Source: Psychromonas sp. 14N.309.X.WAT.B.A12 (GTDB lineage: Bacteria; Pseudomonadota; Gammaproteobacteria; Enterobacterales; Psychromonadaceae). From it: DNA of 64,000 bases. Shown piece by piece: positions 1-64,000 of this stretch (position 1 is its first letter; every line of letters begins with the position of its first letter). Under the pieces are notes generated by a model, which was not told the DNA's origin, did not search any database, and saw nothing but the letters and a program-made list of their open reading frames with translations. The stretch is from NCBI RefSeq assembly GCF_030397575.1, contig NZ_JAPNXS010000001.1, positions 310,001-374,000 on the forward strand, written 5' to 3'. Both the position numbers and the translations under genes were made by a program.

Positions 1-1
1 T

Positions 2-349
2 CATTCTGGTGTGGTATATCACCCAAATTTTTTAAAGTATTTTGAACGTGCTAGAGAGCACGTTATTGATAGTCAGCGCTTGGACAAGTTATGGAAAGAA
101 CAAGGTTTAGGTTTTGCAGTATATAAAGCGAATATGACTTTTCAAGATGGTGTTGAGTTTTCAGAAATCTGCGATATTCGTACCAGCTTTGTGATCGATG
201 GAAAGTATAAAACTATTTGGCGACAGGAAGTATGGCGCCCTAATTCAACGAGGCCTGCAGTAATTGGTGATATAGAGATGGTTTGTTTAGACAAAAATAA
301 GCAATTACAACCCATGCCTGAAGATATCATTAGTTTATTAGCAAGTTGA
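2..349 (+). CDS. Hotdog-fold acyl thioesterase (4HBT/YbgC type), 3' part
   Basis: This gene is cut by the left edge, and the reading frame is open from base 2. The visible part begins H-S-G-V-V-Y-H-P-N-F, the YbgC/4HBT signature just after the catalytic aspartate; base 1 (t) fits the last base of a GAT Asp codon. The GTG at 11 is therefore an internal valine, not a start. Family members hydrolyse acyl-CoA or acyl-ACP thioesters in the cytosol. A similar hotdog thioesterase (Orf6) is encoded beside the PUFA cluster of Photobacterium profundum. Because pfaE lies 0.6 kb away, a role in releasing PUFA or other acyl chains is possible but inferred. Confidence 0.8.
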   Translation, partial: HSGVVYHPNFLKYFERAREHVIDSQRLDKLWKEQGLGFAVYKANMTFQDGVEFSEICDIRTSFVIDGKYKTIWRQEVWRPNSTRPAVIGDIEMVCLDKNKQLQPMPEDIISLLAS

Positions 350-371
350 TTTATGCATGTTTATTTTATTA

Positions 372-397
372 TTAATATTCGTTCCGTGTAATATTAA
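372..397 (+). terminator. Weak A/T hairpin after the thioesterase gene
   Basis: An 8-bp A/T-only stem (TTAATATT at 372-379 with AATATTAA at 390-397) encloses a 10-nt loop. There is no immediate T-run, so this is only a possible terminator. Confidence 0.25.
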
Positions 398-592
398 CTA
401 AGGAATAAAGCTGCTTTTTTAGTTAGTTTAAATCTCATTTTTCTGCGCACCAAATTGGTTTAATCAACCTCAACTGTTGTGAATAACTGAGAAATGTTAT
501 ATCACACTCAGATTGCCATAAAATAAGTTAGCCACACTTGCAAATATGTTACTAATAAGTCATTTTATTATGACTTTTGAAGAGGGAATCTT

Positions 593-886
593 ATGTATTA
601 TGCACAAAATGAAAAACGTTCATTCCATCGTATGGAGATAAATCTACCGATAGAGATCCATAAAGGTGGTTTTTCTTATCAAGGGACGTGTAATGATTTG
701 AGTAGTACAGGAATGCGTATTACTTTTAATGATACTGGTTTATGTACAGATGATCATGTTGAGATCTTGTTAGATACAAAGGATAACCGGTTTCTACCTT
801 TGCATGCTGTAGCTAAATTACTACGTGTTACTGAGGGTGAGCAAGGCGGCTTTTCTGCGGCAGTCGAATTTGTTGAATTAAAATAA
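593..886 (+). CDS. PilZ domain protein (putative c-di-GMP receptor)
   Basis: A 97-residue protein made of little more than one PilZ domain. Both halves of the c-di-GMP-binding signature are present: RxxxR at residues 9-13 (R-S-F-H-R) and DxSxxG at 35-40 (D-L-S-S-T-G). A strong ribosome site (AGAGGGAA) precedes the ATG. No signal peptide or output domain is visible, so it probably acts as a small adaptor that passes the c-di-GMP state to a partner. It is transcribed alone and converges on pfaE. A GGDEF protein is encoded near the other end of the window, but no specific link can be shown. Confidence 0.88.
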   Translation: MYYAQNEKRSFHRMEINLPIEIHKGGFSYQGTCNDLSSTGMRITFNDTGLCTDDHVEILLDTKDNRFLPLHAVAKLLRVTEGEQGGFSAAVEFVELK

Positions 887-889
887 GTG

Positions 890-932
890 ACAGATTAAAA
901 ATCTGTATGGATGCATCACTAATATGATGCAT
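890..932. terminator. Two adjacent hairpins between convergent PilZ gene and pfaE
   Basis: Two perfect inverted repeats lie in the 62-bp gap: a 7-bp stem at 890-896/900-906 with an AAA loop, and an 8-bp stem ATGCATCA/TGATGCAT at 911-918/925-932 with a 6-nt loop. They suit a bidirectional stop between convergent genes, although neither has a clear T-run. Confidence 0.4.
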
Positions 933-948
933 AAACAAAGACTATCCT

Positions 949-1710
949 CTATCGTTTAGGTACCGGTATCAATTGAGCCGCATCTAAATAACATATTTTT
1001 TGTAGTGTTTTTGTTGCTCTGCATAAAGCAAATGATTGTTGTTGAAATTGGTCATGGAAACAATACCAAGGTTGTTCGATATTTAATGGGTAATGCTCAT
1101 TAAAACAGACTTGGATATTTTGTTTATTATCTTTATCGTCATACAAAAAATAAAATGAGTCTAAACCTAACTTAATGCCTACCCCTGTCGCTTTAACAAA
1201 TGCTTCTTTTAACGTCCATGTTTTAAAGAAGGATGCATTTTGAGCTTGCCCTTGTTTAGCCATTAACATCGCATGTTCTTGCGTTGAAAAATACCTTCTA
1301 GTAATGGGTTCAATGCTGACCTTACGTGTCGGATTTTCAATATCACAACCAACCTCATCTTTAACAGAAACAGCCATAATAATTAAATCCTCATTATGGC
1401 TTAGGTTAAATTGAAGCTGTGTAGAGTTCTTTAATAAACCAGGTTTTCCATGTTTATTACGGGAAAATTGGTGGGCCTGGGCAGGGATGTTGATATATTG
1501 ACTTAATACTAGTCGGCACATTGCTCGTGATACCAGTGATGTTTTTTGTGCGCTACTACTTTTAAATGTTGCGATCCTGGTTTGTTCTTCATCTGTAATC
1601 AAAGATTTGAGGTATTTTAACTCTGAATCATTTAATTGCTTTGGTGAAATTGACCACAGATCGATATGATCATGCTGTAACTGTGAAAAGGATGAAGGCG
1701 TTGAATTCAC
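949..1710 (-). CDS. pfaE: 4'-phosphopantetheinyl transferase PfaE (Sfp type)
   Basis: A 253-residue Sfp-type transferase that moves phosphopantetheine from CoA onto the active serine of carrier proteins. The diagnostic motifs are visible: F-N-L-S-H-N at 101-106, G-C-D-I-E at 121-125 (Mg-binding Asp/Glu), and W-x2-K-E-A-x2-K-A-T-G at 165-176. Bacterial PUFA synthases need a dedicated enzyme of this kind, PfaE, usually encoded apart from pfaABCD. The complete pfaRABCD set in the same window makes that identity likely. The gene is monocistronic on the minus strand, about 22 kb from pfaA. A siderophore-type PPTase is the alternative, but no NRPS genes are present. Confidence 0.85.
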   Translation of the reverse strand: MNSTPSSFSQLQHDHIDLWSISPKQLNDSELKYLKSLITDEEQTRIATFKSSSAQKTSLVSRAMCRLVLSQYINIPAQAHQFSRNKHGKPGLLKNSTQLQFNLSHNEDLIIMAVSVKDEVGCDIENPTRKVSIEPITRRYFSTQEHAMLMAKQGQAQNASFFKTWTLKEAFVKATGVGIKLGLDSFYFLYDDKDNKQNIQVCFNEHYPLNIEQPWYCFHDQFQQQSFALCRATKTLQKICYLDAAQLIPVPKR

Positions 1711-1791
1711 TATTTTCCCTATCTTTTATTTATCCTAATGAAAGTCGGTTTACTCGGTATTACTAAGTAGTAGTTTGGTTTGCTAAAAACT

Positions 1792-1818
1792 AAAAAAGAT
1801 AGCTTAGCTATCTTTTTT
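1792..1818 (-). terminator. Intrinsic terminator of tmaR
   Basis: A perfect 12-bp palindrome (AAAAAAGATAGC, loop TTA, GCTATCTTTTTT) follows the tmaR stop codon in its direction of transcription. The T6 tract forms on either strand, so it should also work bidirectionally. Confidence 0.75.
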
Positions 1819-1856
1819 CATTGTTTTTGAATTCAAAAATAACGCGTATTTGCTAA

Positions 1857-2159
1857 CTATTTAGTCGCATCTGGACGTCTAAATGAATTGATTTGTTTGT
1901 TCACTTCACGACGCTCTTTTGATAATTCTGCACCAGTGATAATGTGATCATCAACACGATCTTCATAATCAGATTGCATGTTTTTAATAATATTAACGAT
2001 ATCTTCATGAGTCATCGCTGGTGTAATGTACTCAAGTAAGTTGGTTAATAGGTCGACACGTTTACGGTTATCACGGATTTTTTTCTCGTTATCAATGATT
2101 TCACGTTTTAACTTGTTTTTACGACGCGTGTTTTTTACTAATTCAAGAACTGTACTCAT
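1857..2159 (-). CDS. tmaR: Pole-localizer protein TmaR (DUF496/YeeX family)
   Basis: A 100-residue, highly charged, helical protein closely matching E. coli YeeX. The conserved cores R-R-K-N-K-L-x-R-E-I, E-K-K-I-R-D-N-x-K-R-V and Y-E-D-R-V-D-D are all present, as is A-E-L-S-K-E-R-R. TmaR forms clusters at the cell pole in E. coli and controls sugar phosphotransferase activity by binding enzyme I. Here it is a single-gene unit with its own terminator, and the next gene is divergent. The whole protein is predicted to be coiled-coil. The family assignment is firm; the polar role in this organism is inferred. Confidence 0.88.
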
Positions 2160-2437
2160 TTATCACACCTTTTGATTGATAGTCTTACTTACTTTAAACC
2201 AACAATGAACTGCTTTGAACATTCATATAATGATTAAATTGCTGATTTGTATCATTGATTCAATTATACGCACGCTGATTATTTACGAAACACATTTTTT
2301 CAAAATTCACCGATAAATGACGGAAACTTTGACTTGACGGTTATTCTTGTAAATGTAATGGTTGTAATGAAAGTGACATAACTTATTGTTTATATAAAAA
2401 ATGCAACAGCAATATTTTTTCAATAGAGGAGTTATTC

Positions 2438-3817
2438 ATGACAGAAGCCGAACGCAAATTCTACATTTTAGATACAAACGTTTTATTACATGAGCCATTA
2501 GCACTTTACTCCTTCCAAGAGCACAATGTTGTTATTCCGATGACCGTTTTAGAAGAATTGGACCGTATCAAAGATCGGCAAAAAGATGTTAGCCGAGATG
2601 CCCGAGTGGCGATTCGGTGTTTAGAAAAACTCTTCCAAGATGCTAGCACTGAGCAAATATCACAGGGGGTGGAAATAGACCATAAGGGCGTGTTATTAGG
2701 TGGTACCATTTCAATTTTTGCTGACCACCATGCTTCCTTTCTTCAAGAGTCCTTCAGTGAGGACGAGCCCGATAACCGAATCATCAACGCCGCCCTCTAT
2801 CTTCAACAAAGCAAAGCCCCGTCAAAAGTTGTTCTCGTCACTAAAGATATTAATATGCGTTTAAAAGCGAAAGGCGCAGGACTAAAATATGTAGAAGATT
2901 ATCGTACTGATAAACTGATCGACGATGTTGATTTATTAAGTAAAGGTTATCAACAAGTAGAAGGGGACTTTTGGGATACGATTAAAGAGTGTGAAACCTT
3001 CAATCGTGGCGAAGATACCTTTCATCAGTTAAAAACTGACTTAATTAAACAACCTTATCCTAACCAGTATATTCTCGATGAGAATCATGACTTTGTAGGT
3101 AAAATTACTGATCAATTTATTGACGGAGTAGAGTTACTTGATATTGGTTACGATCGCATCATGGGACAACAAGCTTGGGGGGTAACACCTAAAAACATTT
3201 ATCAAGGTATGGCCATTAATGCATTACTTGACCCTAGTATTGATTTAGTTGTCCTTACTGGTCCAGCTGGTTGTGGTAAAACCTTATTAGCAGTGGCTGC
3301 GGCACTGGAGCTAGTCATCGAACAAAAGCAGTATGACAAAATTATTGTGACGCGTAACACACCAGATATTGCAGAAAATATCGGTTTTTTACCAGGAACA
3401 GAAGAAGAAAAAATGATGCCCTGGTTAGCCTCAGTGACAGACACATTAGAAGTACTACACAAAAATGACAACTGTAGTAGTAGCTCAGTTAATTACATTA
3501 TGGATAAAGCTAATATTCAATTTAAATCAGTTAACTTTATGAGAGGGCGCAGTATTCAAAACAGTTTCGTATTATTAGATGAATGCCAAAATTTAACGGC
3601 TTCTCAACTCAAAACGATTATCACAAGATGCGGAGAGGGGACTAAAATTGTTTGTTCGGGGAATTTAGCACAAATCGATAGTAACTATTTAACGCCTGTA
3701 ACTTCCGGATTAACCTATATTGTGGAACGCTTTAAAGACTTTGAAGGAAGTGCAAATATATTCCTTAATGGTGTTATTAGAAGTCGACTTGCTGAGTATG
3801 CTGAAGAGCACTTATAA
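2438..3817 (+). CDS. PIN domain-PhoH ATPase (PhoH2-like)
   Basis: A 459-residue fusion of an N-terminal PIN ribonuclease domain and a C-terminal PhoH P-loop ATPase. The PIN domain opens with the acidic motif L-D-T-N (Asp12). Walker A (G-P-A-G-C-G-K-T) sits at 275-282 and Walker B (L-L-D-E) at 379-382. PhoH2-type proteins unwind and cleave RNA, so this is probably a cytosolic RNA-processing factor. A strong ribosome site (AGAGGAG) supports the ATG. It is monocistronic, divergent from tmaR, and followed by a good hairpin. Confidence 0.88.
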   Translation: MTEAERKFYILDTNVLLHEPLALYSFQEHNVVIPMTVLEELDRIKDRQKDVSRDARVAIRCLEKLFQDASTEQISQGVEIDHKGVLLGGTISIFADHHASFLQESFSEDEPDNRIINAALYLQQSKAPSKVVLVTKDINMRLKAKGAGLKYVEDYRTDKLIDDVDLLSKGYQQVEGDFWDTIKECETFNRGEDTFHQLKTDLIKQPYPNQYILDENHDFVGKITDQFIDGVELLDIGYDRIMGQQAWGVTPKNIYQGMAINALLDPSIDLVVLTGPAGCGKTLLAVAAALELVIEQKQYDKIIVTRNTPDIAENIGFLPGTEEEKMMPWLASVTDTLEVLHKNDNCSSSSVNYIMDKANIQFKSVNFMRGRSIQNSFVLLDECQNLTASQLKTIITRCGEGTKIVCSGNLAQIDSNYLTPVTSGLTYIVERFKDFEGSANIFLNGVIRSRLAEYAEEHL

Positions 3818-3843
3818 TTTAAACAGAGTTAACTTAAAATAGT

Positions 3844-3872
3844 TGGCTTTCATCTTATTAAGGTGAAAGCCA
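3844..3872 (+). terminator. Hairpin downstream of the PIN-PhoH gene
   Basis: A 13-bp stem with one G-T wobble (3844-3856 pairing with 3860-3872) has a 3-nt loop. It lies 27 bp after the stop codon. The following bases are not a clean T-run, so termination is likely but not certain. Confidence 0.5.
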
Positions 3873-3973
3873 CAGAAAGCAAATTTTTGTTAGTAATATT
3901 AACTATAACAATTTGTCTTTGATAGCAATTAAACAGTGCATTTCAAATAGCTGTAATAATGTTGAAGCTTTGC

Positions 3974-4579
3974 TTATGATTCTTTTTCTAGTGCCGCCTG
4001 TCGAATAACTCTTTTGTCTTCTTTAATTCTATTTTTTTCATACTTTAAAGCTTTTACTTTAATCTTATTATTACGATCTCGACTTTTTTTAATTAACTCA
4101 TTGTCTAACTGGTGCTGTTGAGATTTCGCTAATTTATCGTACATAACCACATTAACGGAAGCTGCTAGGTTCATGCAACCAATGGTTGGCACATATACCA
4201 CTGCGTCAGCTTTATTGATCACTTTTTGTTTGATAGTGCCATCTTCTGGTCCAAACAAATACATCGCATTTTTTGGATGTACAAAATTAGGTAAAGGGAT
4301 TGCACCTTCTATTAAGTCAACACAGATTAATTTCATACCGGGCTCTAATGCGTCTAATAGCTCTTCATAATGAACCAGTGGTACAATTTCATGGACTTTT
4401 TGGGTATCTGCGGCTAGTCGTACAGCACGATTAAAACGATCACCAGAGTAGACAACCTTTTGTGCATCGTAACAACCGGCCGCACGCATTGCACCGCCAA
4501 CATTAGATGAGCTCTTAGGGTTTGTGAGGGCAATAATGGTACGTGAAGTCGTTGGTGATTCCGTTTTATTTTCTGGCAT
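3974..4579 (-). CDS. SpoU/TrmH-family RNA 2'-O-methyltransferase
   Basis: A 201-residue SPOUT (trefoil-knot) methyltransferase. All three family motifs are visible: motif 1, N-P-K-S-S-S-N-V-G-G-A-x-R-A-A, at 20-34; motif 2, L-F-G-P-E-D-G-T, at 108-115; and motif 3, V-P-T-x-G-C-M-N-L-A-A-S-V-N-V, at 130-144. It should methylate a ribose 2'-OH in tRNA or rRNA using S-adenosylmethionine. The tail from about 150 is very basic and helical and may bind RNA. The exact target nucleotide cannot be read from sequence, so no symbol is given. Confidence 0.83.
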   Translation of the reverse strand: MPENKTESPTTSRTIIALTNPKSSSNVGGAMRAAGCYDAQKVVYSGDRFNRAVRLAADTQKVHEIVPLVHYEELLDALEPGMKLICVDLIEGAIPLPNFVHPKNAMYLFGPEDGTIKQKVINKADAVVYVPTIGCMNLAASVNVVMYDKLAKSQQHQLDNELIKKSRDRNNKIKVKALKYEKNRIKEDKRVIRQAALEKES

Positions 4580-4621
4580 AGTATTTTAACGTTATAATAA
4601 AAGTGATTTCAAATGTGCTAG

Positions 4622-4650
4622 AGGCATGTGCTTCTGTGGTGCACATGCCT
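4622..4650 (-). terminator. Intrinsic terminator after the DUF2750 gene
   Basis: A perfect 10-bp G+C-containing stem (AGGCATGTGC/GCACATGCCT) with a 9-nt loop lies just beyond the end of the minus-strand DUF2750 gene. The downstream bases on that strand are only weakly T-rich. Confidence 0.5.
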
Positions 4651-4667
4651 TTAATCTTTAAGTAAGT

Positions 4668-5027
4668 TTATAGTGCTTCTATTTGACCAAGTGCTTCAGT
4701 AAACTCTGATAAACCAAGTTCGATATCATCTTCTTCACCAACCCAGTTAAGACCGACAATTACATCGTCCTCTACTAGATCTTCTAACCAAAACTCAAAC
4801 CAATCTGCTAGAGAGATAGAAGCGGGTGCATAATCTTCCCATTCTTCGATACAGTGTGTTTTTGCTAATGCTTCTGAAGACCATAAAGGCATTACTTCTG
4901 TTTCTTCGTAATTCATTGAGTCCATTACCACCCAATCACCGCTTGCTTTATCTTGTAAAGCCCATAAAAGCTGGCTTTCTTTGACATCATCTTGAAATTT
5001 TTCTAATGCAGCAACATTTTCAGTCAT
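4668..5027 (-). CDS. DUF2750 family protein
   Basis: A 119-residue, very acidic protein rich in Trp, Glu and Asp, including W-W-type aromatic motifs such as A-D-W-F-E-F-W-L-E-D-L near residues 74-84. The composition and pattern match the DUF2750 family of Vibrio, Shewanella and relatives. Its biochemical function is unknown. There is no signal peptide or membrane segment, so it should be cytosolic. It is preceded by an AGAGAG ribosome site and has its own hairpin terminator. Confidence 0.65.
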   Translation of the reverse strand: MTENVAALEKFQDDVKESQLLWALQDKASGDWVVMDSMNYEETEVMPLWSSEALAKTHCIEEWEDYAPASISLADWFEFWLEDLVEDDVIVGLNWVGEEDDIELGLSEFTEALGQIEAL

Positions 5028-5185
5028 GGTTTTCTCTCTATTAAGTAAGGGGTGGAATTAAAAAAGCTAAGTATACGGGTTAAGCTAATAATTGAAAGCC
5101 AGAAATAGTGACCATTTGATGAAATCATCGGATAGTTAGTTGTTTTTAATTCTGTCATAATTAAAAGGACTTAAAAGGAAAAATC

Positions 5186-6316
5186 ATGGAATTATTACAG
5201 ATACAACATTTTGGTAAAATACTTAGGTTAGAGGCATCAATGGCTGGGTGGCAGCAGCTATATTGGGGCGATCAATTAGTATCACAGATTACTGCCAGTG
5301 AATCAGCCCAAGGAAATACCACACATTATTTTCAACTCTTTCAACAACAAACCATAAAAGCCGGTGAAGTGGGGCAAGCAGATGCTATCCCCGAGAAACT
5401 TGCTATTGACTGTCAACTAGATGTTTATGTTATTTGGCAGCCATTTTTGGTGTCTTATTCATTATTTGTAGACGACAAACTCATCGAAGAAACAACCAGA
5501 AATGCAAAGGATATTGAACAACAGACACCGGTTAAAATCACACAAGAGCCTAAAAAACTAAGTTTACTTGGCTTGGGATCTTTAGCATTAAAGCTATTTA
5601 AAAGCGCGAAGATTATCAAGGTCGTTCTAGCGGGTGCAAGTATTGCAGCTTACAGTTGGTTTTTCTCTTTTCAATTTGCGTTAGCATTGATCGCTTGCCT
5701 AGTTTTTCATGAGTATGGGCACATTCGAGCCATGAAATATTTTGGAATGAAAACTAAAGGTATTTACCTGATTCCATTTATTGGTGGATTAGCGGTCACC
5801 GACCAAAAAATTAATACGCGTTGGCAAGATGTTGTTATTTCGATCATGGGACCAACATTTGGTTTGTTCATGTCGATATTGTGTTTAATTGTATATTGGC
5901 TAACAGACAGTCCTTTCTTTGCCGGTTTAGCGACATTTAATGCATTGTTAAATCTATTTAATCTGTTACCTATTTTACCTTTAGATGGTGGACACATATT
6001 AAAAAGTATTAGTTTTTCAATGAATAGCTTAGTGGGGCTATTAGCTTGTGTAATAACTGCTTTAGTTGGAGTGCTAGTAAGTTATCATTTCGGCCTCGCA
6101 TTACTGGGCTTCTTACTATTAATAGGCAGTGTTGAAATTGTTTTAGAGTGGCGAACTCGATTTAATAGCCATTTGCTACCCTTGGACAGATACGGACAAT
6201 TGTTTTCAAGTGCATGGTATTTTCTCACTGTAGGGGCTTTGATTGCGATTATTTTTTACTTTGCAAAATCAGGTGACCAGTTATTATCGTTACCACTAAT
6301 CATTTTAGGTAGTTAA
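5186..6316 (+). CDS. M50 (site-2-type) membrane metalloprotease
   Basis: A 376-residue protein with a soluble N-terminal region of about 140 residues followed by at least six hydrophobic segments. The zinc-binding H-E-x-x-H is at 175-179 (H-E-Y-G-H) inside a membrane helix, and the third-ligand motif L-P-L-D-G-G-H has Asp267. This is the layout of intramembrane S2P/M50 peptidases, which cut membrane-bound regulators or transport-related proteins. It lacks the PDZ domain of RseP, so it is not the sigma-E protease. The gene stands alone and its substrate is unknown. Confidence 0.82.
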   Translation: MELLQIQHFGKILRLEASMAGWQQLYWGDQLVSQITASESAQGNTTHYFQLFQQQTIKAGEVGQADAIPEKLAIDCQLDVYVIWQPFLVSYSLFVDDKLIEETTRNAKDIEQQTPVKITQEPKKLSLLGLGSLALKLFKSAKIIKVVLAGASIAAYSWFFSFQFALALIACLVFHEYGHIRAMKYFGMKTKGIYLIPFIGGLAVTDQKINTRWQDVVISIMGPTFGLFMSILCLIVYWLTDSPFFAGLATFNALLNLFNLLPILPLDGGHILKSISFSMNSLVGLLACVITALVGVLVSYHFGLALLGFLLLIGSVEIVLEWRTRFNSHLLPLDRYGQLFSSAWYFLTVGALIAIIFYFAKSGDQLLSLPLIILGS

Positions 6317-6653
6317 TATAAGCTAATAGCAATCAATAGTTAATTGAACTTATCTGTTTTATATGAAACTAATCTTTGACTATTTTTTGCTGTTTAATCA
6401 TGCGACACTAATATGGATAAGAATGATTAACTCTTTGAACGCAAAATATCACTATTAGCTGTCTTTAATTGCTCTATACACAAAGTAATTAAAGAGTAGT
6501 TTTAAATAAACTTTTCTTTTTTCAATGAATTAAACAAAGGCACGTCCTTATAACAATTTTCTATATACTATCTAATTTCGTTACTGATTTTTATTAAATA
6601 ACACTGCATAATAGAGAAAATTATATATATCTTGTGACTTTGTAAGGAAACAC
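6317..6653. other. Intergenic region upstream of the cys operon
   Basis: A 337-bp A+T-rich gap that should hold the cysD promoter. I see one 9-bp A/T-rich inverted repeat (TCTTTAATT at 6462-6470 and AATTAAAGA at 6487-6495), which could be a weak terminator for the protease gene or a regulator site. No gene is visible. CysB control is expected from the pathway, but its binding site is too degenerate to call here. Confidence 0.4.
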
Positions 6654-7562
6654 ATGAACAATAAAAGACTAACTCACCTTAAGGCACTTGAGGCTGAATC
6701 AATTCAAATAATGCGTGAAGTAGCCGCTGAGTTTGATAACCCAGTAATGTTGTATTCAATCGGTAAAGATTCGTCTGTGTTATTGCACCTTGCGCGTAAA
6801 GCTTTTTACCCAGGTAAAATTCCTTTCCCGCTATTACACGTTGATACAGATTGGAAATTCAAAGAAATGATTGAATTCCGTGATAATCTTGCAAAAAAAT
6901 ACGACTTTGATTTATTAGTTCATAAAAATCCTGAAGGTATTGCAATGGGCATGGGGCCATTTACACATGGTTCAGCTAAGCATACTGATGTAATGAAGAC
7001 TCAAGGCCTTAAGCAAGCTTTAGATCATTACGGTTTTGATGCTGCATTTGGTGGCGCCCGTCGTGATGAAGAGAAGTCTCGTGCAAAAGAACGTGTTTAT
7101 TCTTTCCGTGATAAAAAACACCGTTGGGATCCAAAAAACCAACGTCCAGAATTATGGAACATCTATAACTCTAAAGTAGACCGTGGCGAAAGTATTCGTG
7201 TATTCCCACTTTCTAACTGGACTGAGCTTGATATTTGGCAGTACATCTACCAAGAGCAAATTGAAATGGTGCCTCTGTACTTCTCTGCTCCTCGCCCAGT
7301 TGTTGAACGCGATGGTTCTTTGATCATGGTTGATGACGAGCGTATGCCACTTGAAGAAGGTGAAGTACCTGAAATGAAAAATGTACGTTTCCGTACACTA
7401 GGTTGTTACCCATTAACAGGTGCGATTGAGTCTGAAGCGAAGACATTACCAGAAATTATTCAAGAGATGTTATTAACAACGACCTCTGAGCGTCAAGGCC
7501 GAGTAATCGATAACGATTCTGCTGGTTCGATGGAAAAGAAAAAAATGGAAGGTTACTTTTAG
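6654..7562 (+). CDS. cysD: Sulfate adenylyltransferase subunit 2
   Basis: A 302-residue PP-loop subunit of ATP sulfurylase, which makes APS from sulfate and ATP, the first step of assimilatory sulfate reduction. The PP-loop (S-I-G-K-D-S-S-V) lies near residues 36-43, and the [15 protein letters not shown] segment is typical of CysD. Length matches E. coli CysD (302). An AAGGAA ribosome site precedes the ATG. It is the first gene of cysD-cysN-SLC13-cysC. Confidence 0.97.
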
Positions 7563-7608
7563 GCCATAGCTTAAATAACCCGATCCTATAAAGAGTTAAG
7601 GAAAAAAC

Positions 7609-9018
7609 ATGACTAACGATACAAATCTAATCGCATCGGATATCGAAGAATATTTACGTGTCCATGAAAACAAAGACATGATGCGTTTTATTACCTGTGG
7701 TAGCGTAGACGACGGTAAATCAACTCTGATTGGTCGTCTATTATTTGATAGCAAAATGATCTTTGAAGATCATATGGCTGCTATCGAAAAAGATTCTAAG
7801 AAGTTCAACACAACAGATGAATCATTTGACTTAGCATTATTAGTTGATGGTCTACAATCTGAGCGTGAGCAAGGTATTACTATTGATGTTGCTTACCGTT
7901 ACTTTGCAACAGAGCAACGTAAATTTATCATTGCAGATACACCTGGGCATGAGCAATACACGCGTAACATGGCGACAGGTGCGTCGACTTGTGACCTAGC
8001 GATCATCCTAATCGATGCGCGTCACGGTGTACAAGTACAAACTCGTCGTCACTCTTACATTTGTTCTTTATTGGGCATTAAGCACGTTGTTATTGCTATC
8101 AATAAAATGGACGCAGTAGGTTATGACCAAGAAGTTTACAAAAAAATTAAAGACGATTACCGTGAGTTCGCTAAACAGTTAAATATTGCTGATATACGTT
8201 TTGTGCCAATCTCTGCACTGAAAGGTGACAATGTTGTAAACCAAAGCGAAAATATGACTTGGTATCCTGGTTCGCCATTATTACGTTTATTGAACACAGT
8301 TCAAATTACTAGCGATGATAACGAACAGTTCCGTCTAGGTGTTCAATATGTTAACCGTCCAAACTTAGATTTCCGTGGTTTTGCAGGCACAATTGCTTCT
8401 GGTGAAATTCGTGTTGGTGATACCATCGAAGCTTTACCTTCAGGTAAACAAAGTAAAGTAAAAGAGATCGTTACTTTTGACGGTAACTTAGAAGTAGCAT
8501 ACCAAGGTATGGCAGTTACATTAACGCTTGAAGATGAAATTGATATCAGCCGTGGTGATATGATTGTTCGTCCACATGAAAAACCTCAGTCAACTAAGAA
8601 CTTTGAAGCTGACGTAGTTTGGATGGATGAAACTGCATTACACGTTGACCGTGAATACATTATTAAAGTGGGGAGTAACTCAACAGTTGGTACAGTAACT
8701 TCTGTTAACTACCAAACAGATGTAAACACTATTGAGCAAAAACCTGCTTCTAAACTGGGTCTAAATGAGATCGGTAGTTGTAATTTTGAAGTAGCAAAAG
8801 AAGTACAGTTTGATGCTTATTCATCAAATCGAGCTACTGGTGCTTTCATCATTATCGACCGTTTATCTAATGCTACAGTTGGTGCGGGTATGATTAAACA
8901 AGCAATTGAAGCTAAAGCTGCGCCAAAAACAGCTTACAGTGATTTTGAAGTTGAATTCAATGCACTAGTACGTAAGCATTTCCCACATTGGGAAGCAAAA
9001 GATATCCTGAAAGGGTAA
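7609..9018 (+). CDS. cysN: Sulfate adenylyltransferase subunit 1 (GTPase)
   Basis: A 469-residue translation-factor-like GTPase. Its GTP hydrolysis drives the APS synthesis done by CysD. Visible motifs are the G1 P-loop G-S-V-D-D-G-K-S-T near 32-40, G3 D-T-P-G-H-E, and G4 N-K-M-D, followed by EF-Tu-like beta-barrel domains. It is not fused to APS kinase, since cysC is a separate gene two positions downstream. It follows cysD by 46 bp with an AAGGAA ribosome site, so the two are very probably co-transcribed. Confidence 0.97.
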
Positions 9019-9082
9019 TTCTAAAAAGTGATCAGCAGTCAGTGATACTGACTTCTGATCACGCTTCATTGATGGCGCATTC

Positions 9083-10810
9083 ATGACATTTCAATCTTAT
9101 TTTGTACTTGCCGTTTTCATACTAACCATCATTGGTTTAATTAAATTTCAACAACGCCCAAGCCAAGTATTTGGCGTTGCACTATTAACTTTATTTTCAA
9201 CTCAAATGGTCACTACTGACCAAGTTATTCAAAGCCTGTCTAATCAAGGTTTATTAACCCTTATTCTATTAATGCTGTGCTCTATAGCATTAGAAAAAAC
9301 TCGATTGTTACGCTTAGTTGCAATGAAAGTGATCCAGCCTGATTACAGTGCAACTTGGTTAAGACTGTTTGGTTTAACCGTATTGTCATCGGCATTTTTA
9401 AATAATACGGCGGTTGTTTCAACGATGCTCGGGCCAATCAGAAATAATCCTAACCACTCAGCCAGTAAGTTATTAATACCTCTTTCCTATGCGGCTATTC
9501 TAGGTGGCACACTTACCCTAGTTGGTACGTCAACTAACTTAATAGTCAACAGTTTAGTACTTGATGCTAATCTTCCTTCTTTAGGGTTTTTCGATTTTAC
9601 TCTTGTTGGTATATGTGTAGTCGCAGCCTGTGGTGTGACCTTATATCTATGTCGTTCTTTGTTACCCGATCGCAATATGAAAAGTGATACTGCTCAAGCT
9701 TATTTTATTGAAGCTAAGGTTAAACCTGAGTCTAGTTTAGTGGGTAAAAGTATCGATGAAAACGGCTTACGTCATTTGCAATCATTGTTCTTAGTTGAAA
9801 TTATGCGTGGTGATTTACAGCTAACTGCAATTAATCCTAATCAAGTTATTCAAGCCAACGATAAATTAATTTTCAGTGGTGATATTTCTAAAGTGAGTCA
9901 GCTACATTTATTCGATGGGTTATCTATTTTTGCTGAAAGTACGGGGTTGCCCATTGGTAATCTTCGTGAAGTAGTCGTTCGACCAGAAAGCATTTTAAAT
10001 GGTAATTCTCTTAAATCGGTTGGTTTCCGTTCTTTATTTGATGCTGCTGTAGTGGCAATAAAACGCGATGGTGAAAAGGTCTCCGGTAAAATAGGTAAGT
10101 TAAAAATTAAGCCTGGTGATTTTTTAGTATTAGCGGTAGGTGAAGATTTTAAGTCACGTCGTAATATTCGCAAAAATTTTATTCTATTATCTGATGTTGA
10201 ATTAGATTCACGTTTGTCAGGGAAAAAAGAATTACTAGCGATTGCAGGTTTCTTTGTTGCAATTGCATTAGCCGCACTTGGTATTATTCCTTTGTTTAAA
10301 GCAGTATTGCTGTTACTCGGTGTATTACTGTTGAGTGGTTGCTTGACCAGTAGTGAACTACTACGCCGTTTCCCTACGGATATTTGGGTGATTATCTCCT
10401 CGGCTATTGTGTTGTCCTATGCCTTACAAAATAGTGGTGTTATTGACAACTTTAATGAGTTGATGAGTAGTAGTACACATCTATTTAGTCCATTAATTGC
10501 TTTGATTGCTGTTTTTGCGATTACCTTATTATTAACAGAGTTAGTGACCAATAATGCTGCTGCAGCATTGATTTTTCCTATTGCTTATGGACTTGCCAAT
10601 AGTATCGATGCCAACCCAACCGCTTTTATTATGGCTGTTGCGTTTGGCGCTAGTGCTAGCTTTATTAGTCCATACGGCTATCAAACCAATTTAATGGTAT
10701 TTAACGCAGGGCAATACAAGCTCAATGATTTTATTAAAATCGGCGTACCTGTCAGTCTGGTGTATAGCGTTACCTGTATTTTTGCGATTGTTGCCGTATT
10801 TGGCTTATAA
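9083..10810 (+). CDS. SLC13-type permease with two RCK_C domains (putative sulfate transporter)
   Basis: A 575-residue membrane protein of the DASS/SLC13 family. Two blocks of hydrophobic helices (about 1-200 and 375-575) flank a soluble middle part. That part holds two RCK_C/TrkA-C modules (around 205-285 and 290-370), each with the E-S-x-L-x-G-x-S pattern. The repeated substrate motifs include N-N-T-A (about 112-115) and T-N-N-A-A-A. Its place between cysN and cysC points to sulfate uptake, like the RCK-containing SLT/SAC1-type transporters. That substrate is inferred from context. Confidence 0.85.
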   Translation: MTFQSYFVLAVFILTIIGLIKFQQRPSQVFGVALLTLFSTQMVTTDQVIQSLSNQGLLTLILLMLCSIALEKTRLLRLVAMKVIQPDYSATWLRLFGLTVLSSAFLNNTAVVSTMLGPIRNNPNHSASKLLIPLSYAAILGGTLTLVGTSTNLIVNSLVLDANLPSLGFFDFTLVGICVVAACGVTLYLCRSLLPDRNMKSDTAQAYFIEAKVKPESSLVGKSIDENGLRHLQSLFLVEIMRGDLQLTAINPNQVIQANDKLIFSGDISKVSQLHLFDGLSIFAESTGLPIGNLREVVVRPESILNGNSLKSVGFRSLFDAAVVAIKRDGEKVSGKIGKLKIKPGDFLVLAVGEDFKSRRNIRKNFILLSDVELDSRLSGKKELLAIAGFFVAIALAALGIIPLFKAVLLLLGVLLLSGCLTSSELLRRFPTDIWVIISSAIVLSYALQNSGVIDNFNELMSSSTHLFSPLIALIAVFAITLLLTELVTNNAAAALIFPIAYGLANSIDANPTAFIMAVAFGASASFISPYGYQTNLMVFNAGQYKLNDFIKIGVPVSLVYSVTCIFAIVAVFGL

Positions 10811-10896
10811 CAGATTCGCAGTTTATTTATATTTTATTTCAGCAATTTATCAATTGAATATAAGACTGAATATAAGTACTTTAAGAGAGAATTATT

Positions 10897-11529
10897 ATGA
10901 CTACCCCATATATAGAAAAAGAAGTTGATGGTGAAAAATCATCTGATGTTGTATGGCACCAAGCGAGTGTGTCCCACCAAGATCATTGTCAATTAAATGG
11001 TCATAAAGCCGCAGTTTTATGGTTTACAGGGCTAAGTGGTTCAGGTAAATCTACTGTAGCTAATGCTGTTGATCTTATGCTATTTCAACATCAAGCTAAA
11101 ACCTATGTACTCGATGGCGATAATGTCCGTCATGGTTTAAATGGTGACTTAGGTTTTTCAGATAAAGATCGCATCGAAAATATTCGTCGTGTAGGTGAAG
11201 TATCAAAACTTTTTGCTGATGCGGGGTTATTAGTGTCAACTGCGTTTATTTCTCCTTTTGTTGCAGACCGTGAAATGGTTCGCTCACAATTACCTGAAGG
11301 TCAGTTTATCGAAGTGTTCATTGATACACCTTTAGCGGTTTGTGAATCACGAGATCCAAAAGGTTTATACAAAAAAGCGCGTGCTGGTGAAATTAAAAAC
11401 TTTACGGGGATTGATAGTGCTTATGAAAAGCCAGTTAATCCTGAAATACATGTTGAGACAGATAAAAAGTCAATCGAAGCATGTGCTCAACAAGTTATTG
11501 ACTATTTAAAAGAAAATAGTTACCTGTAG
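10897..11529 (+). CDS. cysC: Adenylylsulfate kinase
   Basis: A 210-residue APS kinase that phosphorylates APS to PAPS, the donor for PAPS reductase. Walker A (G-L-S-G-S-G-K-S-T) is at 45-53, followed by [10 protein letters not shown] and R-x-x-N-I-R-R-V-G-E, both diagnostic of CysC. Length is normal for a stand-alone enzyme. It is the last gene of the sulfate operon, 86 bp after the permease, with a TAAGAGAGA ribosome site and a hairpin downstream. Confidence 0.96.
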
Positions 11530-11607
11530 TAAATATTCATTACTCATCGTAGACATGAAGATCATTAATTATTTGATTTACTGAGCGACAATAGTTGACC
11601 AATCAGA

Positions 11608-11636
11608 TGGGGGACAAGGTATTTGTCACCCATTTT
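11608..11636 (+). terminator. Terminator of the cysDN-SLC13-cysC operon
   Basis: A 10-bp stem with one mismatch (TGGGGGACAA at 11608-11617, TTGTCACCCA at 11623-11632) is followed directly by TTTT. It sits between convergent cysC and the minus-strand methyltransferase gene. Confidence 0.65.
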
Positions 11637-11650
11637 ACTTTTGTATTTTG

Positions 11651-12172
11651 CTACGGTTTTTTACACACAATCTGTGCAATTGCTCGATCAGGGTTGCGCT
11701 TTATCCCTTCAAAATAAAATAAGATTTCCCAATCTTTAAAAATTGTTTTTAACTCATTTTCTTTCAATAAAAAATCAGTTCGGTGAGGGCGGCCAAACTG
11801 TCTATTTTCAAGGGTAAAAGTTTCGTAAATTACAATCCCTCCTGATTTGACCGCTTGTTTAATATGATCAAATAGTGGGCGGTGTAAATAACGAAATACA
11901 ATAACGCCTTGTAAAGTCAATTGTGCTAACTGTAATCTATCGGTATTTTGTTTTGATTCGAAATCAGCCTGCCAGAGTTGTTCTTTTAATATTTTGTGTT
12001 GGTCTTGTAACGCTGATAAAGGAGCCTGTTTTATATCGGCAAACAACACATCAATGCCTGATTGATGTAGTGCTAAACCATTTTGACCTTGACCACAAGC
12101 GAGGTCTAAGACTACTCCGTTATCTGAATTAAATAGGTGCAAATGAGCCTGAAGTAAATTTGCAATTGCCAT
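11651..12172 (-). CDS. Class I SAM-dependent methyltransferase (TehB-like)
   Basis: A 173-residue Rossmann-type methyltransferase. The SAM-binding motif I is L-D-L-A-C-G-Q-G-Q-N-G at about 23-33, with an acidic residue closing the next strand (F-A-D). Its start codon overlaps the radA stop as TAATG, so translation is probably coupled to radA. The substrate is unknown; distant similarity to TehB-type small-molecule methyltransferases is the best guide. No other domain is present. Confidence 0.75.
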   Translation of the reverse strand: MAIANLLQAHLHLFNSDNGVVLDLACGQGQNGLALHQSGIDVLFADIKQAPLSALQDQHKILKEQLWQADFESKQNTDRLQLAQLTLQGVIVFRYLHRPLFDHIKQAVKSGGIVIYETFTLENRQFGRPHRTDFLLKENELKTIFKDWEILFYFEGIKRNPDRAIAQIVCKKP

Positions 12173-13584
12173 TATTGTAGTGCCTCTATTAGGTCCCTGA
12201 CATTTTTCAGGGGGATAATTTTCTGGTCACCTTTTACGAATTGTTGCATTGATGCGTGATAAGCAACGGCTGGAATAAATATCTGTTTTTTACCATGTGT
12301 TAATGCTTCGCGTACACGGGGAACGATTTGTGGAATTTGACGTAATTCACCAGTTAACGCTAATTCACCAATGAAAACAGCATCACTAGGCAAAGGTTTA
12401 GAATTAATTGAACTAAGTAAAGCTGCGGTGACAGCCATATCCGTTGATGTTTCTGAGTCAGCCATTTTAAGTCCGCCTACCAAGCTAATATTAATATCAT
12501 AGTAAGTAGGGATCCCACCATGCTTCTTTAACACTGCAGTAATTAATGATAAACGGCTGTATGACACACCAATACAGTTGCGTATTGATTTCTCTCCTTC
12601 AACTTCTGTTGCTAAGGCTTGAATTTCAATTAACAAATTACGGGCACCGTCTTTAATCACCGAAATAGCTGAACCTTCGAAATGCTCTTCACTACCAGAT
12701 AAAAATAAACGACTTGGATTATCTACAGAGCGCATACCTTTTTCGGTCATTTGAAAAATACCCACCTGTTCTGTATCACCAAAACGGTTTTTATCTGCCC
12801 GTAAAATACGCACTGATGCATCATTTACTTCAATATGAATGGCGGTATCTATAATGTGTTTTAAGGTTTGTGGGCCCGCCATTTGCGAATTTTTATTTAC
12901 TTGTCCAACTAGAATTAGAGTAATACCATGTTGTTTACACAATCTATTGAGTATTTTGGCACAGGTTTTAACCTGTGTTACGCCGCCTGCTGAGCCATCA
13001 ACAGTATTTGACTCAAAAGCTTGGATAGAATCTGCGATAAGGAATTTAACGTTATTTTCAATACATTGGTCGACAATATCTTCAATGCTATCGGTATCTG
13101 AAAGCAGAAAGTTATCTTCATTGAAGTTGAGTTGTAGGCGCTCAATGCCGCGTTTTGCCCATTGGCTAAGACTTTCTTCGGCCGTGACGTACAAAGTAGA
13201 CATTGTTTGAGACATAACTGAAGCGACTTTAGTCAGTAGGGTGGTTTTGCCAGATCCGGGGTCTCCACTGATTAATACCACTGAACCTAAAGTAATGCCT
13301 TCACCTAACACTCGGTCTAATTCACTTAACCCTGTAGAAACACGTTGTGCATGTTCAACTTGTACTGAGGAAATACGTTTTACACCATTAGTGGTGACAC
13401 CTGCATAGCCCCCAGATTGACTGCGGCTGATGGCTGCATTAACTGATTTGGTTGCAGCGGATGCTTCACGAAATTCAGTAATAGTATTCCAAGCTTTACA
13501 CTCGCCACATTGTCCTTGCCATTTTGTATAATCCGCACCACAGTCACTGCATACGTAAGAGATTTTGGTTTTTGCTTTTGCCAT
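12172..13584 (-). CDS. radA: DNA repair protein RadA (Sms)
   Basis: A 470-residue RecA-related ATPase that drives branch migration and processing of recombination intermediates. An N-terminal zinc finger has Cys12, Cys15, Cys26 and Cys29. Walker A (G-D-P-G-S-G-K-T) is at 107-114, the RadA-specific K-N-R-F-G motif lies near 265-270, and the C-terminal Lon-protease-like domain follows. Length is standard. It is the first gene of a two-gene unit with the downstream methyltransferase. Confidence 0.96.
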   Translation of the reverse strand: MAKAKTKISYVCSDCGADYTKWQGQCGECKAWNTITEFREASAATKSVNAAISRSQSGGYAGVTTNGVKRISSVQVEHAQRVSTGLSELDRVLGEGITLGSVVLISGDPGSGKTTLLTKVASVMSQTMSTLYVTAEESLSQWAKRGIERLQLNFNEDNFLLSDTDSIEDIVDQCIENNVKFLIADSIQAFESNTVDGSAGGVTQVKTCAKILNRLCKQHGITLILVGQVNKNSQMAGPQTLKHIIDTAIHIEVNDASVRILRADKNRFGDTEQVGIFQMTEKGMRSVDNPSRLFLSGSEEHFEGSAISVIKDGARNLLIEIQALATEVEGEKSIRNCIGVSYSRLSLITAVLKKHGGIPTYYDINISLVGGLKMADSETSTDMAVTAALLSSINSKPLPSDAVFIGELALTGELRQIPQIVPRVREALTHGKKQIFIPAVAYHASMQQFVKGDQKIIPLKNVRDLIEALQ

Positions 13585-13650
13585 GGTTTGTTCCGTTGTA
13601 TGTAAATTATTTATTCAGTTTTACTCAGTCATTTCTATTAGCCGAGTTTA

Positions 13651-14310
13651 TTATTGTTCATTCTTTTCTTCATTAAATAACTTGATAGCATCATTAGCTT
13701 TAGCATAAGCATAACCATGTGAAGTTAATATTCTTATTGCTTTCATTTTTTGTTTTTGATCGTCAATACTCACTTTGAATTTTTTTGTTAATAATTCACA
13801 GGCTTGTTGTAAATCGTTAAATGTAGGAGTAGGGAAGTTTTGATTGTGATCTTCAATGGCTGAGTTAATAATGTCGAAGCTAAAGCCTTTAGTTTGAAGG
13901 AAGCCCATGGCTTTTTGTTTTAGATGTTGGGTTACAATTGCTTCATGATATTTATTAGCTAAAAGTCTTTGTGCAGATTCGTTGTAGTTGAACTCACTTT
14001 CCTGCATTGCCTGCTTAATTAAGCTTTCATTGATCCCTTTTAGGGTAAGATCTTGTTTTATACGAGTGATACCATGACCTTTGTTTTGGGCACTACGTAA
14101 AAAAGAGTGTGCAAAACGTTGATCATCTAAATATTTAAAATCTACACACTCTTTAATAACCGCTTCGATCCATTGTTGGTTGTCTGTTTTGCGTTGCAGT
14201 TTTTTTAATAATTCTGCTTGGCTGTGGTCACGACGGGATAAATGCCAAAAAGCACTGCGGCGAACCGCTTCAATATCTTTAGCTATTTTAATTGGCTTAT
14301 TAGCAAACAT
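13651..14310 (-). CDS. recX: RecX family regulatory protein (long form)
   Basis: A 219-residue helical protein built of RecX three-helix repeats. Typical features are R-R-x-H-S/Q-A-E-L-x-x-K-L near 26-38 and F-K-Y-L-D-D-x-R-F-A near 73-82, plus K-G-I near the second repeat. RecX binds RecA filaments and limits recombinase activity. E. coli RecX has 166 residues; here about 50 extra C-terminal residues look like an additional three-helix repeat. recA is not adjacent, although radA is just downstream on the same strand. The family is secure and the inhibitory role is inferred. Confidence 0.8.
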   Translation of the reverse strand: MFANKPIKIAKDIEAVRRSAFWHLSRRDHSQAELLKKLQRKTDNQQWIEAVIKECVDFKYLDDQRFAHSFLRSAQNKGHGITRIKQDLTLKGINESLIKQAMQESEFNYNESAQRLLANKYHEAIVTQHLKQKAMGFLQTKGFSFDIINSAIEDHNQNFPTPTFNDLQQACELLTKKFKVSIDDQKQKMKAIRILTSHGYAYAKANDAIKLFNEEKNEQ

Positions 14311-14467
14311 CAGGGCTCTCTACTAAGTGTGTTTATATACAGTATATATTCAAATCGATAAAATTTACAGTGGGCATCAAATCAGATTAATAAAATAGTT
14401 GTCCAAAAGGTTGAATTGTCTATTTATCACTCTATAATGTGCGCCCCCATTACGGGATAAATAATTA

Positions 14468-14504
14468 AGCGGGTTCCCTCACCCCGTTACTACATATAAA
14501 AAGG
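14468..14504 (+). promoter_or_regulatory. Putative preQ1-I riboswitch controlling yhhQ translation
   Basis: The 5' leader has the compact preQ1-I layout. P1 is a 6-bp stem, AGCGGG (14468-14473) with CCCGTT (14483-14488). The 9-nt loop reads TTC-CCT-CAC and carries the conserved TTC and CAC elements. An A-rich tail (AAAAAGG, 14498-14504) follows. The loop CCT (14477-14479) can pair with AGG (14502-14504) to form the H-type pseudoknot P2. That AGG is also the Shine-Dalgarno 7 nt before the yhhQ ATG, so ligand binding would hide the ribosome site. The downstream gene is a queuosine-precursor transporter, exactly the expected target. Confidence 0.8.
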
Positions 14505-14511
14505 TTAAAAT

Positions 14512-15174
14512 ATGTTATCACTTACACACTCGCAAATTCGCCGAGCATTGACGCTATTGGTTGGATTTCACATTCTTATTATTTGTGCTAGTAACTACTT
14601 AGTACAACTTCCTTTTACACTTTTCGGCTGGCATACCACTTGGGGCGCATTTAGCTTTCCTTTTGTTTACCTAGCAACTGATTTAACTGTGCGCATTTTT
14701 GGTCAAGAAAGTGCTCGCCGCATCATCTTTAAAGCAATGGTGCCAGCCTTAGTTGTTTCTTATGTGATTGGTGTGTTATTTCATCAAGGTGCATTACAGG
14801 GAATGGATGCATTAGCGGAGTACAATAGTTTTGTGTTACGTATTGCATTGGCTAGCTTTGCTGCATACTTGTTTGGTCAATTATTAGATATCAAAGTATT
14901 TGCTAAATTACGTGCCACTAAACAATGGTGGGTTGCACCAACAGCATCAACTTTATTAGGTAATCTATTAGATACTTTAGTTTTCTTCTCTTTTGCTTTT
15001 TACGCATCTACCGATGTATTTATGGCTGAAAACTGGCCGGAAATTGCTATGGTGGATTACGGATTTAAACTATTAGTAAGCATCTGTTTATTCTTACCGG
15101 CTTACGGTGTGTTATTAAAAACACTAGAGAAACGCATCATTAGTGTGCCAAATAATGAATCATCTATCGCATAA
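14512..15174 (+). CDS. yhhQ: Queuosine precursor transporter YhhQ (preQ0/preQ1)
   Basis: A 220-residue integral membrane protein with about six helices, belonging to the YhhQ/COG1738 family that imports 7-cyano- or 7-aminomethyl-7-deazaguanine for tRNA queuosine synthesis. The family signatures L-x-x-F-x-x-x-I-I-x-A-S-N at the N-terminus, F-P-F-x-Y-L-A-T-D-L near 50-59 and the late G-N-x-L-D-T segment (about 150-155) are visible. It is monocistronic, preceded by a predicted preQ1-I riboswitch and followed by a strong hairpin. The riboswitch agrees with the transport role. Confidence 0.92.
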   Translation: MLSLTHSQIRRALTLLVGFHILIICASNYLVQLPFTLFGWHTTWGAFSFPFVYLATDLTVRIFGQESARRIIFKAMVPALVVSYVIGVLFHQGALQGMDALAEYNSFVLRIALASFAAYLFGQLLDIKVFAKLRATKQWWVAPTASTLLGNLLDTLVFFSFAFYASTDVFMAENWPEIAMVDYGFKLLVSICLFLPAYGVLLKTLEKRIISVPNNESSIA

Positions 15175-15188
15175 ATAGAATAATTGTT

Positions 15189-15227
15189 AGTTAATAAACA
15201 GTTCAAAGGGAGGGCTGTTTATTAACT
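15189..15227. terminator. Bidirectional terminator between yhhQ and the DUF2960 gene
   Basis: A perfect 13-bp inverted repeat (AGTTAATAAACAG at 15189-15201, CTGTTTATTAACT at 15215-15227) has a 13-nt loop. It sits between the convergent yhhQ and DUF2960 genes. Confidence 0.6.
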
Positions 15228-15257
15228 ACTCAGGTTAACTAAATTTAGCCTTATAAA

Positions 15258-15512
15258 TTATTTTTCTTGCTCTTCATCTTTAATAAATCGAATTTCAGAA
15301 AACCCCATACGTTCAAATTCATTTGCTCGATAGTTTTTCATGATGCCTTGACCACGAGAGGTCATCTCTAATTGTTTTTCCATAGCCCAAAACGAAGTTA
15401 AGTCAACACCCTCAGCTGCTGCCACTGCTTCATAAATATCAAAGTGTTGGCTAAATGAAAATGCGATTGTTTTTTTAGTGCCTTGGTAAAAGTAGCTGAC
15501 TTGACGTGCCAT
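15258..15512 (-). CDS. DUF2960 family protein
   Basis: An 84-residue protein starting M-A-R-Q-V-S-Y-x-Y-x-G, with a central D-I-Y-E-A-V-A-A-A-E-G-V-D-L stretch and a late F-x-R-M-G-F-S-E-I-R-F motif. This pattern recalls the DUF2960 family of Vibrio, Shewanella and relatives. It has no signal peptide or transmembrane segment. It is a single gene on the minus strand, and its function is unknown. The domain label is from memory of the pattern, so it is moderate. Confidence 0.6.
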   Translation of the reverse strand: MARQVSYFYQGTKKTIAFSFSQHFDIYEAVAAAEGVDLTSFWAMEKQLEMTSRGQGIMKNYRANEFERMGFSEIRFIKDEEQEK

Positions 15513-15770
15513 AACATTGTCTCAATAATTAAAAACATAATATTATCACAGCTTGTTCAATGCTTATAACAAGCATTTACGAGAACCTATCAAAATAGCG
15601 TGATTGTTTTAAATAAAAAATGTTATAAGACTCTGATTATAAGCAAACTTCAGTATTTTTTGGTCGTAATACCTAGGCTGAATACGTTACAATTACAGTA
15701 TTGTTCGACCCATTAAAACCATCTTTTGAGACTTAATGGATTTACTTGTTACATATGGATAGGTTTAAAT

Positions 15771-17495
15771 ATGACGTTGACACTTCCTTATAATAATTTC
15801 ATGTCTTTTGCGGATCACTCCTTTAAAGAATATGCCGATAATGATTTTGTTGGTTATGTTGATGAAGGGATGTTTACTTACCGTGAAGCGCAGCAAAAAG
15901 TCATTCAGCTGCAAGCTTTATTCAAAGATCTAGGTATTAAGCAAGGCGATAAAATAGCCATTTGCAGTGAGAATATGCCGCATTGGGGGATCGTGTATTT
16001 AGCGATAACGGCAATGGGCGTGATTGCTGTGCCTATTTTGCCAGATTTTCATACCAATGAGATCCATCACATTATCAAGCACTCTGAAGTGAAGGCGTTA
16101 TTTATCTCTCAAAAGATAGCACAAAAGCTAAATGAAGATGATTTCAGTTCAGAGCTTTCATATGTTTTCTCACTTGAAACTTTTGATATTATCGAAGATA
16201 AAACACCGAAGCATTCTGAGCTACTGATTAAAAGTGCACAAGCGATTGCAATAATGAAAAGCAAGGCGATTAAATTTGCCAAGCAGAATAAATTATTAAA
16301 AATGAGTGATATTGATAATACATTAACTATAAATCCTGATGATGTGGCTGTGATTATCTATACATCCGGTACTACTGGGCAGTCAAAAGGAGTAATGTTA
16401 AGTCATCATAACCTATTGTCTCAAGTTCATCAGGCTAATGGATTAATTGAAATAGTGGCAGGAGATCGCTTCTTGTCTATTTTACCATTGGCACACACCT
16501 TTGAATGTTCAATCGGATTCCTCGTACCATTTTCAAAGGGTGCATCTGTTTATTATATTAACCGCATACCTTCACCGAAAGTGATTTTATCTGCAATGCA
16601 GAAAGTAAAACCAACTTGTATTTTGAGTGTGCCTTTGGTTATTGAAAAAATATATAAAAACAAAGTGTTAGCAGAGTTTAATAAAAATAAAATTATTCAA
16701 TACTTGTACAACAATGTGAGCTTTATACGTAAAAAGCTAAATAAAATCGCAGGTAATAAATTAATTGAAAGCTTTGGAGGAGAGATCAAGTTGTTTGGTA
16801 TCGGCGGTGCTAAATTATCGCGCTTTGTTGAACAGTTTTTAATTGAAGCAAACTTTCCCTATGCGATCGGTTATGGATTAACTGAGACTGCGCCGATTAT
16901 TGCAGGTGCTGTTCCAGGCACAACGCGGTTAGGCACAACAGGTACATTGGTAGAAGGGATGGAATACCGTCTCATTAAACAAGCAGAAGATGATACTGAA
17001 GGTGAGCTACATGTGAAGGGACCTAATGTCATGTTAGGTTACTACAAAGAAGAAGAGCGTACCAAAGAAGTCTTAGATGATGAAGGTTGGTTTAATACTG
17101 GTGATCTGGGTAATATTGATGAAGCCGGTGTGTTAACCATTAGTGGGCGCAGTAAGAATGTGATCATCAGTGCCAGTGGCGAAAATATTTATCCAGAATC
17201 AATAGAAAGCGTTATTGAGCAACACCCACTAGTTGTTGATTCCATGGTCTATGAATTAGATAAAAAGTTAGTGGCTAAAATCTACATTGATTACGATCTA
17301 TTCGATGAACAACATAATCTAAAAAAGCAAAGCGATTTTGATTTGCATAAGGATATTATTAATTTATTGGAGGAGATTAAAGTGAGTTCAAATCAGCAAC
17401 TTTCTTCGTTTTCCAAAATAAATTCAGTGATTGAGCAAACAGAGCCTTTTATAAAGACACCGACTAAAAAAATTAAGCGTTATTTACATATGTAA
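15771..17495 (+). CDS. Long-chain acyl-CoA ligase / AMP-dependent synthetase
   Basis: A 574-residue member of the adenylate-forming superfamily, which activates a fatty acid with ATP and transfers it to CoA or ACP. The AMP-binding motif Y-T-S-G-T-T-G-Q-S-K-G lies at 197-207, followed by Y-G-L-T-E-T-A-P and G-W-F-N-T-G-D-L-G in the C-terminal half. The ATG at 15771 is preferred over an upstream TTG at 15726 because the family N-terminus fits and AGG lies 7 nt before it. The gene stands alone. A role in handling free PUFA or recycled fatty acids is conceivable, but nothing in the sequence shows it. Confidence 0.85.
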   Translation: MTLTLPYNNFMSFADHSFKEYADNDFVGYVDEGMFTYREAQQKVIQLQALFKDLGIKQGDKIAICSENMPHWGIVYLAITAMGVIAVPILPDFHTNEIHHIIKHSEVKALFISQKIAQKLNEDDFSSELSYVFSLETFDIIEDKTPKHSELLIKSAQAIAIMKSKAIKFAKQNKLLKMSDIDNTLTINPDDVAVIIYTSGTTGQSKGVMLSHHNLLSQVHQANGLIEIVAGDRFLSILPLAHTFECSIGFLVPFSKGASVYYINRIPSPKVILSAMQKVKPTCILSVPLVIEKIYKNKVLAEFNKNKIIQYLYNNVSFIRKKLNKIAGNKLIESFGGEIKLFGIGGAKLSRFVEQFLIEANFPYAIGYGLTETAPIIAGAVPGTTRLGTTGTLVEGMEYRLIKQAEDDTEGELHVKGPNVMLGYYKEEERTKEVLDDEGWFNTGDLGNIDEAGVLTISGRSKNVIISASGENIYPESIESVIEQHPLVVDSMVYELDKKLVAKIYIDYDLFDEQHNLKKQSDFDLHKDIINLLEEIKVSSNQQLSSFSKINSVIEQTEPFIKTPTKKIKRYLHM

Positions 17496-17519
17496 TACTG
17501 TTTAATTTTATAAGTTTAC

Positions 17520-17559
17520 AAGTCGATAATGATGTTCAACAGTACGTGATTATCGACTT
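17520..17559 (+). terminator. Terminator of the acyl-CoA ligase gene
   Basis: A perfect 11-bp stem (AAGTCGATAAT at 17520-17530, ATTATCGACTT at 17549-17559) has an 18-nt loop. It is followed by TTTAT, 24 bp after the stop codon. Confidence 0.65.
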
Positions 17560-17751
17560 TTATCTGTGTACTGGTTTATCGTTTTTGTAAGGCAAAGTAC
17601 AATATCTACATACCCTAATTTAATACTGCATTTTTAAAACTGATTTTAATTAACCTATAAGCTATTTCATTGATCATCTTTGAATATTGGATATAGTCAG
17701 TTTGAAGCGCAGTTGTTTGTTAAAAACTGCAACATAAATAGAGAAAGCATC

Positions 17752-18030
17752 ATGGCAAAAACCGCATCAGCACTTCATATTCTTGTAAAACATCAAGATA
17801 AAGCAGAGGATATTTTAGCGCAATTGAAGAAGGGAGCTAAGTTTCAAACATTAGCTAAAAAATATTCAACTTGTCCTTCAGGTAAAAAAGGAGGTGACTT
17901 AGGTGAATTTAAGAAAGGGCAAATGGTACCTGCTTTTGATAAATTTTGTTTTACTGGTGAAATACTAACACCAACAATTGTCAAAACTAAACATGGGTAT
18001 CATATTGTGAAAGTACTGTATCGAACCTAA
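17752..18030 (+). CDS. ppiC: Parvulin-type peptidyl-prolyl isomerase
   Basis: A 92-residue single-domain parvulin starting [13 protein letters not shown]. It shows the family core A-L-H-I-L-V, F[13 protein letters not shown], G-G-D-L-G-E-F and the final H-G-Y-H-I-V-K-V. It speeds cis-trans isomerisation of X-Pro bonds in the cytosol, like E. coli PpiC (93 residues). The ATG at 17752 is chosen because the frame upstream has no family similarity. It is a single-gene unit. Confidence 0.93.
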
Positions 18031-18296
18031 GGCTTGTTTTTCTATCAAGTGATGCTTAAAGTTCTGTTTATGTGTCACTAAACCCTCTATCTCTAAAGGT
18101 ATAAAATCAATATAAGTTGTACGCTGAAACTCTATTTTTTAGCATATTTAGTTGTTTTTTATCTATTTTTTTGATTTTAGTCGATCAGAATGTCACAATT
18201 CGGTCATTGGAGATGAAAGCTTAATCATCATCTTTGCTTCTCGGATACAATAAAGATTGATTCTATACTCCTACACATTGGAAAGTGCCTTATACG

Positions 18297-19187
18297 ATGA
18301 ATAACCATGATATTTTAGGGACAAATGATTCTTGGTCTAAAAAAGAAATCCGTAAACAATTTAAATTGTTGTCTATAAAAATTCACCCTGATAAATCAGG
18401 ATCGAGTGAATTATTTAAAATCGTACACATCGCTTATAAGAAAGTCATGGCCGGAGAAGGTAATGATGCGTTTGTGTATTTACCTTCGGAAGAGATTGAT
18501 CTTAACCAAGCACCTCAAGATAAAGAAGCACTACGAGTACAAGTACATCAGCTATTACAAGAAGTAAAAATCAAAACAGAATGCTTAGATGAAGCAAATG
18601 CGCAAATTCGTAAGTTATCTGTTAATTCTGATGTCGCTAAAGTTACAAGCCAACTTAAATTAGCATTAAGTGCTTTGTTTATAATGATGCTTGGCGGCGC
18701 CATGGTGCTTTTGTCCAATTTCGGTGAAAAAGAGCAAAACACCAATATCGATCCGAGATTCTTTTTAACGTCAGTTCCTCAAGTTTTGCCGGAAAAACCT
18801 AAAATTGAACTAAAGGCAATCAAACGGGATTGGAGTCATTTACCTGGTTATTCCAAGAAGGGGGATTTCGGTGATTTTATTCTTATCACAGAATTAGGCA
18901 TTCCTACTTTGATGTTACAAATCGATCAAAGCTTATATAGTAGTAAGCAAAAGGCAAAATTACGTAATGATAAACATGGATCTTGTGAAGCCGCATTAAC
19001 CGTAGATGGTTATCAGCGTGTTGGATTAATTAATCCTTTTGCCCGTGCAACAGTAGATAAGAACTTTATTTTTTCTATTTGGCTATTTGATAGTGTGAAA
19101 TTAGATATGTTTAATGACTTCCAACAAATTACCCTGATTTGTGATGACCTTATTTTCAGCGGGCAACTTGCTAAAAAGTCTACTTAA
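18297..19187 (+). CDS. J-domain membrane-anchored protein
   Basis: A 296-residue protein with an N-terminal J domain (about 4-60; the DnaK-stimulating H-P-D is at 30-32), a coiled-coil-like stretch (about 75-115), one transmembrane helix (about 122-142) and a C-terminal domain of about 150 residues that I do not recognise. J-domain proteins recruit Hsp70 (DnaK) to a particular client or site. This one would hold DnaK at the inner membrane. The glycine-rich and zinc-finger parts of true DnaJ are absent. ATG 18297 is preferred, but a GTG at 18285 (GTGCCTTATACG before the ATG) is possible. Confidence 0.72.
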   Translation: MNNHDILGTNDSWSKKEIRKQFKLLSIKIHPDKSGSSELFKIVHIAYKKVMAGEGNDAFVYLPSEEIDLNQAPQDKEALRVQVHQLLQEVKIKTECLDEANAQIRKLSVNSDVAKVTSQLKLALSALFIMMLGGAMVLLSNFGEKEQNTNIDPRFFLTSVPQVLPEKPKIELKAIKRDWSHLPGYSKKGDFGDFILITELGIPTLMLQIDQSLYSSKQKAKLRNDKHGSCEAALTVDGYQRVGLINPFARATVDKNFIFSIWLFDSVKLDMFNDFQQITLICDDLIFSGQLAKKST

Positions 19188-19232
19188 AGCAATTTTATTG
19201 TGTAGTAATAGTTAATGTCACTTTGCTACACA

Positions 19233-21083
19233 TTAAATAAAATCACGCCTTTGAATGACGTGTTTCTTCAACTTAGAGCTCAAAGTCGTTGGTTTTAATC
19301 CTAACAGTTCAGCGGCTCCTCCTTCACCGTATATTTTACCTCGACAATCTTTTAAAGCCTGAATCAAATTCTCTCTTTCTAGTTGTTTATGTTGCTGCGC
19401 ATTGAGGACGTTACTGTGCTTTGTATGTAACAGGTTATTTACGTTACTCTTCTCATTTTTATTCATAAATTCAAAATTTAGCTTATTACTTTTTGACAAT
19501 ATTACTTGTCGTTCAATAATATTTTCCAATTCACGAATATTACCTGGCCAATTATAAGTAAGAAGGTGTTGCATTTGTGCAATGGAAATTTGAGGGGAAG
19601 GTTGATTTAACCTAACACAGACTTTATCGATAAAGTGTTTCACTAACAAAGGTAAGTCATCGAGACGTTCACGTAGTGGTGGAGAGTTGATAGGAAAGAC
19701 GTTTAACCTAAAATACAGATCTTCTCTGAATTTATTATTTGCAACGAGTTTGTTTAGATCTTGATTCGTTGCTGCAATAACCCTCACATTAACATTACGT
19801 GTGATCGACTCACCGACTCGTTCAAATTGTTGCTCCTGTAATACCCTTAATAACTTACTTTGTAATTGTAATGGTATCTCTCCGACTTCATCTAAAAAGA
19901 GGGTAGCGCCATCGGCTAGTTCAAAACGCCCAACACGATCTGAAAGAGCGCCTGAAAAAGCGCCTTTTACATGGCCAAAGAATTCACTTTCAAAGAGCTC
20001 TGCTGGAATAGCTGCACAATTAACACGTATTAGTGGTCTGACTTTACGCTGGCTCGCCTCATGAATTGCTCTCGCTATTAACTCTTTACCTGTGCCTGAT
20101 TCTCCTATAATCAATACATTCGCATCGGTGGGGGCTACTAATTCAATTTGATTCATCATATGCTTAATTTTATTGCTGTTACCAATTAAATATTGATGAT
20201 TAAAGTCGGCGTTAATCTCTTCTTGTAAATATGCATTTTCCATCTCCAAACGATGTTTAAGAGCATCAACTTCTTTTAACGCATTAAGTAATTTATCTTG
20301 CGTTCGCTTGCGCTCTGTAATATCTCGGAAAATAACAACTGCACCAATTAATGTACCGTTTTCTGTTAGAGGTGTACTGGTATATTCAACGGGGATAGCT
20401 TTGCCTTGTCGAGACCAAAATACTTCATTATCAACACTGTGGATCGCACCATCATTAAAGGCCGCATATATTGGACAATTATGCACATGGTAGTGACTAC
20501 CATTCACATGGGTATGGTGAATAATATCGTGAATCTTCTTTCCCATTAGTTGTTCTTTTTTCCAACCAATAATAGCTTCGGCGGCGGCATTAACAAAGGT
20601 TGTTTTACCTTCACAATCAACACCGTAGATACCGTCACCTACTGCTGTTAAGAGTAGCTGGTTTTGACGCTCAATTTGTTCAAATACTGTTTCATCTGTG
20701 TCCCATTGCGACAAACCGAGTCGATAATTAGATTCTATTCGAGATTTAAAGTGACGTTCAAAAGTGACACTGCCATCTTCACAGCTTAATAAAATATTAT
20801 TAGCAAATTTAGAAGCATTAATCCCAATACTCACGTTTTTATTCGCGGTTTGTATATTTAATTCGCTAGACCAAGCTGTACCTTCTGTTAGTACTTGCTG
20901 GGTAAAGTTATGCAGTTTATCAAGACAGTCTGGGAAAAATTGGGTCACTGTATATTGAGTTAATGCTCTTCTATTTAAGGTAAATAAAGCTTCTGCTTGC
21001 TTATTAGCTATCAAAATTCGATTGGTAATAGGGTTAATTAATAGCATCGCAGTAGGGGCATTTAAAAATAGTTGCTCCAACAT
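19233..21083 (-). CDS. PAS-containing sigma-54 activator (NtrC family, Fis HTH)
   Basis: A 616-residue enhancer-binding protein. PAS-like domains cover about 1-110 and 135-260; the second contains a His-rich insert with Cys203 (H-N-C-P-I-Y). A coiled linker precedes the AAA+ domain: Walker A G-E-S-G-T-G-K-E at 327-334, the sigma-54 contact loop as G-A-F-S-G-A at 374-379, and Walker B L-F-L-D-E-V-G-E at 395-402. A Fis-type HTH ends the protein. It is divergent from cynS, whose upstream region has a -24/-12 promoter and twin palindromes. It is therefore the likely activator of cyanate utilisation; the signal sensed by the PAS domains is unknown. Confidence 0.9.
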   Translation of the reverse strand: MLEQLFLNAPTAMLLINPITNRILIANKQAEALFTLNRRALTQYTVTQFFPDCLDKLHNFTQQVLTEGTAWSSELNIQTANKNVSIGINASKFANNILLSCEDGSVTFERHFKSRIESNYRLGLSQWDTDETVFEQIERQNQLLLTAVGDGIYGVDCEGKTTFVNAAAEAIIGWKKEQLMGKKIHDIIHHTHVNGSHYHVHNCPIYAAFNDGAIHSVDNEVFWSRQGKAIPVEYTSTPLTENGTLIGAVVIFRDITERKRTQDKLLNALKEVDALKHRLEMENAYLQEEINADFNHQYLIGNSNKIKHMMNQIELVAPTDANVLIIGESGTGKELIARAIHEASQRKVRPLIRVNCAAIPAELFESEFFGHVKGAFSGALSDRVGRFELADGATLFLDEVGEIPLQLQSKLLRVLQEQQFERVGESITRNVNVRVIAATNQDLNKLVANNKFREDLYFRLNVFPINSPPLRERLDDLPLLVKHFIDKVCVRLNQPSPQISIAQMQHLLTYNWPGNIRELENIIERQVILSKSNKLNFEFMNKNEKSNVNNLLHTKHSNVLNAQQHKQLERENLIQALKDCRGKIYGEGGAAELLGLKPTTLSSKLKKHVIQRRDFI

Positions 21084-21194
21084 AGTTTACTCCATCAACA
21101 AAATGAATCGGTGGTATTAACACCAAGTTAGCGTTCGAGAATCCATTATCACTGCAAATTTGAAGCCATGACAACGAGATTTAGTTGATAGAGC

Positions 21195-21225
21195 AACGAA
21201 AAATCGTTTAACACGAAATATCGTG
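21195..21225. promoter_or_regulatory. Tandem palindromes, putative enhancer (UAS) for the sigma-54 activator
   Basis: Two inverted repeats share the core ACGA-N4-TCGT: AACGA-AAAA-TCGTT at 21195-21208 and CACGA-AATA-TCGTG at 21212-21225. Their centres are 17 bp apart. They lie about 70-100 bp upstream of the predicted -24/-12 promoter, the usual distance for binding of a dimeric Fis-HTH activator. The activator gene starts 112 bp away on the other strand, so autoregulation is also possible. Confidence 0.6.
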
Positions 21226-21294
21226 GTAATTATTTTGCGGTTTATTGTTTTATAATTACATATAAAACAAATGTTTAGGTAACTTTTATTGAGG

Positions 21295-21310
21295 TGGCAT
21301 AGTAAATGCT
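21295..21310 (+). promoter_or_regulatory. Sigma-54 (-24/-12) promoter upstream of cynS
   Basis: TGGCAT-N5-ATGCT has the invariant GG (21296-21297) and GC (21308-21309) separated by exactly 10 bp, as sigma-54 promoters require. It points towards cynS, 120 bp before its ATG. The neighbouring sigma-54 activator gene supports it. Confidence 0.7.
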
Positions 21311-21430
21311 ATATCAGTATTGTTAGGTGGAAGTATGAGAAAAATAGTCTTTTGGTATATTTCTCTTTGCACCAATTAAGGGCAAGATTCACTCTGGTTA
21401 ATGCCATTATCATTCAGTTAAGGAAATAAC

Positions 21431-21874
21431 ATGTTAAAAAAAATAGAGGTCACAGAAGCTATTTTCGCGATCAAAAAAGAAAAAAATTTAACTTGGGAAA
21501 CGATTGCGGATGCCATTGGTATGTCAACCGTATGGACTACTTCAGCTTGTTTAGGCATGAACAGTTTTACGGAAGCGACTGCCGATAAATTGATCACATA
21601 TTTAGGTTTACCAACAGAAACAAAATTTAGTTTATTAGAAAACCCAACAAAAGAATGGGATAAGTCAGTGCCACAAGACCCTCTCATCTATCGCTTTTAT
21701 GAAGTAGTAGGAGTGTATGGAGATACATTGAAAGAGGTTATCCAAGAGAAGTTTGGTGACGGTATTATGAGTGCTATCGACTTTACTATGTCAGTTGATA
21801 AAGAGGAGAACCCAAAAGGTGACCGTGTAGTAGTGACGATGAACGGTAAGTTTTTACCTTATAACGCATGGTAG
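21431..21874 (+). CDS. cynS: Cyanate hydratase (cyanase)
   Basis: A 147-residue cyanase that converts cyanate and bicarbonate to ammonia and CO2. The three catalytic residues are present: Arg88, Glu91 (in Y-R-F-Y-E) and Ser114 (in G-I-M-S-A-I), equivalent to E. coli Arg96, Glu99 and Ser122 with a constant offset of eight. The N-terminal helical HTH-like domain and the C-terminal dimerisation domain are complete. A TTAAGGAA ribosome site precedes the ATG. It lies downstream of a sigma-54 promoter and upstream of an FNT channel, suggesting nitrogen-limited control. Confidence 0.97.
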   Translation: MLKKIEVTEAIFAIKKEKNLTWETIADAIGMSTVWTTSACLGMNSFTEATADKLITYLGLPTETKFSLLENPTKEWDKSVPQDPLIYRFYEVVGVYGDTLKEVIQEKFGDGIMSAIDFTMSVDKEENPKGDRVVVTMNGKFLPYNAW

Positions 21875-22057
21875 GTAGCTTATTGAAGTAGGTAATAGTT
21901 TCGAATTATTGCATTTTTAATAAAAGGGCGACCGATATTGAGAGTTACAGTAAAGACGTAATTGCTCTTTAAAAGGATGTTTGCCAACAGGAAGTTACAT
22001 TAACCCGTAAGTTATTTAGCATATTAAATACTTACCAGAATAAAAGTGAGAAAAACT

Positions 22058-22870
22058 ATGTCTTATTTAGAGCCCGCAGAGTTTGTAACCAAAATGGTTG
22101 ATACTGGGGAATCCAAAGTTTATATGTCGACTAAGGACACCTTAATACGTGCTTTTATGGCGGGTGCCATTTTAGGATTGGCAGCTGTCTTTGCAATTAC
22201 AGTTGCTACTAAAACTGGGAGTCCAATATTAGGCGCTTGTCTATTTCCCGTTGGTTTTATTATGTTGTACTTAATGAAATTTGACCTGTTAACGGGTGTA
22301 TTTACTTTAGTCCCTTTAGCTTTATTAGATAAACGTCCAGGAGTCACTTTCTCAAGTGTTATGCGTAATTGGGGTTTAGTATTTATTGGTAATTTTGCAG
22401 GTGCTATGACAACCGCTTTTATGGTTTCTTTTATATTAACCTACGGTTATGCAACAGATGGCGGCGCATTGGCAGCAAAAGTAAGTGCGATTGGCGAATC
22501 AAGAACGCTAGGTTATCAAGAGCATGGCATTGGTGGATGGTTTACTATTTTTATTCGCGGAATGCTATGTAACTGGATGGTCTCAATGGGTGTAGTTGGT
22601 GCATTAATTTCAACTTCAGCTGGCAGTAAAATGGCTGCGATGTGGATGCCTGTAATGTTATTCTTTTATATGGGGTTTGAGCATTCAATCGTGAATATGT
22701 TTTTATTCCCATTTTCAATGATCATGGGCGGTGATTTTACCGTTTATGATTATTTATTGTGGAATGAGATTCCAACGGTATTAGGTAATTTAGCGGGTGG
22801 TTTACTATTAGTAGGATTACCTTTGTACTTCACGCATGTTAAAACCTCTAAAGCACGTGTTTTAAGTTAA
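22058..22870 (+). CDS. FNT-family formate/nitrite (possibly cyanate) channel
   Basis: A 270-residue six-helix membrane protein of the FocA/NirC family, which moves small monovalent anions. The conserved G-F-E-H-S-x-x-N-M-F motif holding the pore histidine is present near residues 202-211. The first pore helix shows A-F-M-A-G-A-I-L-G-L. I chose ATG 22058 over GTG 22046 because GTGAG lies seven bases before the ATG. It follows cynS by 183 bp on the same strand, and a hairpin ends the unit. The context suggests import of cyanate (or nitrite/bicarbonate) for the cyanase, which is inference. Confidence 0.86.
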   Translation: MSYLEPAEFVTKMVDTGESKVYMSTKDTLIRAFMAGAILGLAAVFAITVATKTGSPILGACLFPVGFIMLYLMKFDLLTGVFTLVPLALLDKRPGVTFSSVMRNWGLVFIGNFAGAMTTAFMVSFILTYGYATDGGALAAKVSAIGESRTLGYQEHGIGGWFTIFIRGMLCNWMVSMGVVGALISTSAGSKMAAMWMPVMLFFYMGFEHSIVNMFLFPFSMIMGGDFTVYDYLLWNEIPTVLGNLAGGLLLVGLPLYFTHVKTSKARVLS

Positions 22871-22885
22871 TGTAATAGTAAGGTG

Positions 22886-22928
22886 TTGCACTTAAACACA
22901 TTTGGATAGCCGCCGTGTTTAAGTGTAA
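22886..22928 (+). terminator. Terminator of the cynS-FNT unit
   Basis: A 14-bp stem with one G-T wobble (TTGCACTTAAACAC at 22886-22899, GTGTTTAAGTGTAA at 22915-22928) has a 15-nt loop. It is followed by an A/T-rich stretch containing CTTTTATA. Confidence 0.6.
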
Positions 22929-22999
22929 ATACTTTTATATCACTTCATCTAAAATTAACCATTCGAAGCACAATTCACTAAATAATAAGTATCGGTTGA

Positions 23000-23028
23000 T
23001 TGTATAGGGTGTGATACCTGTGTATATT
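23000..23028 (+). promoter_or_regulatory. Candidate sigma-70 promoter of pfaR
   Basis: TTGTAT (23000-23005) and TATATT (23023-23028) are separated by 17 bp, 34 bp before the pfaR start. The match is fair, but such A+T-rich DNA gives many chance hits. Confidence 0.35.
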
Positions 23029-23062
23029 AAGCTTACTTTTATATTTAAGTGAATTCATTATA

Positions 23063-23875
23063 TTGAGCGCCAAGCAGCATAAAAACGCAACGACGACCCC
23101 CGAGATAAGAGCTTTTATTCATGACTCAGAGCTGCCGACCGCAGTACTAGCACGTCTGTTAAAAATCTCTGAATCCACCGTACGTAAATGGCGTAAACGG
23201 GAAACCGTTGAAGATGCTTCGCACGTACCAAAACACTTCAAAACGACTCTCTCAGTGCAGCAACAATATGTTGTTGTGCAATTGCGCACTCGATTAATGC
23301 TCTCCTTGGATGATCTGTTACAGGTTTGTCGGCAATTTATTAATGAAAACACCTCTAGGGCGGGTCTACAGCGTTGTTTGAAACGTCATGGTGTGTCTAA
23401 GTTAGCGGATATTGATCCTGCCGGCGAGTTAGTTAAATTAGAGCAGCAAGTCAGTGTTGCTATTAAAGATAACAGTTCAGACCAAGTACTCAATTCAGTG
23501 GTTAGCCCTGAGGCCATGAGCGAAGTACTAAATCAATTACGCAATGAAGCGGCTGAGAAAACCAATAGCAGTCAATTAGCAGATCATGCACGAAGTGCGA
23601 AAACACGTTCACTAACCTGTTCAGATGTAGTGCAAGTAAGTGTGACAACACTGCCTATCTTAGATAAAAAAACAACTAATCAACATCGTTTATTGATTGC
23701 CCATGACCCTGATAGCCAGTGGGTGTATGTCGATCTTTATCAAGACGATGAAGCCGATGCTGCACGACGTTATATGCGTTACGTGTTAAAGCATGCACCA
23801 TTTCATATTCGTCGCTTATTAGCGGCAAATTATAACGAATTTTTGAGCCGATTCCGTTTGCTTAGTGAAGTATAA
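23063..23875 (+). CDS. pfaR: PUFA operon regulator PfaR (IS481-transposase-like)
   Basis: A 270-residue protein directly upstream of pfaA, in the position of the known pfa activator PfaR. An HTH (about 25-46, P-T-A-V-L-A-R-L-L-K-I-S-E-S-T-V) is followed by a segment (80-111) much like IS481 transposases, L-S-L-D-D-L-L and S-R-A-G-L-Q-R-C-L-K-R-H-G-V-S. Residues 187-265 look like a truncated DDE fold whose catalytic Asp positions are Ser193 and Ala255. It is thus probably a DNA-binding regulator derived from a transposase. No ATG fits the N-terminus; a TTG at 23063 is the likely start, and the next Met is at residue 79. Confidence 0.87.
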   Translation: MSAKQHKNATTTPEIRAFIHDSELPTAVLARLLKISESTVRKWRKRETVEDASHVPKHFKTTLSVQQQYVVVQLRTRLMLSLDDLLQVCRQFINENTSRAGLQRCLKRHGVSKLADIDPAGELVKLEQQVSVAIKDNSSDQVLNSVVSPEAMSEVLNQLRNEAAEKTNSSQLADHARSAKTRSLTCSDVVQVSVTTLPILDKKTTNQHRLLIAHDPDSQWVYVDLYQDDEADAARRYMRYVLKHAPFHIRRLLAANYNEFLSRFRLLSEV

Positions 23876-23913
23876 ACACTAGCAAACAGATAGTAATGCC
23901 ATTGGAGAACATA

Positions 23914-26900
23914 ATGTCAAAAAAACAAAACACCAACACAGCGGCTGATAAGCGTATTAATTCACGCTTACAAGAAACGCCAATAGCAATTGTTGGTATG
24001 GCTTCGGTTTTTGCTGAAAGTAAAAATCTAGGACAGTTTTGGGAAACCATAGTTAATTCTGTGAATGGCATTCAAGATGTACCTGAAGATCGCTGGGCTA
24101 TTGATGACTATTACTCTGCAGATAAAAAAGAAGCAGATAAAAGTTATTGTAAACGTGGTGGTTTTTTACCTGAAATTGATTTTGATCCGATGGAATTTGG
24201 TCTTCCACCTAATTTACTAGAATTAACTGATATTACCCAATTAATGGCATTAGTGACTGCACGTGATGTTATTGCTGATGCGGGTTTAAGTGTTGAAGGT
24301 AATGTTGATCGCGATAAAATGGGGATTATCCTAGGGGTTGGTGGCGGCCAAAAACAGGGCGGGCAGTTAATGTCCCGATTGCAAGGTCCTGTACTAGAAA
24401 AGGTGTTAAAAGCATCAGGTGTCAGTGAAGATGATACTAATGTGATCGTGGATAAATTTAAAAAAGCGTATATTCCATGGGAAGAAAACTCATTCCCAGG
24501 TATGTTAGGTAACGTTATTGCTGGACGTATTGCTAATCGTTTCAATCTTGGTGGTACAAACTGTGTGGTTGATGCCGCTTGCGCAGGTTCTTTAGCCGCT
24601 ATTAAAATGGCAGTATCAGACCTATTGGAATACCGCTCAGATATGATGTTATCGGGTGGTATATGTTGTGATAACTCACCATTTATGTACATGTCATTTT
24701 CAAAAACACCAGCATTTACTGATGGTGATTGCATTCGTCCTTTTGATGATAAATCCAATGGTATGATGATTGGTGAAGGTGTGGGTATGATTGCACTTAA
24801 ACGTTTAGAAGATGCTGAACGTGACGGTGACCGAATCTACTCTGTGATCAAAGGTATTGGTAGCTCTTCAGATGGAAAATTTAAATCCATCTATGCGCCG
24901 CGTCCAGAAGGGCAATTAAAAGCACTTAAACGTGCTTATCAAGATGCAGGTTTTGATCCAAAAACATGTGGATTAATTGAAGCGCACGGCACTGGTACTA
25001 AAGCCGGAGATGCGGCAGAGTTTAGAGGTTTAGAGTTATTGTTCAGTGAAAATAATGAACAAAAGCAACACGTGGCATTAGGCTCAGTTAAATCTCAAGT
25101 GGGCCATACTAAAGCGGCGGCAGGCACTGCCGGATTAATTAAAGCAGCACTAGCGTTACACCACAAAGTATTACCTCCGACGATTAATGTTGATCTACCG
25201 AATAAAAATTTAGATATCGAAAATACACCACTTTATATTAATACTGAAACACGTCCTTGGATGCAGCGTGTTGATGGTGTTAAGCGTCAAGCGGGGATCA
25301 GCTCTTTTGGATTTGGTGGCACTAACTTCCATCTAGTATTAGAAGAATACTCACAGCAACATCAACATGCTTATCGATTAAACGAGGTTGCGCAGTCATT
25401 TTTAATTGCCGCTGATAATAAAGCACAGCTAATTGAGATATTAACGGCGCAGCATCAGGCTTTAAAGGTTGGTCAAGACAATCAACCCTATGCTTATAAT
25501 CAATTTATAATTGACTTTCCTGTACGTAAAATTGCTGCTGATCAAGTGCGTTGTGGTTTTGTAGCCAATGACGTTAATCATGCTAAACAGTTATTAACGC
25601 AAGCAATCGATAAACTAACAACAGATCAATCTGAACAATGGTCAATGCCAACGGGTATCTATTACCAACAGCAGGCTATCAATAGTAAAGGTAAAGTGGT
25701 TGCTCTATTTTCAGGTCAAGGGTCCCAATATGTGAACATGGGGCGTGAATTGGTTTGTCATTTCCCAACTATGATGGCCAGTCAAGTAGCCATGGATAAA
25801 CAGTTTGCATTAAGTTCAACGGGTAAGGTAAGTGATGTGCTTTATCCTATTCCAGTATTTGATGCATCTAAAAAAGCGCAACAAGAGCAGACTTTACGAC
25901 TAACAGAATATGCACAACCTGCGATAGGCAGTTTATCAGTTGGCTTATTTAATACATTTAAACAAGCTGGTTTTAAACCTGACTTTACCGCAGGACATAG
26001 CTTCGGTGAGTTAACGGCATTATGGGCAGCAGGTGTGTATTCAGAACATGATTATATGCAACTTGCCATTGCCCGTGGCCAAGCTATGTCAGCACCCAAT
26101 CAAGTAGATTTTGATGCAGGGGCAATGGCTGCTGTTATTGGAGAAGTTGCTTTAGTAGAGATTGAAATTGCGGAGATCGCTGGAGTAAGCATTGCTAATT
26201 ATAATGCTCATAATCAAGCGGTGATTGCTGGTAGTAAAATAGCCATTTTAGATGCGAGTACAAAACTCACTAAACTTGGTTTAAAAGTGATTGAGTTACC
26301 TGTTTCTGCTGCTTTCCACACGCCATTAGTTGAGCATGCTCAGCAACCATTTGCTAAGGCTATTGATCAAGTCAAATTTGCTAAACCAACGATAAATGTG
26401 TTTGCTAATGGTACTGGTGAAGCACACAGTGAGCAGCCGCAAAAGATAAAAGCTGCGCTTAAAGGGCATATTCTAGAATCGGTACAATTCAGTAAACAGA
26501 TTGAGAATTTATACAAGGCTGGTGGTCGTATCTTTGTAGAGTTCGGCCCTAAAAATGTACTTACCGGTTTAGTGGATAATATTCTGCAAGATAAATCAGA
26601 TGTAGTGAGCATTGCGACTAACGGTAATACCAAACAAAGTGCTGATATTCAATTACGTTTAGCCGCTGTGCAATTAGCTGTTTTAGGCGTTGAGCTAGAT
26701 AACATTGACCCTTATTCCGCAGTTAGTCGCCCTACGGTTGCGCCTAAAAAATCACCATTAGCGATGAAATTATCGGGTGCTGCCTATGTCAGTCCTAAAA
26801 CAAAACAGGCTTTCCAAGATGCGTTAACTGACAATTGGAAGATAGGTAACAATCAACAACCTGTCACTGAAGTCAAAGAAGTGATCAAAGAGGTCATTGT

Positions 26901-29900
26901 TGAGAAAGTTGTAGAAAAAATGATTTATGTCGACAGTGAAGGTAAGCCTTTAGCTGATCAATCAGCGGTGGCAACGCAGCCAACAGATACACTAAATACT
27001 CAAATTTCGGCTAATGATATTCAAGATAGTGTTAAGCGGTTAATTGAGCATCAATCACAACTATTATCCGTACATCAAGCGTATTTAGAAGGGCCTAATC
27101 AATATGCAGACACCTTTAAAACGGTATTAACTGCGCAAGCTGGCCAACAAAAATTACCTGAAGGTTTGGATAAAACTTTAAGTATGTACCATGATTTCCA
27201 AACAGAAACATTAAGAGTACATGAGACATACCTGAATAATCAGACCGAAAATATGCAGCATATGCTAAGTAGAGTGTCTGATAATAAAGGGGACAATCCT
27301 CAACAAGTAGCACCAGTTAATGAACTTCAGAAATCCCCTGACTTGCAAAGTGGTAATAAGCCATTAACAACTAATTTGAGTCTACAAGAGCAATTACAGG
27401 CAACACATGACACGGTTAAAGGTGTACAAACTAGTCCTGTCAGAAAAGTACAACAAAATACAGTTGATGACAAAGTGTCGCCACTAAGTGGTGAGGTTGC
27501 TTCAAATCAAGCGATAGCTGATACCATGCTCGCGGTTGTTGCTGATAAAACCGGTTATCCGACAGAGATGCTTGAATTAAGCATGGATATGGAAGCGGAT
27601 TTAGGTATCGATTCAATCAAACGCGTTGAAATCTTAGGGGCCGTGCAAGATCAAGTGACGGATTTACCAGAATTAGACGCTGAGCAACTTGCACAAATGC
27701 GTACGCTTGAAGAAATTATGGTTTACATGAATTCAGTGATGGGCAACACACTGAATAAACCAGCAAGTGTGACAACAGCAAATAACCCCTTTAGTAACAC
27801 AACGCCTAATAGCGTTGACGCTCAATTAATTGAACAAACCATGCTTGCGGTTGTTGCTGATAAAACCGGTTACCCAACAGAGATACTTGAATTAAGCATG
27901 GATATGGAAGCGGATTTAGGTATTGACTCAATCAAACGCGTTGAAATCCTAGGGGCCGTGCAAGATCAAGTGACGGATTTACCAGAATTAGACGCTGAGC
28001 AACTTGCACAAATGCGCACGCTTGAAGAAATTGTGGTTTACATGAATTCAGTGATGGGCGACACACTGAATATGCCAGTCAATGCTGCAACAGAAAATAA
28101 CTCCCTTGGCAACACAACGGCTAATAGCGTTGACGCTCAAGTGATTGAACAAACCATGCTTGCAGTTGTTGCTGATAAAACCGGTTACCCAACAGAGATA
28201 CTTGAATTAAGCATGGATATGGAAGCGGATTTAGGTATCGATTCAATCAAACGCGTTGAAATCCTAGGGGCTGTGCAAGATCAAGTGGCAGACTTACCAG
28301 AATTAGACGCTGAGCAACTTGCACAAATGCGTACGCTTGAAGAAATTGTGGCTTACATGAACTCAGTGATGGGCGTGACTAATGCTAAAACAGTACAAGC
28401 GACTGAAGAGGCACCGCAAACAATAGATGTAGAGCATATCGAACGCACTATGTTGTCAGTTGTGGCTGATAAAACAGGCTATCCAACGGAAATGCTGGAG
28501 TTAAGCATGAATATGGAAGCGGATTTGGGTATAGACTCTATCAAACGTGTAGAAATCCTGGGCGGTGTACAAGACCAAATATCAGCACTTCCTGAGTTAG
28601 ATGCAGAACAATTATCACAAATGTCCACGTTGGCTGAAATTGTTAACTACATGCACTCGGTTCAAGCGGATAATACGTCTGTAATAACCGTTAATACATT
28701 TAGTCATGCGTCATATGTACCATTAACCGAAACCTTTGAACCTGCACCCAGTGCAACGGTGGCAATAAAAAAGCTTTCAGCACTTGAATACGATGACTCA
28801 AGTGTGAAAGGTGAAACCGATGGTAGTAAACAATTATTATTGGTTAATGACGGGCTTGATAGTTGTGTTTTAACTGCTAATGAATTAATAAAAGCTGGAT
28901 GGAAAGTCACTGTTCTAACACCTCACTGGATTAAAGTGAAATTAACCAAGCAGTTTGACCAACAGATCCAACTTGTTGATTTACCATCGCTTGATGAAGC
29001 GATCATTGCAGACATTATGTCTGCTCAACAATGGCAATCTGTTATCTATTTACATCCTAAAACGAATGCACCAGGTATTGATTTTGATGAACAAGCTAAA
29101 CAAGGACTGCAACTGGTGTTTTTGTTGGCAAAGTTATGTAAATTAAACCAATTAAATAATGAAGTCCGTGCATCATTTTTAGTGGTGACACGTCAAGGTG
29201 GCGACTTTGCAACAAACAATTTAGAAAGCAAAGCAGATTTAGTACAGGGTGGTTTATCTGGATTAGTAAAAACCTTAGCGCAAGAGTGGAACAAGGTTTT
29301 CTGTCGTATCGTTGATCTGCCTTGTAAATTTACAACCAGTAAAGTCTCTAAGATAGTCGTGTCTGAGCTTAATGATAAAGCTACTTTGCCTACAGAAGTG
29401 GGTTATAACAGTGAAGGGCGATTAACTTTAGTGGCACAGAAAACCGACAGCTACCAATTAACTGATGGTCAGTCGATTAATCAAGAGTCTGTTTTCTTGG
29501 TTAGTGGTGGTGCAAAAGGGGTGACAGCACATTGTGTTATCGAACTTGCTAAGCAGCATCAATCTAAATTTATTTTATTGGGTCGTTCGCAGTATCAAGC
29601 TGATGAAGGGGCCTGGTCAATGGGAATAGACACTGACGTTGATCTTAAAAAAGCTGCCATGCAACATTTGTTGAATACAGGTCAAAAACCAAACCCAAAA
29701 TCAGTGAAACAGTTAATTAACACTGTATTAGCTAACCGTGAGATTAAGCAAACCTTACATGCTATTTCGTTAGCTGGTGGGGTGGCTGAATATGTTGCGG
29801 CAGATGTGTGTGATAAACAAGCATTACAGACAGCAGTCGCTCCGATTACCGCCTTGTGGGGGAGTATTACTGGGGTTATTCATGGTGCAGGTGTATTAGC

Positions 29901-31200
29901 GGATAAATTAATTGAAGATAAGACATTAAGCGAGTTTGAACAGGTTTATAGCACTAAAATTGATGGATTAGCGGCTTTGTTGTCTTGTTGCGAAATGGAC
30001 AAGTTAACGCATCTTGCACTATTCTCTTCGGCAGCAGGTTTCTATGGTAATCCAGCACAATCTGATTACGCGATTGCTAACGAAATTTTGAATAAAACCG
30101 CTTACCGCTTTAAAGCTTTGTACCCAGCAGTACAAGTGTTGAGTTTTAACTGGGGGCCTTGGGACGGTGGTATGGTCACAGCAGAGTTAAAACATATGTT
30201 TAATCAGCGTGGTGTGTACATTATTCCAGTTGAATCGGGTGCTAAATTGTTTGCTAGTGAGCTTGCAGCAGCAGATAACCGCTGCGTACAGGTTGTGGTT
30301 GGCACAGATATGTCTGGCTCTGATAATGAACCTGAGTCGATAAAGGTTGATGGTCAAATTATCAAGGTATTTAATCATCAAGAAAGCATGCTGTTATCTG
30401 ATCATCAAATCGATGGCCAGCCTGTCTTACCAACAGTATGTGCAATGGCATGGTTGAAATCAGCCTGTGAACAACAGTACCCTGATTATCAATACCAAGG
30501 TGTTAAAGATTTTAAATTGTTTAAAGGCGTTGTGTTCGATGGGGCACATGCGGAACAATTTATGCTGGACACTAAACTAGTAGAGCGATCTGACACACAA
30601 TTAAATGTAGAAGTATTGGTAAGTAGCAAAACGGCACAGGGCAAATTGGTTTATCATTACCAGGGAATAGTGACCTTGGTTAAACCATTGGATGGCGGAT
30701 TGTCATTGAAAGAGCACCAGACAATATTGCCTGAATTTGTTAAAAAACAATCCCAACAAGCCGCTGAATTATATGCTGACGGCAGCTTGTTCCATGGTCA
30801 AAGCTTACAAGGTATTCAACATATTCATCAATTGGATGAAACTGGTTTACTACTTGAGTGCGCTATTGAAATGGCAGCAAACCAAGGTAACGGAGAGTTT
30901 GATCTCAATGAGACTAATGTGGCTGCTAATGATTTAGTCTATCAAGCCTTATTAGTCTGGACCAGCAAACAGTTAGGGACTGGTAGCTTACCAACCAGTA
31001 CAGGAAGCTGGGATGTGTTTCGTGAAGTTAAATTAGGTGAGCACTTCTTTATTAAGCTAATCGTGACTAAACAGCAAGGACAAAGCGTATTTGGTGATTT
31101 ACTATTGATTGATCAAGCGAATAAAGTGATTAGTCAGATAAGCGCTGCGGAAGTAACTTGTAGCCCGAGCTTATCAGAGTTATTTAAGGCCAGCGCTTAA
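23914..31200 (+). CDS. pfaA: PUFA synthase subunit PfaA (KS-MAT-4xACP-KR-DH)
   Basis: A 2428-residue multidomain synthase subunit that elongates malonyl units into omega-3 PUFA. Domains in order: ketosynthase (about 25-470; Cys223, His358, His398), malonyl/acyl transferase (about 590-890; Ser696 in G-H-S-F-G-E), a coiled Glu/Val/Lys linker, four ACPs with phosphopantetheine serines Ser1234, Ser1339, Ser1444 and Ser1542 (each L-G-I-D-S), a ketoreductase (about 1750-2120), and a PKS-type dehydratase-like end with H-x3-G-x4-P at His2164. ATG 23914 is chosen over ATG 23896 for its GGAGA site. It is 38 bp after pfaR and 2 bp before pfaB. Confidence 0.96.
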   Translation: MSKKQNTNTAADKRINSRLQETPIAIVGMASVFAESKNLGQFWETIVNSVNGIQDVPEDRWAIDDYYSADKKEADKSYCKRGGFLPEIDFDPMEFGLPPNLLELTDITQLMALVTARDVIADAGLSVEGNVDRDKMGIILGVGGGQKQGGQLMSRLQGPVLEKVLKASGVSEDDTNVIVDKFKKAYIPWEENSFPGMLGNVIAGRIANRFNLGGTNCVVDAACAGSLAAIKMAVSDLLEYRSDMMLSGGICCDNSPFMYMSFSKTPAFTDGDCIRPFDDKSNGMMIGEGVGMIALKRLEDAERDGDRIYSVIKGIGSSSDGKFKSIYAPRPEGQLKALKRAYQDAGFDPKTCGLIEAHGTGTKAGDAAEFRGLELLFSENNEQKQHVALGSVKSQVGHTKAAAGTAGLIKAALALHHKVLPPTINVDLPNKNLDIENTPLYINTETRPWMQRVDGVKRQAGISSFGFGGTNFHLVLEEYSQQHQHAYRLNEVAQSFLIAADNKAQLIEILTAQHQALKVGQDNQPYAYNQFIIDFPVRKIAADQVRCGFVANDVNHAKQLLTQAIDKLTTDQSEQWSMPTGIYYQQQAINSKGKVVALFSGQGSQYVNMGRELVCHFPTMMASQVAMDKQFALSSTGKVSDVLYPIPVFDASKKAQQEQTLRLTEYAQPAIGSLSVGLFNTFKQAGFKPDFTAGHSFGELTALWAAGVYSEHDYMQLAIARGQAMSAPNQVDFDAGAMAAVIGEVALVEIEIAEIAGVSIANYNAHNQAVIAGSKIAILDASTKLTKLGLKVIELPVSAAFHTPLVEHAQQPFAKAIDQVKFAKPTINVFANGTGEAHSEQPQKIKAALKGHILESVQFSKQIENLYKAGGRIFVEFGPKNVLTGLVDNILQDKSDVVSIATNGNTKQSADIQLRLAAVQLAVLGVELDNIDPYSAVSRPTVAPKKSPLAMKLSGAAYVSPKTKQAFQDALTDNWKIGNNQQPVTEVKEVIKEVIVEKVVEKMIYVDSEGKPLADQSAVATQPTDTLNTQISANDIQDSVKRLIEHQSQLLSVHQAYLEGPNQYADTFKTVLTAQAGQQKLPEGLDKTLSMYHDFQTETLRVHETYLNNQTENMQHMLSRVSDNKGDNPQQVAPVNELQKSPDLQSGNKPLTTNLSLQEQLQATHDTVKGVQTSPVRKVQQNTVDDKVSPLSGEVASNQAIADTMLAVVADKTGYPTEMLELSMDMEADLGIDSIKRVEILGAVQDQVTDLPELDAEQLAQMRTLEEIMVYMNSVMGNTLNKPASVTTANNPFSNTTPNSVDAQLIEQTMLAVVADKTGYPTEILELSMDMEADLGIDSIKRVEILGAVQDQVTDLPELDAEQLAQMRTLEEIVVYMNSVMGDTLNMPVNAATENNSLGNTTANSVDAQVIEQTMLAVVADKTGYPTEILELSMDMEADLGIDSIKRVEILGAVQDQVADLPELDAEQLAQMRTLEEIVAYMNSVMGVTNAKTVQATEEAPQTIDVEHIERTMLSVVADKTGYPTEMLELSMNMEADLGIDSIKRVEILGGVQDQISALPELDAEQLSQMSTLAEIVNYMHSVQADNTSVITVNTFSHASYVPLTETFEPAPSATVAIKKLSALEYDDSSVKGETDGSKQLLLVNDGLDSCVLTANELIKAGWKVTVLTPHWIKVKLTKQFDQQIQLVDLPSLDEAIIADIMSAQQWQSVIYLHPKTNAPGIDFDEQAKQGLQLVFLLAKLCKLNQLNNEVRASFLVVTRQGGDFATNNLESKADLVQGGLSGLVKTLAQEWNKVFCRIVDLPCKFTTSKVSKIVVSELNDKATLPTEVGYNSEGRLTLVAQKTDSYQLTDGQSINQESVFLVSGGAKGVTAHCVIELAKQHQSKFILLGRSQYQADEGAWSMGIDTDVDLKKAAMQHLLNTGQKPNPKSVKQLINTVLANREIKQTLHAISLAGGVAEYVAADVCDKQALQTAVAPITALWGSITGVIHGAGVLADKLIEDKTLSEFEQVYSTKIDGLAALLSCCEMDKLTHLALFSSAAGFYGNPAQSDYAIANEILNKTAYRFKALYPAVQVLSFNWGPWDGGMVTAELKHMFNQRGVYIIPVESGAKLFASELAAADNRCVQVVVGTDMSGSDNEPESIKVDGQIIKVFNHQESMLLSDHQIDGQPVLPTVCAMAWLKSACEQQYPDYQYQGVKDFKLFKGVVFDGAHAEQFMLDTKLVERSDTQLNVEVLVSSKTAQGKLVYHYQGIVTLVKPLDGGLSLKEHQTILPEFVKKQSQQAAELYADGSLFHGQSLQGIQHIHQLDETGLLLECAIEMAANQGNGEFDLNETNVAANDLVYQALLVWTSKQLGTGSLPTSTGSWDVFREVKLGEHFFIKLIVTKQQGQSVFGDLLLIDQANKVISQISAAEVTCSPSLSELFKASA
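27526..28665 (+). repeat. Tandem ACP-coding repeats in pfaA
   Basis: Four direct repeats each encode one acyl carrier protein domain. The first three have an exact 315-bp period (equivalent ATG codons at 27526, 27841 and 28156) and are nearly identical in DNA through the L-G-I-D-S-I-K-R region. The fourth begins 294 bp later (28450) and has clearly diverged. The inter-ACP linkers also resemble each other in copies 1-3, implying recent duplication or gene conversion. Confidence 0.93.
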
Positions 31201-31202
31201 TC

Positions 31203-33698
31203 ATGTTAGCGGTATTGGGCATTGAGGTAAACATTAGCTCAAATAGCAATGAGCAGATTGCTATTGATGCATTTGATTACTATTTATACCAAGGTTTGAA
31301 AATAGATACTCGACCTGAACCCCGTGCTGATAAGTTGATTTCGGCACTGAATGTATTAAGTGACAAACTATTAGTGAACAATCATCTTAATCGTTCACAG
31401 GTTAAAGTGGTTATCTGTAATGCTAAAAACGATAACATTCAATCATTTACAAATACATTTTCAGATGTACTTTATTGTGAATCACTTAGTGATGCCTTGA
31501 ATGTTTGTTCTCAGGTGTCCGTTGAGCAATCTAAAGCAACTATACTAATGAGTGTTGATGGTCGCGATTTAAATGCTTGTGCTGCTATTTTAATTAGCAC
31601 GCAACATGCATTTCAAGATGTTAATTCACAATTAAGTCAGTGCCATTGTTATGCTTATATTAATGCGCAAAGTATCGTGAATAGTGCGTTTGATGCAACA
31701 GCGAAAAGCCAACTAATTGAACAGCATATTTATGATTTTTTCGTTCGTAATAGTTCAAATTACGAGCAAATCGAATCAATCATTATCAATCAATCCATGT
31801 CGTCGATTTCAGCTGACGAACATGCGCAACACTGCTTATCGCTAAGTTATATAGATGGGCAGCAAAGCGCCTCTACAGATAAATGCACACTGTTAACTAG
31901 TATCGATTGTTATGATAGTGAAGATGCTGACTTTATGGCCTTGCTTAGCCTAATTTCAACTGTGCTATGTGTCGATCAACAATATCGCTTAGGTTATTGT
32001 GGTGATTTGTTATCAAGATCGGAGCCTACTGACTCAATCGCTGAAAAATGCGCCGATTTACCTTATTATTTATTATCTGAATCAACAAGTTATTTACCTC
32101 AATGCGCTAATCAAATAAGGCAGTTGGTATTGAGCTTTGTAGCAGAGCATTCACATCAATTAGTATTAGTGTCTAATAGTGATTCCTCTAATAACAAGCA
32201 AATTGAGCCTAATTACAACAATGGTTTCCTAGCGCAACAAAAGATGAAACCAATTATATTTAAAAGTACTTCAGTACAACAATTAATTGAAGCGTTACAC
32301 TGCTGTGAACAATCTATTTCTCGAACCGCACAGAGCTTTACACAATTTAGCGAAAATCATCTTAGACATGGTCACTTTAAACACCAAAGTCTGCAATTTA
32401 ACCAAAATCAACAAGGTTATTATTGCTTAGTCTTATTAGCTGATTGTTTTGAACAGCTAATTGCACAAATAGTATTAGCTTGTAATGGACTACCAAAAGC
32501 AATTAGTAATAAACAAGTCTGGAAAACCCCGCTGGGCAGTTATTGTAGTGGTCACTTGGTTGAAGAAAATCAGTATAAAAAGCCACTCAGTTTTGTCTAT
32601 CCAGGTGTGGGTGCTTTATATGTCAATATGGGAAAAGATCTATTACGTTTATTCCCGCATTCGCATCAAGCACTAAACCTGATGAGCTCTGATTTATCAC
32701 GTAGCTTACAAGATCTATTGATCACACCTAGGCACCTAAAGGTTAGTGACGAGCATCCCCTTCAAGACCAACAAAATTTAAGACGAAGTTTGGCAAATAT
32801 TGCTGAAGCAGGTGTTAGTTATGCCTATTTACTTACCCATATATTTCAATGTGGACTGTCCTTAAATGCGAGCAGTGCAGCAGGGTATAGTATGGGAGAA
32901 GTGAGTATGTTTGCCGCACTAGGTTGCTGGAAAAACCCAGATTTATTGAGCGAACGATTACGTCAAAGCCCTATTTTTACTGAGCAATTAGCGGGGCCTT
33001 TAAAGCGCCTGGATCTGGCTTGGGGTGAAGCAAAAAATGGTAATGAAAATGCATGGGAGTCATTTCATATTAAAGTCGGGTTAATGCAGGTCAACGCTAT
33101 TATTGCTGAATACCCGCGCGTTTACATTACTATTCGTAACACGCCTGAAAGCTTAGTGATTGCAGGTGAACCCAAGCAATGTTTAGCGCTAGCTAAGCAG
33201 TTAGGGGTGAGGGCAATTGCATTGAATGTACCTAATATTATTCATTGTGAATTATCTCGGAGTGAATATCAGCGAATGCAATCGATGTACTCGTTACCTG
33301 TCCAGCAAAAATTAGCTTGTCAGCTATTTTCTACTTCTTGTTATTTACCTGTACCCATCACTGAAAAAGCGATCGCCGTTAGTATCAGCAAATGCCTAAC
33401 CGAGTTTGTCGATTTTCCACGTTTAATTAAAAATATTTATGCTACTGGAGAACGTGTGTTTATTGAAATGGGGGCAGGAAAGTCGTTAAGCACATGGATT
33501 GAAAGGATTTTAAAGAGTAATCAAGGTTCTGTAACCTGTTTGTCAGTAAATCAGAAAAATTTAGACGATTATACTGCAATTCTCAAAACTGTGGCGACAT
33601 TAGTCAGTCTGGGTTATCCAGTGAATTTACAGCCTTTTTATAACGGAACGCTAGTGCGTCCGGTGAATAAAATAGCTGAATCCGTATTAGTATCATAG
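31203..33698 (+). CDS. pfaB: PUFA synthase subunit PfaB (acyltransferase)
   Basis: An 831-residue subunit with one recognisable acyltransferase domain in its C-terminal half. The nucleophile motif G-Y-S-M-G-E contains Ser563. The N-terminal 450 residues resemble a highly degenerate ketosynthase-like region with no catalytic motif. Published work links PfaB to the choice between EPA and DHA as final product. The ATG lies 2 bp after the pfaA stop, so translation is probably coupled. At 831 residues it is longer than the roughly 750-residue PfaB I remember from EPA-producing Shewanella. Confidence 0.92.
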   Translation: MLAVLGIEVNISSNSNEQIAIDAFDYYLYQGLKIDTRPEPRADKLISALNVLSDKLLVNNHLNRSQVKVVICNAKNDNIQSFTNTFSDVLYCESLSDALNVCSQVSVEQSKATILMSVDGRDLNACAAILISTQHAFQDVNSQLSQCHCYAYINAQSIVNSAFDATAKSQLIEQHIYDFFVRNSSNYEQIESIIINQSMSSISADEHAQHCLSLSYIDGQQSASTDKCTLLTSIDCYDSEDADFMALLSLISTVLCVDQQYRLGYCGDLLSRSEPTDSIAEKCADLPYYLLSESTSYLPQCANQIRQLVLSFVAEHSHQLVLVSNSDSSNNKQIEPNYNNGFLAQQKMKPIIFKSTSVQQLIEALHCCEQSISRTAQSFTQFSENHLRHGHFKHQSLQFNQNQQGYYCLVLLADCFEQLIAQIVLACNGLPKAISNKQVWKTPLGSYCSGHLVEENQYKKPLSFVYPGVGALYVNMGKDLLRLFPHSHQALNLMSSDLSRSLQDLLITPRHLKVSDEHPLQDQQNLRRSLANIAEAGVSYAYLLTHIFQCGLSLNASSAAGYSMGEVSMFAALGCWKNPDLLSERLRQSPIFTEQLAGPLKRLDLAWGEAKNGNENAWESFHIKVGLMQVNAIIAEYPRVYITIRNTPESLVIAGEPKQCLALAKQLGVRAIALNVPNIIHCELSRSEYQRMQSMYSLPVQQKLACQLFSTSCYLPVPITEKAIAVSISKCLTEFVDFPRLIKNIYATGERVFIEMGAGKSLSTWIERILKSNQGSVTCLSVNQKNLDDYTAILKTVATLVSLGYPVNLQPFYNGTLVRPVNKIAESVLVS

Positions 33699-33707
33699 AG
33701 AGTATTT

Positions 33708-36700
33708 ATGGAAAACATTGCCATTGTTGGTATCGCAAATCTATTTCCAGGCTCAAGTGCGCCAGAAGAGTTTTGGCAACAATTATTACAAAAACAAGAT
33801 AATCGCACAGCCATTACAGAGCATGAGTTAGGTGTTAAACCAGAGCAGTACTTAGGTAAAAAGGGCGACAACGATAAATATTACTGTCTATATGGCGGTT
33901 ATGTTCGTGACTTCGAGTTTGATGCTGAGGAGTTTTTACCAGCTACAGATTCATCCTTTAGTGTTGGTGACTTGCACCAATTGGATGATTTGCATCAATG
34001 GTCTCTTTACGTGACTAAACGTGCCTTGCAAGATGCTGGTTATTGGCAAAGTGAAAAATTGAAGCAGTGTGGTTTAATTTTAGGTAATTTATCATTCCCA
34101 ACAAAACGCTCTAATCATCTGTTTTTGGAATCTTATCGCCGAGTAGTTGAATTAGCTTTACAAGAAACCCTTCATCCTAAATTCCAACTGTCGGCGTTTG
34201 CAGAACAGCAAAAAGTAAAACCGGAGAATGCCCTAGTAGGCGGCTATCCAGCCGCTTTATTAGCACAAGTTAATGGCTTAGGTGGTCAATACTTTGCGTT
34301 AGATGCTGCCTGTGCATCATCTTGTTACAGTGTCAAATTAGCCTGTGATTATTTACACACAGGAAAAGCAGATATGATGCTAGCTGGAGCGGTATCAGCA
34401 GCGGATTCATTATTTGTAAATATGGGATTTTCTATTTTCCAAGCCTTTCCAGAAAACAACCGCCACGCGCCATTTGATAAGGATTCTCAGGGGTTATTTG
34501 CAGCACAAGGTGCCGGTATGATGGTGCTTAAGCGACATAGTGATGCTATACGTGATGGGGATAAGATCCATGCCGTCATTAAAGGTGGTGCGTTAACTAA
34601 TGATGGAAAAGGGGAGTTTGTATTAAGTCCTAATAGCAAAGGACAAGTACTAGCATATCAAGAGGCTTACCGTAATGCCGAGGTTGATCCTAGACAAGTA
34701 GATTACATTGAATGTCATGCAACGGGGACACCTAAAGGTGATAAAGTTGAGCTTAGTTCGATGGAACAATACTTTAGCGAATATCAACATAAGCCCTTAC
34801 TTGGCTCTGCTAAATCAAACTTAGGGCATTTGTTGACCGCTGCAGGCATGCCGGGTATGACGAAAGCTATTTATGCTCTAAATAATGCGCTTATTCCGGC
34901 AACCATCAATGTGGATAATGCGATAAGCACACAAAAGGGTTATTTTTCAGCAACCCAAATTCCAACGCAAACCGTGGAGTGGCCGAAAACTGCTCACCAA
35001 AGAACAGCGGGGGTTAGCGTATTTGGGTTTGGTGGAAGTAATGCTCACTTGGTGCTACAACCAGGTAATAGTGAGTATGTTGAAAACACACAGCCAATCA
35101 ATCAAGTAGAAAAACTAGCTATAGTTGGAATGGATTGTCACTTTGGGCAAGTTGATAACATGCTGGCTTATCAGGAAGCGATTAACAACAAACAAGGCTG
35201 TTTCAGTGTTTTACCAACACAGCGTTGGCAGGGAATTGAAAAACAATCTTCAGTATTGAATCAAATTGGTCTAAACAATGCGCCTAAGGGTAATTATATT
35301 AGCCAGTTCGATATCGATTTTTTGCGTTTTAAAATACCGCCCAATGAGCAAGATAGTTTAATCGCACAGCAATTATTAATGATGAAAGTGGCCGATAATG
35401 CAGCAAGAGACGCAGGCTTAGTTGCGGGTGGAAAAGTAGCAGTATTAGTGGCTATGGGATTGGAGTTAGATCTTCATCAGTATCGCGGCCGAGTTAATTT
35501 AGCAACTCAAATTGAACACAGTCTTGAGCAGATTGGGGTTGAATTAACTGAGCAACAACAGTCGCAATTGATTGAAATTAGTAAACAAAGTATTAATGAT
35601 CCTGCACAGTTAAACCAATATACCAGTTTTATTGGTAATATTATGGCGTCACGTATTTCTGCGTTATGGGATTTTAGTGGACCTGCTTTTACCGTTTCTA
35701 GTGAAGAAAACTCAGTTTATAAATGTGTGGATATTGCTGATAATTTATTAAAAACCTCTGATATTGAGGCAGTGATTATTGCTAGTGTAGATCTTGCTGG
35801 TAGTTTTGAAAATATCAGTCTTCGCCAACAGTTTTTACCTGTCTCTGAACAAGCGAAAGTTGCTGTAACAGCTAGGCAACAATCACAGTGGTTAGTTGGT
35901 GAAGGTGCCGGAGCATTTGTTGTCAAAGCCAGTGGTCAGGTTAAATCAGAGCAAGTCTACGCAAATATTGATGCTTGTTTGTTTGCTAATCATAGTGACC
36001 CATTTAATCAAGCACAGCTAATTAATGCTACCTTGCAACAAGCCAAAATCACTGCACAGGATATTTGCCAAGTTGAAACCTTTGCTGTTGGTGATACAGA
36101 ACAACTCGCTAACGAGCATGATACATTAGCACAAGCTTACCCAACTGCTGCCTTTGTATCCTCTAAGCAGTATGTTGGTCATTGCTACAATGCATCAGGT
36201 ATGGCGAGTTTATTGTCTAGTGTTATTGCGTTACATAGTCACCAAGTTAAAGTGACTGATAACCAAAACAACAAGTATGTAGCAGTGCATGGTTTAGGGC
36301 AAGATATGAGCGTTGCTCACTTGATTTTGTCTAATACACAAGCAGACAAAATGGTCAGCCTGTTACCGCAAGTTAAAACTAAATTAAGTTTAATGAAAAC
36401 AGTGACTTTAGGTGGTAAATCTATCTTTAATGCAATACATGAGTTAAGAGATAGTGCTGAAATACAAACTATACAAGAACAGTTTATTAAACATTTTACC
36501 CCTGCCACAGTACAGCCAATTAAGCAGCATCAGCGCGTGCAGAATACTGCATTGCAAAACAGCTCTGTAATGGATAAAACACAAGAAGCACCAATGAATA
36601 ATAAGCCAATGACCATGACACAACAATCAGGTGAAATAGTACAAACTCAGGTGAGTGAGCAGATCTGCCAACAACATCAAACCCATCAAGCTTTCTTACG

Positions 36701-39482
36701 CCATCGTTTTATGGCGGAGAAACACATTGCCCGTTTGATTAAATTGCAATCTCAACTAACACAGCCGAGCCCCTTCACTGAACATAACTCAAATCATGAT
36801 AGTTTGGAGAGCGATTCGTCAATAAAGGCGTTAATACCTGGGTTAATCAATATCAAAGGACAAAACGGTTATACCTATCCACCTTTGCAGTTAATTGAAC
36901 AATATAATCAACCAAACAAAGTGATTTTCGATACGGCTCAACTAGTGGAATTTGCTGAAGGAGATATTGGCAATGTATTTGGTGACCAGTATCGTATTAT
37001 CGATAGCTACCCAAGACGAGTCCGTTTACCAACCACAGATTATTTGTTAGTTAGCCGTGTGACTGATTTACAAGCAACAACAAATCAATACAAAAAATCT
37101 TCAATGACCACTGAGTATGATATTCCCATGGATGCTCCTTTTTTAATAGATGGGCAAATTCCTTGGTCGGTGTCAGTTGAATCAGGGCAGTGTGATTTAA
37201 TGCTTATTGCTTATATCGGTATCGACTTTCAAAATAAAGGTGAGCGTGTTTACCGCTTGTTAGATTGTGAATTGACCTTTTTAGAAGAGATGGCCTTTGG
37301 TGGTGAGACATTGCGTTATGAAATCCATATCGATTCTTATGCCAAGAACGGCGAGCAGTTATTATTCTTCTTCCATTACGATTGTTATGTTGGGGATAAA
37401 AAAGTACTTATTATGCGTAATGGTTGTGCTGGTTTCTTTACCGATGAGGAGCTCGCTGATGGCAAGGGGGTGATTAGTACCGCGCATGATCAGGCGCAGT
37501 TAGATAAAGCACAAAAGAGTCGATTTACTCCGTTAATTAAAAACACTCAGACCCAATATAATTACCATGATATGTTAAAACTGGTTGATGGTGATATTGC
37601 TGGATGTTTTGGTCAAGATTACGATCAACAAGGTCGAAACCCATCTTTAAAATTTTCTTCTGAAAAATTCTTAATGATTGAAAGGGTTACCAAAATAGAT
37701 CCACAGGGTGGACATTGGGGATTGGGATTATTAGAAGGGCAAAAGACGTTAGCGCCTGAGCATTGGTATTTCCCGTGTCACTTTAAAGATGATCAAGTAA
37801 TGGCTGGCTCATTAATGTCTGAAGGTTGCGGGCAGATGGCAATGTTCTTTATGCTTTGGTTAGGCATGAATAGTCAGGTCAATAATGCACGTTTCCAACC
37901 TATGCCAGGAGAAGCTCAAACGGTACGTTGTCGTGGTCAAGTACGTCCACAACATAATATCTTAACTTACCGTATGGAAGTAACAGCAATAGGTATGTCA
38001 CCACGTCCATTTATCAAAGCTAATATTGATATTATATTAGATGGCAAAGTCGTGGTTGACTTCAAAAACTTATGTGTTGAGATTAAAGAACAAGATCAAG
38101 ATAGTCCGTTCCCAGTGACGTTACCGGACACTGTGCAGCAACTTAATCACTTAGGTGACGATAAAGTGGTGTCACAAAGTGGCCAATCATTATTGGATGA
38201 AAGGGGTATCAATCCTTTTGCCCATATCGAGCGCCCATTAATGCGCGTCGAATCAGACCTTACTGCACCTACCAATAAAGGCGTGGTACCGATTAAACAC
38301 TTTACAGCGCCATTTGTAGAACAACAAAATCGTACTCCTGATACTGTGCCTTTTACCCCTTGGCATTTATTTGAATTTGCTACGGGTGATATTAGCCAAT
38401 GTTTTGGCCCTGAATTTTCTGTGTATCAAGGTCGCACTCCGCCCCGTACTCCTTGTGGTGATCTACAGGTAGTTACGCAGGTCACTGAAGTGACAGGCCA
38501 GCGTATGGATTTTAAAACACCATCAAGTTGTATTGCAGAATATGTTGTACCTGAAGACGCCTGGTATTTTACTAAAAATAGTGTAGAAAATTGGATGCCG
38601 TATTCATTGTTAATGGAGATTGCTTTACAACCTAATGGTTTTATTTCTGCTTACATGGGAACGACATTAAAATATCCTGAAAAAGATTTATATTTCCGTA
38701 ACCTAGATGGCCATGGAGAGATAGTAAATAGCATTGATTTACGGGGGAAAACCATTGTAAATAAATCAGTATTATTATCGACCAGTATGGCGGGTGGTGC
38801 GATTATTCAAAGTTTTAGTTTTGAATTAAGTGTGGAAGGACTATGTATCTACCGTGGTGGTGCTGTATTTGGTTACTTCAGTGCTGACTCATTGACGAAT
38901 CAATTGGGCATTGATAATGGACAAATTACTGAGCCTTGGTTTGTTACTAACAACACACCTGCAACGCAATTAACCCAGTTAGATTTGACTAATCAACAAT
39001 CAAGCTTGTTTGTTTTAAACCCCGCCAAACCTGCTTATCGTTTAGCGGGTGGGCAGTTAAATTTTGTAGATAAAGTAACTATAGTGGAAGGTGGTGGTGA
39101 CCATCAAATTGCCTATGTATATGGTCAACGTACCATAGACGCAAGCGATTGGTTCTTTCGTTACCATTTTCACCAGGATCCAGTGATGCCTGGCTCTTTA
39201 GGTGTAGAAGCTATTATTGAGTTGTTACAATGTTATGCATTACAAAATGATTTGGGACAACAGTTTACTAACCCTCGTTTTATTGCACCAGAAACAAAAG
39301 TAGCTTGGAAGTATCGAGGTCAAATAACCCCATTAAATAAACAAATGAGCTTAGATGTTCATATTAAACAGATTATCAGAAATGCGTCAGAAGTACGTAT
39401 TATAGGTGATGCAAATTTATCTAAAGATGGATTACGTATTTACCAAGTTGAAGATATCGTGCTGAGTATTATAGAGGCGTAA
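33708..39482 (+). CDS. pfaC: PUFA synthase subunit PfaC (KS-CLF-DH-DH)
   Basis: A 1924-residue subunit. Domains in order: ketosynthase (about 1-455; Cys202 in D-A-A-C-A-S-S, then E-C-H-A-T-G-T and K-S-N-L-G-H), a chain-length-factor-like KS (about 465-880) that lacks the active cysteine (V-S-S-E-E-N-S at the equivalent place), and two FabA-like dehydratase units, each a double hotdog. The dehydratase histidines are His1358 (C-H-F-x-x-D) and His1820 (Y-H-F-x-x-D-P-V-M-P-G). These domains set the double bonds of the PUFA chain. It is 9 bp after pfaB with a GAGAGT ribosome site. Confidence 0.96.
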   Translation: MENIAIVGIANLFPGSSAPEEFWQQLLQKQDNRTAITEHELGVKPEQYLGKKGDNDKYYCLYGGYVRDFEFDAEEFLPATDSSFSVGDLHQLDDLHQWSLYVTKRALQDAGYWQSEKLKQCGLILGNLSFPTKRSNHLFLESYRRVVELALQETLHPKFQLSAFAEQQKVKPENALVGGYPAALLAQVNGLGGQYFALDAACASSCYSVKLACDYLHTGKADMMLAGAVSAADSLFVNMGFSIFQAFPENNRHAPFDKDSQGLFAAQGAGMMVLKRHSDAIRDGDKIHAVIKGGALTNDGKGEFVLSPNSKGQVLAYQEAYRNAEVDPRQVDYIECHATGTPKGDKVELSSMEQYFSEYQHKPLLGSAKSNLGHLLTAAGMPGMTKAIYALNNALIPATINVDNAISTQKGYFSATQIPTQTVEWPKTAHQRTAGVSVFGFGGSNAHLVLQPGNSEYVENTQPINQVEKLAIVGMDCHFGQVDNMLAYQEAINNKQGCFSVLPTQRWQGIEKQSSVLNQIGLNNAPKGNYISQFDIDFLRFKIPPNEQDSLIAQQLLMMKVADNAARDAGLVAGGKVAVLVAMGLELDLHQYRGRVNLATQIEHSLEQIGVELTEQQQSQLIEISKQSINDPAQLNQYTSFIGNIMASRISALWDFSGPAFTVSSEENSVYKCVDIADNLLKTSDIEAVIIASVDLAGSFENISLRQQFLPVSEQAKVAVTARQQSQWLVGEGAGAFVVKASGQVKSEQVYANIDACLFANHSDPFNQAQLINATLQQAKITAQDICQVETFAVGDTEQLANEHDTLAQAYPTAAFVSSKQYVGHCYNASGMASLLSSVIALHSHQVKVTDNQNNKYVAVHGLGQDMSVAHLILSNTQADKMVSLLPQVKTKLSLMKTVTLGGKSIFNAIHELRDSAEIQTIQEQFIKHFTPATVQPIKQHQRVQNTALQNSSVMDKTQEAPMNNKPMTMTQQSGEIVQTQVSEQICQQHQTHQAFLRHRFMAEKHIARLIKLQSQLTQPSPFTEHNSNHDSLESDSSIKALIPGLINIKGQNGYTYPPLQLIEQYNQPNKVIFDTAQLVEFAEGDIGNVFGDQYRIIDSYPRRVRLPTTDYLLVSRVTDLQATTNQYKKSSMTTEYDIPMDAPFLIDGQIPWSVSVESGQCDLMLIAYIGIDFQNKGERVYRLLDCELTFLEEMAFGGETLRYEIHIDSYAKNGEQLLFFFHYDCYVGDKKVLIMRNGCAGFFTDEELADGKGVISTAHDQAQLDKAQKSRFTPLIKNTQTQYNYHDMLKLVDGDIAGCFGQDYDQQGRNPSLKFSSEKFLMIERVTKIDPQGGHWGLGLLEGQKTLAPEHWYFPCHFKDDQVMAGSLMSEGCGQMAMFFMLWLGMNSQVNNARFQPMPGEAQTVRCRGQVRPQHNILTYRMEVTAIGMSPRPFIKANIDIILDGKVVVDFKNLCVEIKEQDQDSPFPVTLPDTVQQLNHLGDDKVVSQSGQSLLDERGINPFAHIERPLMRVESDLTAPTNKGVVPIKHFTAPFVEQQNRTPDTVPFTPWHLFEFATGDISQCFGPEFSVYQGRTPPRTPCGDLQVVTQVTEVTGQRMDFKTPSSCIAEYVVPEDAWYFTKNSVENWMPYSLLMEIALQPNGFISAYMGTTLKYPEKDLYFRNLDGHGEIVNSIDLRGKTIVNKSVLLSTSMAGGAIIQSFSFELSVEGLCIYRGGAVFGYFSADSLTNQLGIDNGQITEPWFVTNNTPATQLTQLDLTNQQSSLFVLNPAKPAYRLAGGQLNFVDKVTIVEGGGDHQIAYVYGQRTIDASDWFFRYHFHQDPVMPGSLGVEAIIELLQCYALQNDLGQQFTNPRFIAPETKVAWKYRGQITPLNKQMSLDVHIKQIIRNASEVRIIGDANLSKDGLRIYQVEDIVLSIIEA

Positions 39483-39492
39483 AGAGACAGTT

Positions 39493-41133
39493 ATGACACA
39501 AGCAAGCAAAAACACATTACTTGAAGCTAATGCTAACACCATAGATTGGAACTGGGCAGTGGCTGAAAATACCTTACAACATCAAGATGAAAGTATTAAA
39601 AGCGCATTATTAGCGATAAATAAACCACTTTACCTTGCGCAAACAGAGCAGGGGATAGGAGTTTGTCATCATATTTCTGGCGAATCGGAGCAACAATCGA
39701 CTAAGCCGGTGATTGGCTTTGCGCAAGCGTTAACACCAGAGCAATTGGGGAGTGAACAATTTAAGCAAGCGCATGGTGTTAAGTATGCGTATCATGGTGG
39801 GGCAATGGCGAATGGTATCGCTTCTGTAGAGCTAGTGATTGCGTTGGGTAAAGCGGGTATGTTGTGTTCATTTGGTGCTGCAGGTTTAGTTCCCGATGTG
39901 ATTGAAGCATCTATTAAACGTATTCAACAGGCATTACCAAATGGTCCTTTTGCGGTGAATTTAATTCATGCGCCAAGTGAAGAAGCCCTAGAGTCTGGTG
40001 CTGTTGAACGTTTTCTAAAACTAGGTGTTAATACCGTTGAAGCTTCAGCTTTCTTGGCATTAACTCAACATATCGTGCATTACCGTGTTGCAGGATTATC
40101 ACAAAACCCCGATGGTTCGGTGAACATTAACAATAAAGTCATTGCAAAAGTTTCACGCACGGAAGTCGCAGAACGCTTCATGTCGCCACCGCCACAGAAG
40201 CTTTTAGATAAGTTACTTGCCGCAGGTAAGATCACTCCTCTGCAAGCTGAGTTAGCTTTAAAAGTGCCTATGGCCGATGATATTACTGCTGAAGCCGATT
40301 CAGGTGGGCATACTGATAATCGTCCGTTTTTGACTTTATTACCGACCATCATTAAGCAACGCGACCAGTTACAAGCTAAATATAATTATGCCGTACCGCT
40401 TCGTGTTGGCGCAGGTGGCGGTATTGGTACTCCTGAATCAGCAATTGCTGCATTTAACATGGGAGCTGCTTACATTGTATTAGGTTCGGTAAATCAAGCT
40501 TGTGTGGAAGCAGGTGCTTCTGAATATACTCGTAAATTATTAGCTAATATTGAGATGGCAGATGTGACCATGGCTCCTGCGGCTGATATGTTTGAAATGG
40601 GAGTAAAGTTACAAGTGGTTAAGCGTGGGTCGATGTTTGCGATGCGCGCTAACAAATTGTATGAACTGTATAGCCAATATCCAAGTATCGAGGCGATACC
40701 AAGTGTAGAGCGTGAAAAAATAGAAAAGCAGATATTCCGTCAGAATTTGGATCAGGTTTGGCAAACCACCATTGCGTTTTTCCATGAACGCGATCCCGCT
40801 ATGTTAGCAAGAGCGAAAAATGATCCGAAACGTAAAATGGCATTAATTTTCCGCTGGTATTTAGGGTTATCTTCTCGTTGGTCAAACATAGGTGAAGTAG
40901 GCCGAGAGATGGATTACCAAATCTGGGCAGGACCAAGTTTAGGAGCCTTTAACAGCTGGGTTAAACACACCTATTTAGCTAATTATGAACAACGTAAAGC
41001 AGTCGATGTTGCCTTACATTTGTTAACCGGTGCAGTATACCTTGCACGCATTAATCAACTGAAATTACAAGGGATTAACATCCATAATAGTTTACTAAAT
41101 TATCAGCCTGACACGACACTTTTAGCAAAATAA
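39493..41133 (+). CDS. pfaD: PUFA synthase enoyl reductase PfaD
   Basis: A 546-residue flavin (FMN) TIM-barrel enoyl reductase related to 2-nitropropane dioxygenases. It is the trans-acting reductase of the PUFA synthase. Family motifs include F-G-A-A-G-L-V-P (about 120-127) and the FMN-phosphate loop G-A-G-G-G-I-G-T-P near 310-318, followed by G-A-A-Y-I-V-L-G-S. Length fits known PfaD proteins (about 540). It starts 10 bp after pfaC and is the last subunit gene, but two VF530-type genes and an acetyltransferase follow closely. Confidence 0.95.
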   Translation: MTQASKNTLLEANANTIDWNWAVAENTLQHQDESIKSALLAINKPLYLAQTEQGIGVCHHISGESEQQSTKPVIGFAQALTPEQLGSEQFKQAHGVKYAYHGGAMANGIASVELVIALGKAGMLCSFGAAGLVPDVIEASIKRIQQALPNGPFAVNLIHAPSEEALESGAVERFLKLGVNTVEASAFLALTQHIVHYRVAGLSQNPDGSVNINNKVIAKVSRTEVAERFMSPPPQKLLDKLLAAGKITPLQAELALKVPMADDITAEADSGGHTDNRPFLTLLPTIIKQRDQLQAKYNYAVPLRVGAGGGIGTPESAIAAFNMGAAYIVLGSVNQACVEAGASEYTRKLLANIEMADVTMAPAADMFEMGVKLQVVKRGSMFAMRANKLYELYSQYPSIEAIPSVEREKIEKQIFRQNLDQVWQTTIAFFHERDPAMLARAKNDPKRKMALIFRWYLGLSSRWSNIGEVGREMDYQIWAGPSLGAFNSWVKHTYLANYEQRKAVDVALHLLTGAVYLARINQLKLQGINIHNSLLNYQPDTTLLAK

Positions 41134-41141
41134 GGTATTAC

Positions 41142-41573
41142 ATGACCGCAAAAAAACAGAACAATCCACTCTTTGGTTTAAAGCTAGAAGTGTTACTTAC
41201 TGAGTTATCTGATCATTATACGTGGCCAGGATTGAGTGAAGCTTTATGTATTGACCGATTTAATTTTCATACAGGAATGAAATCAACCTGTAAGTTTTTA
41301 CGCAATAATCAGTGGGCGAGAGAAAAAGTAGAGATGTTTTATCTTTATGAGTTTAAGGCTTATCCCTATCCAGAGCCTAAAATTTTGGCCAAACAGCCAC
41401 GTGATCATAACCTGCCAGAAGGGGCGGTTAGTGGAGAGCCGGCTGTGATAAGCGATAGCTTGATTGATCGTGTTGACATCGCTTGTAAACACCGTATCTA
41501 TGAGAAAAAGGCAGAAGTAAATAGTGAGCCCGCTTATGATCCAAGTGATCCTTGGGGCATTAATAAAAAATAA
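41142..41573 (+). CDS. VF530-family putative DNA-binding protein (first copy)
   Basis: A 143-residue protein. Its first 75 residues match the VF530/COG4628 fold: N-N-P-L-F-G-L-K-L-E, L-L-T-E-L, then S-T-C-K-F-L-R-N-x-x-W-A-R-E-K-V-E. Family members adopt a small helical fold proposed to bind DNA. A variable acidic tail ends in Y-D-P-S-D-P-W, shared with the paralogue at 42164. The ATG is 8 bp after the pfaD stop, so it is almost certainly in the pfa transcript. Any link to PUFA control is unproven. Confidence 0.8.
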   Translation: MTAKKQNNPLFGLKLEVLLTELSDHYTWPGLSEALCIDRFNFHTGMKSTCKFLRNNQWAREKVEMFYLYEFKAYPYPEPKILAKQPRDHNLPEGAVSGEPAVISDSLIDRVDIACKHRIYEKKAEVNSEPAYDPSDPWGINKK

Positions 41574-41587
41574 GTAGGAAGTAAACT

Positions 41588-42043
41588 ATGCAAGATTGGC
41601 AGTTTCAGTTGTTTTCAGAGTTATCAGCACAGCGCTTGTATCAAATATTAAAACTTAGACAAGATGTATTCGTACTGGAGCAAACCTGTTTATATGCTGA
41701 TTTAGACGAGTTAGATCAGCAATCAGCTCATATCTCTTTGATCAATGAAGAAGATGATAGCCTATTAGCTTACTGTCGTGTATTACCTGCGGGAGTTATT
41801 TATGATGATGTAGCGATAGGACGCGTCGTGGTTAATCAACAAGCCAGAAACAAAGGCATTGCTAAGAAGTTGATAGAAAAAACAATTACATTTATTGAAA
41901 CCGAAATGCAGGCGTCAGCTATTACCATTTCAGCACAAAGTCATTTACAACGCTTTTATGAATCGCTGGGTTTTTTGGTAATATCAGAACCCTATGATGA
42001 AGATGGTATTGAGCATATTACTATGCGCTTAATTTTTACTTAA
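41588..42043 (+). CDS. elaA: GNAT acetyltransferase ElaA
   Basis: A 151-residue GNAT-fold N-acetyltransferase close to E. coli ElaA (153 residues). Features include the early L-x-x-L-R-x-D-V-F-V-x-E-Q motif (about 20-33) and the acetyl-CoA loop V-x-x-Q-A-R-N-K-G-I-A-K-K-L near 82-95. It probably acetylates an amine substrate that is not known. It follows the first VF530 gene by 14 bp with a TAGGAAGT ribosome site, so it is likely read through from the pfa operon. Confidence 0.85.
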   Translation: MQDWQFQLFSELSAQRLYQILKLRQDVFVLEQTCLYADLDELDQQSAHISLINEEDDSLLAYCRVLPAGVIYDDVAIGRVVVNQQARNKGIAKKLIEKTITFIETEMQASAITISAQSHLQRFYESLGFLVISEPYDEDGIEHITMRLIFT

Positions 42044-42102
42044 TTATTTAGCTAATAACAACTTAATTAATGACGATTTAACTAATATAATTGTCTGTAA
42101 TG

Positions 42103-42121
42103 GGCTTCAAATGATGAAGCC
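42103..42121 (+). terminator. Short hairpin between elaA and the second VF530 gene
   Basis: A 7-bp perfect stem (GGCTTCA/TGAAGCC) with a 5-nt loop lies 60 bp after elaA. It lacks a T-tract, so it may be only a pause or attenuation site. Confidence 0.35.
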
Positions 42122-42163
42122 TGCTATACTTTAATAACTAAATATATATCCTTAGGAATACAG

Positions 42164-42682
42164 ATGTCTGCAGAGTTGCAACGTAACAATCCACTACATG
42201 GCTTAAAAACAGAAACCATGTTAACTGAACTCGTTGAGTTTTATGGTTGGAAAATATTATATGCCGCAACACGTTTTAAGTGTTTTGATGTAAATCCTAC
42301 CATCAAAGGCAGTTTGAAATTTTTGCAAAAGCAAGAATGGGCAAGATTGAAGTTAGAAAGCTTCTATTTGTATCGTTTTAAACGTATGCCAAAACCAAAT
42401 GATGTTGAGTTTAATCTGAATCCGCGCGAACGTGGTTTTGAACATGGTATAGTGCCATTGTCGCCAATGAAACTTACTATTGAGTCTATTGAACTATCGC
42501 AAGCCAAAGCCGCTTCAGCATTCCAAGAAAGACAAAATGAAAAGCGTCACAGTAATAATATGCGCCATCGTAAAGAGCAGGCCAGTAAACACCCAATGCG
42601 TGATGCTAAAGTTAAGTCTCAGCCTACAACTTCAAGTAAGAGCGAGCCTAAATACGATCCAAGTAATCCTTGGAATGTATAG
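42164..42682 (+). CDS. VF530-family putative DNA-binding protein (second copy)
   Basis: A 172-residue paralogue of the 41142 gene. The same N-terminal core is present (N-N-P-L-H-G-L-K-T-E, M-L-T-E-L-V, G-S-L-K-F-L-Q-K-Q-E-W-A-R-L-K-L-E). A long basic tail rich in Lys, Arg, Ser and Gln then ends in Y-D-P-S-N-P-W. The tail is predicted to be disordered and could bind nucleic acid. A 120-bp gap separates it from elaA, so it may have its own promoter. Function is not established. Confidence 0.78.
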   Translation: MSAELQRNNPLHGLKTETMLTELVEFYGWKILYAATRFKCFDVNPTIKGSLKFLQKQEWARLKLESFYLYRFKRMPKPNDVEFNLNPRERGFEHGIVPLSPMKLTIESIELSQAKAASAFQERQNEKRHSNNMRHRKEQASKHPMRDAKVKSQPTTSSKSEPKYDPSNPWNV

Positions 42683-42709
42683 TTTATATTCTTAAACAAC
42701 AACTCAGTT

Positions 42710-42738
42710 AACAAAGCGGTGGTAAGCGCTGCTTTGTT
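42710..42738. terminator. Hairpin between convergent genes at 42.7 kb
   Basis: A perfect 8-bp stem (AACAAAGC at 42710-42717, GCTTTGTT at 42731-42738) has a 13-nt loop. It lies between the second VF530 gene and the convergent minus-strand coiled-coil gene. Confidence 0.45.
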
Positions 42739-42742
42739 ATCA

Positions 42743-43345
42743 TTACGACTCTTCTAATTGCCTTTTTAACAGCAATATCTGTTTAATTAACTTAGACTTT
42801 TCTAATTTTGCTAATTCAGTTACTTGTAGCTCAGTATTAAGTAAAGCTTGTATGTCTGCTTGATCATCTTCTGTCGAACCCTGTAATGAAGCAGAGTTGA
42901 GTTGTGCTTTTAATTGCAAGTTTTCCTGTTTTGCTTGTTTAAGTTGCTGTTGCAAAGACTGAATAGAGCGGTGACTTTCGCTTTCAGCAAAAATTAATAG
43001 TTCTAAGGTTGCATTTAAAGGTGAGTTTTTGGCAATTTTCTTGAGCTGATCACCGGCCTTTAATGACATGTTGAAGGTATAAAGTTTTTTACCGTTATCA
43101 CTATCTCGGGATTTTTTGCTGCGCCAAGCTTTGAACATCTTATTTCGCAGTTCTCGTCCTTCTGCAGAAGTTTCTAATAGGTGACAAAAGTTAATAAAGT
43201 CAGCTTCATCCATAGTGTCGACATCTAGCTCATTACCGTTTATTAAAGGTGATAAAAGTGCAGATTTAGGCATTAAATAATGTTTAACCCAATTGCGATT
43301 TAGATCATTCCATTCAAAACCGGTAGGTGTTTCGACTGTGACCAT
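42743..43345 (-). CDS. Hypothetical protein with C-terminal coiled coil
   Basis: A 200-residue protein I do not recognise. Residues about 1-65 look globular. A basic stretch (R-S-K-K-S-R-D, about 74-80) precedes a short segment, L-Y-T-F-N-M-S-L-K-A-G-D-Q-L-K-K-I-A, that could be a ribbon-helix-helix-like strand-helix. From about residue 120 it is a heptad-patterned, Gln-, Leu- and Lys-rich coiled coil. There is no signal peptide. A DNA-binding role is possible but untested. It is a single gene on the minus strand. Confidence 0.7.
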   Translation of the reverse strand: MVTVETPTGFEWNDLNRNWVKHYLMPKSALLSPLINGNELDVDTMDEADFINFCHLLETSAEGRELRNKMFKAWRSKKSRDSDNGKKLYTFNMSLKAGDQLKKIAKNSPLNATLELLIFAESESHRSIQSLQQQLKQAKQENLQLKAQLNSASLQGSTEDDQADIQALLNTELQVTELAKLEKSKLIKQILLLKRQLEES

Positions 43346-43558
43346 ATGAAGCTCCTTATGTCATATAACCTGAAGTAAAAAATTATCTCCTCACTATAAG
43401 CATAAAGCGTTTGAAAATAAAGCAGTGTAATTAGCTTGTTTTGGGATTGGAGATATTTAGTTAGTATTCAAGCGTGATATCAATAATATAGCGGCACGTT
43501 CAGTGTTTGTTTGTAGAGTGGTGCCGCTAAGTGGTACTTGTGTTTATTAAGGTAAAAA

Positions 43559-44128
43559 CTATTTAATGTCGTTATTAATTAACCAGATTTTAAATTGTTT
43601 CTTTTGTTCTGCATCAGCTGCTTTATATTGTTCAATTAAACTGTTTGTAGTTATTTTAGTGACTGAACCTTCAGTGACTTGCAGATTATTTTTTTGGTTA
43701 TATTTACTTACTAATCCTTCAATATCAGCATAGGGTGCAAAACCTTCCCCATGTAATTGGTCTGATGTTTCTACCTGGTATTCACCAGAATCGTTCTCAA
43801 CGAACCAATCTAATTTTGTAGAGATTTTTTGTTCTGCTTGTGCATAACTAAGTAGTTGATTGGTAGAAATGTTAGTGTTGCCTTTTACTTCAATATTGAA
43901 GACATAAGGTCTACTTTCTAATAAACGTTCATCTCTAAATGCATTCGAGTATCTAACCACTACCTGATGAGTACCGTCTTTTACTTCTAATGAGTTATCA
44001 GTAAAAAAAGAGCTTTTTACCTTAGCACCATCAACGGCCATTAATTGTAAGTCGTTATTAGTAACAATCTCACCTGAAAAAGCGAAAGGGCTAATGGCTA
44101 GTGATAAAATTAATCCTGTGATTCTCAT
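43559..44128 (-). CDS. DUF2057 (YccT/CsgI-like) periplasmic protein
   Basis: A 189-residue exported protein with a clear signal peptide (hydrophobic core about 3-16, cleavage likely after S-F-A-F-S-G). The mature part has the DUF2057 pattern D-N-D/N-L-Q-L-M-A-V-D-G near the start, then V-K-D-G-T-H-Q-V-V-V-R-Y and S-R-P-Y-V-F. In Enterobacteria the YccT relative slows curli assembly; no curli genes are seen here, so the role is open. It is a single gene. Confidence 0.7.
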   Translation of the reverse strand: MRITGLILSLAISPFAFSGEIVTNNDLQLMAVDGAKVKSSFFTDNSLEVKDGTHQVVVRYSNAFRDERLLESRPYVFNIEVKGNTNISTNQLLSYAQAEQKISTKLDWFVENDSGEYQVETSDQLHGEGFAPYADIEGLVSKYNQKNNLQVTEGSVTKITTNSLIEQYKAADAEQKKQFKIWLINNDIK

Positions 44129-44553
44129 ATGTTTTCCTAACTAAATATTTTTTGATTACGTCAATATGACAGATCATTAGCGATTTTGGTATCGTGATAA
44201 ATGATTTATGTCCATAAAACGAAAATAAAGTGAATTGAGTGAGTGAAATTTAATCTAATTTAACGCGTGATTAAATTCAATTTCTTCAGACATCGAATAT
44301 AACTGATTTATGTTTCATTTAAACGACCATTAACATCTTTTGAAGAATGCTGTGATTGGAACTTCATCGTAAGCAGTTTTATCTAATAAAAGTAAAAAAT
44401 GGGTATATAAAAATATGAGTAATAAACAATAATGATTTATTAAATCATACAAATAGAGGTGTGGAGGGATGAGTTGATAAATAGCGTAGATAAAGAAGGG
44501 CTGAATAAAGGACAGAGGAGTTATTATTAACCCCTCTGTTTTTAAGATAGATA
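44129..44553. other. 425-bp intergenic gap between the DUF2057 gene and fbp
   Basis: No coding frame or RNA gene is convincing here. The stretch is A+T-rich and must contain the promoter of the DUF2057 gene near 44130-44200. The only structure I see is the hairpin next to fbp, listed separately. Confidence 0.4.
44512..44539 (-). terminator. Hairpin downstream of fbp
   Basis: A 7-bp stem (ACAGAGG/CCTCTGT) with a 14-nt loop lies just beyond the fbp stop codon. The T-run is stronger on the plus strand (TTTTT after 44539) than on the fbp transcript, so its efficiency for fbp is uncertain. Confidence 0.4.
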
Positions 44554-45555
44554 TTATTCTGGGTTATCAGCAATCATTTTTTCTGCTGTTTTTACCATAT
44601 CAGCACTACCACACATGAAAGGTACTCGTTGGTGTAGCTCAGTAGGATCAATTTCCATTATACGTTGTGTACCGGTACTTGCGATACCGCCTGACTGCTC
44701 AGCCAAAAACGCAATGGGGTTACACTCATATAATAAACGCAGTTTACCTTCAGGTGCTTGGGCAGTAGATGGATACATAAATATACCACCCTTTAATAAA
44801 TTACGGTGGAAATCAGCCACTAATGAACCGATGTAACGAGACGTATAAGGTCGGTTATCTTCAGGCACGATCTCTTGACAATATTTAATGTACTTTTTAA
44901 CACCGACCGGAAACTTAAGGTAATTACCTTCGTTAATTGAATAACACTTTCCTGTCTTAGGTTGCTGCATATTTTCATGCGATAAATAGAATACACCTAA
45001 TGAAGGATCACAAGTAAAGCCATGTACGCCGTTACCTGTCGTATAAACAAGCATAGTTGATGAGCCATAGATAACATAGCCAGCGGCTACCTGCTTAATA
45101 CCAGGTTGTAAAAAATCTTCTAATGTTACTGGTGTTCCAACAGGGCTGATACGTCTATAAATTGAGAAAATAGTCCCTACGGATACATTAACGTCAATGT
45201 TGGTTGAGCCATCCAATGGATCCATTAATACAACATATTTACTGTTCATACCGCGTTCGCTATCAAAGCTGACAAAGTCGTCTTCTTCTTCAGAGGCGAT
45301 ACCACAAACTTCACCACGTGCTTCTAAAGCTTGTTTGAATTTATCATTTGCGTATAAATCAAGTTTTTGTTGTGTTTCGCCTTGAATGTTTTCGATACCA
45401 GTTGCACCAATAATATTGGCAATCCCAGCTTTGTTTATTTCACGGTTAACAATTTTAGATGCTAAGCGTATTGCACCTAATAAACCTGTTAATTCCCCGC
45501 TTGCTTCTGGGAAATCATGTTGTTTTTCAATTATGTATTCGCCTAAAGTGATCAT
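44554..45555 (-). CDS. fbp: Fructose-1,6-bisphosphatase, class I
   Basis: A 333-residue gluconeogenic phosphatase that hydrolyses fructose 1,6-bisphosphate to fructose 6-phosphate. The Mg-binding motif [10 protein letters not shown] is at 112-121, with the acidic cluster S-E-E-E-D-D just before it. Length equals E. coli Fbp (332). It is a single gene on the minus strand with a GGAGAG ribosome site before the ATG. Confidence 0.96.
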
Positions 45556-45746
45556 ATGCTCTCCAATAAGTTTGGGAATTAATTATAAGCTAAATAATAA
45601 GCTTTGTTTGATTAAAGGTGTGAGCTACCTCTTAATAATCGACTTGCCAGTAGTATTGTATTACAAATTAAACGTTGATGTTAAATTAATAAATTGTGAA
45701 ATTATCTAATAATAGGGATTGAAATAATTAAAGGAGGGTAAAAGAA

Positions 45747-45776
45747 AGGTAAAGTGATCACTTGATTACTTTACCT
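45747..45776 (-). terminator. Terminator of the DEAD-box helicase gene
   Basis: A perfect 9-bp stem (AGGTAAAGT at 45747-45755, ACTTTACCT at 45768-45776) has a 12-nt loop. It is followed on the minus strand by TTCTTTTACC, T-rich enough for intrinsic termination. Confidence 0.55.
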
Positions 45777-45797
45777 ATTATAAAGCGAGTAAATAGA

Positions 45798-47090
45798 TTA
45801 TCTTGCTTTTCGAGCTTTATTTTTAGCTTTTCTGATTGCGGAAGGTTTATTTTCAGCTTTGCGTTTTGCAATTAGTTGATTACGCTCTTGTGTTGCTTTA
45901 TAGCGGCTTTTCTTAAAGGCTTTTCCATCTTCTTGTACATCAACTGCACTATTAAACTCATAACCAGGGTAGACAATTCGCTCGAACTGGCGACCAATTA
46001 ATGTTTCTATGTTATCTAAGAATTGCTCGTCTTTAGGGCTAACCAATGAAACAGCATGACCACTTTTACCAGCGCGTCCAGTTCTACCAATACGGTGAAC
46101 ATAATCTTCAGCTAAAAACGGGAGGTGGAAGTTAACTACATGCGGTAAATCTGGAATATCTAAACCACGTGCTGCTACATCAGTTGCAACCAGAACACGA
46201 ACACTGCCTTCAGCAAATTGTTGAATCGCTTTATTACGTGCACCTTGTGTCTTATCTCCATGACATAAAGCAGTTTTAATACCATCAAGTTTCAGCTCTT
46301 TAGCAAGTATATTAGCGCTCTCTTTAGTGCCGGCAAATACTAAAACTTGCTTCCAGTTTTTAACACCAATTAATTCAGATAATAGCTCACGTTTACGCGC
46401 TTCACTGACCCAGTAAACTTGTTGTTTTACTTTACCAGATGTTGAGTTTTGCTTTGCTGTCTCAATATTTTTTGGTGTATGTAAAATTTGATTAGCAAGA
46501 GTTTTAACTTTATTCGAAAAAGTAGCAGAAAACATCAGTGTTTGATGTTTTTGTTTAATGATTTCGGTGATTTGTTGTATGTCCGTCAAAAAGCCCATGT
46601 CTAACATACGATCGGCTTCATCAAGTACTAAGTGTTTAATGTGTGCTAAATCAACTTGCCTCGCATTAACATGCTCGATTAATCGACCTGGTGTCGCAAC
46701 TAGGACATCAACACCTGTTTTTAACATCTGTGTTTGTGGTGATATATTTGCACCACCAGTGACAACGCCTGATGTTAATGGTAAAAATTGACTATATTGT
46801 TTTACATTTTCAGCAACTTGTAATGCAAGTTCGCGGGTTGGTGTTAAAATTAATACTTTAATGGTGCGTGAAGAACCAATGTTCTCAGGCTGGTTCTTTG
46901 CTAAAATATCCAATAAAGGTAGTGTAAAGGCAGCTGTTTTACCGGTACCTGTTTGCGCACTTGCTAATATATCATGACCTGCTTTGATCATTGGAATAGC
47001 CTGCTGTTGGATCGGCGTTAGTTTTGAATAACCACATGCTTTAACTGCCTTTAATAGATTTGCAGATAAACCTGCTGCATCAACACTCAT
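45798..47090 (-). CDS. DEAD-box RNA helicase, RhlE-like
   Basis: A 430-residue ATP-dependent RNA helicase. All core motifs are visible: Q-motif (T-P-I-Q-Q), motif I A-Q-T-G-T-G-K-T near 40-47, motif II D-E-A-D near 150-153, motif III S-A-T, and motif VI H-R-I-G-R-T-G-R. The short C-terminal tail is rich in Lys, Arg and Ala and should bind RNA. The overall form is closest to RhlE, which acts in ribosome assembly and RNA turnover, particularly useful in the cold. The subfamily label is tentative. Confidence 0.88.
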   Translation of the reverse strand: MSVDAAGLSANLLKAVKACGYSKLTPIQQQAIPMIKAGHDILASAQTGTGKTAAFTLPLLDILAKNQPENIGSSRTIKVLILTPTRELALQVAENVKQYSQFLPLTSGVVTGGANISPQTQMLKTGVDVLVATPGRLIEHVNARQVDLAHIKHLVLDEADRMLDMGFLTDIQQITEIIKQKHQTLMFSATFSNKVKTLANQILHTPKNIETAKQNSTSGKVKQQVYWVSEARKRELLSELIGVKNWKQVLVFAGTKESANILAKELKLDGIKTALCHGDKTQGARNKAIQQFAEGSVRVLVATDVAARGLDIPDLPHVVNFHLPFLAEDYVHRIGRTGRAGKSGHAVSLVSPKDEQFLDNIETLIGRQFERIVYPGYEFNSAVDVQEDGKAFKKSRYKATQERNQLIAKRKAENKPSAIRKAKNKARKAR

Positions 47091-47324
47091 ATTTATGTCC
47101 TAAATTTATACACTACAAAATAATCGCGCAGTATAACAAACTCTGTTTTGTAATGTTATGAAAAACAAAGATTGATCGGAACTAAATGGGAATGAACTGA
47201 GTGTAAAATATTTCTGATTAGCTTGCTTTGGTAAGATATTGATAACATAGGTTTTTATATTAGATTATCTGTTGTAATATAGATCAATCATTTACCATTA
47301 ACTTGCCCTTTAAAAGGAATCGCT

Positions 47325-47693
47325 ATGCCTAATCCTATTACGGTGATTAAACCTAATATGTTTTATGAAAAAATTGAACAACAACATAGCTTTGTGCTTA
47401 ATGTTGTTGCTTCATGGTGTTCTGATTGTACTCAACAGCAAGAAAATATTAATCGTTTAGTAGATACGTTAGATGCAAAACTAGCAGTGTTTCAATTGGT
47501 TGCACAGAAGACTAAAGGCGCTTTTATTGATCAACAACATCAAGATTTAGTTGATGAGCTTGGTGGGCATGGTTATCCTCGCACAGTATTAGTGATAGCT
47601 GGTAAAGTGTTAAGCACGGATAATGTAGAAGTTATTAAACAACAAGATTTAATTAATTTAGCGAATAAATTCAACGCATTATTAAGTGCTTAA
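47325..47693 (+). CDS. Thioredoxin-fold protein with CxxC site
   Basis: A 122-residue thioredoxin-like protein. The redox motif W-C-S-D-C (Cys32, Cys35) lies after the first beta strand (F-V-L-N-V-V-A-S), and the cis-Pro loop appears as G-Y-P-R-T. It lacks a signal peptide and should work in the cytosol as a thiol-disulfide reductase or chaperone. The active-site S-D differs from the usual G-P of thioredoxin, suggesting a different redox potential. It is followed 20 bp later by an unknown gene in the same unit. Confidence 0.8.
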   Translation: MPNPITVIKPNMFYEKIEQQHSFVLNVVASWCSDCTQQQENINRLVDTLDAKLAVFQLVAQKTKGAFIDQQHQDLVDELGGHGYPRTVLVIAGKVLSTDNVEVIKQQDLINLANKFNALLSA

Positions 47694-47713
47694 AGGAACC
47701 CTTAAGGAATTGT

Positions 47714-48052
47714 ATGTCTGCACCAACAACATTACCTGCTGAAAAAAAAATGGCCGTTATATTTCGTATGGAGCCTGGGTCGTTGGGGCCCGATGGCTTA
47801 CAATATATCGAAGAATTTTGTACATTTGCGCAAACCCAACTGCAAGCTTGTGCGGCTTATTATCTTAATTTTTTTATTGAAGCACGAATTGATAAAACAT
47901 TACCAGAGATGAGTTTTGTATTAGGTAACAAAAGTTTAAATCAAACGCAAGTTGAGAAATACTTAGCACTATTTGACGAAGATTTTGCACATTTTGAAGA
48001 TCAGTTAGAAACCAATTTAGAAGCAATTGTAGATCAATTTTTTGGTCGTTAA
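47714..48052 (+). CDS. Hypothetical protein co-transcribed with the thioredoxin-like gene
   Basis: A 112-residue acidic protein that I do not recognise. It is predicted to be mostly helical, with two cysteines (about 36 and 45) in F-C-T-F-A-Q-T-Q-L-Q-A-C, and acidic helical segments at the end. No signal peptide or membrane segment is present. Its start is only 20 bp after the thioredoxin-like gene, with AAGGAA before the ATG, so the two may be functional partners. It ends at a strong terminator. Confidence 0.7.
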   Translation: MSAPTTLPAEKKMAVIFRMEPGSLGPDGLQYIEEFCTFAQTQLQACAAYYLNFFIEARIDKTLPEMSFVLGNKSLNQTQVEKYLALFDEDFAHFEDQLETNLEAIVDQFFGR

Positions 48053-48056
48053 TGCA

Positions 48057-48092
48057 TTAAACACCTTATCCACTATCGAATAAGGTGTTTAA
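48057..48092. terminator. Strong bidirectional terminator at 48.1 kb
   Basis: A perfect 13-bp inverted repeat (TTAAACACCTTAT at 48057-48069, ATAAGGTGTTTAA at 48080-48092) with a 10-nt loop separates the thioredoxin-like unit from the convergent oxidoreductase gene. TAATTTTG follows on the plus strand. Confidence 0.7.
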
Positions 48093-48142
48093 TAATTTTG
48101 TCTAGATTCACCTGTTAGGTGAATAGTGATTTATCAAGGTTG

Positions 48143-49144
48143 CTACTGTTTGTCAGCTGGAAAAACCACACCTGTTTGCTGTCGAATTTCTTCTATAACT
48201 TGAGATGTTTGCAATGCTCGCTGCTCCAACACAGGGTTAATCTGAGCTTGTTTGATTTGAGCAACAAAAGCCAATGCTTCATAACACATACTGTTATCAG
48301 ATTGTGGCTGCGATAGCGTTTGCTGATCTTCCCCTTTGTTGTTTTGGTAAACAACATTAAAACACTGCCCAACATGCTCTATTAATAAAGAGCCTGACTC
48401 TCCTTGAATTTCGCTTACTTGGCTTGAACCAGATATTTTGGAATGATCGATGGTCACTGCAAAGTCTTGATAATCTAATATGGCACTGCCACAACCATCA
48501 ACACCAGATTCAAGCAATGTTGCTTGTGCTTTAATTGTGTTGGGTTTACCGAATAGAGCACAGGTTAATGCAACACAATAAAAGCCAATATCCATGATCG
48601 AACCATTAGAGAATTTCGGGTAGAACGTATTAGGTTTATCTCCTGCTAGGTAAGCTGGGTACCTTGATGAGTATTGGCAATATTGAATGTGGGCTTTACG
48701 AATTTTGCCTAAGCACGGCAAGTTATCTTGTATGACCTTAAAGTTTGGTAAGTGTGCTGTCATGTAGGCTTCAAAGAAGATGACATTATTATCTTTAGCT
48801 GTTTGATATAAATCTTGTGCTTGTTCAAAAGTAGAGCTCAATGGCTTCTCACAGATTACGTGTTTACCATGCGCCAACATCAATTTACTTTGTTCATAAT
48901 GCAACGAATTAGGGCTTGCAATGTAAACCGCATCAATCTCTTTTGACATGGCTAAATGTAATAAATCATCAAAAGACAACGATGCATTAAACTTATTCGC
49001 AAAGGACTTCGCTCTTTCAAGTTCACGCGAATAGACTCCATGAAGCTGCATAACTTGATCGTGATTGTTTGGTGGATTATTAGTACCTTCAATAAACTTT
49101 TGTGTAATCCAGTTAGTGCCGATCACTGCAAATTTAATCATCAT
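48143..49144 (-). CDS. Gfo/Idh/MocA-family NAD(P)-dependent oxidoreductase
   Basis: A 333-residue sugar-dehydrogenase-like protein. An N-terminal Rossmann domain starts F-A-V-I-G-T-N-W-I, with the family motif C-E-K-P-L-S near 95-100, and the C-terminal alpha/beta domain is complete. Such enzymes oxidise or reduce sugars, inositols or related polyols, but the substrate cannot be told from sequence. It is a single gene with an AGGATTG ribosome site before the ATG. Confidence 0.85.
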   Translation of the reverse strand: MMIKFAVIGTNWITQKFIEGTNNPPNNHDQVMQLHGVYSRELERAKSFANKFNASLSFDDLLHLAMSKEIDAVYIASPNSLHYEQSKLMLAHGKHVICEKPLSSTFEQAQDLYQTAKDNNVIFFEAYMTAHLPNFKVIQDNLPCLGKIRKAHIQYCQYSSRYPAYLAGDKPNTFYPKFSNGSIMDIGFYCVALTCALFGKPNTIKAQATLLESGVDGCGSAILDYQDFAVTIDHSKISGSSQVSEIQGESGSLLIEHVGQCFNVVYQNNKGEDQQTLSQPQSDNSMCYEALAFVAQIKQAQINPVLEQRALQTSQVIEEIRQQTGVVFPADKQ

Positions 49145-49282
49145 TCAATCCTGTATAAAAATACTGTTAGTGACCATCAAGATCACACATAAACCAAGGT
49201 TAACAATAAAATCGCATCGAACAAAGTAACAAAGTGTGATAAAAATACCGGCTAATTATCTGAACCATAAAAGAATAACCTA

Positions 49283-51469
49283 ATGCCATTACCTGCTAAT
49301 CAACTTATCGACGATCTCGCATCAGCATGCCAAATCAAAGCCTCTCAAGTTAACAGTGCCATACAATTATTGGATGATGGCAATACAGTCCCATTTATTG
49401 CACGTTATAGAAAGCATTTAACTGAATCGCTAGATGATAGTCAGCTGAGACTATTAGAAAGTAAGTTAACCTACTTTAGAGAGCTAGCATCACGAAAAGA
49501 GAGCATTATTAATGCTATTGAACAGCAAGGTAAATTAACGACAGCCTTAAAAAATCAAATCCAATCCATTAAAGATAAAGTTACTTTAGAGCATTGTTAT
49601 GCGCCTTTTAAAATATCACGAATAACGAAAGCGAAACTAGCAGAGGATGCTGGTTTAGGGAGTTTGGCAGAACAACTTTGGCAATCACCGAAACAAGACC
49701 TAAGTAAATTAGCTGCTCGTTACATTAATGTTGCTAAAGGTTTTGAGAGTAAAGAGAAAGTGTTAGCAGGGGCATTGGCCATCGCTATCAATAAAATAGC
49801 ACAGGATGTGAAACTACAAAGCATGTTAAAAGATCATCTTGTTGAACAGGCTGAACTGACTTCCACCGTGGTAAAATCTAAAATTGATGACGCTATTAAA
49901 TTTAAAGATTATTTTGATTTTAGTGCTCGTTTAAATCGTTTACCAGCGCATAGAGTATTAGCTATGTTACGTGGTAAAGCAGAAGGCTTCTTACGTTTAA
50001 AAATTAATCCAGATCCTTTTCAAAAACATAAAAATGCCTACAGTTATTGCCAAACTATGATGGCAAAACAGTTAGGTATTTATCTTGATAAAGAAGACCA
50101 TGATTCATGGCATAGGTACGTTATTGATAATGCTTGGCACACAAAGCTATTACCGAGTCTAGAAAAACAGTGCTTAGTACAACTCAAAGAGCAAGCTGAC
50201 ATTGAAGCCATTGAGCAATTTGCTAATAACCTAAAAGCCTTATTAATGGCGTCTCCTGCGGGTGCTAAAATAACGTTAGGGTTAGACCCTGGCTTTAGAA
50301 GCGGTTGTAAATTAGCTGTGGTTGATCAAACGGGTAAACTATTAGCGACTGAAACTATTTACCCTCATCAACCACAAGCGCACATTGATAAGGCCACACA
50401 GGTAGTGACTAGGCTAATTAACCAATATAAAGTGGAATTAGTCGCCATTGGTAACGGTACAGCCTCTCGAGAAAGTGAACATTTTATTGCTAATATCATC
50501 AAAGAACTCGGTTCTCCAATTCAGGCTATTTCGGTCAGTGAAGCGGGGGCTTCTGTGTATTCTGCTTCAGCTTTAGCAGCGCAAGAGTTTCCACAATTAG
50601 ATGTAACTTTACGTGGCGCGGTATCTATTGCTCGTCGTTTACAAGATCCATTATCGGAATTAGTGAAAATTGAAGCGAAAGCGATTGGCGTCGGTTTATA
50701 TCAACATGATGTTAATCAAACTGCGTTGGCCAATCGATTACAAGCTGTTGTGGAAGACTGTGTTAATAATGTAGGTGTTGATTTGAACACCGCATCCAGT
50801 TGTGTGTTAGCTCATGTTGCTGGTTTGAATGCCAGTTTAGCGAACAATATTGTTGCTTATCGTGAAGAAAATGGACGTTTCAATTCAAGACAAGCACTTA
50901 ATAAAGTACCTCGTTTAGGTGCTAAAGCTTTCCAACAGGCCGCTGGATTTTTAAGAGTAGTAGACGGCGATAATTGCCTTGATCAAACCATTTTGCATCC
51001 GGAGCAATACTCACAAGCAAAAAAATTAGCGGCTCATAATAAACAAGCGTTAGCGGAGATTATTATTGAAAAACAAACGTCTAATTTAACTTTACCTCCT
51101 GCGAACGATGCACAAACGCTTGAACAATATAAAACGATTTTAGCAACCTTAACTTTAGCGCGTCTCGATCCAAGAGAAGAGTTTAAAATGGCAAGCTTTG
51201 AGCAATCAATTAATAAAATTAGTGATTTAGAAGAAGAGATGGAATTACAAGGGGTGGTAACTAATGTTGCTAATTTTGGTGCTTTTGTTGATATAGGCGT
51301 ACATCAAGATGGTTTGGTACATATTTCTATGTTGACTGATCGTTTCGTGGATGACCCTCATAAAATTGTAAAAGTAGGGCAGATCGTTAACGTTAAAGTC
51401 GTCAGTGTAGAGATACAACGAAAACGTATTGCATTAACCATGAAACACGTCAGTCAGCCTAAGAATTAA
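49283..51469 (+). CDS. tex: Tex-family RNA-binding transcription accessory protein
   Basis: A 728-residue Tex (YhgF-like) protein. It has the N-terminal helical Tex region, a YqgF/RuvC-like domain starting around G-L-D-P-G-F-R-S-G near 334-341, helix-hairpin-helix segments (about 510-560, A-H-V-A-G-L-N), and a C-terminal S1 RNA-binding domain (about 650-720, G-V-V-T-N-V-A-N-F-G-A-F-V-D-I-G). Tex proteins bind nucleic acid and influence transcription. Length is slightly shorter than E. coli YhgF (773). trmK begins 13 bp after it. Confidence 0.9.
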   Translation: MPLPANQLIDDLASACQIKASQVNSAIQLLDDGNTVPFIARYRKHLTESLDDSQLRLLESKLTYFRELASRKESIINAIEQQGKLTTALKNQIQSIKDKVTLEHCYAPFKISRITKAKLAEDAGLGSLAEQLWQSPKQDLSKLAARYINVAKGFESKEKVLAGALAIAINKIAQDVKLQSMLKDHLVEQAELTSTVVKSKIDDAIKFKDYFDFSARLNRLPAHRVLAMLRGKAEGFLRLKINPDPFQKHKNAYSYCQTMMAKQLGIYLDKEDHDSWHRYVIDNAWHTKLLPSLEKQCLVQLKEQADIEAIEQFANNLKALLMASPAGAKITLGLDPGFRSGCKLAVVDQTGKLLATETIYPHQPQAHIDKATQVVTRLINQYKVELVAIGNGTASRESEHFIANIIKELGSPIQAISVSEAGASVYSASALAAQEFPQLDVTLRGAVSIARRLQDPLSELVKIEAKAIGVGLYQHDVNQTALANRLQAVVEDCVNNVGVDLNTASSCVLAHVAGLNASLANNIVAYREENGRFNSRQALNKVPRLGAKAFQQAAGFLRVVDGDNCLDQTILHPEQYSQAKKLAAHNKQALAEIIIEKQTSNLTLPPANDAQTLEQYKTILATLTLARLDPREEFKMASFEQSINKISDLEEEMELQGVVTNVANFGAFVDIGVHQDGLVHISMLTDRFVDDPHKIVKVGQIVNVKVVSVEIQRKRIALTMKHVSQPKN

Positions 51470-51482
51470 GTCGAATTACATT

Positions 51483-52178
51483 ATGAAGTTAAACAAACGT
51501 TTATTATCTCTTTCTGAAATGGTGAATGAACCTTATGATTTGGTATGGGACTGTTGTTGTGACCATGGGTTATTAGGTTTTAAAATTCTCGCTGGTGGAC
51601 TTATTAAACAACTGAATTTTGTTGATGTAGTCCCAGAAATTACGGATAAACTGGCATTAAAATTACAGCAACATGGTCACCATTTACCTGCAGATGTCAG
51701 ATGGAAGGTGTTATGTCAGGATGTAAGTGAAATTAAGTTAGCAGAATCAGCATTGCAGTTACCCATGACGGCTAAACAACTAGTAATTATCAGTGGTATA
51801 GGCGGAGACTTAATGATTGATATAATGAAACGCCTTGTGACGACTTGTAAGGACTTGCACCTTGACTTCCTTTTATGCCCTGTACAACACACCTATAAAT
51901 TACGTAAAGTATTAAGGGAATTAGAGTTCAAATCAAAAGCTGAACGTTTAGTACTAGAGAACAAACGTGGTTATGAATTATTGTTAATAAGCCAAATAGA
52001 AGGGCAAGCAATCAGTTTAACAGGGAGTGATGGGTTATGGAAAAGTCATCCATCCGCTACGATTTACCTTAAAAAGTTGATGACTCATTATCAACGCAGT
52101 GTCATTGCTGATAAACATAATCAATTAAATCAATCAGCCTTAGATGATTACCGTCGTGTTGAACAACGATACTTATAA
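51483..52178 (+). CDS. trmK: tRNA (adenine-22-N1)-methyltransferase TrmK
   Basis: A 231-residue Rossmann methyltransferase of the TrmK/YqfN family, which makes m1A22 in tRNA. The SAM motif is V-W-D-C-C-C-D-H-G-L-L-G (about 21-32), a version of the family's D-I-G-C-D-H, and I-S-G-I-G-G-D-L-M marks the catalytic region (about 98-106). A C-terminal helical tail is present. It follows tex by 13 bp and ends at a good hairpin, so the two form an operon. Confidence 0.85.
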   Translation: MKLNKRLLSLSEMVNEPYDLVWDCCCDHGLLGFKILAGGLIKQLNFVDVVPEITDKLALKLQQHGHHLPADVRWKVLCQDVSEIKLAESALQLPMTAKQLVIISGIGGDLMIDIMKRLVTTCKDLHLDFLLCPVQHTYKLRKVLRELEFKSKAERLVLENKRGYELLLISQIEGQAISLTGSDGLWKSHPSATIYLKKLMTHYQRSVIADKHNQLNQSALDDYRRVEQRYL

Positions 52179-52216
52179 AAATACTTCTGTTTAATCAAAT
52201 AATACGCTAATAAAAA

Positions 52217-52243
52217 AAGCCACATAAAAATATTATGTGGCTT
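52217..52243. terminator. Terminator of the tex-trmK unit
   Basis: A perfect 11-bp stem (AAGCCACATAA/TTATGTGGCTT) with a 5-nt loop lies 38 bp after trmK. An A-tract precedes it and a T-rich stretch follows, so it can act on both convergent transcripts. Confidence 0.7.
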
Positions 52244-52267
52244 ACTGTTTTGGTTAAGCTAGATTTT

Positions 52268-52309
52268 AGATGCTAGATGCTAGATGCTAGATGCTAGATA
52301 CTAGATACC
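52268..52309. repeat. Heptanucleotide tandem repeat overlapping the SDR stop codon
   Basis: Six heptamers in a row: AGATGCT four times (52268-52295), then AGATACT and AGATACC. On the minus strand the unit reads roughly C/TATCTAG, and the SDR gene stop (TAG, 52303-52301) lies in the last units. Because the unit is 7 bp, the downstream copies place TAG in all three frames after the gene. Confidence 0.95.
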
Positions 52310-53056
52310 TAGAGCTTGACCACCGCCAATTTGGATTGTTTCAGCAGTAATAAATGCCGCATCTTTACTTACTAAGAAAGAGATAACGCCAGAAACATCT
52401 TCAGGTTGACCTAAACGACCCAACATGATGCTATCTTTCCATGACGCAAATACTTCTGGTTTAGTTTCTTTAATTTGTGCGTGGAATGGAGTATCGATAG
52501 TACCTGGAGATACTGCATTTACACGGATGCCTGCAGGTGCTAATTCTTTAGCAAGTGCACGTGTTAAGGTATGGACAGCTGCTTTAGACGTACCGTAAAT
52601 ACCAGCGCCTGGGCCACCAGCGTTCCATGCGGCATTTGAAGTGTAGTTAATGATTGAACCACCTTCAGCTTTTTTCAAGAATGGAATCGCTGCGCGAGAA
52701 ACAAATACAGCACTATCAAGGTTAAGTGCCATTACAAAACGGTAAAACTCAGTTGTCATCTCTTCGATTGGACTACGACCGCCTAGACCACCAGCGTTAT
52801 TAACAACAACATCAATTTGACCATATTTATTACCAATTGCAGTTACATTTTCTGTTACTGCAACGTCATCAGTTACGTCAAAACCGTAGTATTCAGCTTC
52901 GATACCTTCAGCTTTAAGCTCAGCAACACGTGTTGCACCGACTTCATCTTCGATACCGTTAAGTACTACTGTGTAACCATCTTGACCAAGGCGTTTAGCT
53001 ACTTGGAAACCAATTCCACCAGTTGCACCAGTGATTAAAGCAATTTTTTTAGACAT
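52301..53056 (-). CDS. Short-chain dehydrogenase/reductase
   Basis: A 251-residue classical SDR. The cofactor motif T-G-A-T-G-G-I-G is at 9-16, the structural N-N-A-G near 87-90, and the catalytic Y-G-T-S-K near 157-161. Such enzymes reduce or oxidise carbonyl/hydroxyl groups with NAD(P)H; FabG-like and glucose-dehydrogenase-like members look alike, so the substrate is open. It is monocistronic, with a large non-coding region upstream and a heptamer repeat at its 3' end. Confidence 0.88.
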   Translation of the reverse strand: MSKKIALITGATGGIGFQVAKRLGQDGYTVVLNGIEDEVGATRVAELKAEGIEAEYYGFDVTDDVAVTENVTAIGNKYGQIDVVVNNAGGLGGRSPIEEMTTEFYRFVMALNLDSAVFVSRAAIPFLKKAEGGSIINYTSNAAWNAGGPGAGIYGTSKAAVHTLTRALAKELAPAGIRVNAVSPGTIDTPFHAQIKETKPEVFASWKDSIMLGRLGQPEDVSGVISFLVSKDAAFITAETIQIGGGQALGI

Positions 53057-54031
53057 ATTTATATTCTCATTGACTAGTTAATTGATCGTTATGCCAGAGG
53101 CACGAAGGAGGCGATCAACAATGTTATAAAGAGGTCCTTAATTTATTATTAAAGTTTGGTATTAAAGAAGAAATTGTTTTCTATATTCACAATGTCAGTC
53201 TTGTTACTTTATAACCTTGGTGATCACCTTTAAAAGTTAATTGATATAAAGCATTCGCTGTAAATACATATCAATCTAAATCACGGTGTTATTGTATTAC
53301 AAATAATGCGTTTGTAAAATCGTTTATCAAACAATAATAAGGGTAAATTAATCTAAAAATACGTTTTAACTACTGTAATTTTTGATCTAATGATGGAAGG
53401 TGAATTGTAATCAGATAAGTTATATTATTAAATTAATCTATCTTTATTATTTTATGTTATTGATTTTTATGATATTAATGTTATTCGTTGTTTTGTTTTT
53501 TAACTTTTTCTTTGACAGTGTGTTGAATTAACTTAGTTTAATACATGGATAAATATAATGATTTATAAGCTGTTTTGTATGATTTAATTAAGTGCCAAAT
53601 TGTGATCGACACCTCATCACTCTATACTCTATTTGTTGTACATAATGCATTAATTTAAGTTTTTATTTTAAGTTATTAGAGCTTTTACCTCCAGATATGT
53701 GAGCAAATGTATTGTGAGAATTTAATATTTAGGTAGCTTTGTTCCCATTCAATTTTTAAGCCTCTCCCTATAAATTATCAATAAATCGATGGGTTAGTAT
53801 GATGTGCAGTCAATGTTGAGTATGATGCCGCTTCATATTATTTCCATGTATAACCTCATTCTGGTTAACGGAAGCGAAACATGATTTAAAATCAGGTAGT
53901 TAGGTTTTTATTAGGCTGTAGGTAGTTCAAGTAAATTATTTAACGTAGAAATCTGCATAAATAAGAATTTTGCCTCGCTTTTGTTATCCAGTATGGAGGA
54001 TATATAAGTCGTTATTTATTTAGAGATTGTT
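53057..54031. other. 975-bp non-coding region between the SDR and Nudix genes
   Basis: This is the largest gap in the window. It is strongly A+T-rich and has no convincing coding frame on either strand. It must hold the two divergent promoters. A perfect 10-bp palindrome, GGTGATCACC, lies at 53218-53227, about 160 bp upstream of the SDR start, and could be an operator. An unrecognised small RNA cannot be ruled out. Confidence 0.45.
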
Positions 54032-54574
54032 ATGCAGTTATTAAAACGTGTTGTCCATCCGTCGATCACAGACATCAATTTAACACCAGAACACCCCGAA
54101 AGTTTCACTCGCCTTGCAACACGAGCTATTGTGATTAAACAAGGTAAAATTCTGTTAATGTTCACCGAGCGTTATAATGATTACTCTTTACCAGGTGGCG
54201 GTGTCGATCTGGGGGAGGCAATAACAGAAGGTTTAGAGCGTGAATTATCTGAAGAAACTGGCGCACAACAGATTACAAATATTCAGCCTTTTGGTTTATT
54301 TGAAGAGTACCGCCCACATAACAGTGCAAAACATCGCTCTGAATGCTCAATTATGCACATGCTTTCCTATTGTTATACTTGTGATATTGCTGATCAGCTT
54401 GCAGAAAATAAGTTAGAAGATTATGAAGTTAAGAATGGTATGCATGTACGTTGGGTAGATATTGAAGAAGCCATTCAACATAACTTGCATACCATTGAGC
54501 ACGACCCAAAGCAGGGCCTATCTATTCAACGTGAAACTTATTTAATGCAACAGATTAAACAGCGTTTACTTTAA
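54032..54574 (+). CDS. Nudix hydrolase
   Basis: A 180-residue Nudix-family pyrophosphohydrolase. The Nudix box (G-x5-E-x7-R-E-x2-E-E-x-G) fits exactly at residues 56-78, with R-E-L-S-E-E-T-G as its end. Such enzymes hydrolyse nucleoside diphosphates linked to another group, for example oxidised nucleotides, NADH or ADP-ribose; the substrate is not evident. It is a single gene converging on the photolyase operon, so a link with DNA damage is possible but only positional. Confidence 0.85.
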   Translation: MQLLKRVVHPSITDINLTPEHPESFTRLATRAIVIKQGKILLMFTERYNDYSLPGGGVDLGEAITEGLERELSEETGAQQITNIQPFGLFEEYRPHNSAKHRSECSIMHMLSYCYTCDIADQLAENKLEDYEVKNGMHVRWVDIEEAIQHNLHTIEHDPKQGLSIQRETYLMQQIKQRLL

Positions 54575-54594
54575 TGATTACAAAGTAAGTGTCA

Positions 54595-54615
54595 GAGCAT
54601 GATTAAAACATGCTC
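54595..54615. terminator. Hairpin between the Nudix and Fe-S photolyase genes
   Basis: A perfect 7-bp stem (GAGCATG/CATGCTC) with a 7-nt A-rich loop sits between two convergent genes and overlaps the last bases of the photolyase gene. It lacks a T-run. Confidence 0.4.
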
Positions 54616-56164
54616 ATAGCTCATTTAGATTGGCTAAAATGTTTGCTGCTTTTTCTCTAATAACGATTTTTTGGCCGTTATCTATTTTGTCCCAATTTCG
54701 CACTGGAAAGGACATTCTTGGATTTTTGGAAAACTTGTCATAGTGCTGGTCGATAAAGTTCCAATATAAACTGTTAAGAGGACAGGCATCGGCACTGACT
54801 TTTTCTTTTACCTTATAACGACAGTTTTTACAGTAATCACTCATTTTATTGACGTAATTACCGCTAGCGGCATAGGGTTTGGTGGCAATCCAGCCGCCAT
54901 CTGCAAATAAAGCCATGCTTCGTGTATTGGGGAGTTCGACCCATTCAATGGCATCAATATAAATTCCCAAATACCATTCATCTACTTGCTCAGGAGCGAT
55001 TCCTGCTAATAACGAAAAATTACCCGTTATCATTAATCGCTGAATATGGTGTGCATAGGCATGCTCTAAAGATTGTGAAATAGCACTCTTCAGACATTGC
55101 ATTTTCGTTTTCCCGTCCCAAAAATATTTTGGTAAATCTCTACTGGCAGAAAGCACATTTTGAGATGAATAATCAGGCATATTAACCCAATACATACCTC
55201 TTACATATTCACGCCAACCAATGATCTGCCTAACAAAACCTTCAATTTGAGGTAAAGTGATCGCCCCACGTGAATGTGTAAATGCATGTAATGCAGTTTG
55301 CACCACTTCCATAGGATTAATCATTTTACAGTTCAAGGAAAAGCTTAAACGAGAATGGTATAAGCTCCATGAATATGGTGAGTTAACTGTCATCGCATCT
55401 TGAAAATTACCAAAGTTTGGTAATTGATGTTCACAAAAATAGTGTAATAATTGTAGCGATTGTTGACGATTAATTGGATAGTCCACTTGTTCAGAGGATT
55501 CACCTATGGTTTTAACTTTGTGTGCCTCAATACGTGTTAAATAGGATTTTGCTGGGTTATCAAAAATCAATGGACGAGGGATCTTTTTAAGGTCCGATAC
55601 ACTAAATGATTGGCGATTATTCGCATCATAATTCCAAGCGCCACCTTGTGGTTTGCCTGCTTCCATCAATATATCAAAGCGCTTCCGCATAAAACGATAG
55701 AAAGTTTCCATTCGCACATGTTTTTTAGGCGTAAAGTGTTCTCGTAACTGCTCAAAGGGCAGTAAAAAATGCTCTGTGTCCTCCTCAAACATAGGTAAAG
55801 TGATTTGCTTTGACATCTGATGTAGTTGATCTCGTAAACGATACTCATCAGGTTGCTGGTAGTGGATTGCCTCACAACCATATTGCTTGGCCAATGCCGT
55901 TAATAGATCAGGTAAATCTTGATATTCATTGGTCTCATCTAAAGTGAGGTAACACACTTGATGACCCTGCTTCTTTAAATGATCTGAAAAGTCTGCCATA
56001 GCTGCAAAGAAGGCGGTTATTTTTTTAATATGATGCTTAGTATAATCAGCCTCTTGTTGTAACTCTGCAATGATATAAACAACATCATTATCAACTTGTT
56101 GGAACCAACTGTGTAATGGGTTTAGTTGATCGCCTAATATTAATTTAAGCTGTTTTGCTTTCAT
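54614..56164 (-). CDS. Fe-S photolyase/cryptochrome (PhrB/CryB type)
   Basis: A 516-residue member of the deoxyribodipyrimidine-photolyase-related (COG3046) family. Four cysteines that bind a [4Fe-4S] cluster occur at 357, 445, 448 and 461, with the same spacing as in Agrobacterium PhrB (350, 438, 441, 454). That family repairs (6-4) photoproducts. The start at 56164 (M-K-A-K-Q-L-K-L-I-L-G-D-Q-L) has AAGGAA upstream and fits the family. A start at 56188, which overlaps the previous stop as TAATG, is the alternative. It is last in the operon after the DUF2256 gene. Confidence 0.9.
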   Translation of the reverse strand: MKAKQLKLILGDQLNPLHSWFQQVDNDVVYIIAELQQEADYTKHHIKKITAFFAAMADFSDHLKKQGHQVCYLTLDETNEYQDLPDLLTALAKQYGCEAIHYQQPDEYRLRDQLHQMSKQITLPMFEEDTEHFLLPFEQLREHFTPKKHVRMETFYRFMRKRFDILMEAGKPQGGAWNYDANNRQSFSVSDLKKIPRPLIFDNPAKSYLTRIEAHKVKTIGESSEQVDYPINRQQSLQLLHYFCEHQLPNFGNFQDAMTVNSPYSWSLYHSRLSFSLNCKMINPMEVVQTALHAFTHSRGAITLPQIEGFVRQIIGWREYVRGMYWVNMPDYSSQNVLSASRDLPKYFWDGKTKMQCLKSAISQSLEHAYAHHIQRLMITGNFSLLAGIAPEQVDEWYLGIYIDAIEWVELPNTRSMALFADGGWIATKPYAASGNYVNKMSDYCKNCRYKVKEKVSADACPLNSLYWNFIDQHYDKFSKNPRMSFPVRNWDKIDNGQKIVIREKAANILANLNEL

Positions 56165-56187
56165 TAGTTTTCCTTGTCTTGTCTGCA

Positions 56188-56340
56188 TTATACTTGCTTA
56201 GTTGATGTTGCTTTATGGCGACGACATCGCTCCGAGCAATAACGCACTTGTTGCCAGTTAAGTTGCCATTTCTTGCGCCAATTAAATGGCTTATTGCATG
56301 TGACGCAAATTTTGCTTGGTAGGAACGGTTTGTTATGCAT
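56188..56340 (-). CDS. DUF2256 zinc-ribbon protein
   Basis: A 50-residue protein. Its two metal-binding pairs, C-V-T-C and C-S-E-R-C, and the central N-W-R-K-K-W are typical of DUF2256, a family often found beside photolyase genes. The start ATG at 56340 is used because the upstream frame overlaps the previous gene. Its stop overlaps the possible upstream start of the Fe-S photolyase gene. Zinc binding is inferred from the cysteines; function is unknown. Confidence 0.75.
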
Positions 56341-56341
56341 C

Positions 56342-57862
56342 TTATTGTTTACTCTTGGTAGAACGAGGGCGACGCTTTCGCACATGTTTAGCCACAATAC
56401 GTTGACCCTCTTGTCGTGTGTCAATCCGTTTACGAAAACTCCATAATAGATCGCGTGCAATTTTTCCTGTTTGTTCAATATCAACCATAGGCTCAGGGTA
56501 GCTTTCGCCTATCGTAAATTGATAAAGCTGCTGTTCCATTGCTGATAAGATCCATGGAGTATGAATAATCTCATTGGGTATGTCGGATAGTTGAGGGAGC
56601 CATTTTCTGATGAAATCACCGTCGGGATCTTTTTCTTGAGATTGTTTCACTGGGTTATATACGCGGATTATATTGGTCCCAGTGACGCCTGATTGCATTT
56701 GAAATTGCGGATAATGAATACCAGGCTCAAAATCCAGAAACAATTTAGCGAGATATGTAACACCCAATCGCCAATCCACTAACAAATGGTGACACAAAAA
56801 GCTGACTAACATAGCGCGCATTCTAAAATTGATATAACCGGTTTTCATTAAGCAAAGCATGCAAGCATCAACTAATGGGTAGCCAGTTTGTGCATTCTTC
56901 CAACGTGCTAACCTTGTTGTTACAGATAGGCCACAATGTTGCTCAGGGTAATCAAAATGGTGATAAGCCGCATTGAGGTGACGCCATTGCATTTGATGCT
57001 CACTTTCAAACTTTTGAATAAAGTGGCAGTGCCAATGCAAGCGCGATGCTAAACCGTCAATGGGTTTTTTCCAACCAAATTCAGGACGCTTTTGTAAAAT
57101 AGCCTGATAGCATTGTTTTAAACTAATGTTCCCCCAAGCTAGGTAAGGTGATAAGCGAGAGCAACTTTTGCGGCTTGCTAAGGGTTTAGAAATATTAAAG
57201 TGGTAATGTTTCCCTCGTCCGCCTAGAAATGAGTTGAGTATTTTATGTGCCCATTGCTCTCCACCAGTTAGCATTGATGGATCCATTATCAGCCAATCAT
57301 CGGGTAGTGTTGCTTGTGGTAATGCTATTAGGGCTTTATTAGGCACTAAATTATGTGTAGAAAGTTTTGGTGAAGTGAGTTCGCCTTTGATTACTTTACG
57401 CCACTGTTTATCCCAACCTTGTCTATCTTTTCTGGCACGAACTACCGCACCAGTCGGTGTTTCATGCCATTGAACTTTATGTCGGTTACACCAACTTTTT
57501 ATTTGTTTATCCCGTTCAAAGGTGACTAATAACCCCGTTTCTTCGTGGCTAAAGAGTTGTTTAATAATAAATTTTTTTTGTATCTCATCTAATGCCGCTA
57601 CAGCATCCCCAAAGAAAACATAAACTTGCGAATTAAATGCCGCGAGTTGTTGATTTAAATCTTGTATTGATTGCCATACAAAACGCCAATGGCGAAGATC
57701 ATAATGTGGATCATTCACCAAGCAAGGTTCAAATACGTAATAGAGTAAAGTTAAACCAGACTCAACAGAAGATGCTAAGGGTTGATGATCACTCAATCTT
57801 AAGTCACGCTTTAACCAAACTAAGTTAATGGCTTTACGTTCTATTATTGACACGTTATTCAT
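56342..57862 (-). CDS. Cryptochrome/photolyase family protein (COG0415)
   Basis: A 506-residue member of the classical photolyase/cryptochrome family. It starts with the N-terminal alpha/beta domain ([13 protein letters not shown]). The FAD-binding half shows the usual W-x-R-W-K/G-N-A-x-T-G-Y-P-L-V-D-A and the conserved D-W-R-L-G-V region. A basic tail (R-K-R-R-P-R-S) ends the protein. Whether it repairs cyclobutane dimers or acts as a light sensor is not certain. It follows the DASH gene by 3 bp in the same operon. Confidence 0.86.
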
Positions 57863-57865
57863 AGA

Positions 57866-59224
57866 TTATGATACAGGCCAGTCATCTGCAGTGACTGAAT
57901 CTAGAGGTGGTTGTGTTTGTTGCTTACCTTGTTCAGCCCAAATTGCTTGGTATTCACCATTAGGATCATGTATTTGAGTCTGTTTCTTTAAGTTAAAGTG
58001 CCTGCCTCCACGTGGGTCAACTCCAACGCCTGCGATATACTGCCAATTTCCCCAGTTGATGGCAGCATCATAGTCGATTAAATGTTGTTCAAACCATGCC
58101 GCACCGTATCGCCAATCGACACTTAATTCATTCACTAAACAACTAGCGACAATCTGTCTACCTCGGTTACTTAGGTACCCGGTTTCAACTAATTCATTAA
58201 TGCAAGCATTAACCAATGGGAAAGGGGTGTTAGCGGTACACCATTTTTTAAAACGCTCAGGGTAAAAAGAAGTTAGAGGATTTGAACTTGCTAAGCCTTT
58301 AAACTGATATAATTTATCTTGTATTTTATAATGTAACCACTGAAAGTATTCGCGCCATAACAGTTCATGATAAAGGCTTTCTGTTGATGCACTTTTGCCA
58401 TGTAGTTGCTCAAACTCATTAATGTAATTCGTTACTTGCGTTACAGAGATAAAACCATAATTGATCCAGGACGATAACTTACTGCTATTATCCCAACCAT
58501 CAAGTTTGTTTCTGACTTCTTTGTACCTTGCTGGTGCCGATGATGAAAAGTATTGTTGAAGTTGTTCAAATCCAGCTTGCTCGCCGCCAGTGAAGTAATA
58601 ACCTCGTTGCTGAGCATTCATTTTAATATTTTCAGATAGATGTTTTTCGACAAATAATTCATTCCAACACCTATGATATTCGTCTAACGGTTGGTTAAAT
58701 TGCTTTGGCAATTGGTAAGTAGCAGTTTGTGGAATGGCAGGTGAGATACTAGCAACCGCTTTTCTAAATTTAGAGTAACTTGCTGGTAAATCTGATAAAG
58801 AAAAGGGCAACGCTTGTTCGGTGAATAGGGTAAATTGCTCTACTAAGTGTATGTCTAGTTGTGGCTGATGCTGTTGTAATTGCTTGGTAATATCGCGTTC
58901 ATAGGATCCAGGTCTTTTAGTTGTAACTAGATCTGTAATCGCATATTGACGGCATATAGCATTCAACGAGCTAATAGGATCAGCATTAATGATGTGCAGT
59001 CGCTGACCTAATTTCTGTAAGTTTTTATTAAGCTCATGTATACCTTGTAATAAAAAGGTAAGACGGGTTTTACCCAAGGGAAGTGCTTGTTGTTGGTTAA
59101 CAGCAAACCATTTAGGGTCAATAACAGCTACGCAAATTAGCTGTTCACTTTGACTTGCTAGGTTCAGTGCCAAGTTATCATTAATTCTTAGATCTTTGGT
59201 TACCCAATATAATGTGCGTCGCAT
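57866..59224 (-). CDS. DASH-family cryptochrome
   Basis: A 452-residue DASH cryptochrome with FAD-binding and folate-antenna regions. Typical motifs are W-V-T-K-D-L-R-I-N-D-N near the start, W-R-Y-G-A-A-W-F-E, and the DASH signature W-Q-Y-I-A-G-V-G-x-D-P-R-G-G-R-H-F-N. DASH proteins repair cyclobutane dimers in single-stranded DNA and may sense blue light. ATG 59224 is chosen since the family starts there and GGGAT precedes it; an upstream ATG at 59260 adds 12 hydrophobic residues. It is first in a four-gene minus-strand operon. Confidence 0.92.
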   Translation of the reverse strand: MRRTLYWVTKDLRINDNLALNLASQSEQLICVAVIDPKWFAVNQQQALPLGKTRLTFLLQGIHELNKNLQKLGQRLHIINADPISSLNAICRQYAITDLVTTKRPGSYERDITKQLQQHQPQLDIHLVEQFTLFTEQALPFSLSDLPASYSKFRKAVASISPAIPQTATYQLPKQFNQPLDEYHRCWNELFVEKHLSENIKMNAQQRGYYFTGGEQAGFEQLQQYFSSSAPARYKEVRNKLDGWDNSSKLSSWINYGFISVTQVTNYINEFEQLHGKSASTESLYHELLWREYFQWLHYKIQDKLYQFKGLASSNPLTSFYPERFKKWCTANTPFPLVNACINELVETGYLSNRGRQIVASCLVNELSVDWRYGAAWFEQHLIDYDAAINWGNWQYIAGVGVDPRGGRHFNLKKQTQIHDPNGEYQAIWAEQGKQQTQPPLDSVTADDWPVS

Positions 59225-59368
59225 TAAAATTATCCCATAAATAGCAAAATATACGAACAATCAGTATATTGAGATCAATATCTAGCGCTTAGATTGAATG
59301 CTTTAATAATAAAACGTGAGTAGGGATAAGTGTATTGAAAAGGTATTAAGTAGGTTAATAGTCGGATC

Positions 59369-59412
59369 AAATGGCTTAGCCACACAATTGTGTTCGTTTT
59401 GCTAAGCCATTT
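59369..59412 (-). terminator. Terminator between the GGDEF gene and the photolyase operon
   Basis: A perfect 12-bp stem (AAATGGCTTAGC/GCTAAGCCATTT) encloses a 20-nt loop that itself contains the palindrome ACACAATTGTGT. It follows the GGDEF gene on the minus strand and should insulate the photolyase operon. Confidence 0.65.
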
Positions 59413-59447
59413 TTGCTTCGAGTTTAAGGCTTCTAAGGTATGGTTTG

Positions 59448-61454
59448 TTAACTTAACTGAATTGCTTTATTTCTACCGGTTGCTTTAGCTTGATATAGTG
59501 CAATATCAGCTCGCTTTAAGATCTCATCTATCTCTTCACCATAAAAGTTACGTTGTGCAGTACCAATCGATAAAGTGATGGATATATCCTCTTCACCATT
59601 AACAGGAATTAGAGTATTTTGCATTTGTGTACAAATGTTTTGCGATAGATGTAAAGCTTGCTTTGCATTGAGTCCTACGGTAATAATGACAAATTCTTCG
59701 CCACCTAATCGAGCTAATACCACTTCCTTTGGTAATGCTGCTCTTAATGTAATAGCAATTGCTTTCAATACTTCATCGCCGACATCATGGCCGTAAACAT
59801 CATTGACCTTTTTGAAGTGGTCGGCATCAAGCATTAATATAGAAATATCTTGCTCAGATTGTAAATATTGTTCAGCTTCAATAAAGAAGTGGCGACGGTT
59901 ACTAATTCCTGTTAATACATCTGTGTTAGCAATGTACGCTAGGCGTTCTTCTAACTCAATACGGTCGGTAATATCAAAGGCAGATGTACGAGCAATAGCA
60001 AAATGTCCCTTTTCTAAAATAGAGGTAGCAGATGTAGAAACAAAGAAGGTATGACCATCTTTGCATTGTATCTCTAGTACAACACCTTCAATTTGATTAT
60101 CTAATTGCAATTGCGCTAGAAAACGCTCAAATGTTGTGATGCTAGACGGGGTCAGAAAATCTGTAAAAGGTCTCCCTATTACTTCTTCATGTTGATAACC
60201 AAGCCAGTTTAATTCAGTTTGATTAATTTTTAGAATAATGCCTTGTTTATCTAGGCTGTGGTAGCCACAAGGTGAATTTTCATAAAGGTCATTAAGTTCT
60301 TCTTTAATGATGCCATCATATACGATTTCTCTGCGTTTTTGCTCGGAGATAAATAGCAGTAACAGTAAAATAGCCGCCGCTGCCAGATAAAGTAATACAA
60401 TGACAACTTTTGCAAAGTGCGTATTAAATATAGAATGCTCATTGATGGTTTCATTAGGCAAAAAGATAACTAACTTCCAATCAGTTACTTTTTTAGATTG
60501 GTCAACCACAGTTAAATTAACATTTTGTTCATTTTGAAACATACCAATGCTATCAAGGTTAAAAGGATTGATAGAGACATAGCGAAATATGCCTGATTTA
60601 GAGTGATAAATACCGTCACGATTTTGATTAATGGTTGGCCAAGCATCTGGATATAAATCTTTGAATTTTTGGTCTACATTATCAAGGCTTGCACCCCATT
60701 CATTATTTCTATCGTGGTTGCTTAACCAATAACCTTGTGGGTCGATTAACATACCTTGGCCACTAATACGCAGCTCCATTTGCTTTCGAAAATCTTCAAG
60801 TAATTCATTAGCAAAATAGTTCATGACCATTAATCCGAGTTTTTCTCCTTTTGAATTAAAAATAGGCGTCGCAAAACGGATCACTGGTTTGTAAGGAACT
60901 TCCACTTTCCCATACTCCATATTAAGTTCCATTGCAGAGACATACACCTGACCTTTTCTTAGTTTTTTACTTTCTTTAAAGTAAGAGGAGTCTTGTTTAT
61001 TCTGTAGATTATCAGCATTGACGATAGTAGGTTGACCACTATTATAATTCATTCGGATTTTTTCATTACCTTGCATGTCGATTAAACGAATTTGATCGTA
61101 TCGATTAAAAGTAACGGCAAGGTTGATGAACAAGGTTTCTAAGCCTTTACGACTGATTGGGCTGCCGTACTCAAGGAAGTTAGCTAATACGTTAGAGCGA
61201 GTACTCATCTGCAATACCATTAATTGCATTTGCATCTCTTTTTGTAGTACTTGCGTAGTAGAAGAAACAAAGGCTTCTTCTTGATTTAGCATAGTTTTAG
61301 CTACATTTTGCGTATATTGCTGGTAAGCATAAGTTAATAATAACGTTATTGAGATCGCTAATAACGCATAACTCCAAATGAATCGCTTAATTATAACGGG
61401 CCAGATGGAGGTTAATTGTAACTCAGAAGTTGACGGTAATTGTGTTAATGTCAT
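59448..61454 (-). CDS. Membrane diguanylate cyclase (Cache-PAS-GGDEF)
   Basis: A 668-residue c-di-GMP synthase. A transmembrane helix (about 20-46), a large periplasmic Cache-like sensor (about 50-345), a second helix (349-370), a PAS domain (about 385-500) and a C-terminal GGDEF domain (about 505-665) follow in order. The active loop is G-G-E-E-F at 584-588, a functional variant. The upstream R-x-x-D inhibition site is replaced (P-K-E-V), so product feedback should be absent. It is 68 bp after a putative degenerate EAL gene on the same strand, suggesting a shared signalling module. Confidence 0.9.
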   Translation of the reverse strand: MTLTQLPSTSELQLTSIWPVIIKRFIWSYALLAISITLLLTYAYQQYTQNVAKTMLNQEEAFVSSTTQVLQKEMQMQLMVLQMSTRSNVLANFLEYGSPISRKGLETLFINLAVTFNRYDQIRLIDMQGNEKIRMNYNSGQPTIVNADNLQNKQDSSYFKESKKLRKGQVYVSAMELNMEYGKVEVPYKPVIRFATPIFNSKGEKLGLMVMNYFANELLEDFRKQMELRISGQGMLIDPQGYWLSNHDRNNEWGASLDNVDQKFKDLYPDAWPTINQNRDGIYHSKSGIFRYVSINPFNLDSIGMFQNEQNVNLTVVDQSKKVTDWKLVIFLPNETINEHSIFNTHFAKVVIVLLYLAAAAILLLLLFISEQKRREIVYDGIIKEELNDLYENSPCGYHSLDKQGIILKINQTELNWLGYQHEEVIGRPFTDFLTPSSITTFERFLAQLQLDNQIEGVVLEIQCKDGHTFFVSTSATSILEKGHFAIARTSAFDITDRIELEERLAYIANTDVLTGISNRRHFFIEAEQYLQSEQDISILMLDADHFKKVNDVYGHDVGDEVLKAIAITLRAALPKEVVLARLGGEEFVIITVGLNAKQALHLSQNICTQMQNTLIPVNGEEDISITLSIGTAQRNFYGEEIDEILKRADIALYQAKATGRNKAIQLS

Positions 61455-61522
61455 AGATTGCTCTTGTTATTATATTTTATGGCTGTTGTATTAGTTACTA
61501 GTAGTTTGACCTGCATTGTTGA

Positions 61523-62914
61523 TTAAAATTCGCTAGTGTGTGGGTCAAGTGTAAATTCAATGCCATGCAACGATAGGGCATCAATACTGACTTTATTAAA
61601 TTCCATAACCGCCCCTAAACGGATTGTTTGTTGTTGTGCAGCTTGGATAAAATCAAATAGATATTGAGAAGGTGTGTCAAACAATTGTAATGCGAGTGTT
61701 TTACTAAAAATAATGTCTGAAATAGGCAATGACATTAACATATCAATGGATAGCGATTGTGTATCTTCAATAAACCAATAGATTTTTGAGTTGTTTAACC
61801 TTGCCATGACGATTAATGAGAAAAACGGCGAAGGTTTAGCGATAGATTGAGGGTACTTTATGTACAAATCAATTTGATTTTTACCACCACTTAAGCGCTC
61901 AGCCAACAATAACGCACGATCGTAATTCACTCCATCAGGAAACCAATCGAATATGCTTTTTACATTGACTATTTTATTGGCGTCACTGTCTAGTTTAATT
62001 GACGAGATTTGTTTTTGGCTCATGCCATAGGGACAAAGTAGAGCACTAGGTTTATTACCGATCTGCCCGGTATGATGGTCGATCAAAAATAATGGGTGGG
62101 CTGAAATATCAGTTTTTTGTTGTTGAATTAAGTGCTTTAAATAAATTTTAGAAAATAAACTAATCAAAATTTGACGTGATTGCTGCGTATTTGGGATATG
62201 GCTTAAACTTGCTAAAATAGTAAATCCTAAGCTATTAGTTAGATCATATAACGCATGGCTTAAGTTAGCTTGCATTTTTCCATAGAGCATTAAAAAAGGG
62301 CGTTGTTTAAGATTCATTAAGTTGTTTAAGACTTCCATTAAACGCAAGTTTGGCGTGTTTAAATCTATAATCAACAATTGTAAGTCATGAATATTAGTGA
62401 GAGATTGTTCTGCTGTGTAAATATACAGGTTATCTAATCCCTGCAACTGTTTAGGCCTTTTTGCTGGTGGATACTCCGATATTAACCCTGTCTTGTAGTG
62501 TTTTAACCAACGATTGAACAATGTAAGGCTATTATGCTGCCATTCTTCTGTTGCCTGCTGTAAGTGTTGGGTAGATTGACAATGATCAAAACTGGGTAGG
62601 TCTATCGCCATACTAGGTAACTCACCTAGCCAAAATATTTGTAGGTCTTCACGTTCTTTTAATAGTTGTATTAGGGAGTCACATTGAACATGTGACTCAA
62701 TACTATTATCCAAAATAACGGCACTGCCTAATGGCGATGAACTTAATTGTAAGATGAGAATAGAGAGGTCGCTGATCTTTTGTTTAATATCAATGTTTGC
62801 CACAGCAATCAGGCTATAAAGGGGGAAAATACCTCCATAACCTGTCTGCTCAGAGCTTAATAAAAGGTGTAACTCTTGTTCACTTAATATAGAACTCTGT
62901 TGAGAGTTAAACAT
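61523..62914 (-). CDS. Unknown protein, possibly a degenerate EAL-domain protein
   Basis: A 463-residue cytosolic protein without a firmly recognised domain. Its C-terminal 120 residues can be laid over an EAL domain: Y-W-F-I-E-D-T-Q-S replaces the D-D-F-G-T-G loop, and L-P-I-S-D-I-I-F-S the L-P-V-D-x-I-K-I-D strand. H-G-I-E-F-T then falls where G-x-x-x-x-Q-G normally is. Metal-binding and catalytic residues are missing. The middle part (L-L-I-I-D-L-N, about 183-189) recalls a receiver-like strand. It starts one base after the DUF2913 stop and precedes a GGDEF gene. The EAL interpretation is inference. Confidence 0.55.
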   Translation of the reverse strand: MFNSQQSSILSEQELHLLLSSEQTGYGGIFPLYSLIAVANIDIKQKISDLSILILQLSSSPLGSAVILDNSIESHVQCDSLIQLLKEREDLQIFWLGELPSMAIDLPSFDHCQSTQHLQQATEEWQHNSLTLFNRWLKHYKTGLISEYPPAKRPKQLQGLDNLYIYTAEQSLTNIHDLQLLIIDLNTPNLRLMEVLNNLMNLKQRPFLMLYGKMQANLSHALYDLTNSLGFTILASLSHIPNTQQSRQILISLFSKIYLKHLIQQQKTDISAHPLFLIDHHTGQIGNKPSALLCPYGMSQKQISSIKLDSDANKIVNVKSIFDWFPDGVNYDRALLLAERLSGGKNQIDLYIKYPQSIAKPSPFFSLIVMARLNNSKIYWFIEDTQSLSIDMLMSLPISDIIFSKTLALQLFDTPSQYLFDFIQAAQQQTIRLGAVMEFNKVSIDALSLHGIEFTLDPHTSEF

Positions 62915-62915
62915 C

Positions 62916-63560
62916 TTATGCTTCTAGTAGCTCTGGTAAAAATTCGCCACTGTTTTCAGGGTATATAATATACTCGCCATGGTATTTCACTTTGGACTTA
63001 TAATCCGTCACCTTGTGTAATAACAGTGTATGTTGGTAAGCCGCAGCTAGCGCTTCAGGAATATCTCCTCGAATATATAAGCTTAATGGTTTCACTAGCA
63101 AGCCATCTTCAAAGTGCGATTCAAATTGTTCAGTGCAAATTATTAAAGATGCTTGGCCACCGCTATGACGATTTAGTTTTTCGCCAACAACAAGATCAGT
63201 ATTTACCATCCATTGTTGTGCAATCAATTGTTCACAGAGTGCAGAAACTTGTGTTTTATAAACAGGTTTTGCACTCAGGCTTTCATCAAACACATGTTCA
63301 TAGGTACGTTTAATCGCGGCGAAGGTCGTCACAAGAGCTGCATTTTTACCTAAACTACGAGCTTTGCGTTGCCAAATCGTCAAAGTGGGTAATACATCAC
63401 TTTCATAGCGTTTTTTCTTGATTGCATTGGTTGTCCATGCTGCTAAGAAATGTGTTTCACTAAGTGGGTTTTTAGGAATTTTTCCTTTCGTTTGTGCTTC
63501 GTTTAAATCTGCTAATGCATCGCTAACCACTTGATGAACTGATGTTGAAAAACTTGTCAT
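62916..63560 (-). CDS. DUF2913 family protein
   Basis: A 214-residue protein matching the pattern I recall for DUF2913: early K-N-P-L-S-E-T-H-F-L-A-A-W near 31-43, R-K-A-R-S-L-G-K-N near 66-74, and a conserved end H-K-V-T-D-Y-K-S-K-V-K-Y-H-G-E-Y near 182-197. The family is restricted to marine gammaproteobacteria as far as I know, with no known function. No signal peptide is present. It is the first gene of the minus-strand unit with the putative EAL and GGDEF genes. Confidence 0.65.
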   Translation of the reverse strand: MTSFSTSVHQVVSDALADLNEAQTKGKIPKNPLSETHFLAAWTTNAIKKKRYESDVLPTLTIWQRKARSLGKNAALVTTFAAIKRTYEHVFDESLSAKPVYKTQVSALCEQLIAQQWMVNTDLVVGEKLNRHSGGQASLIICTEQFESHFEDGLLVKPLSLYIRGDIPEALAAAYQHTLLLHKVTDYKSKVKYHGEYIIYPENSGEFLPELLEA

Positions 63561-63814
63561 GACGATCCTGCTATTAAAAAGTGTAATAACAAAATTATGA
63601 CAGGCTAACTAGAAACGAACAAGTAAAGTTAAAGTAAATTACACTCATATTCAGTATAAATACAGCTGATAGGGAGGTGATTGATTTGAGGGCAAAAAAA
63701 TCGTATAAAAAACAACTCTTTGATATGAAATAGGTGAATTTGCTTTAATAACATCAATGCAAAATAATGCAAACTTGATTACACTCTTACTATGTTCGAT
63801 TAACTAGGTTTTAT

Positions 63815-64000
63815 ATGTCTAATTTCAGTCTAAAATTGGTACCGCCTTCTAACAAGAAAATATCACTGGTTTTAGGTAGTGGTGGTGCTAGGGGAATGGT
63901 ACACATAGGTATTATTAAGTGGTTAGTTGAACATGGTTATGAAATTCAATCTATTTCTGGTTGTTCTATCGGTGCGTTGATCGGTGGGGTTTATGCCGCT
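63815..64000 (+). CDS. Patatin-like phospholipase, 5' part
   Basis: The first 62 codons of a gene cut by the right edge. The patatin oxyanion motif G-S-G-G-A-R-G is at 21-27 and the nucleophile elbow G-C-S-I-G at 49-53 (Ser51), as in RssA-type patatin-like proteins. The catalytic Asp would be off the window. The protein is probably a cytosolic or membrane-associated lipid acyl hydrolase. It is divergent from the DUF2913 gene. Confidence 0.88.
   Translation, partial: MSNFSLKLVPPSNKKISLVLGSGGARGMVHIGIIKWLVEHGYEIQSISGCSIGALIGGVYAA

Follow-up and report, generated by a model that had tools for sequence, protein, structure and literature searches.

In the window, by which we mean the whole 64,000-nucleotide stretch of Psychromonas DNA analysed here, the pfaRABCD operon is headed by a gene, pfaR, whose product is probably a dead IS481-type transposase that has kept part of a terminal inverted repeat (TIR) as an operator, through which it would control its own operon. 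This reading draws on sequence comparisons, in which descent from IS481, catalytic loss, a TIR-like block upstream of the gene and the co-occurrence of that block with pfaR are all apparent; from these, we infer binding of the block by PfaR, the assignment of a promoter and a direction of regulation. PfaR is a putative activator of the pfa genes. Its gene (23063..23875, plus strand; assigned from the open reading frame list, profile, tree and residues) has a TTG start and encodes 270 amino acids. After a gap of 20 bp come, on the same strand, pfaA (23896..31200; open reading frame and profile), pfaB (31203..33698; TIGR02816), a pfaC-like gene (33708..39482; so named from its place in the operon and the presence of ketosynthase and FabA-type domains) and pfaD (39493..41133; TIGR02814). 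The translation of PfaA contains four tandem acyl-carrier-type repeats (LGIDSIKRVEILG), as counted by eye, and the region upstream of pfaR (19233-22870) encodes a sigma-54-dependent regulator (minus strand), a cyanase and a formate/nitrite-type channel.

The pfaR DNA is present as one copy in its own genome. Across the order, 57 of 295 genomes of six family labels match PfaR, and 49 of these were counted as carrying it; in the other eight (G015, G112, G113, G166, G188, G208, G216 and G274), the match is to an IS copy or to a different dead protein, and they were excluded. The first-pass annotation had described the position of pfaR as fixed, and this was confirmed, as pfaA adjoins it in all 51 PfaR loci examined (L001-L040 and L082-L092, several genomes being counted twice).

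An origin of PfaR from an IS481-type transposase, as that annotation had proposed, is supported by several kinds of sequence comparison. In a profile search, NF033577 (the NCBIfam model of the IS481 transposase) matched residues 19-265 with E=1.1e-22 and 80.9 bits, a significant family similarity that lies below the curated cut-off of 224 bits. Elsewhere in the same genome, NF033577 matched once (L042, C43:13791-14144; E=1.3e-8, profile positions 146-248), again below the cut-off. When 23 PfaR proteins, picked as representatives from the 51 loci with near-copies and others omitted, were aligned profile to profile with nine intact-type IS rows (hhalign), the N-terminal half gave E=2.3e-54, and the C-terminal domain alone matched the intact-type IS core with a probability of 98.6% (P=8e-15). 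Furthermore, the 23 proteins form one clade (support 100/100) inside a group containing intact elements. A Pfam profile search gave no rve match to PfaR and weak HTH matches, and a phmmer search of PDB sequences gave no match. The AlphaFold model, built with nine Psychromonas PfaR rows, was poor and unusable (mean pLDDT 50.5), and Foldseek returned nothing for it at E<=0.001, the top match, the IS21 transposase IstA, being not significant (E=0.015).

The similarity to IS481 is unevenly distributed along the protein. The two-HTH DNA-binding region (codons 1-118; 23063..23416) is 40-50% identical to the nine intact-type rows over residues 1-60 and 36-57% over residues 61-118 (45-57% to seven of these), whereas the degenerate RNase H-like domain (codons 185-265; 23615..23857), delimited by profile-profile alignment and identity, is 19-34% identical; the DNA-binding part is therefore the best kept. 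Residues 80-111 align with the second HTH of the intact-type rows and residues 185-265 with the RNase H-like core, in agreement with the HTH match and the RNase H/DDE outline (residues 187-265) proposed earlier. Besides these two regions, PfaR has retained a linker of its own (codons 119-184; 23417..23614, from the identity comparison), about 66 residues long, which is mostly without an IS counterpart (each of the nine rows aligns with it over 10-16 residues) and may be a module acquired for regulation or for contacts. The first reading had PfaR keep only DNA binding; the degenerate RNase H-like domain and this linker are there as well.

In two alignments, Ser193 (codon 23639..23641) and Ala255 (codon 23825..23827) occupy the places of the first and second catalytic Asp, and the protein stops before the Glu, as the first reading of the sequence had it. 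The loss extends to all 23 representatives, none of which retains the triad: the first Asp is replaced by S, N, Y, K, R, E, A, M, V or L (E in three), the second by A, G, R, K, S or N, and no Glu is aligned at the third position. In the nine intact-type IS rows the DDE triad is present, the Glu being seen in eight and one row being cut by a contig end.

Upstream of pfaR lies a conserved 20-bp block, in the window AGTATCGGTTGATTGTATAG (22988..23007, plus strand), which matrix scans liken to positions 6-25, the inner part, of the IS481 left TIR, and which we propose as the PfaR operator. Left ends of IS481 elements of PfaR's group include TGTCATATTTCGGGTGATTGTATAG (G437) and TGTCATGTCCCCGACGATTGCATTG (G383). 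The ends were fixed in different ways: by seven copies with 6-bp duplications for G554, by alignment of two copies for G015, by contig ends for G383 and G439, by visual recognition of matching 6-bp flanks for G366 and G415, and by likeness to other ends for G516, G437, G364 and G379; candidates with unplaceable ends (such as G502, G510 and G444) were excluded. The G554 element is mobile, each of its seven copies having a 6-bp duplication and TGT...ACA ends, and target duplications of 6 bp are usual for IS481 members (PMC10045372). As G437 was noticed through its match to the pfaR site, results are also given without it.

A matrix of 12 IS ends (positions 6-25) matched the pfaR consensus site with p=3e-8, or 8e-8 without G437. 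The window's own site alone gave a modest match (p=2.4e-5, or about 0.015 over 600 positions); among all positions of the 64 kb it ranked second with the 20-bp matrix (third without G437) and fourth with a 25-bp matrix (outside the top six without G437). In a scan of 300 bp upstream with the IS matrix, the best match exceeded that of every one of 100 shuffles in 32 of 42 pfaR rows; it lay at the block in 31 of these and elsewhere in L040. Among the other ten rows (L003, L005, L006, L007, L008, L035, L036, L083, L087 and L088), the site is clearly weak in L008 and situated further upstream in L035, L036 and L087.

In the reverse comparison, a matrix built from 16 pfaR sites alone, applied to 11 IS481 element loci with 3288-5364 ranked positions each, placed the left TIR first in eight (G015a, G015b, G554, G366, G383, G437, G364 and G379), second in G415, fourth in G516 and 22nd in G439. 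The geometric mean rank was 1.6, and none of 1000 column-permuted matrices did as well (G015b was omitted from this count). For the seven loci with independently delimited ends (G015a, G015b, G554, G366, G415, G383 and G439), the ranks were 1, 1, 1, 1, 2, 1 and 22. The right end was the first or second match in five loci (G015a, G554, G516, G383 and G415). Matches near +932 to +958 in four elements, which probably reflect a conserved coding stretch, were not taken as sites.

The block also keeps company with pfaR. The pfaR matrix found its best upstream match on the plus strand in all 42 pfaR rows, 16 of which built the matrix and some of which repeat a genome; in L033, an extra inverted site (17.2 bits) stands beside the plus-strand site (29.2 bits). 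Allowing up to 3 mismatches, the 22-mer occurs once in the Psychromonas genome, and its reversed control not at all. As counts for a looser 17-mer with 2 mismatches in 15 genomes were similar to those of the reversed-pattern control, that scan was uninformative on further targets. Among 148 genomes, pfaA was found above the cut-off in 35. PfaR is encoded by 23 of these; the 12 lacking it are nine of family f2, two of f21, and G096, where pfaA is split over contigs. The TIR-like site was absent from all seven pfaR-less pfa clusters examined (L193-L198 and L201; families f2 and f21). Minus-strand matches in six of these clusters, one of 19.5 bits, lie inside an open frame of 140-186 codons, taken for a thioesterase gene, and were rejected as sites. 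A block found in every pfaR row, single in the genome and absent from the pfaR-less clusters examined suggests that transposase and binding site were co-opted together, with PfaR as the likely ligand of the 20 bp.

What is left at pfaR falls short of a whole element. The outer TG of the TIR is kept in 0 of 42 pfaR rows, and at pfaR itself we saw no TGT...ACA pair, no multiple copies and no target duplications. The earlier statement that no TIRs flank the gene thus holds for a complete pair, and is at odds with the left-TIR-like block at 22988-23007. In their two-HTH and RNase H-like layout, homologous sequence and left-end block, IS481 insertion sequences (NF033577; PMC10045372) are like PfaR, from which they differ in that PfaR has neither triad nor terminal TGT nor visible duplication, no right end was noticed, and the gene is single-copy in a fixed place.

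A candidate promoter, assigned by eye, would place the block in a regulatory context. On the plus strand, TTGTAT (23000-23005), 17 bp and TATATT (23023-23028) form a putative promoter (23000..23028) with its -35 inside the block, and rows of Shewanella type, the genus being deduced, have equal spacing and a TAATCT-like -10, also by eye. A consensus promoter scan reported for the region only a minus-strand match, and not this plus-strand promoter. The -35 is weak (3/6 consensus bases), and the block would span about -47 to -28 of the presumed start near 23035, centred near -38, which would be the position of a class II activator, although a repressor could also sit there.

We suggest that an IS481-type transposase came to lie at the 5' end of the pfa cluster and became PfaR, losing its catalytic residues and C-terminal part and retaining the two-HTH region. 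The left element end seems to have been retained, its inner, presumably transposase-binding part surviving as the 20-bp block around the pfaRABCD -35 while the outermost TG decayed. PfaR would then most likely bind the block and thereby control its own operon, and in view of the weak -35 and of a block centred near -38, the likeliest mode would be class-II-like activation with autoregulation.

Transposases often repress their own promoter. PfaR might accordingly bind the block as a repressor, any activation being indirect; a protein bound over the -35 could also block RNA polymerase. We consider this rather unlikely, albeit the most substantial of the alternatives, because the weak -35 fits an activator-dependent promoter and PfaR has been called a regulator of the pfa genes (PMC4744452). 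Improbable, in our judgement, is a reading that keeps PfaR as a dead IS481 transposase and takes the block for an ordinary promoter element or for a site of some other regulator (such as FabR or PfaF), with a likeness to the TIR that is due to chance or unrelated to PfaR binding. Since the block does overlap a plausible -35, its conservation is in part that of a promoter; in six Shewanella species, pfaRABCD is a predicted target of FabR (PMC5343134); and the window's own match is modest by itself. Against this reading stand the recovery of IS ends among 3288-5364 positions by the pfaR-only matrix, unequalled by any of 1000 permuted matrices, and the lack of the block in 7/7 of the examined clusters without pfaR. 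That pfaR is merely a decaying, functionless transposase remnant can practically be dismissed: the catalytic positions and the C-terminal part are indeed gone, but PfaR occurs in 49/295 genomes of six family labels with a conserved HTH region, and pfaA adjoins it in 51/51 loci.

Part of the preferred reading, that of a dead transposase controlling pfaRABCD through its old TIR, has precedent. In 2016, PfaR was modelled on the Mu transpososome (4FCY), its catalytic residues were found not to be conserved, and the authors considered it a regulator, not an active transposase (PMC4744452); the catalytically dead DDE-fold regulator is therefore already published, with IS481 unnamed in the available text. 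That account concerns PfaR of Colwellia psychrerythraea 34H, the same gene in the same operon and DDE-like by the 4FCY model, and its accessible portion, unlike the present work, names neither IS481 nor a TIR-like site. A regulator derived from PIF/harbinger (PMC11893794) is likewise transposon-derived, reportedly retains its original DNA-binding preference and acts on nearby genes, but is eukaryotic and belongs to another transposase superfamily.

Bacteria offer a further parallel. TldR descends from TnpB. The TldR proteins, RNA-guided transcription factors, are likewise bacterial transposon proteins turned regulators after loss of catalysis (PMC13418256), but they are RNA-guided relatives of TnpB, unlike a DDE transposase whose operator is its own TIR. 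In titles and the beginnings of abstracts, we found no bacterial DDE transposase kept as a regulator together with its TIR; as subscription papers lay mostly outside this search, the link between the PfaR site and the TIR is likely, rather than certain, to be new. If true, it would explain the origin of a dedicated regulator of the well-studied marine omega-3 pathway, and 22988-23007 offers an exact 20-bp target for testing. It also points, in general, to a single-step origin of new bacterial regulons: a transposase already binds specific DNA, and a cognate site lies in its element next to a promoter, so that once catalysis is lost, regulator and operator remain as a matched pair.

A second dead IS481 family raises the question of whether this has happened more than once. 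Among 246 genomes of G166's family, 25 gave a match (24 once L188, an intact element by its residues, is set aside), as did 3 of 140 genomes of the family of G274; the members lie at loci L079-L081, L168-L187, L075-L077 and L191. In 18 of 27 that were examined, the triad is complete in none, with an Asp at the first place in five and at the second in one, and no Glu. All 21 rows of one type adjoin a PTS EIIC gene and the others an M17 peptidase gene; where longer stretches are available, Asparaginase_2 lies between or beside the PTS EIIC and Peptidase_M17 genes. By eye, an intergenic block like AATCTCATATGATTrGTTAT is present in 21/21 PTS-linked rows and was not seen in the six other rows (L075, L076, L077, L186, L187 and L191).

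A matrix of this second block ranked the left TIR first in G015a, G015b and G516, third in G554, fifth in G437 and G379, seventh in G364, ninth in G366, 22nd in G383, 25th in G439 and 71st in G415, a geometric mean of 5.6 that none of 1000 permuted matrices equalled. With the IS matrix, 13 of the 21 PTS-linked rows have their best match on the conserved block. For the seven dead rows L075-L081, this matrix gave no significant upstream match, with 19 to 51 of 100 shuffles as good. The TIR case for this family depends on the reverse matrix. In the best tree, PfaR groups with the other dead proteins (91/87, or 92/78 without L078, with a long-branch warning on the first tree), and trees keeping PfaR or the other dead group with intact elements were not rejected (p-AU 0.361 and 0.36). 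We see roughly an even chance that IS481 has given rise to operon-specific regulators at least twice in Gammaproteobacteria, in PfaR and in the PTS - Asparaginase_2 - M17 peptidase family, each time by joint co-option of transposase and inner TIR. In that case, a transposon would bring in regulator and operator as a matched set in a single step. L078 itself (2612-3514, minus strand), a single row on a long branch, encodes an IS481-like protein in which no triad aligns, and lies immediately behind the gene of a Ser/Thr-type protein kinase. Finally, one member of the second family, in G725 (L175), has an internal TGA.
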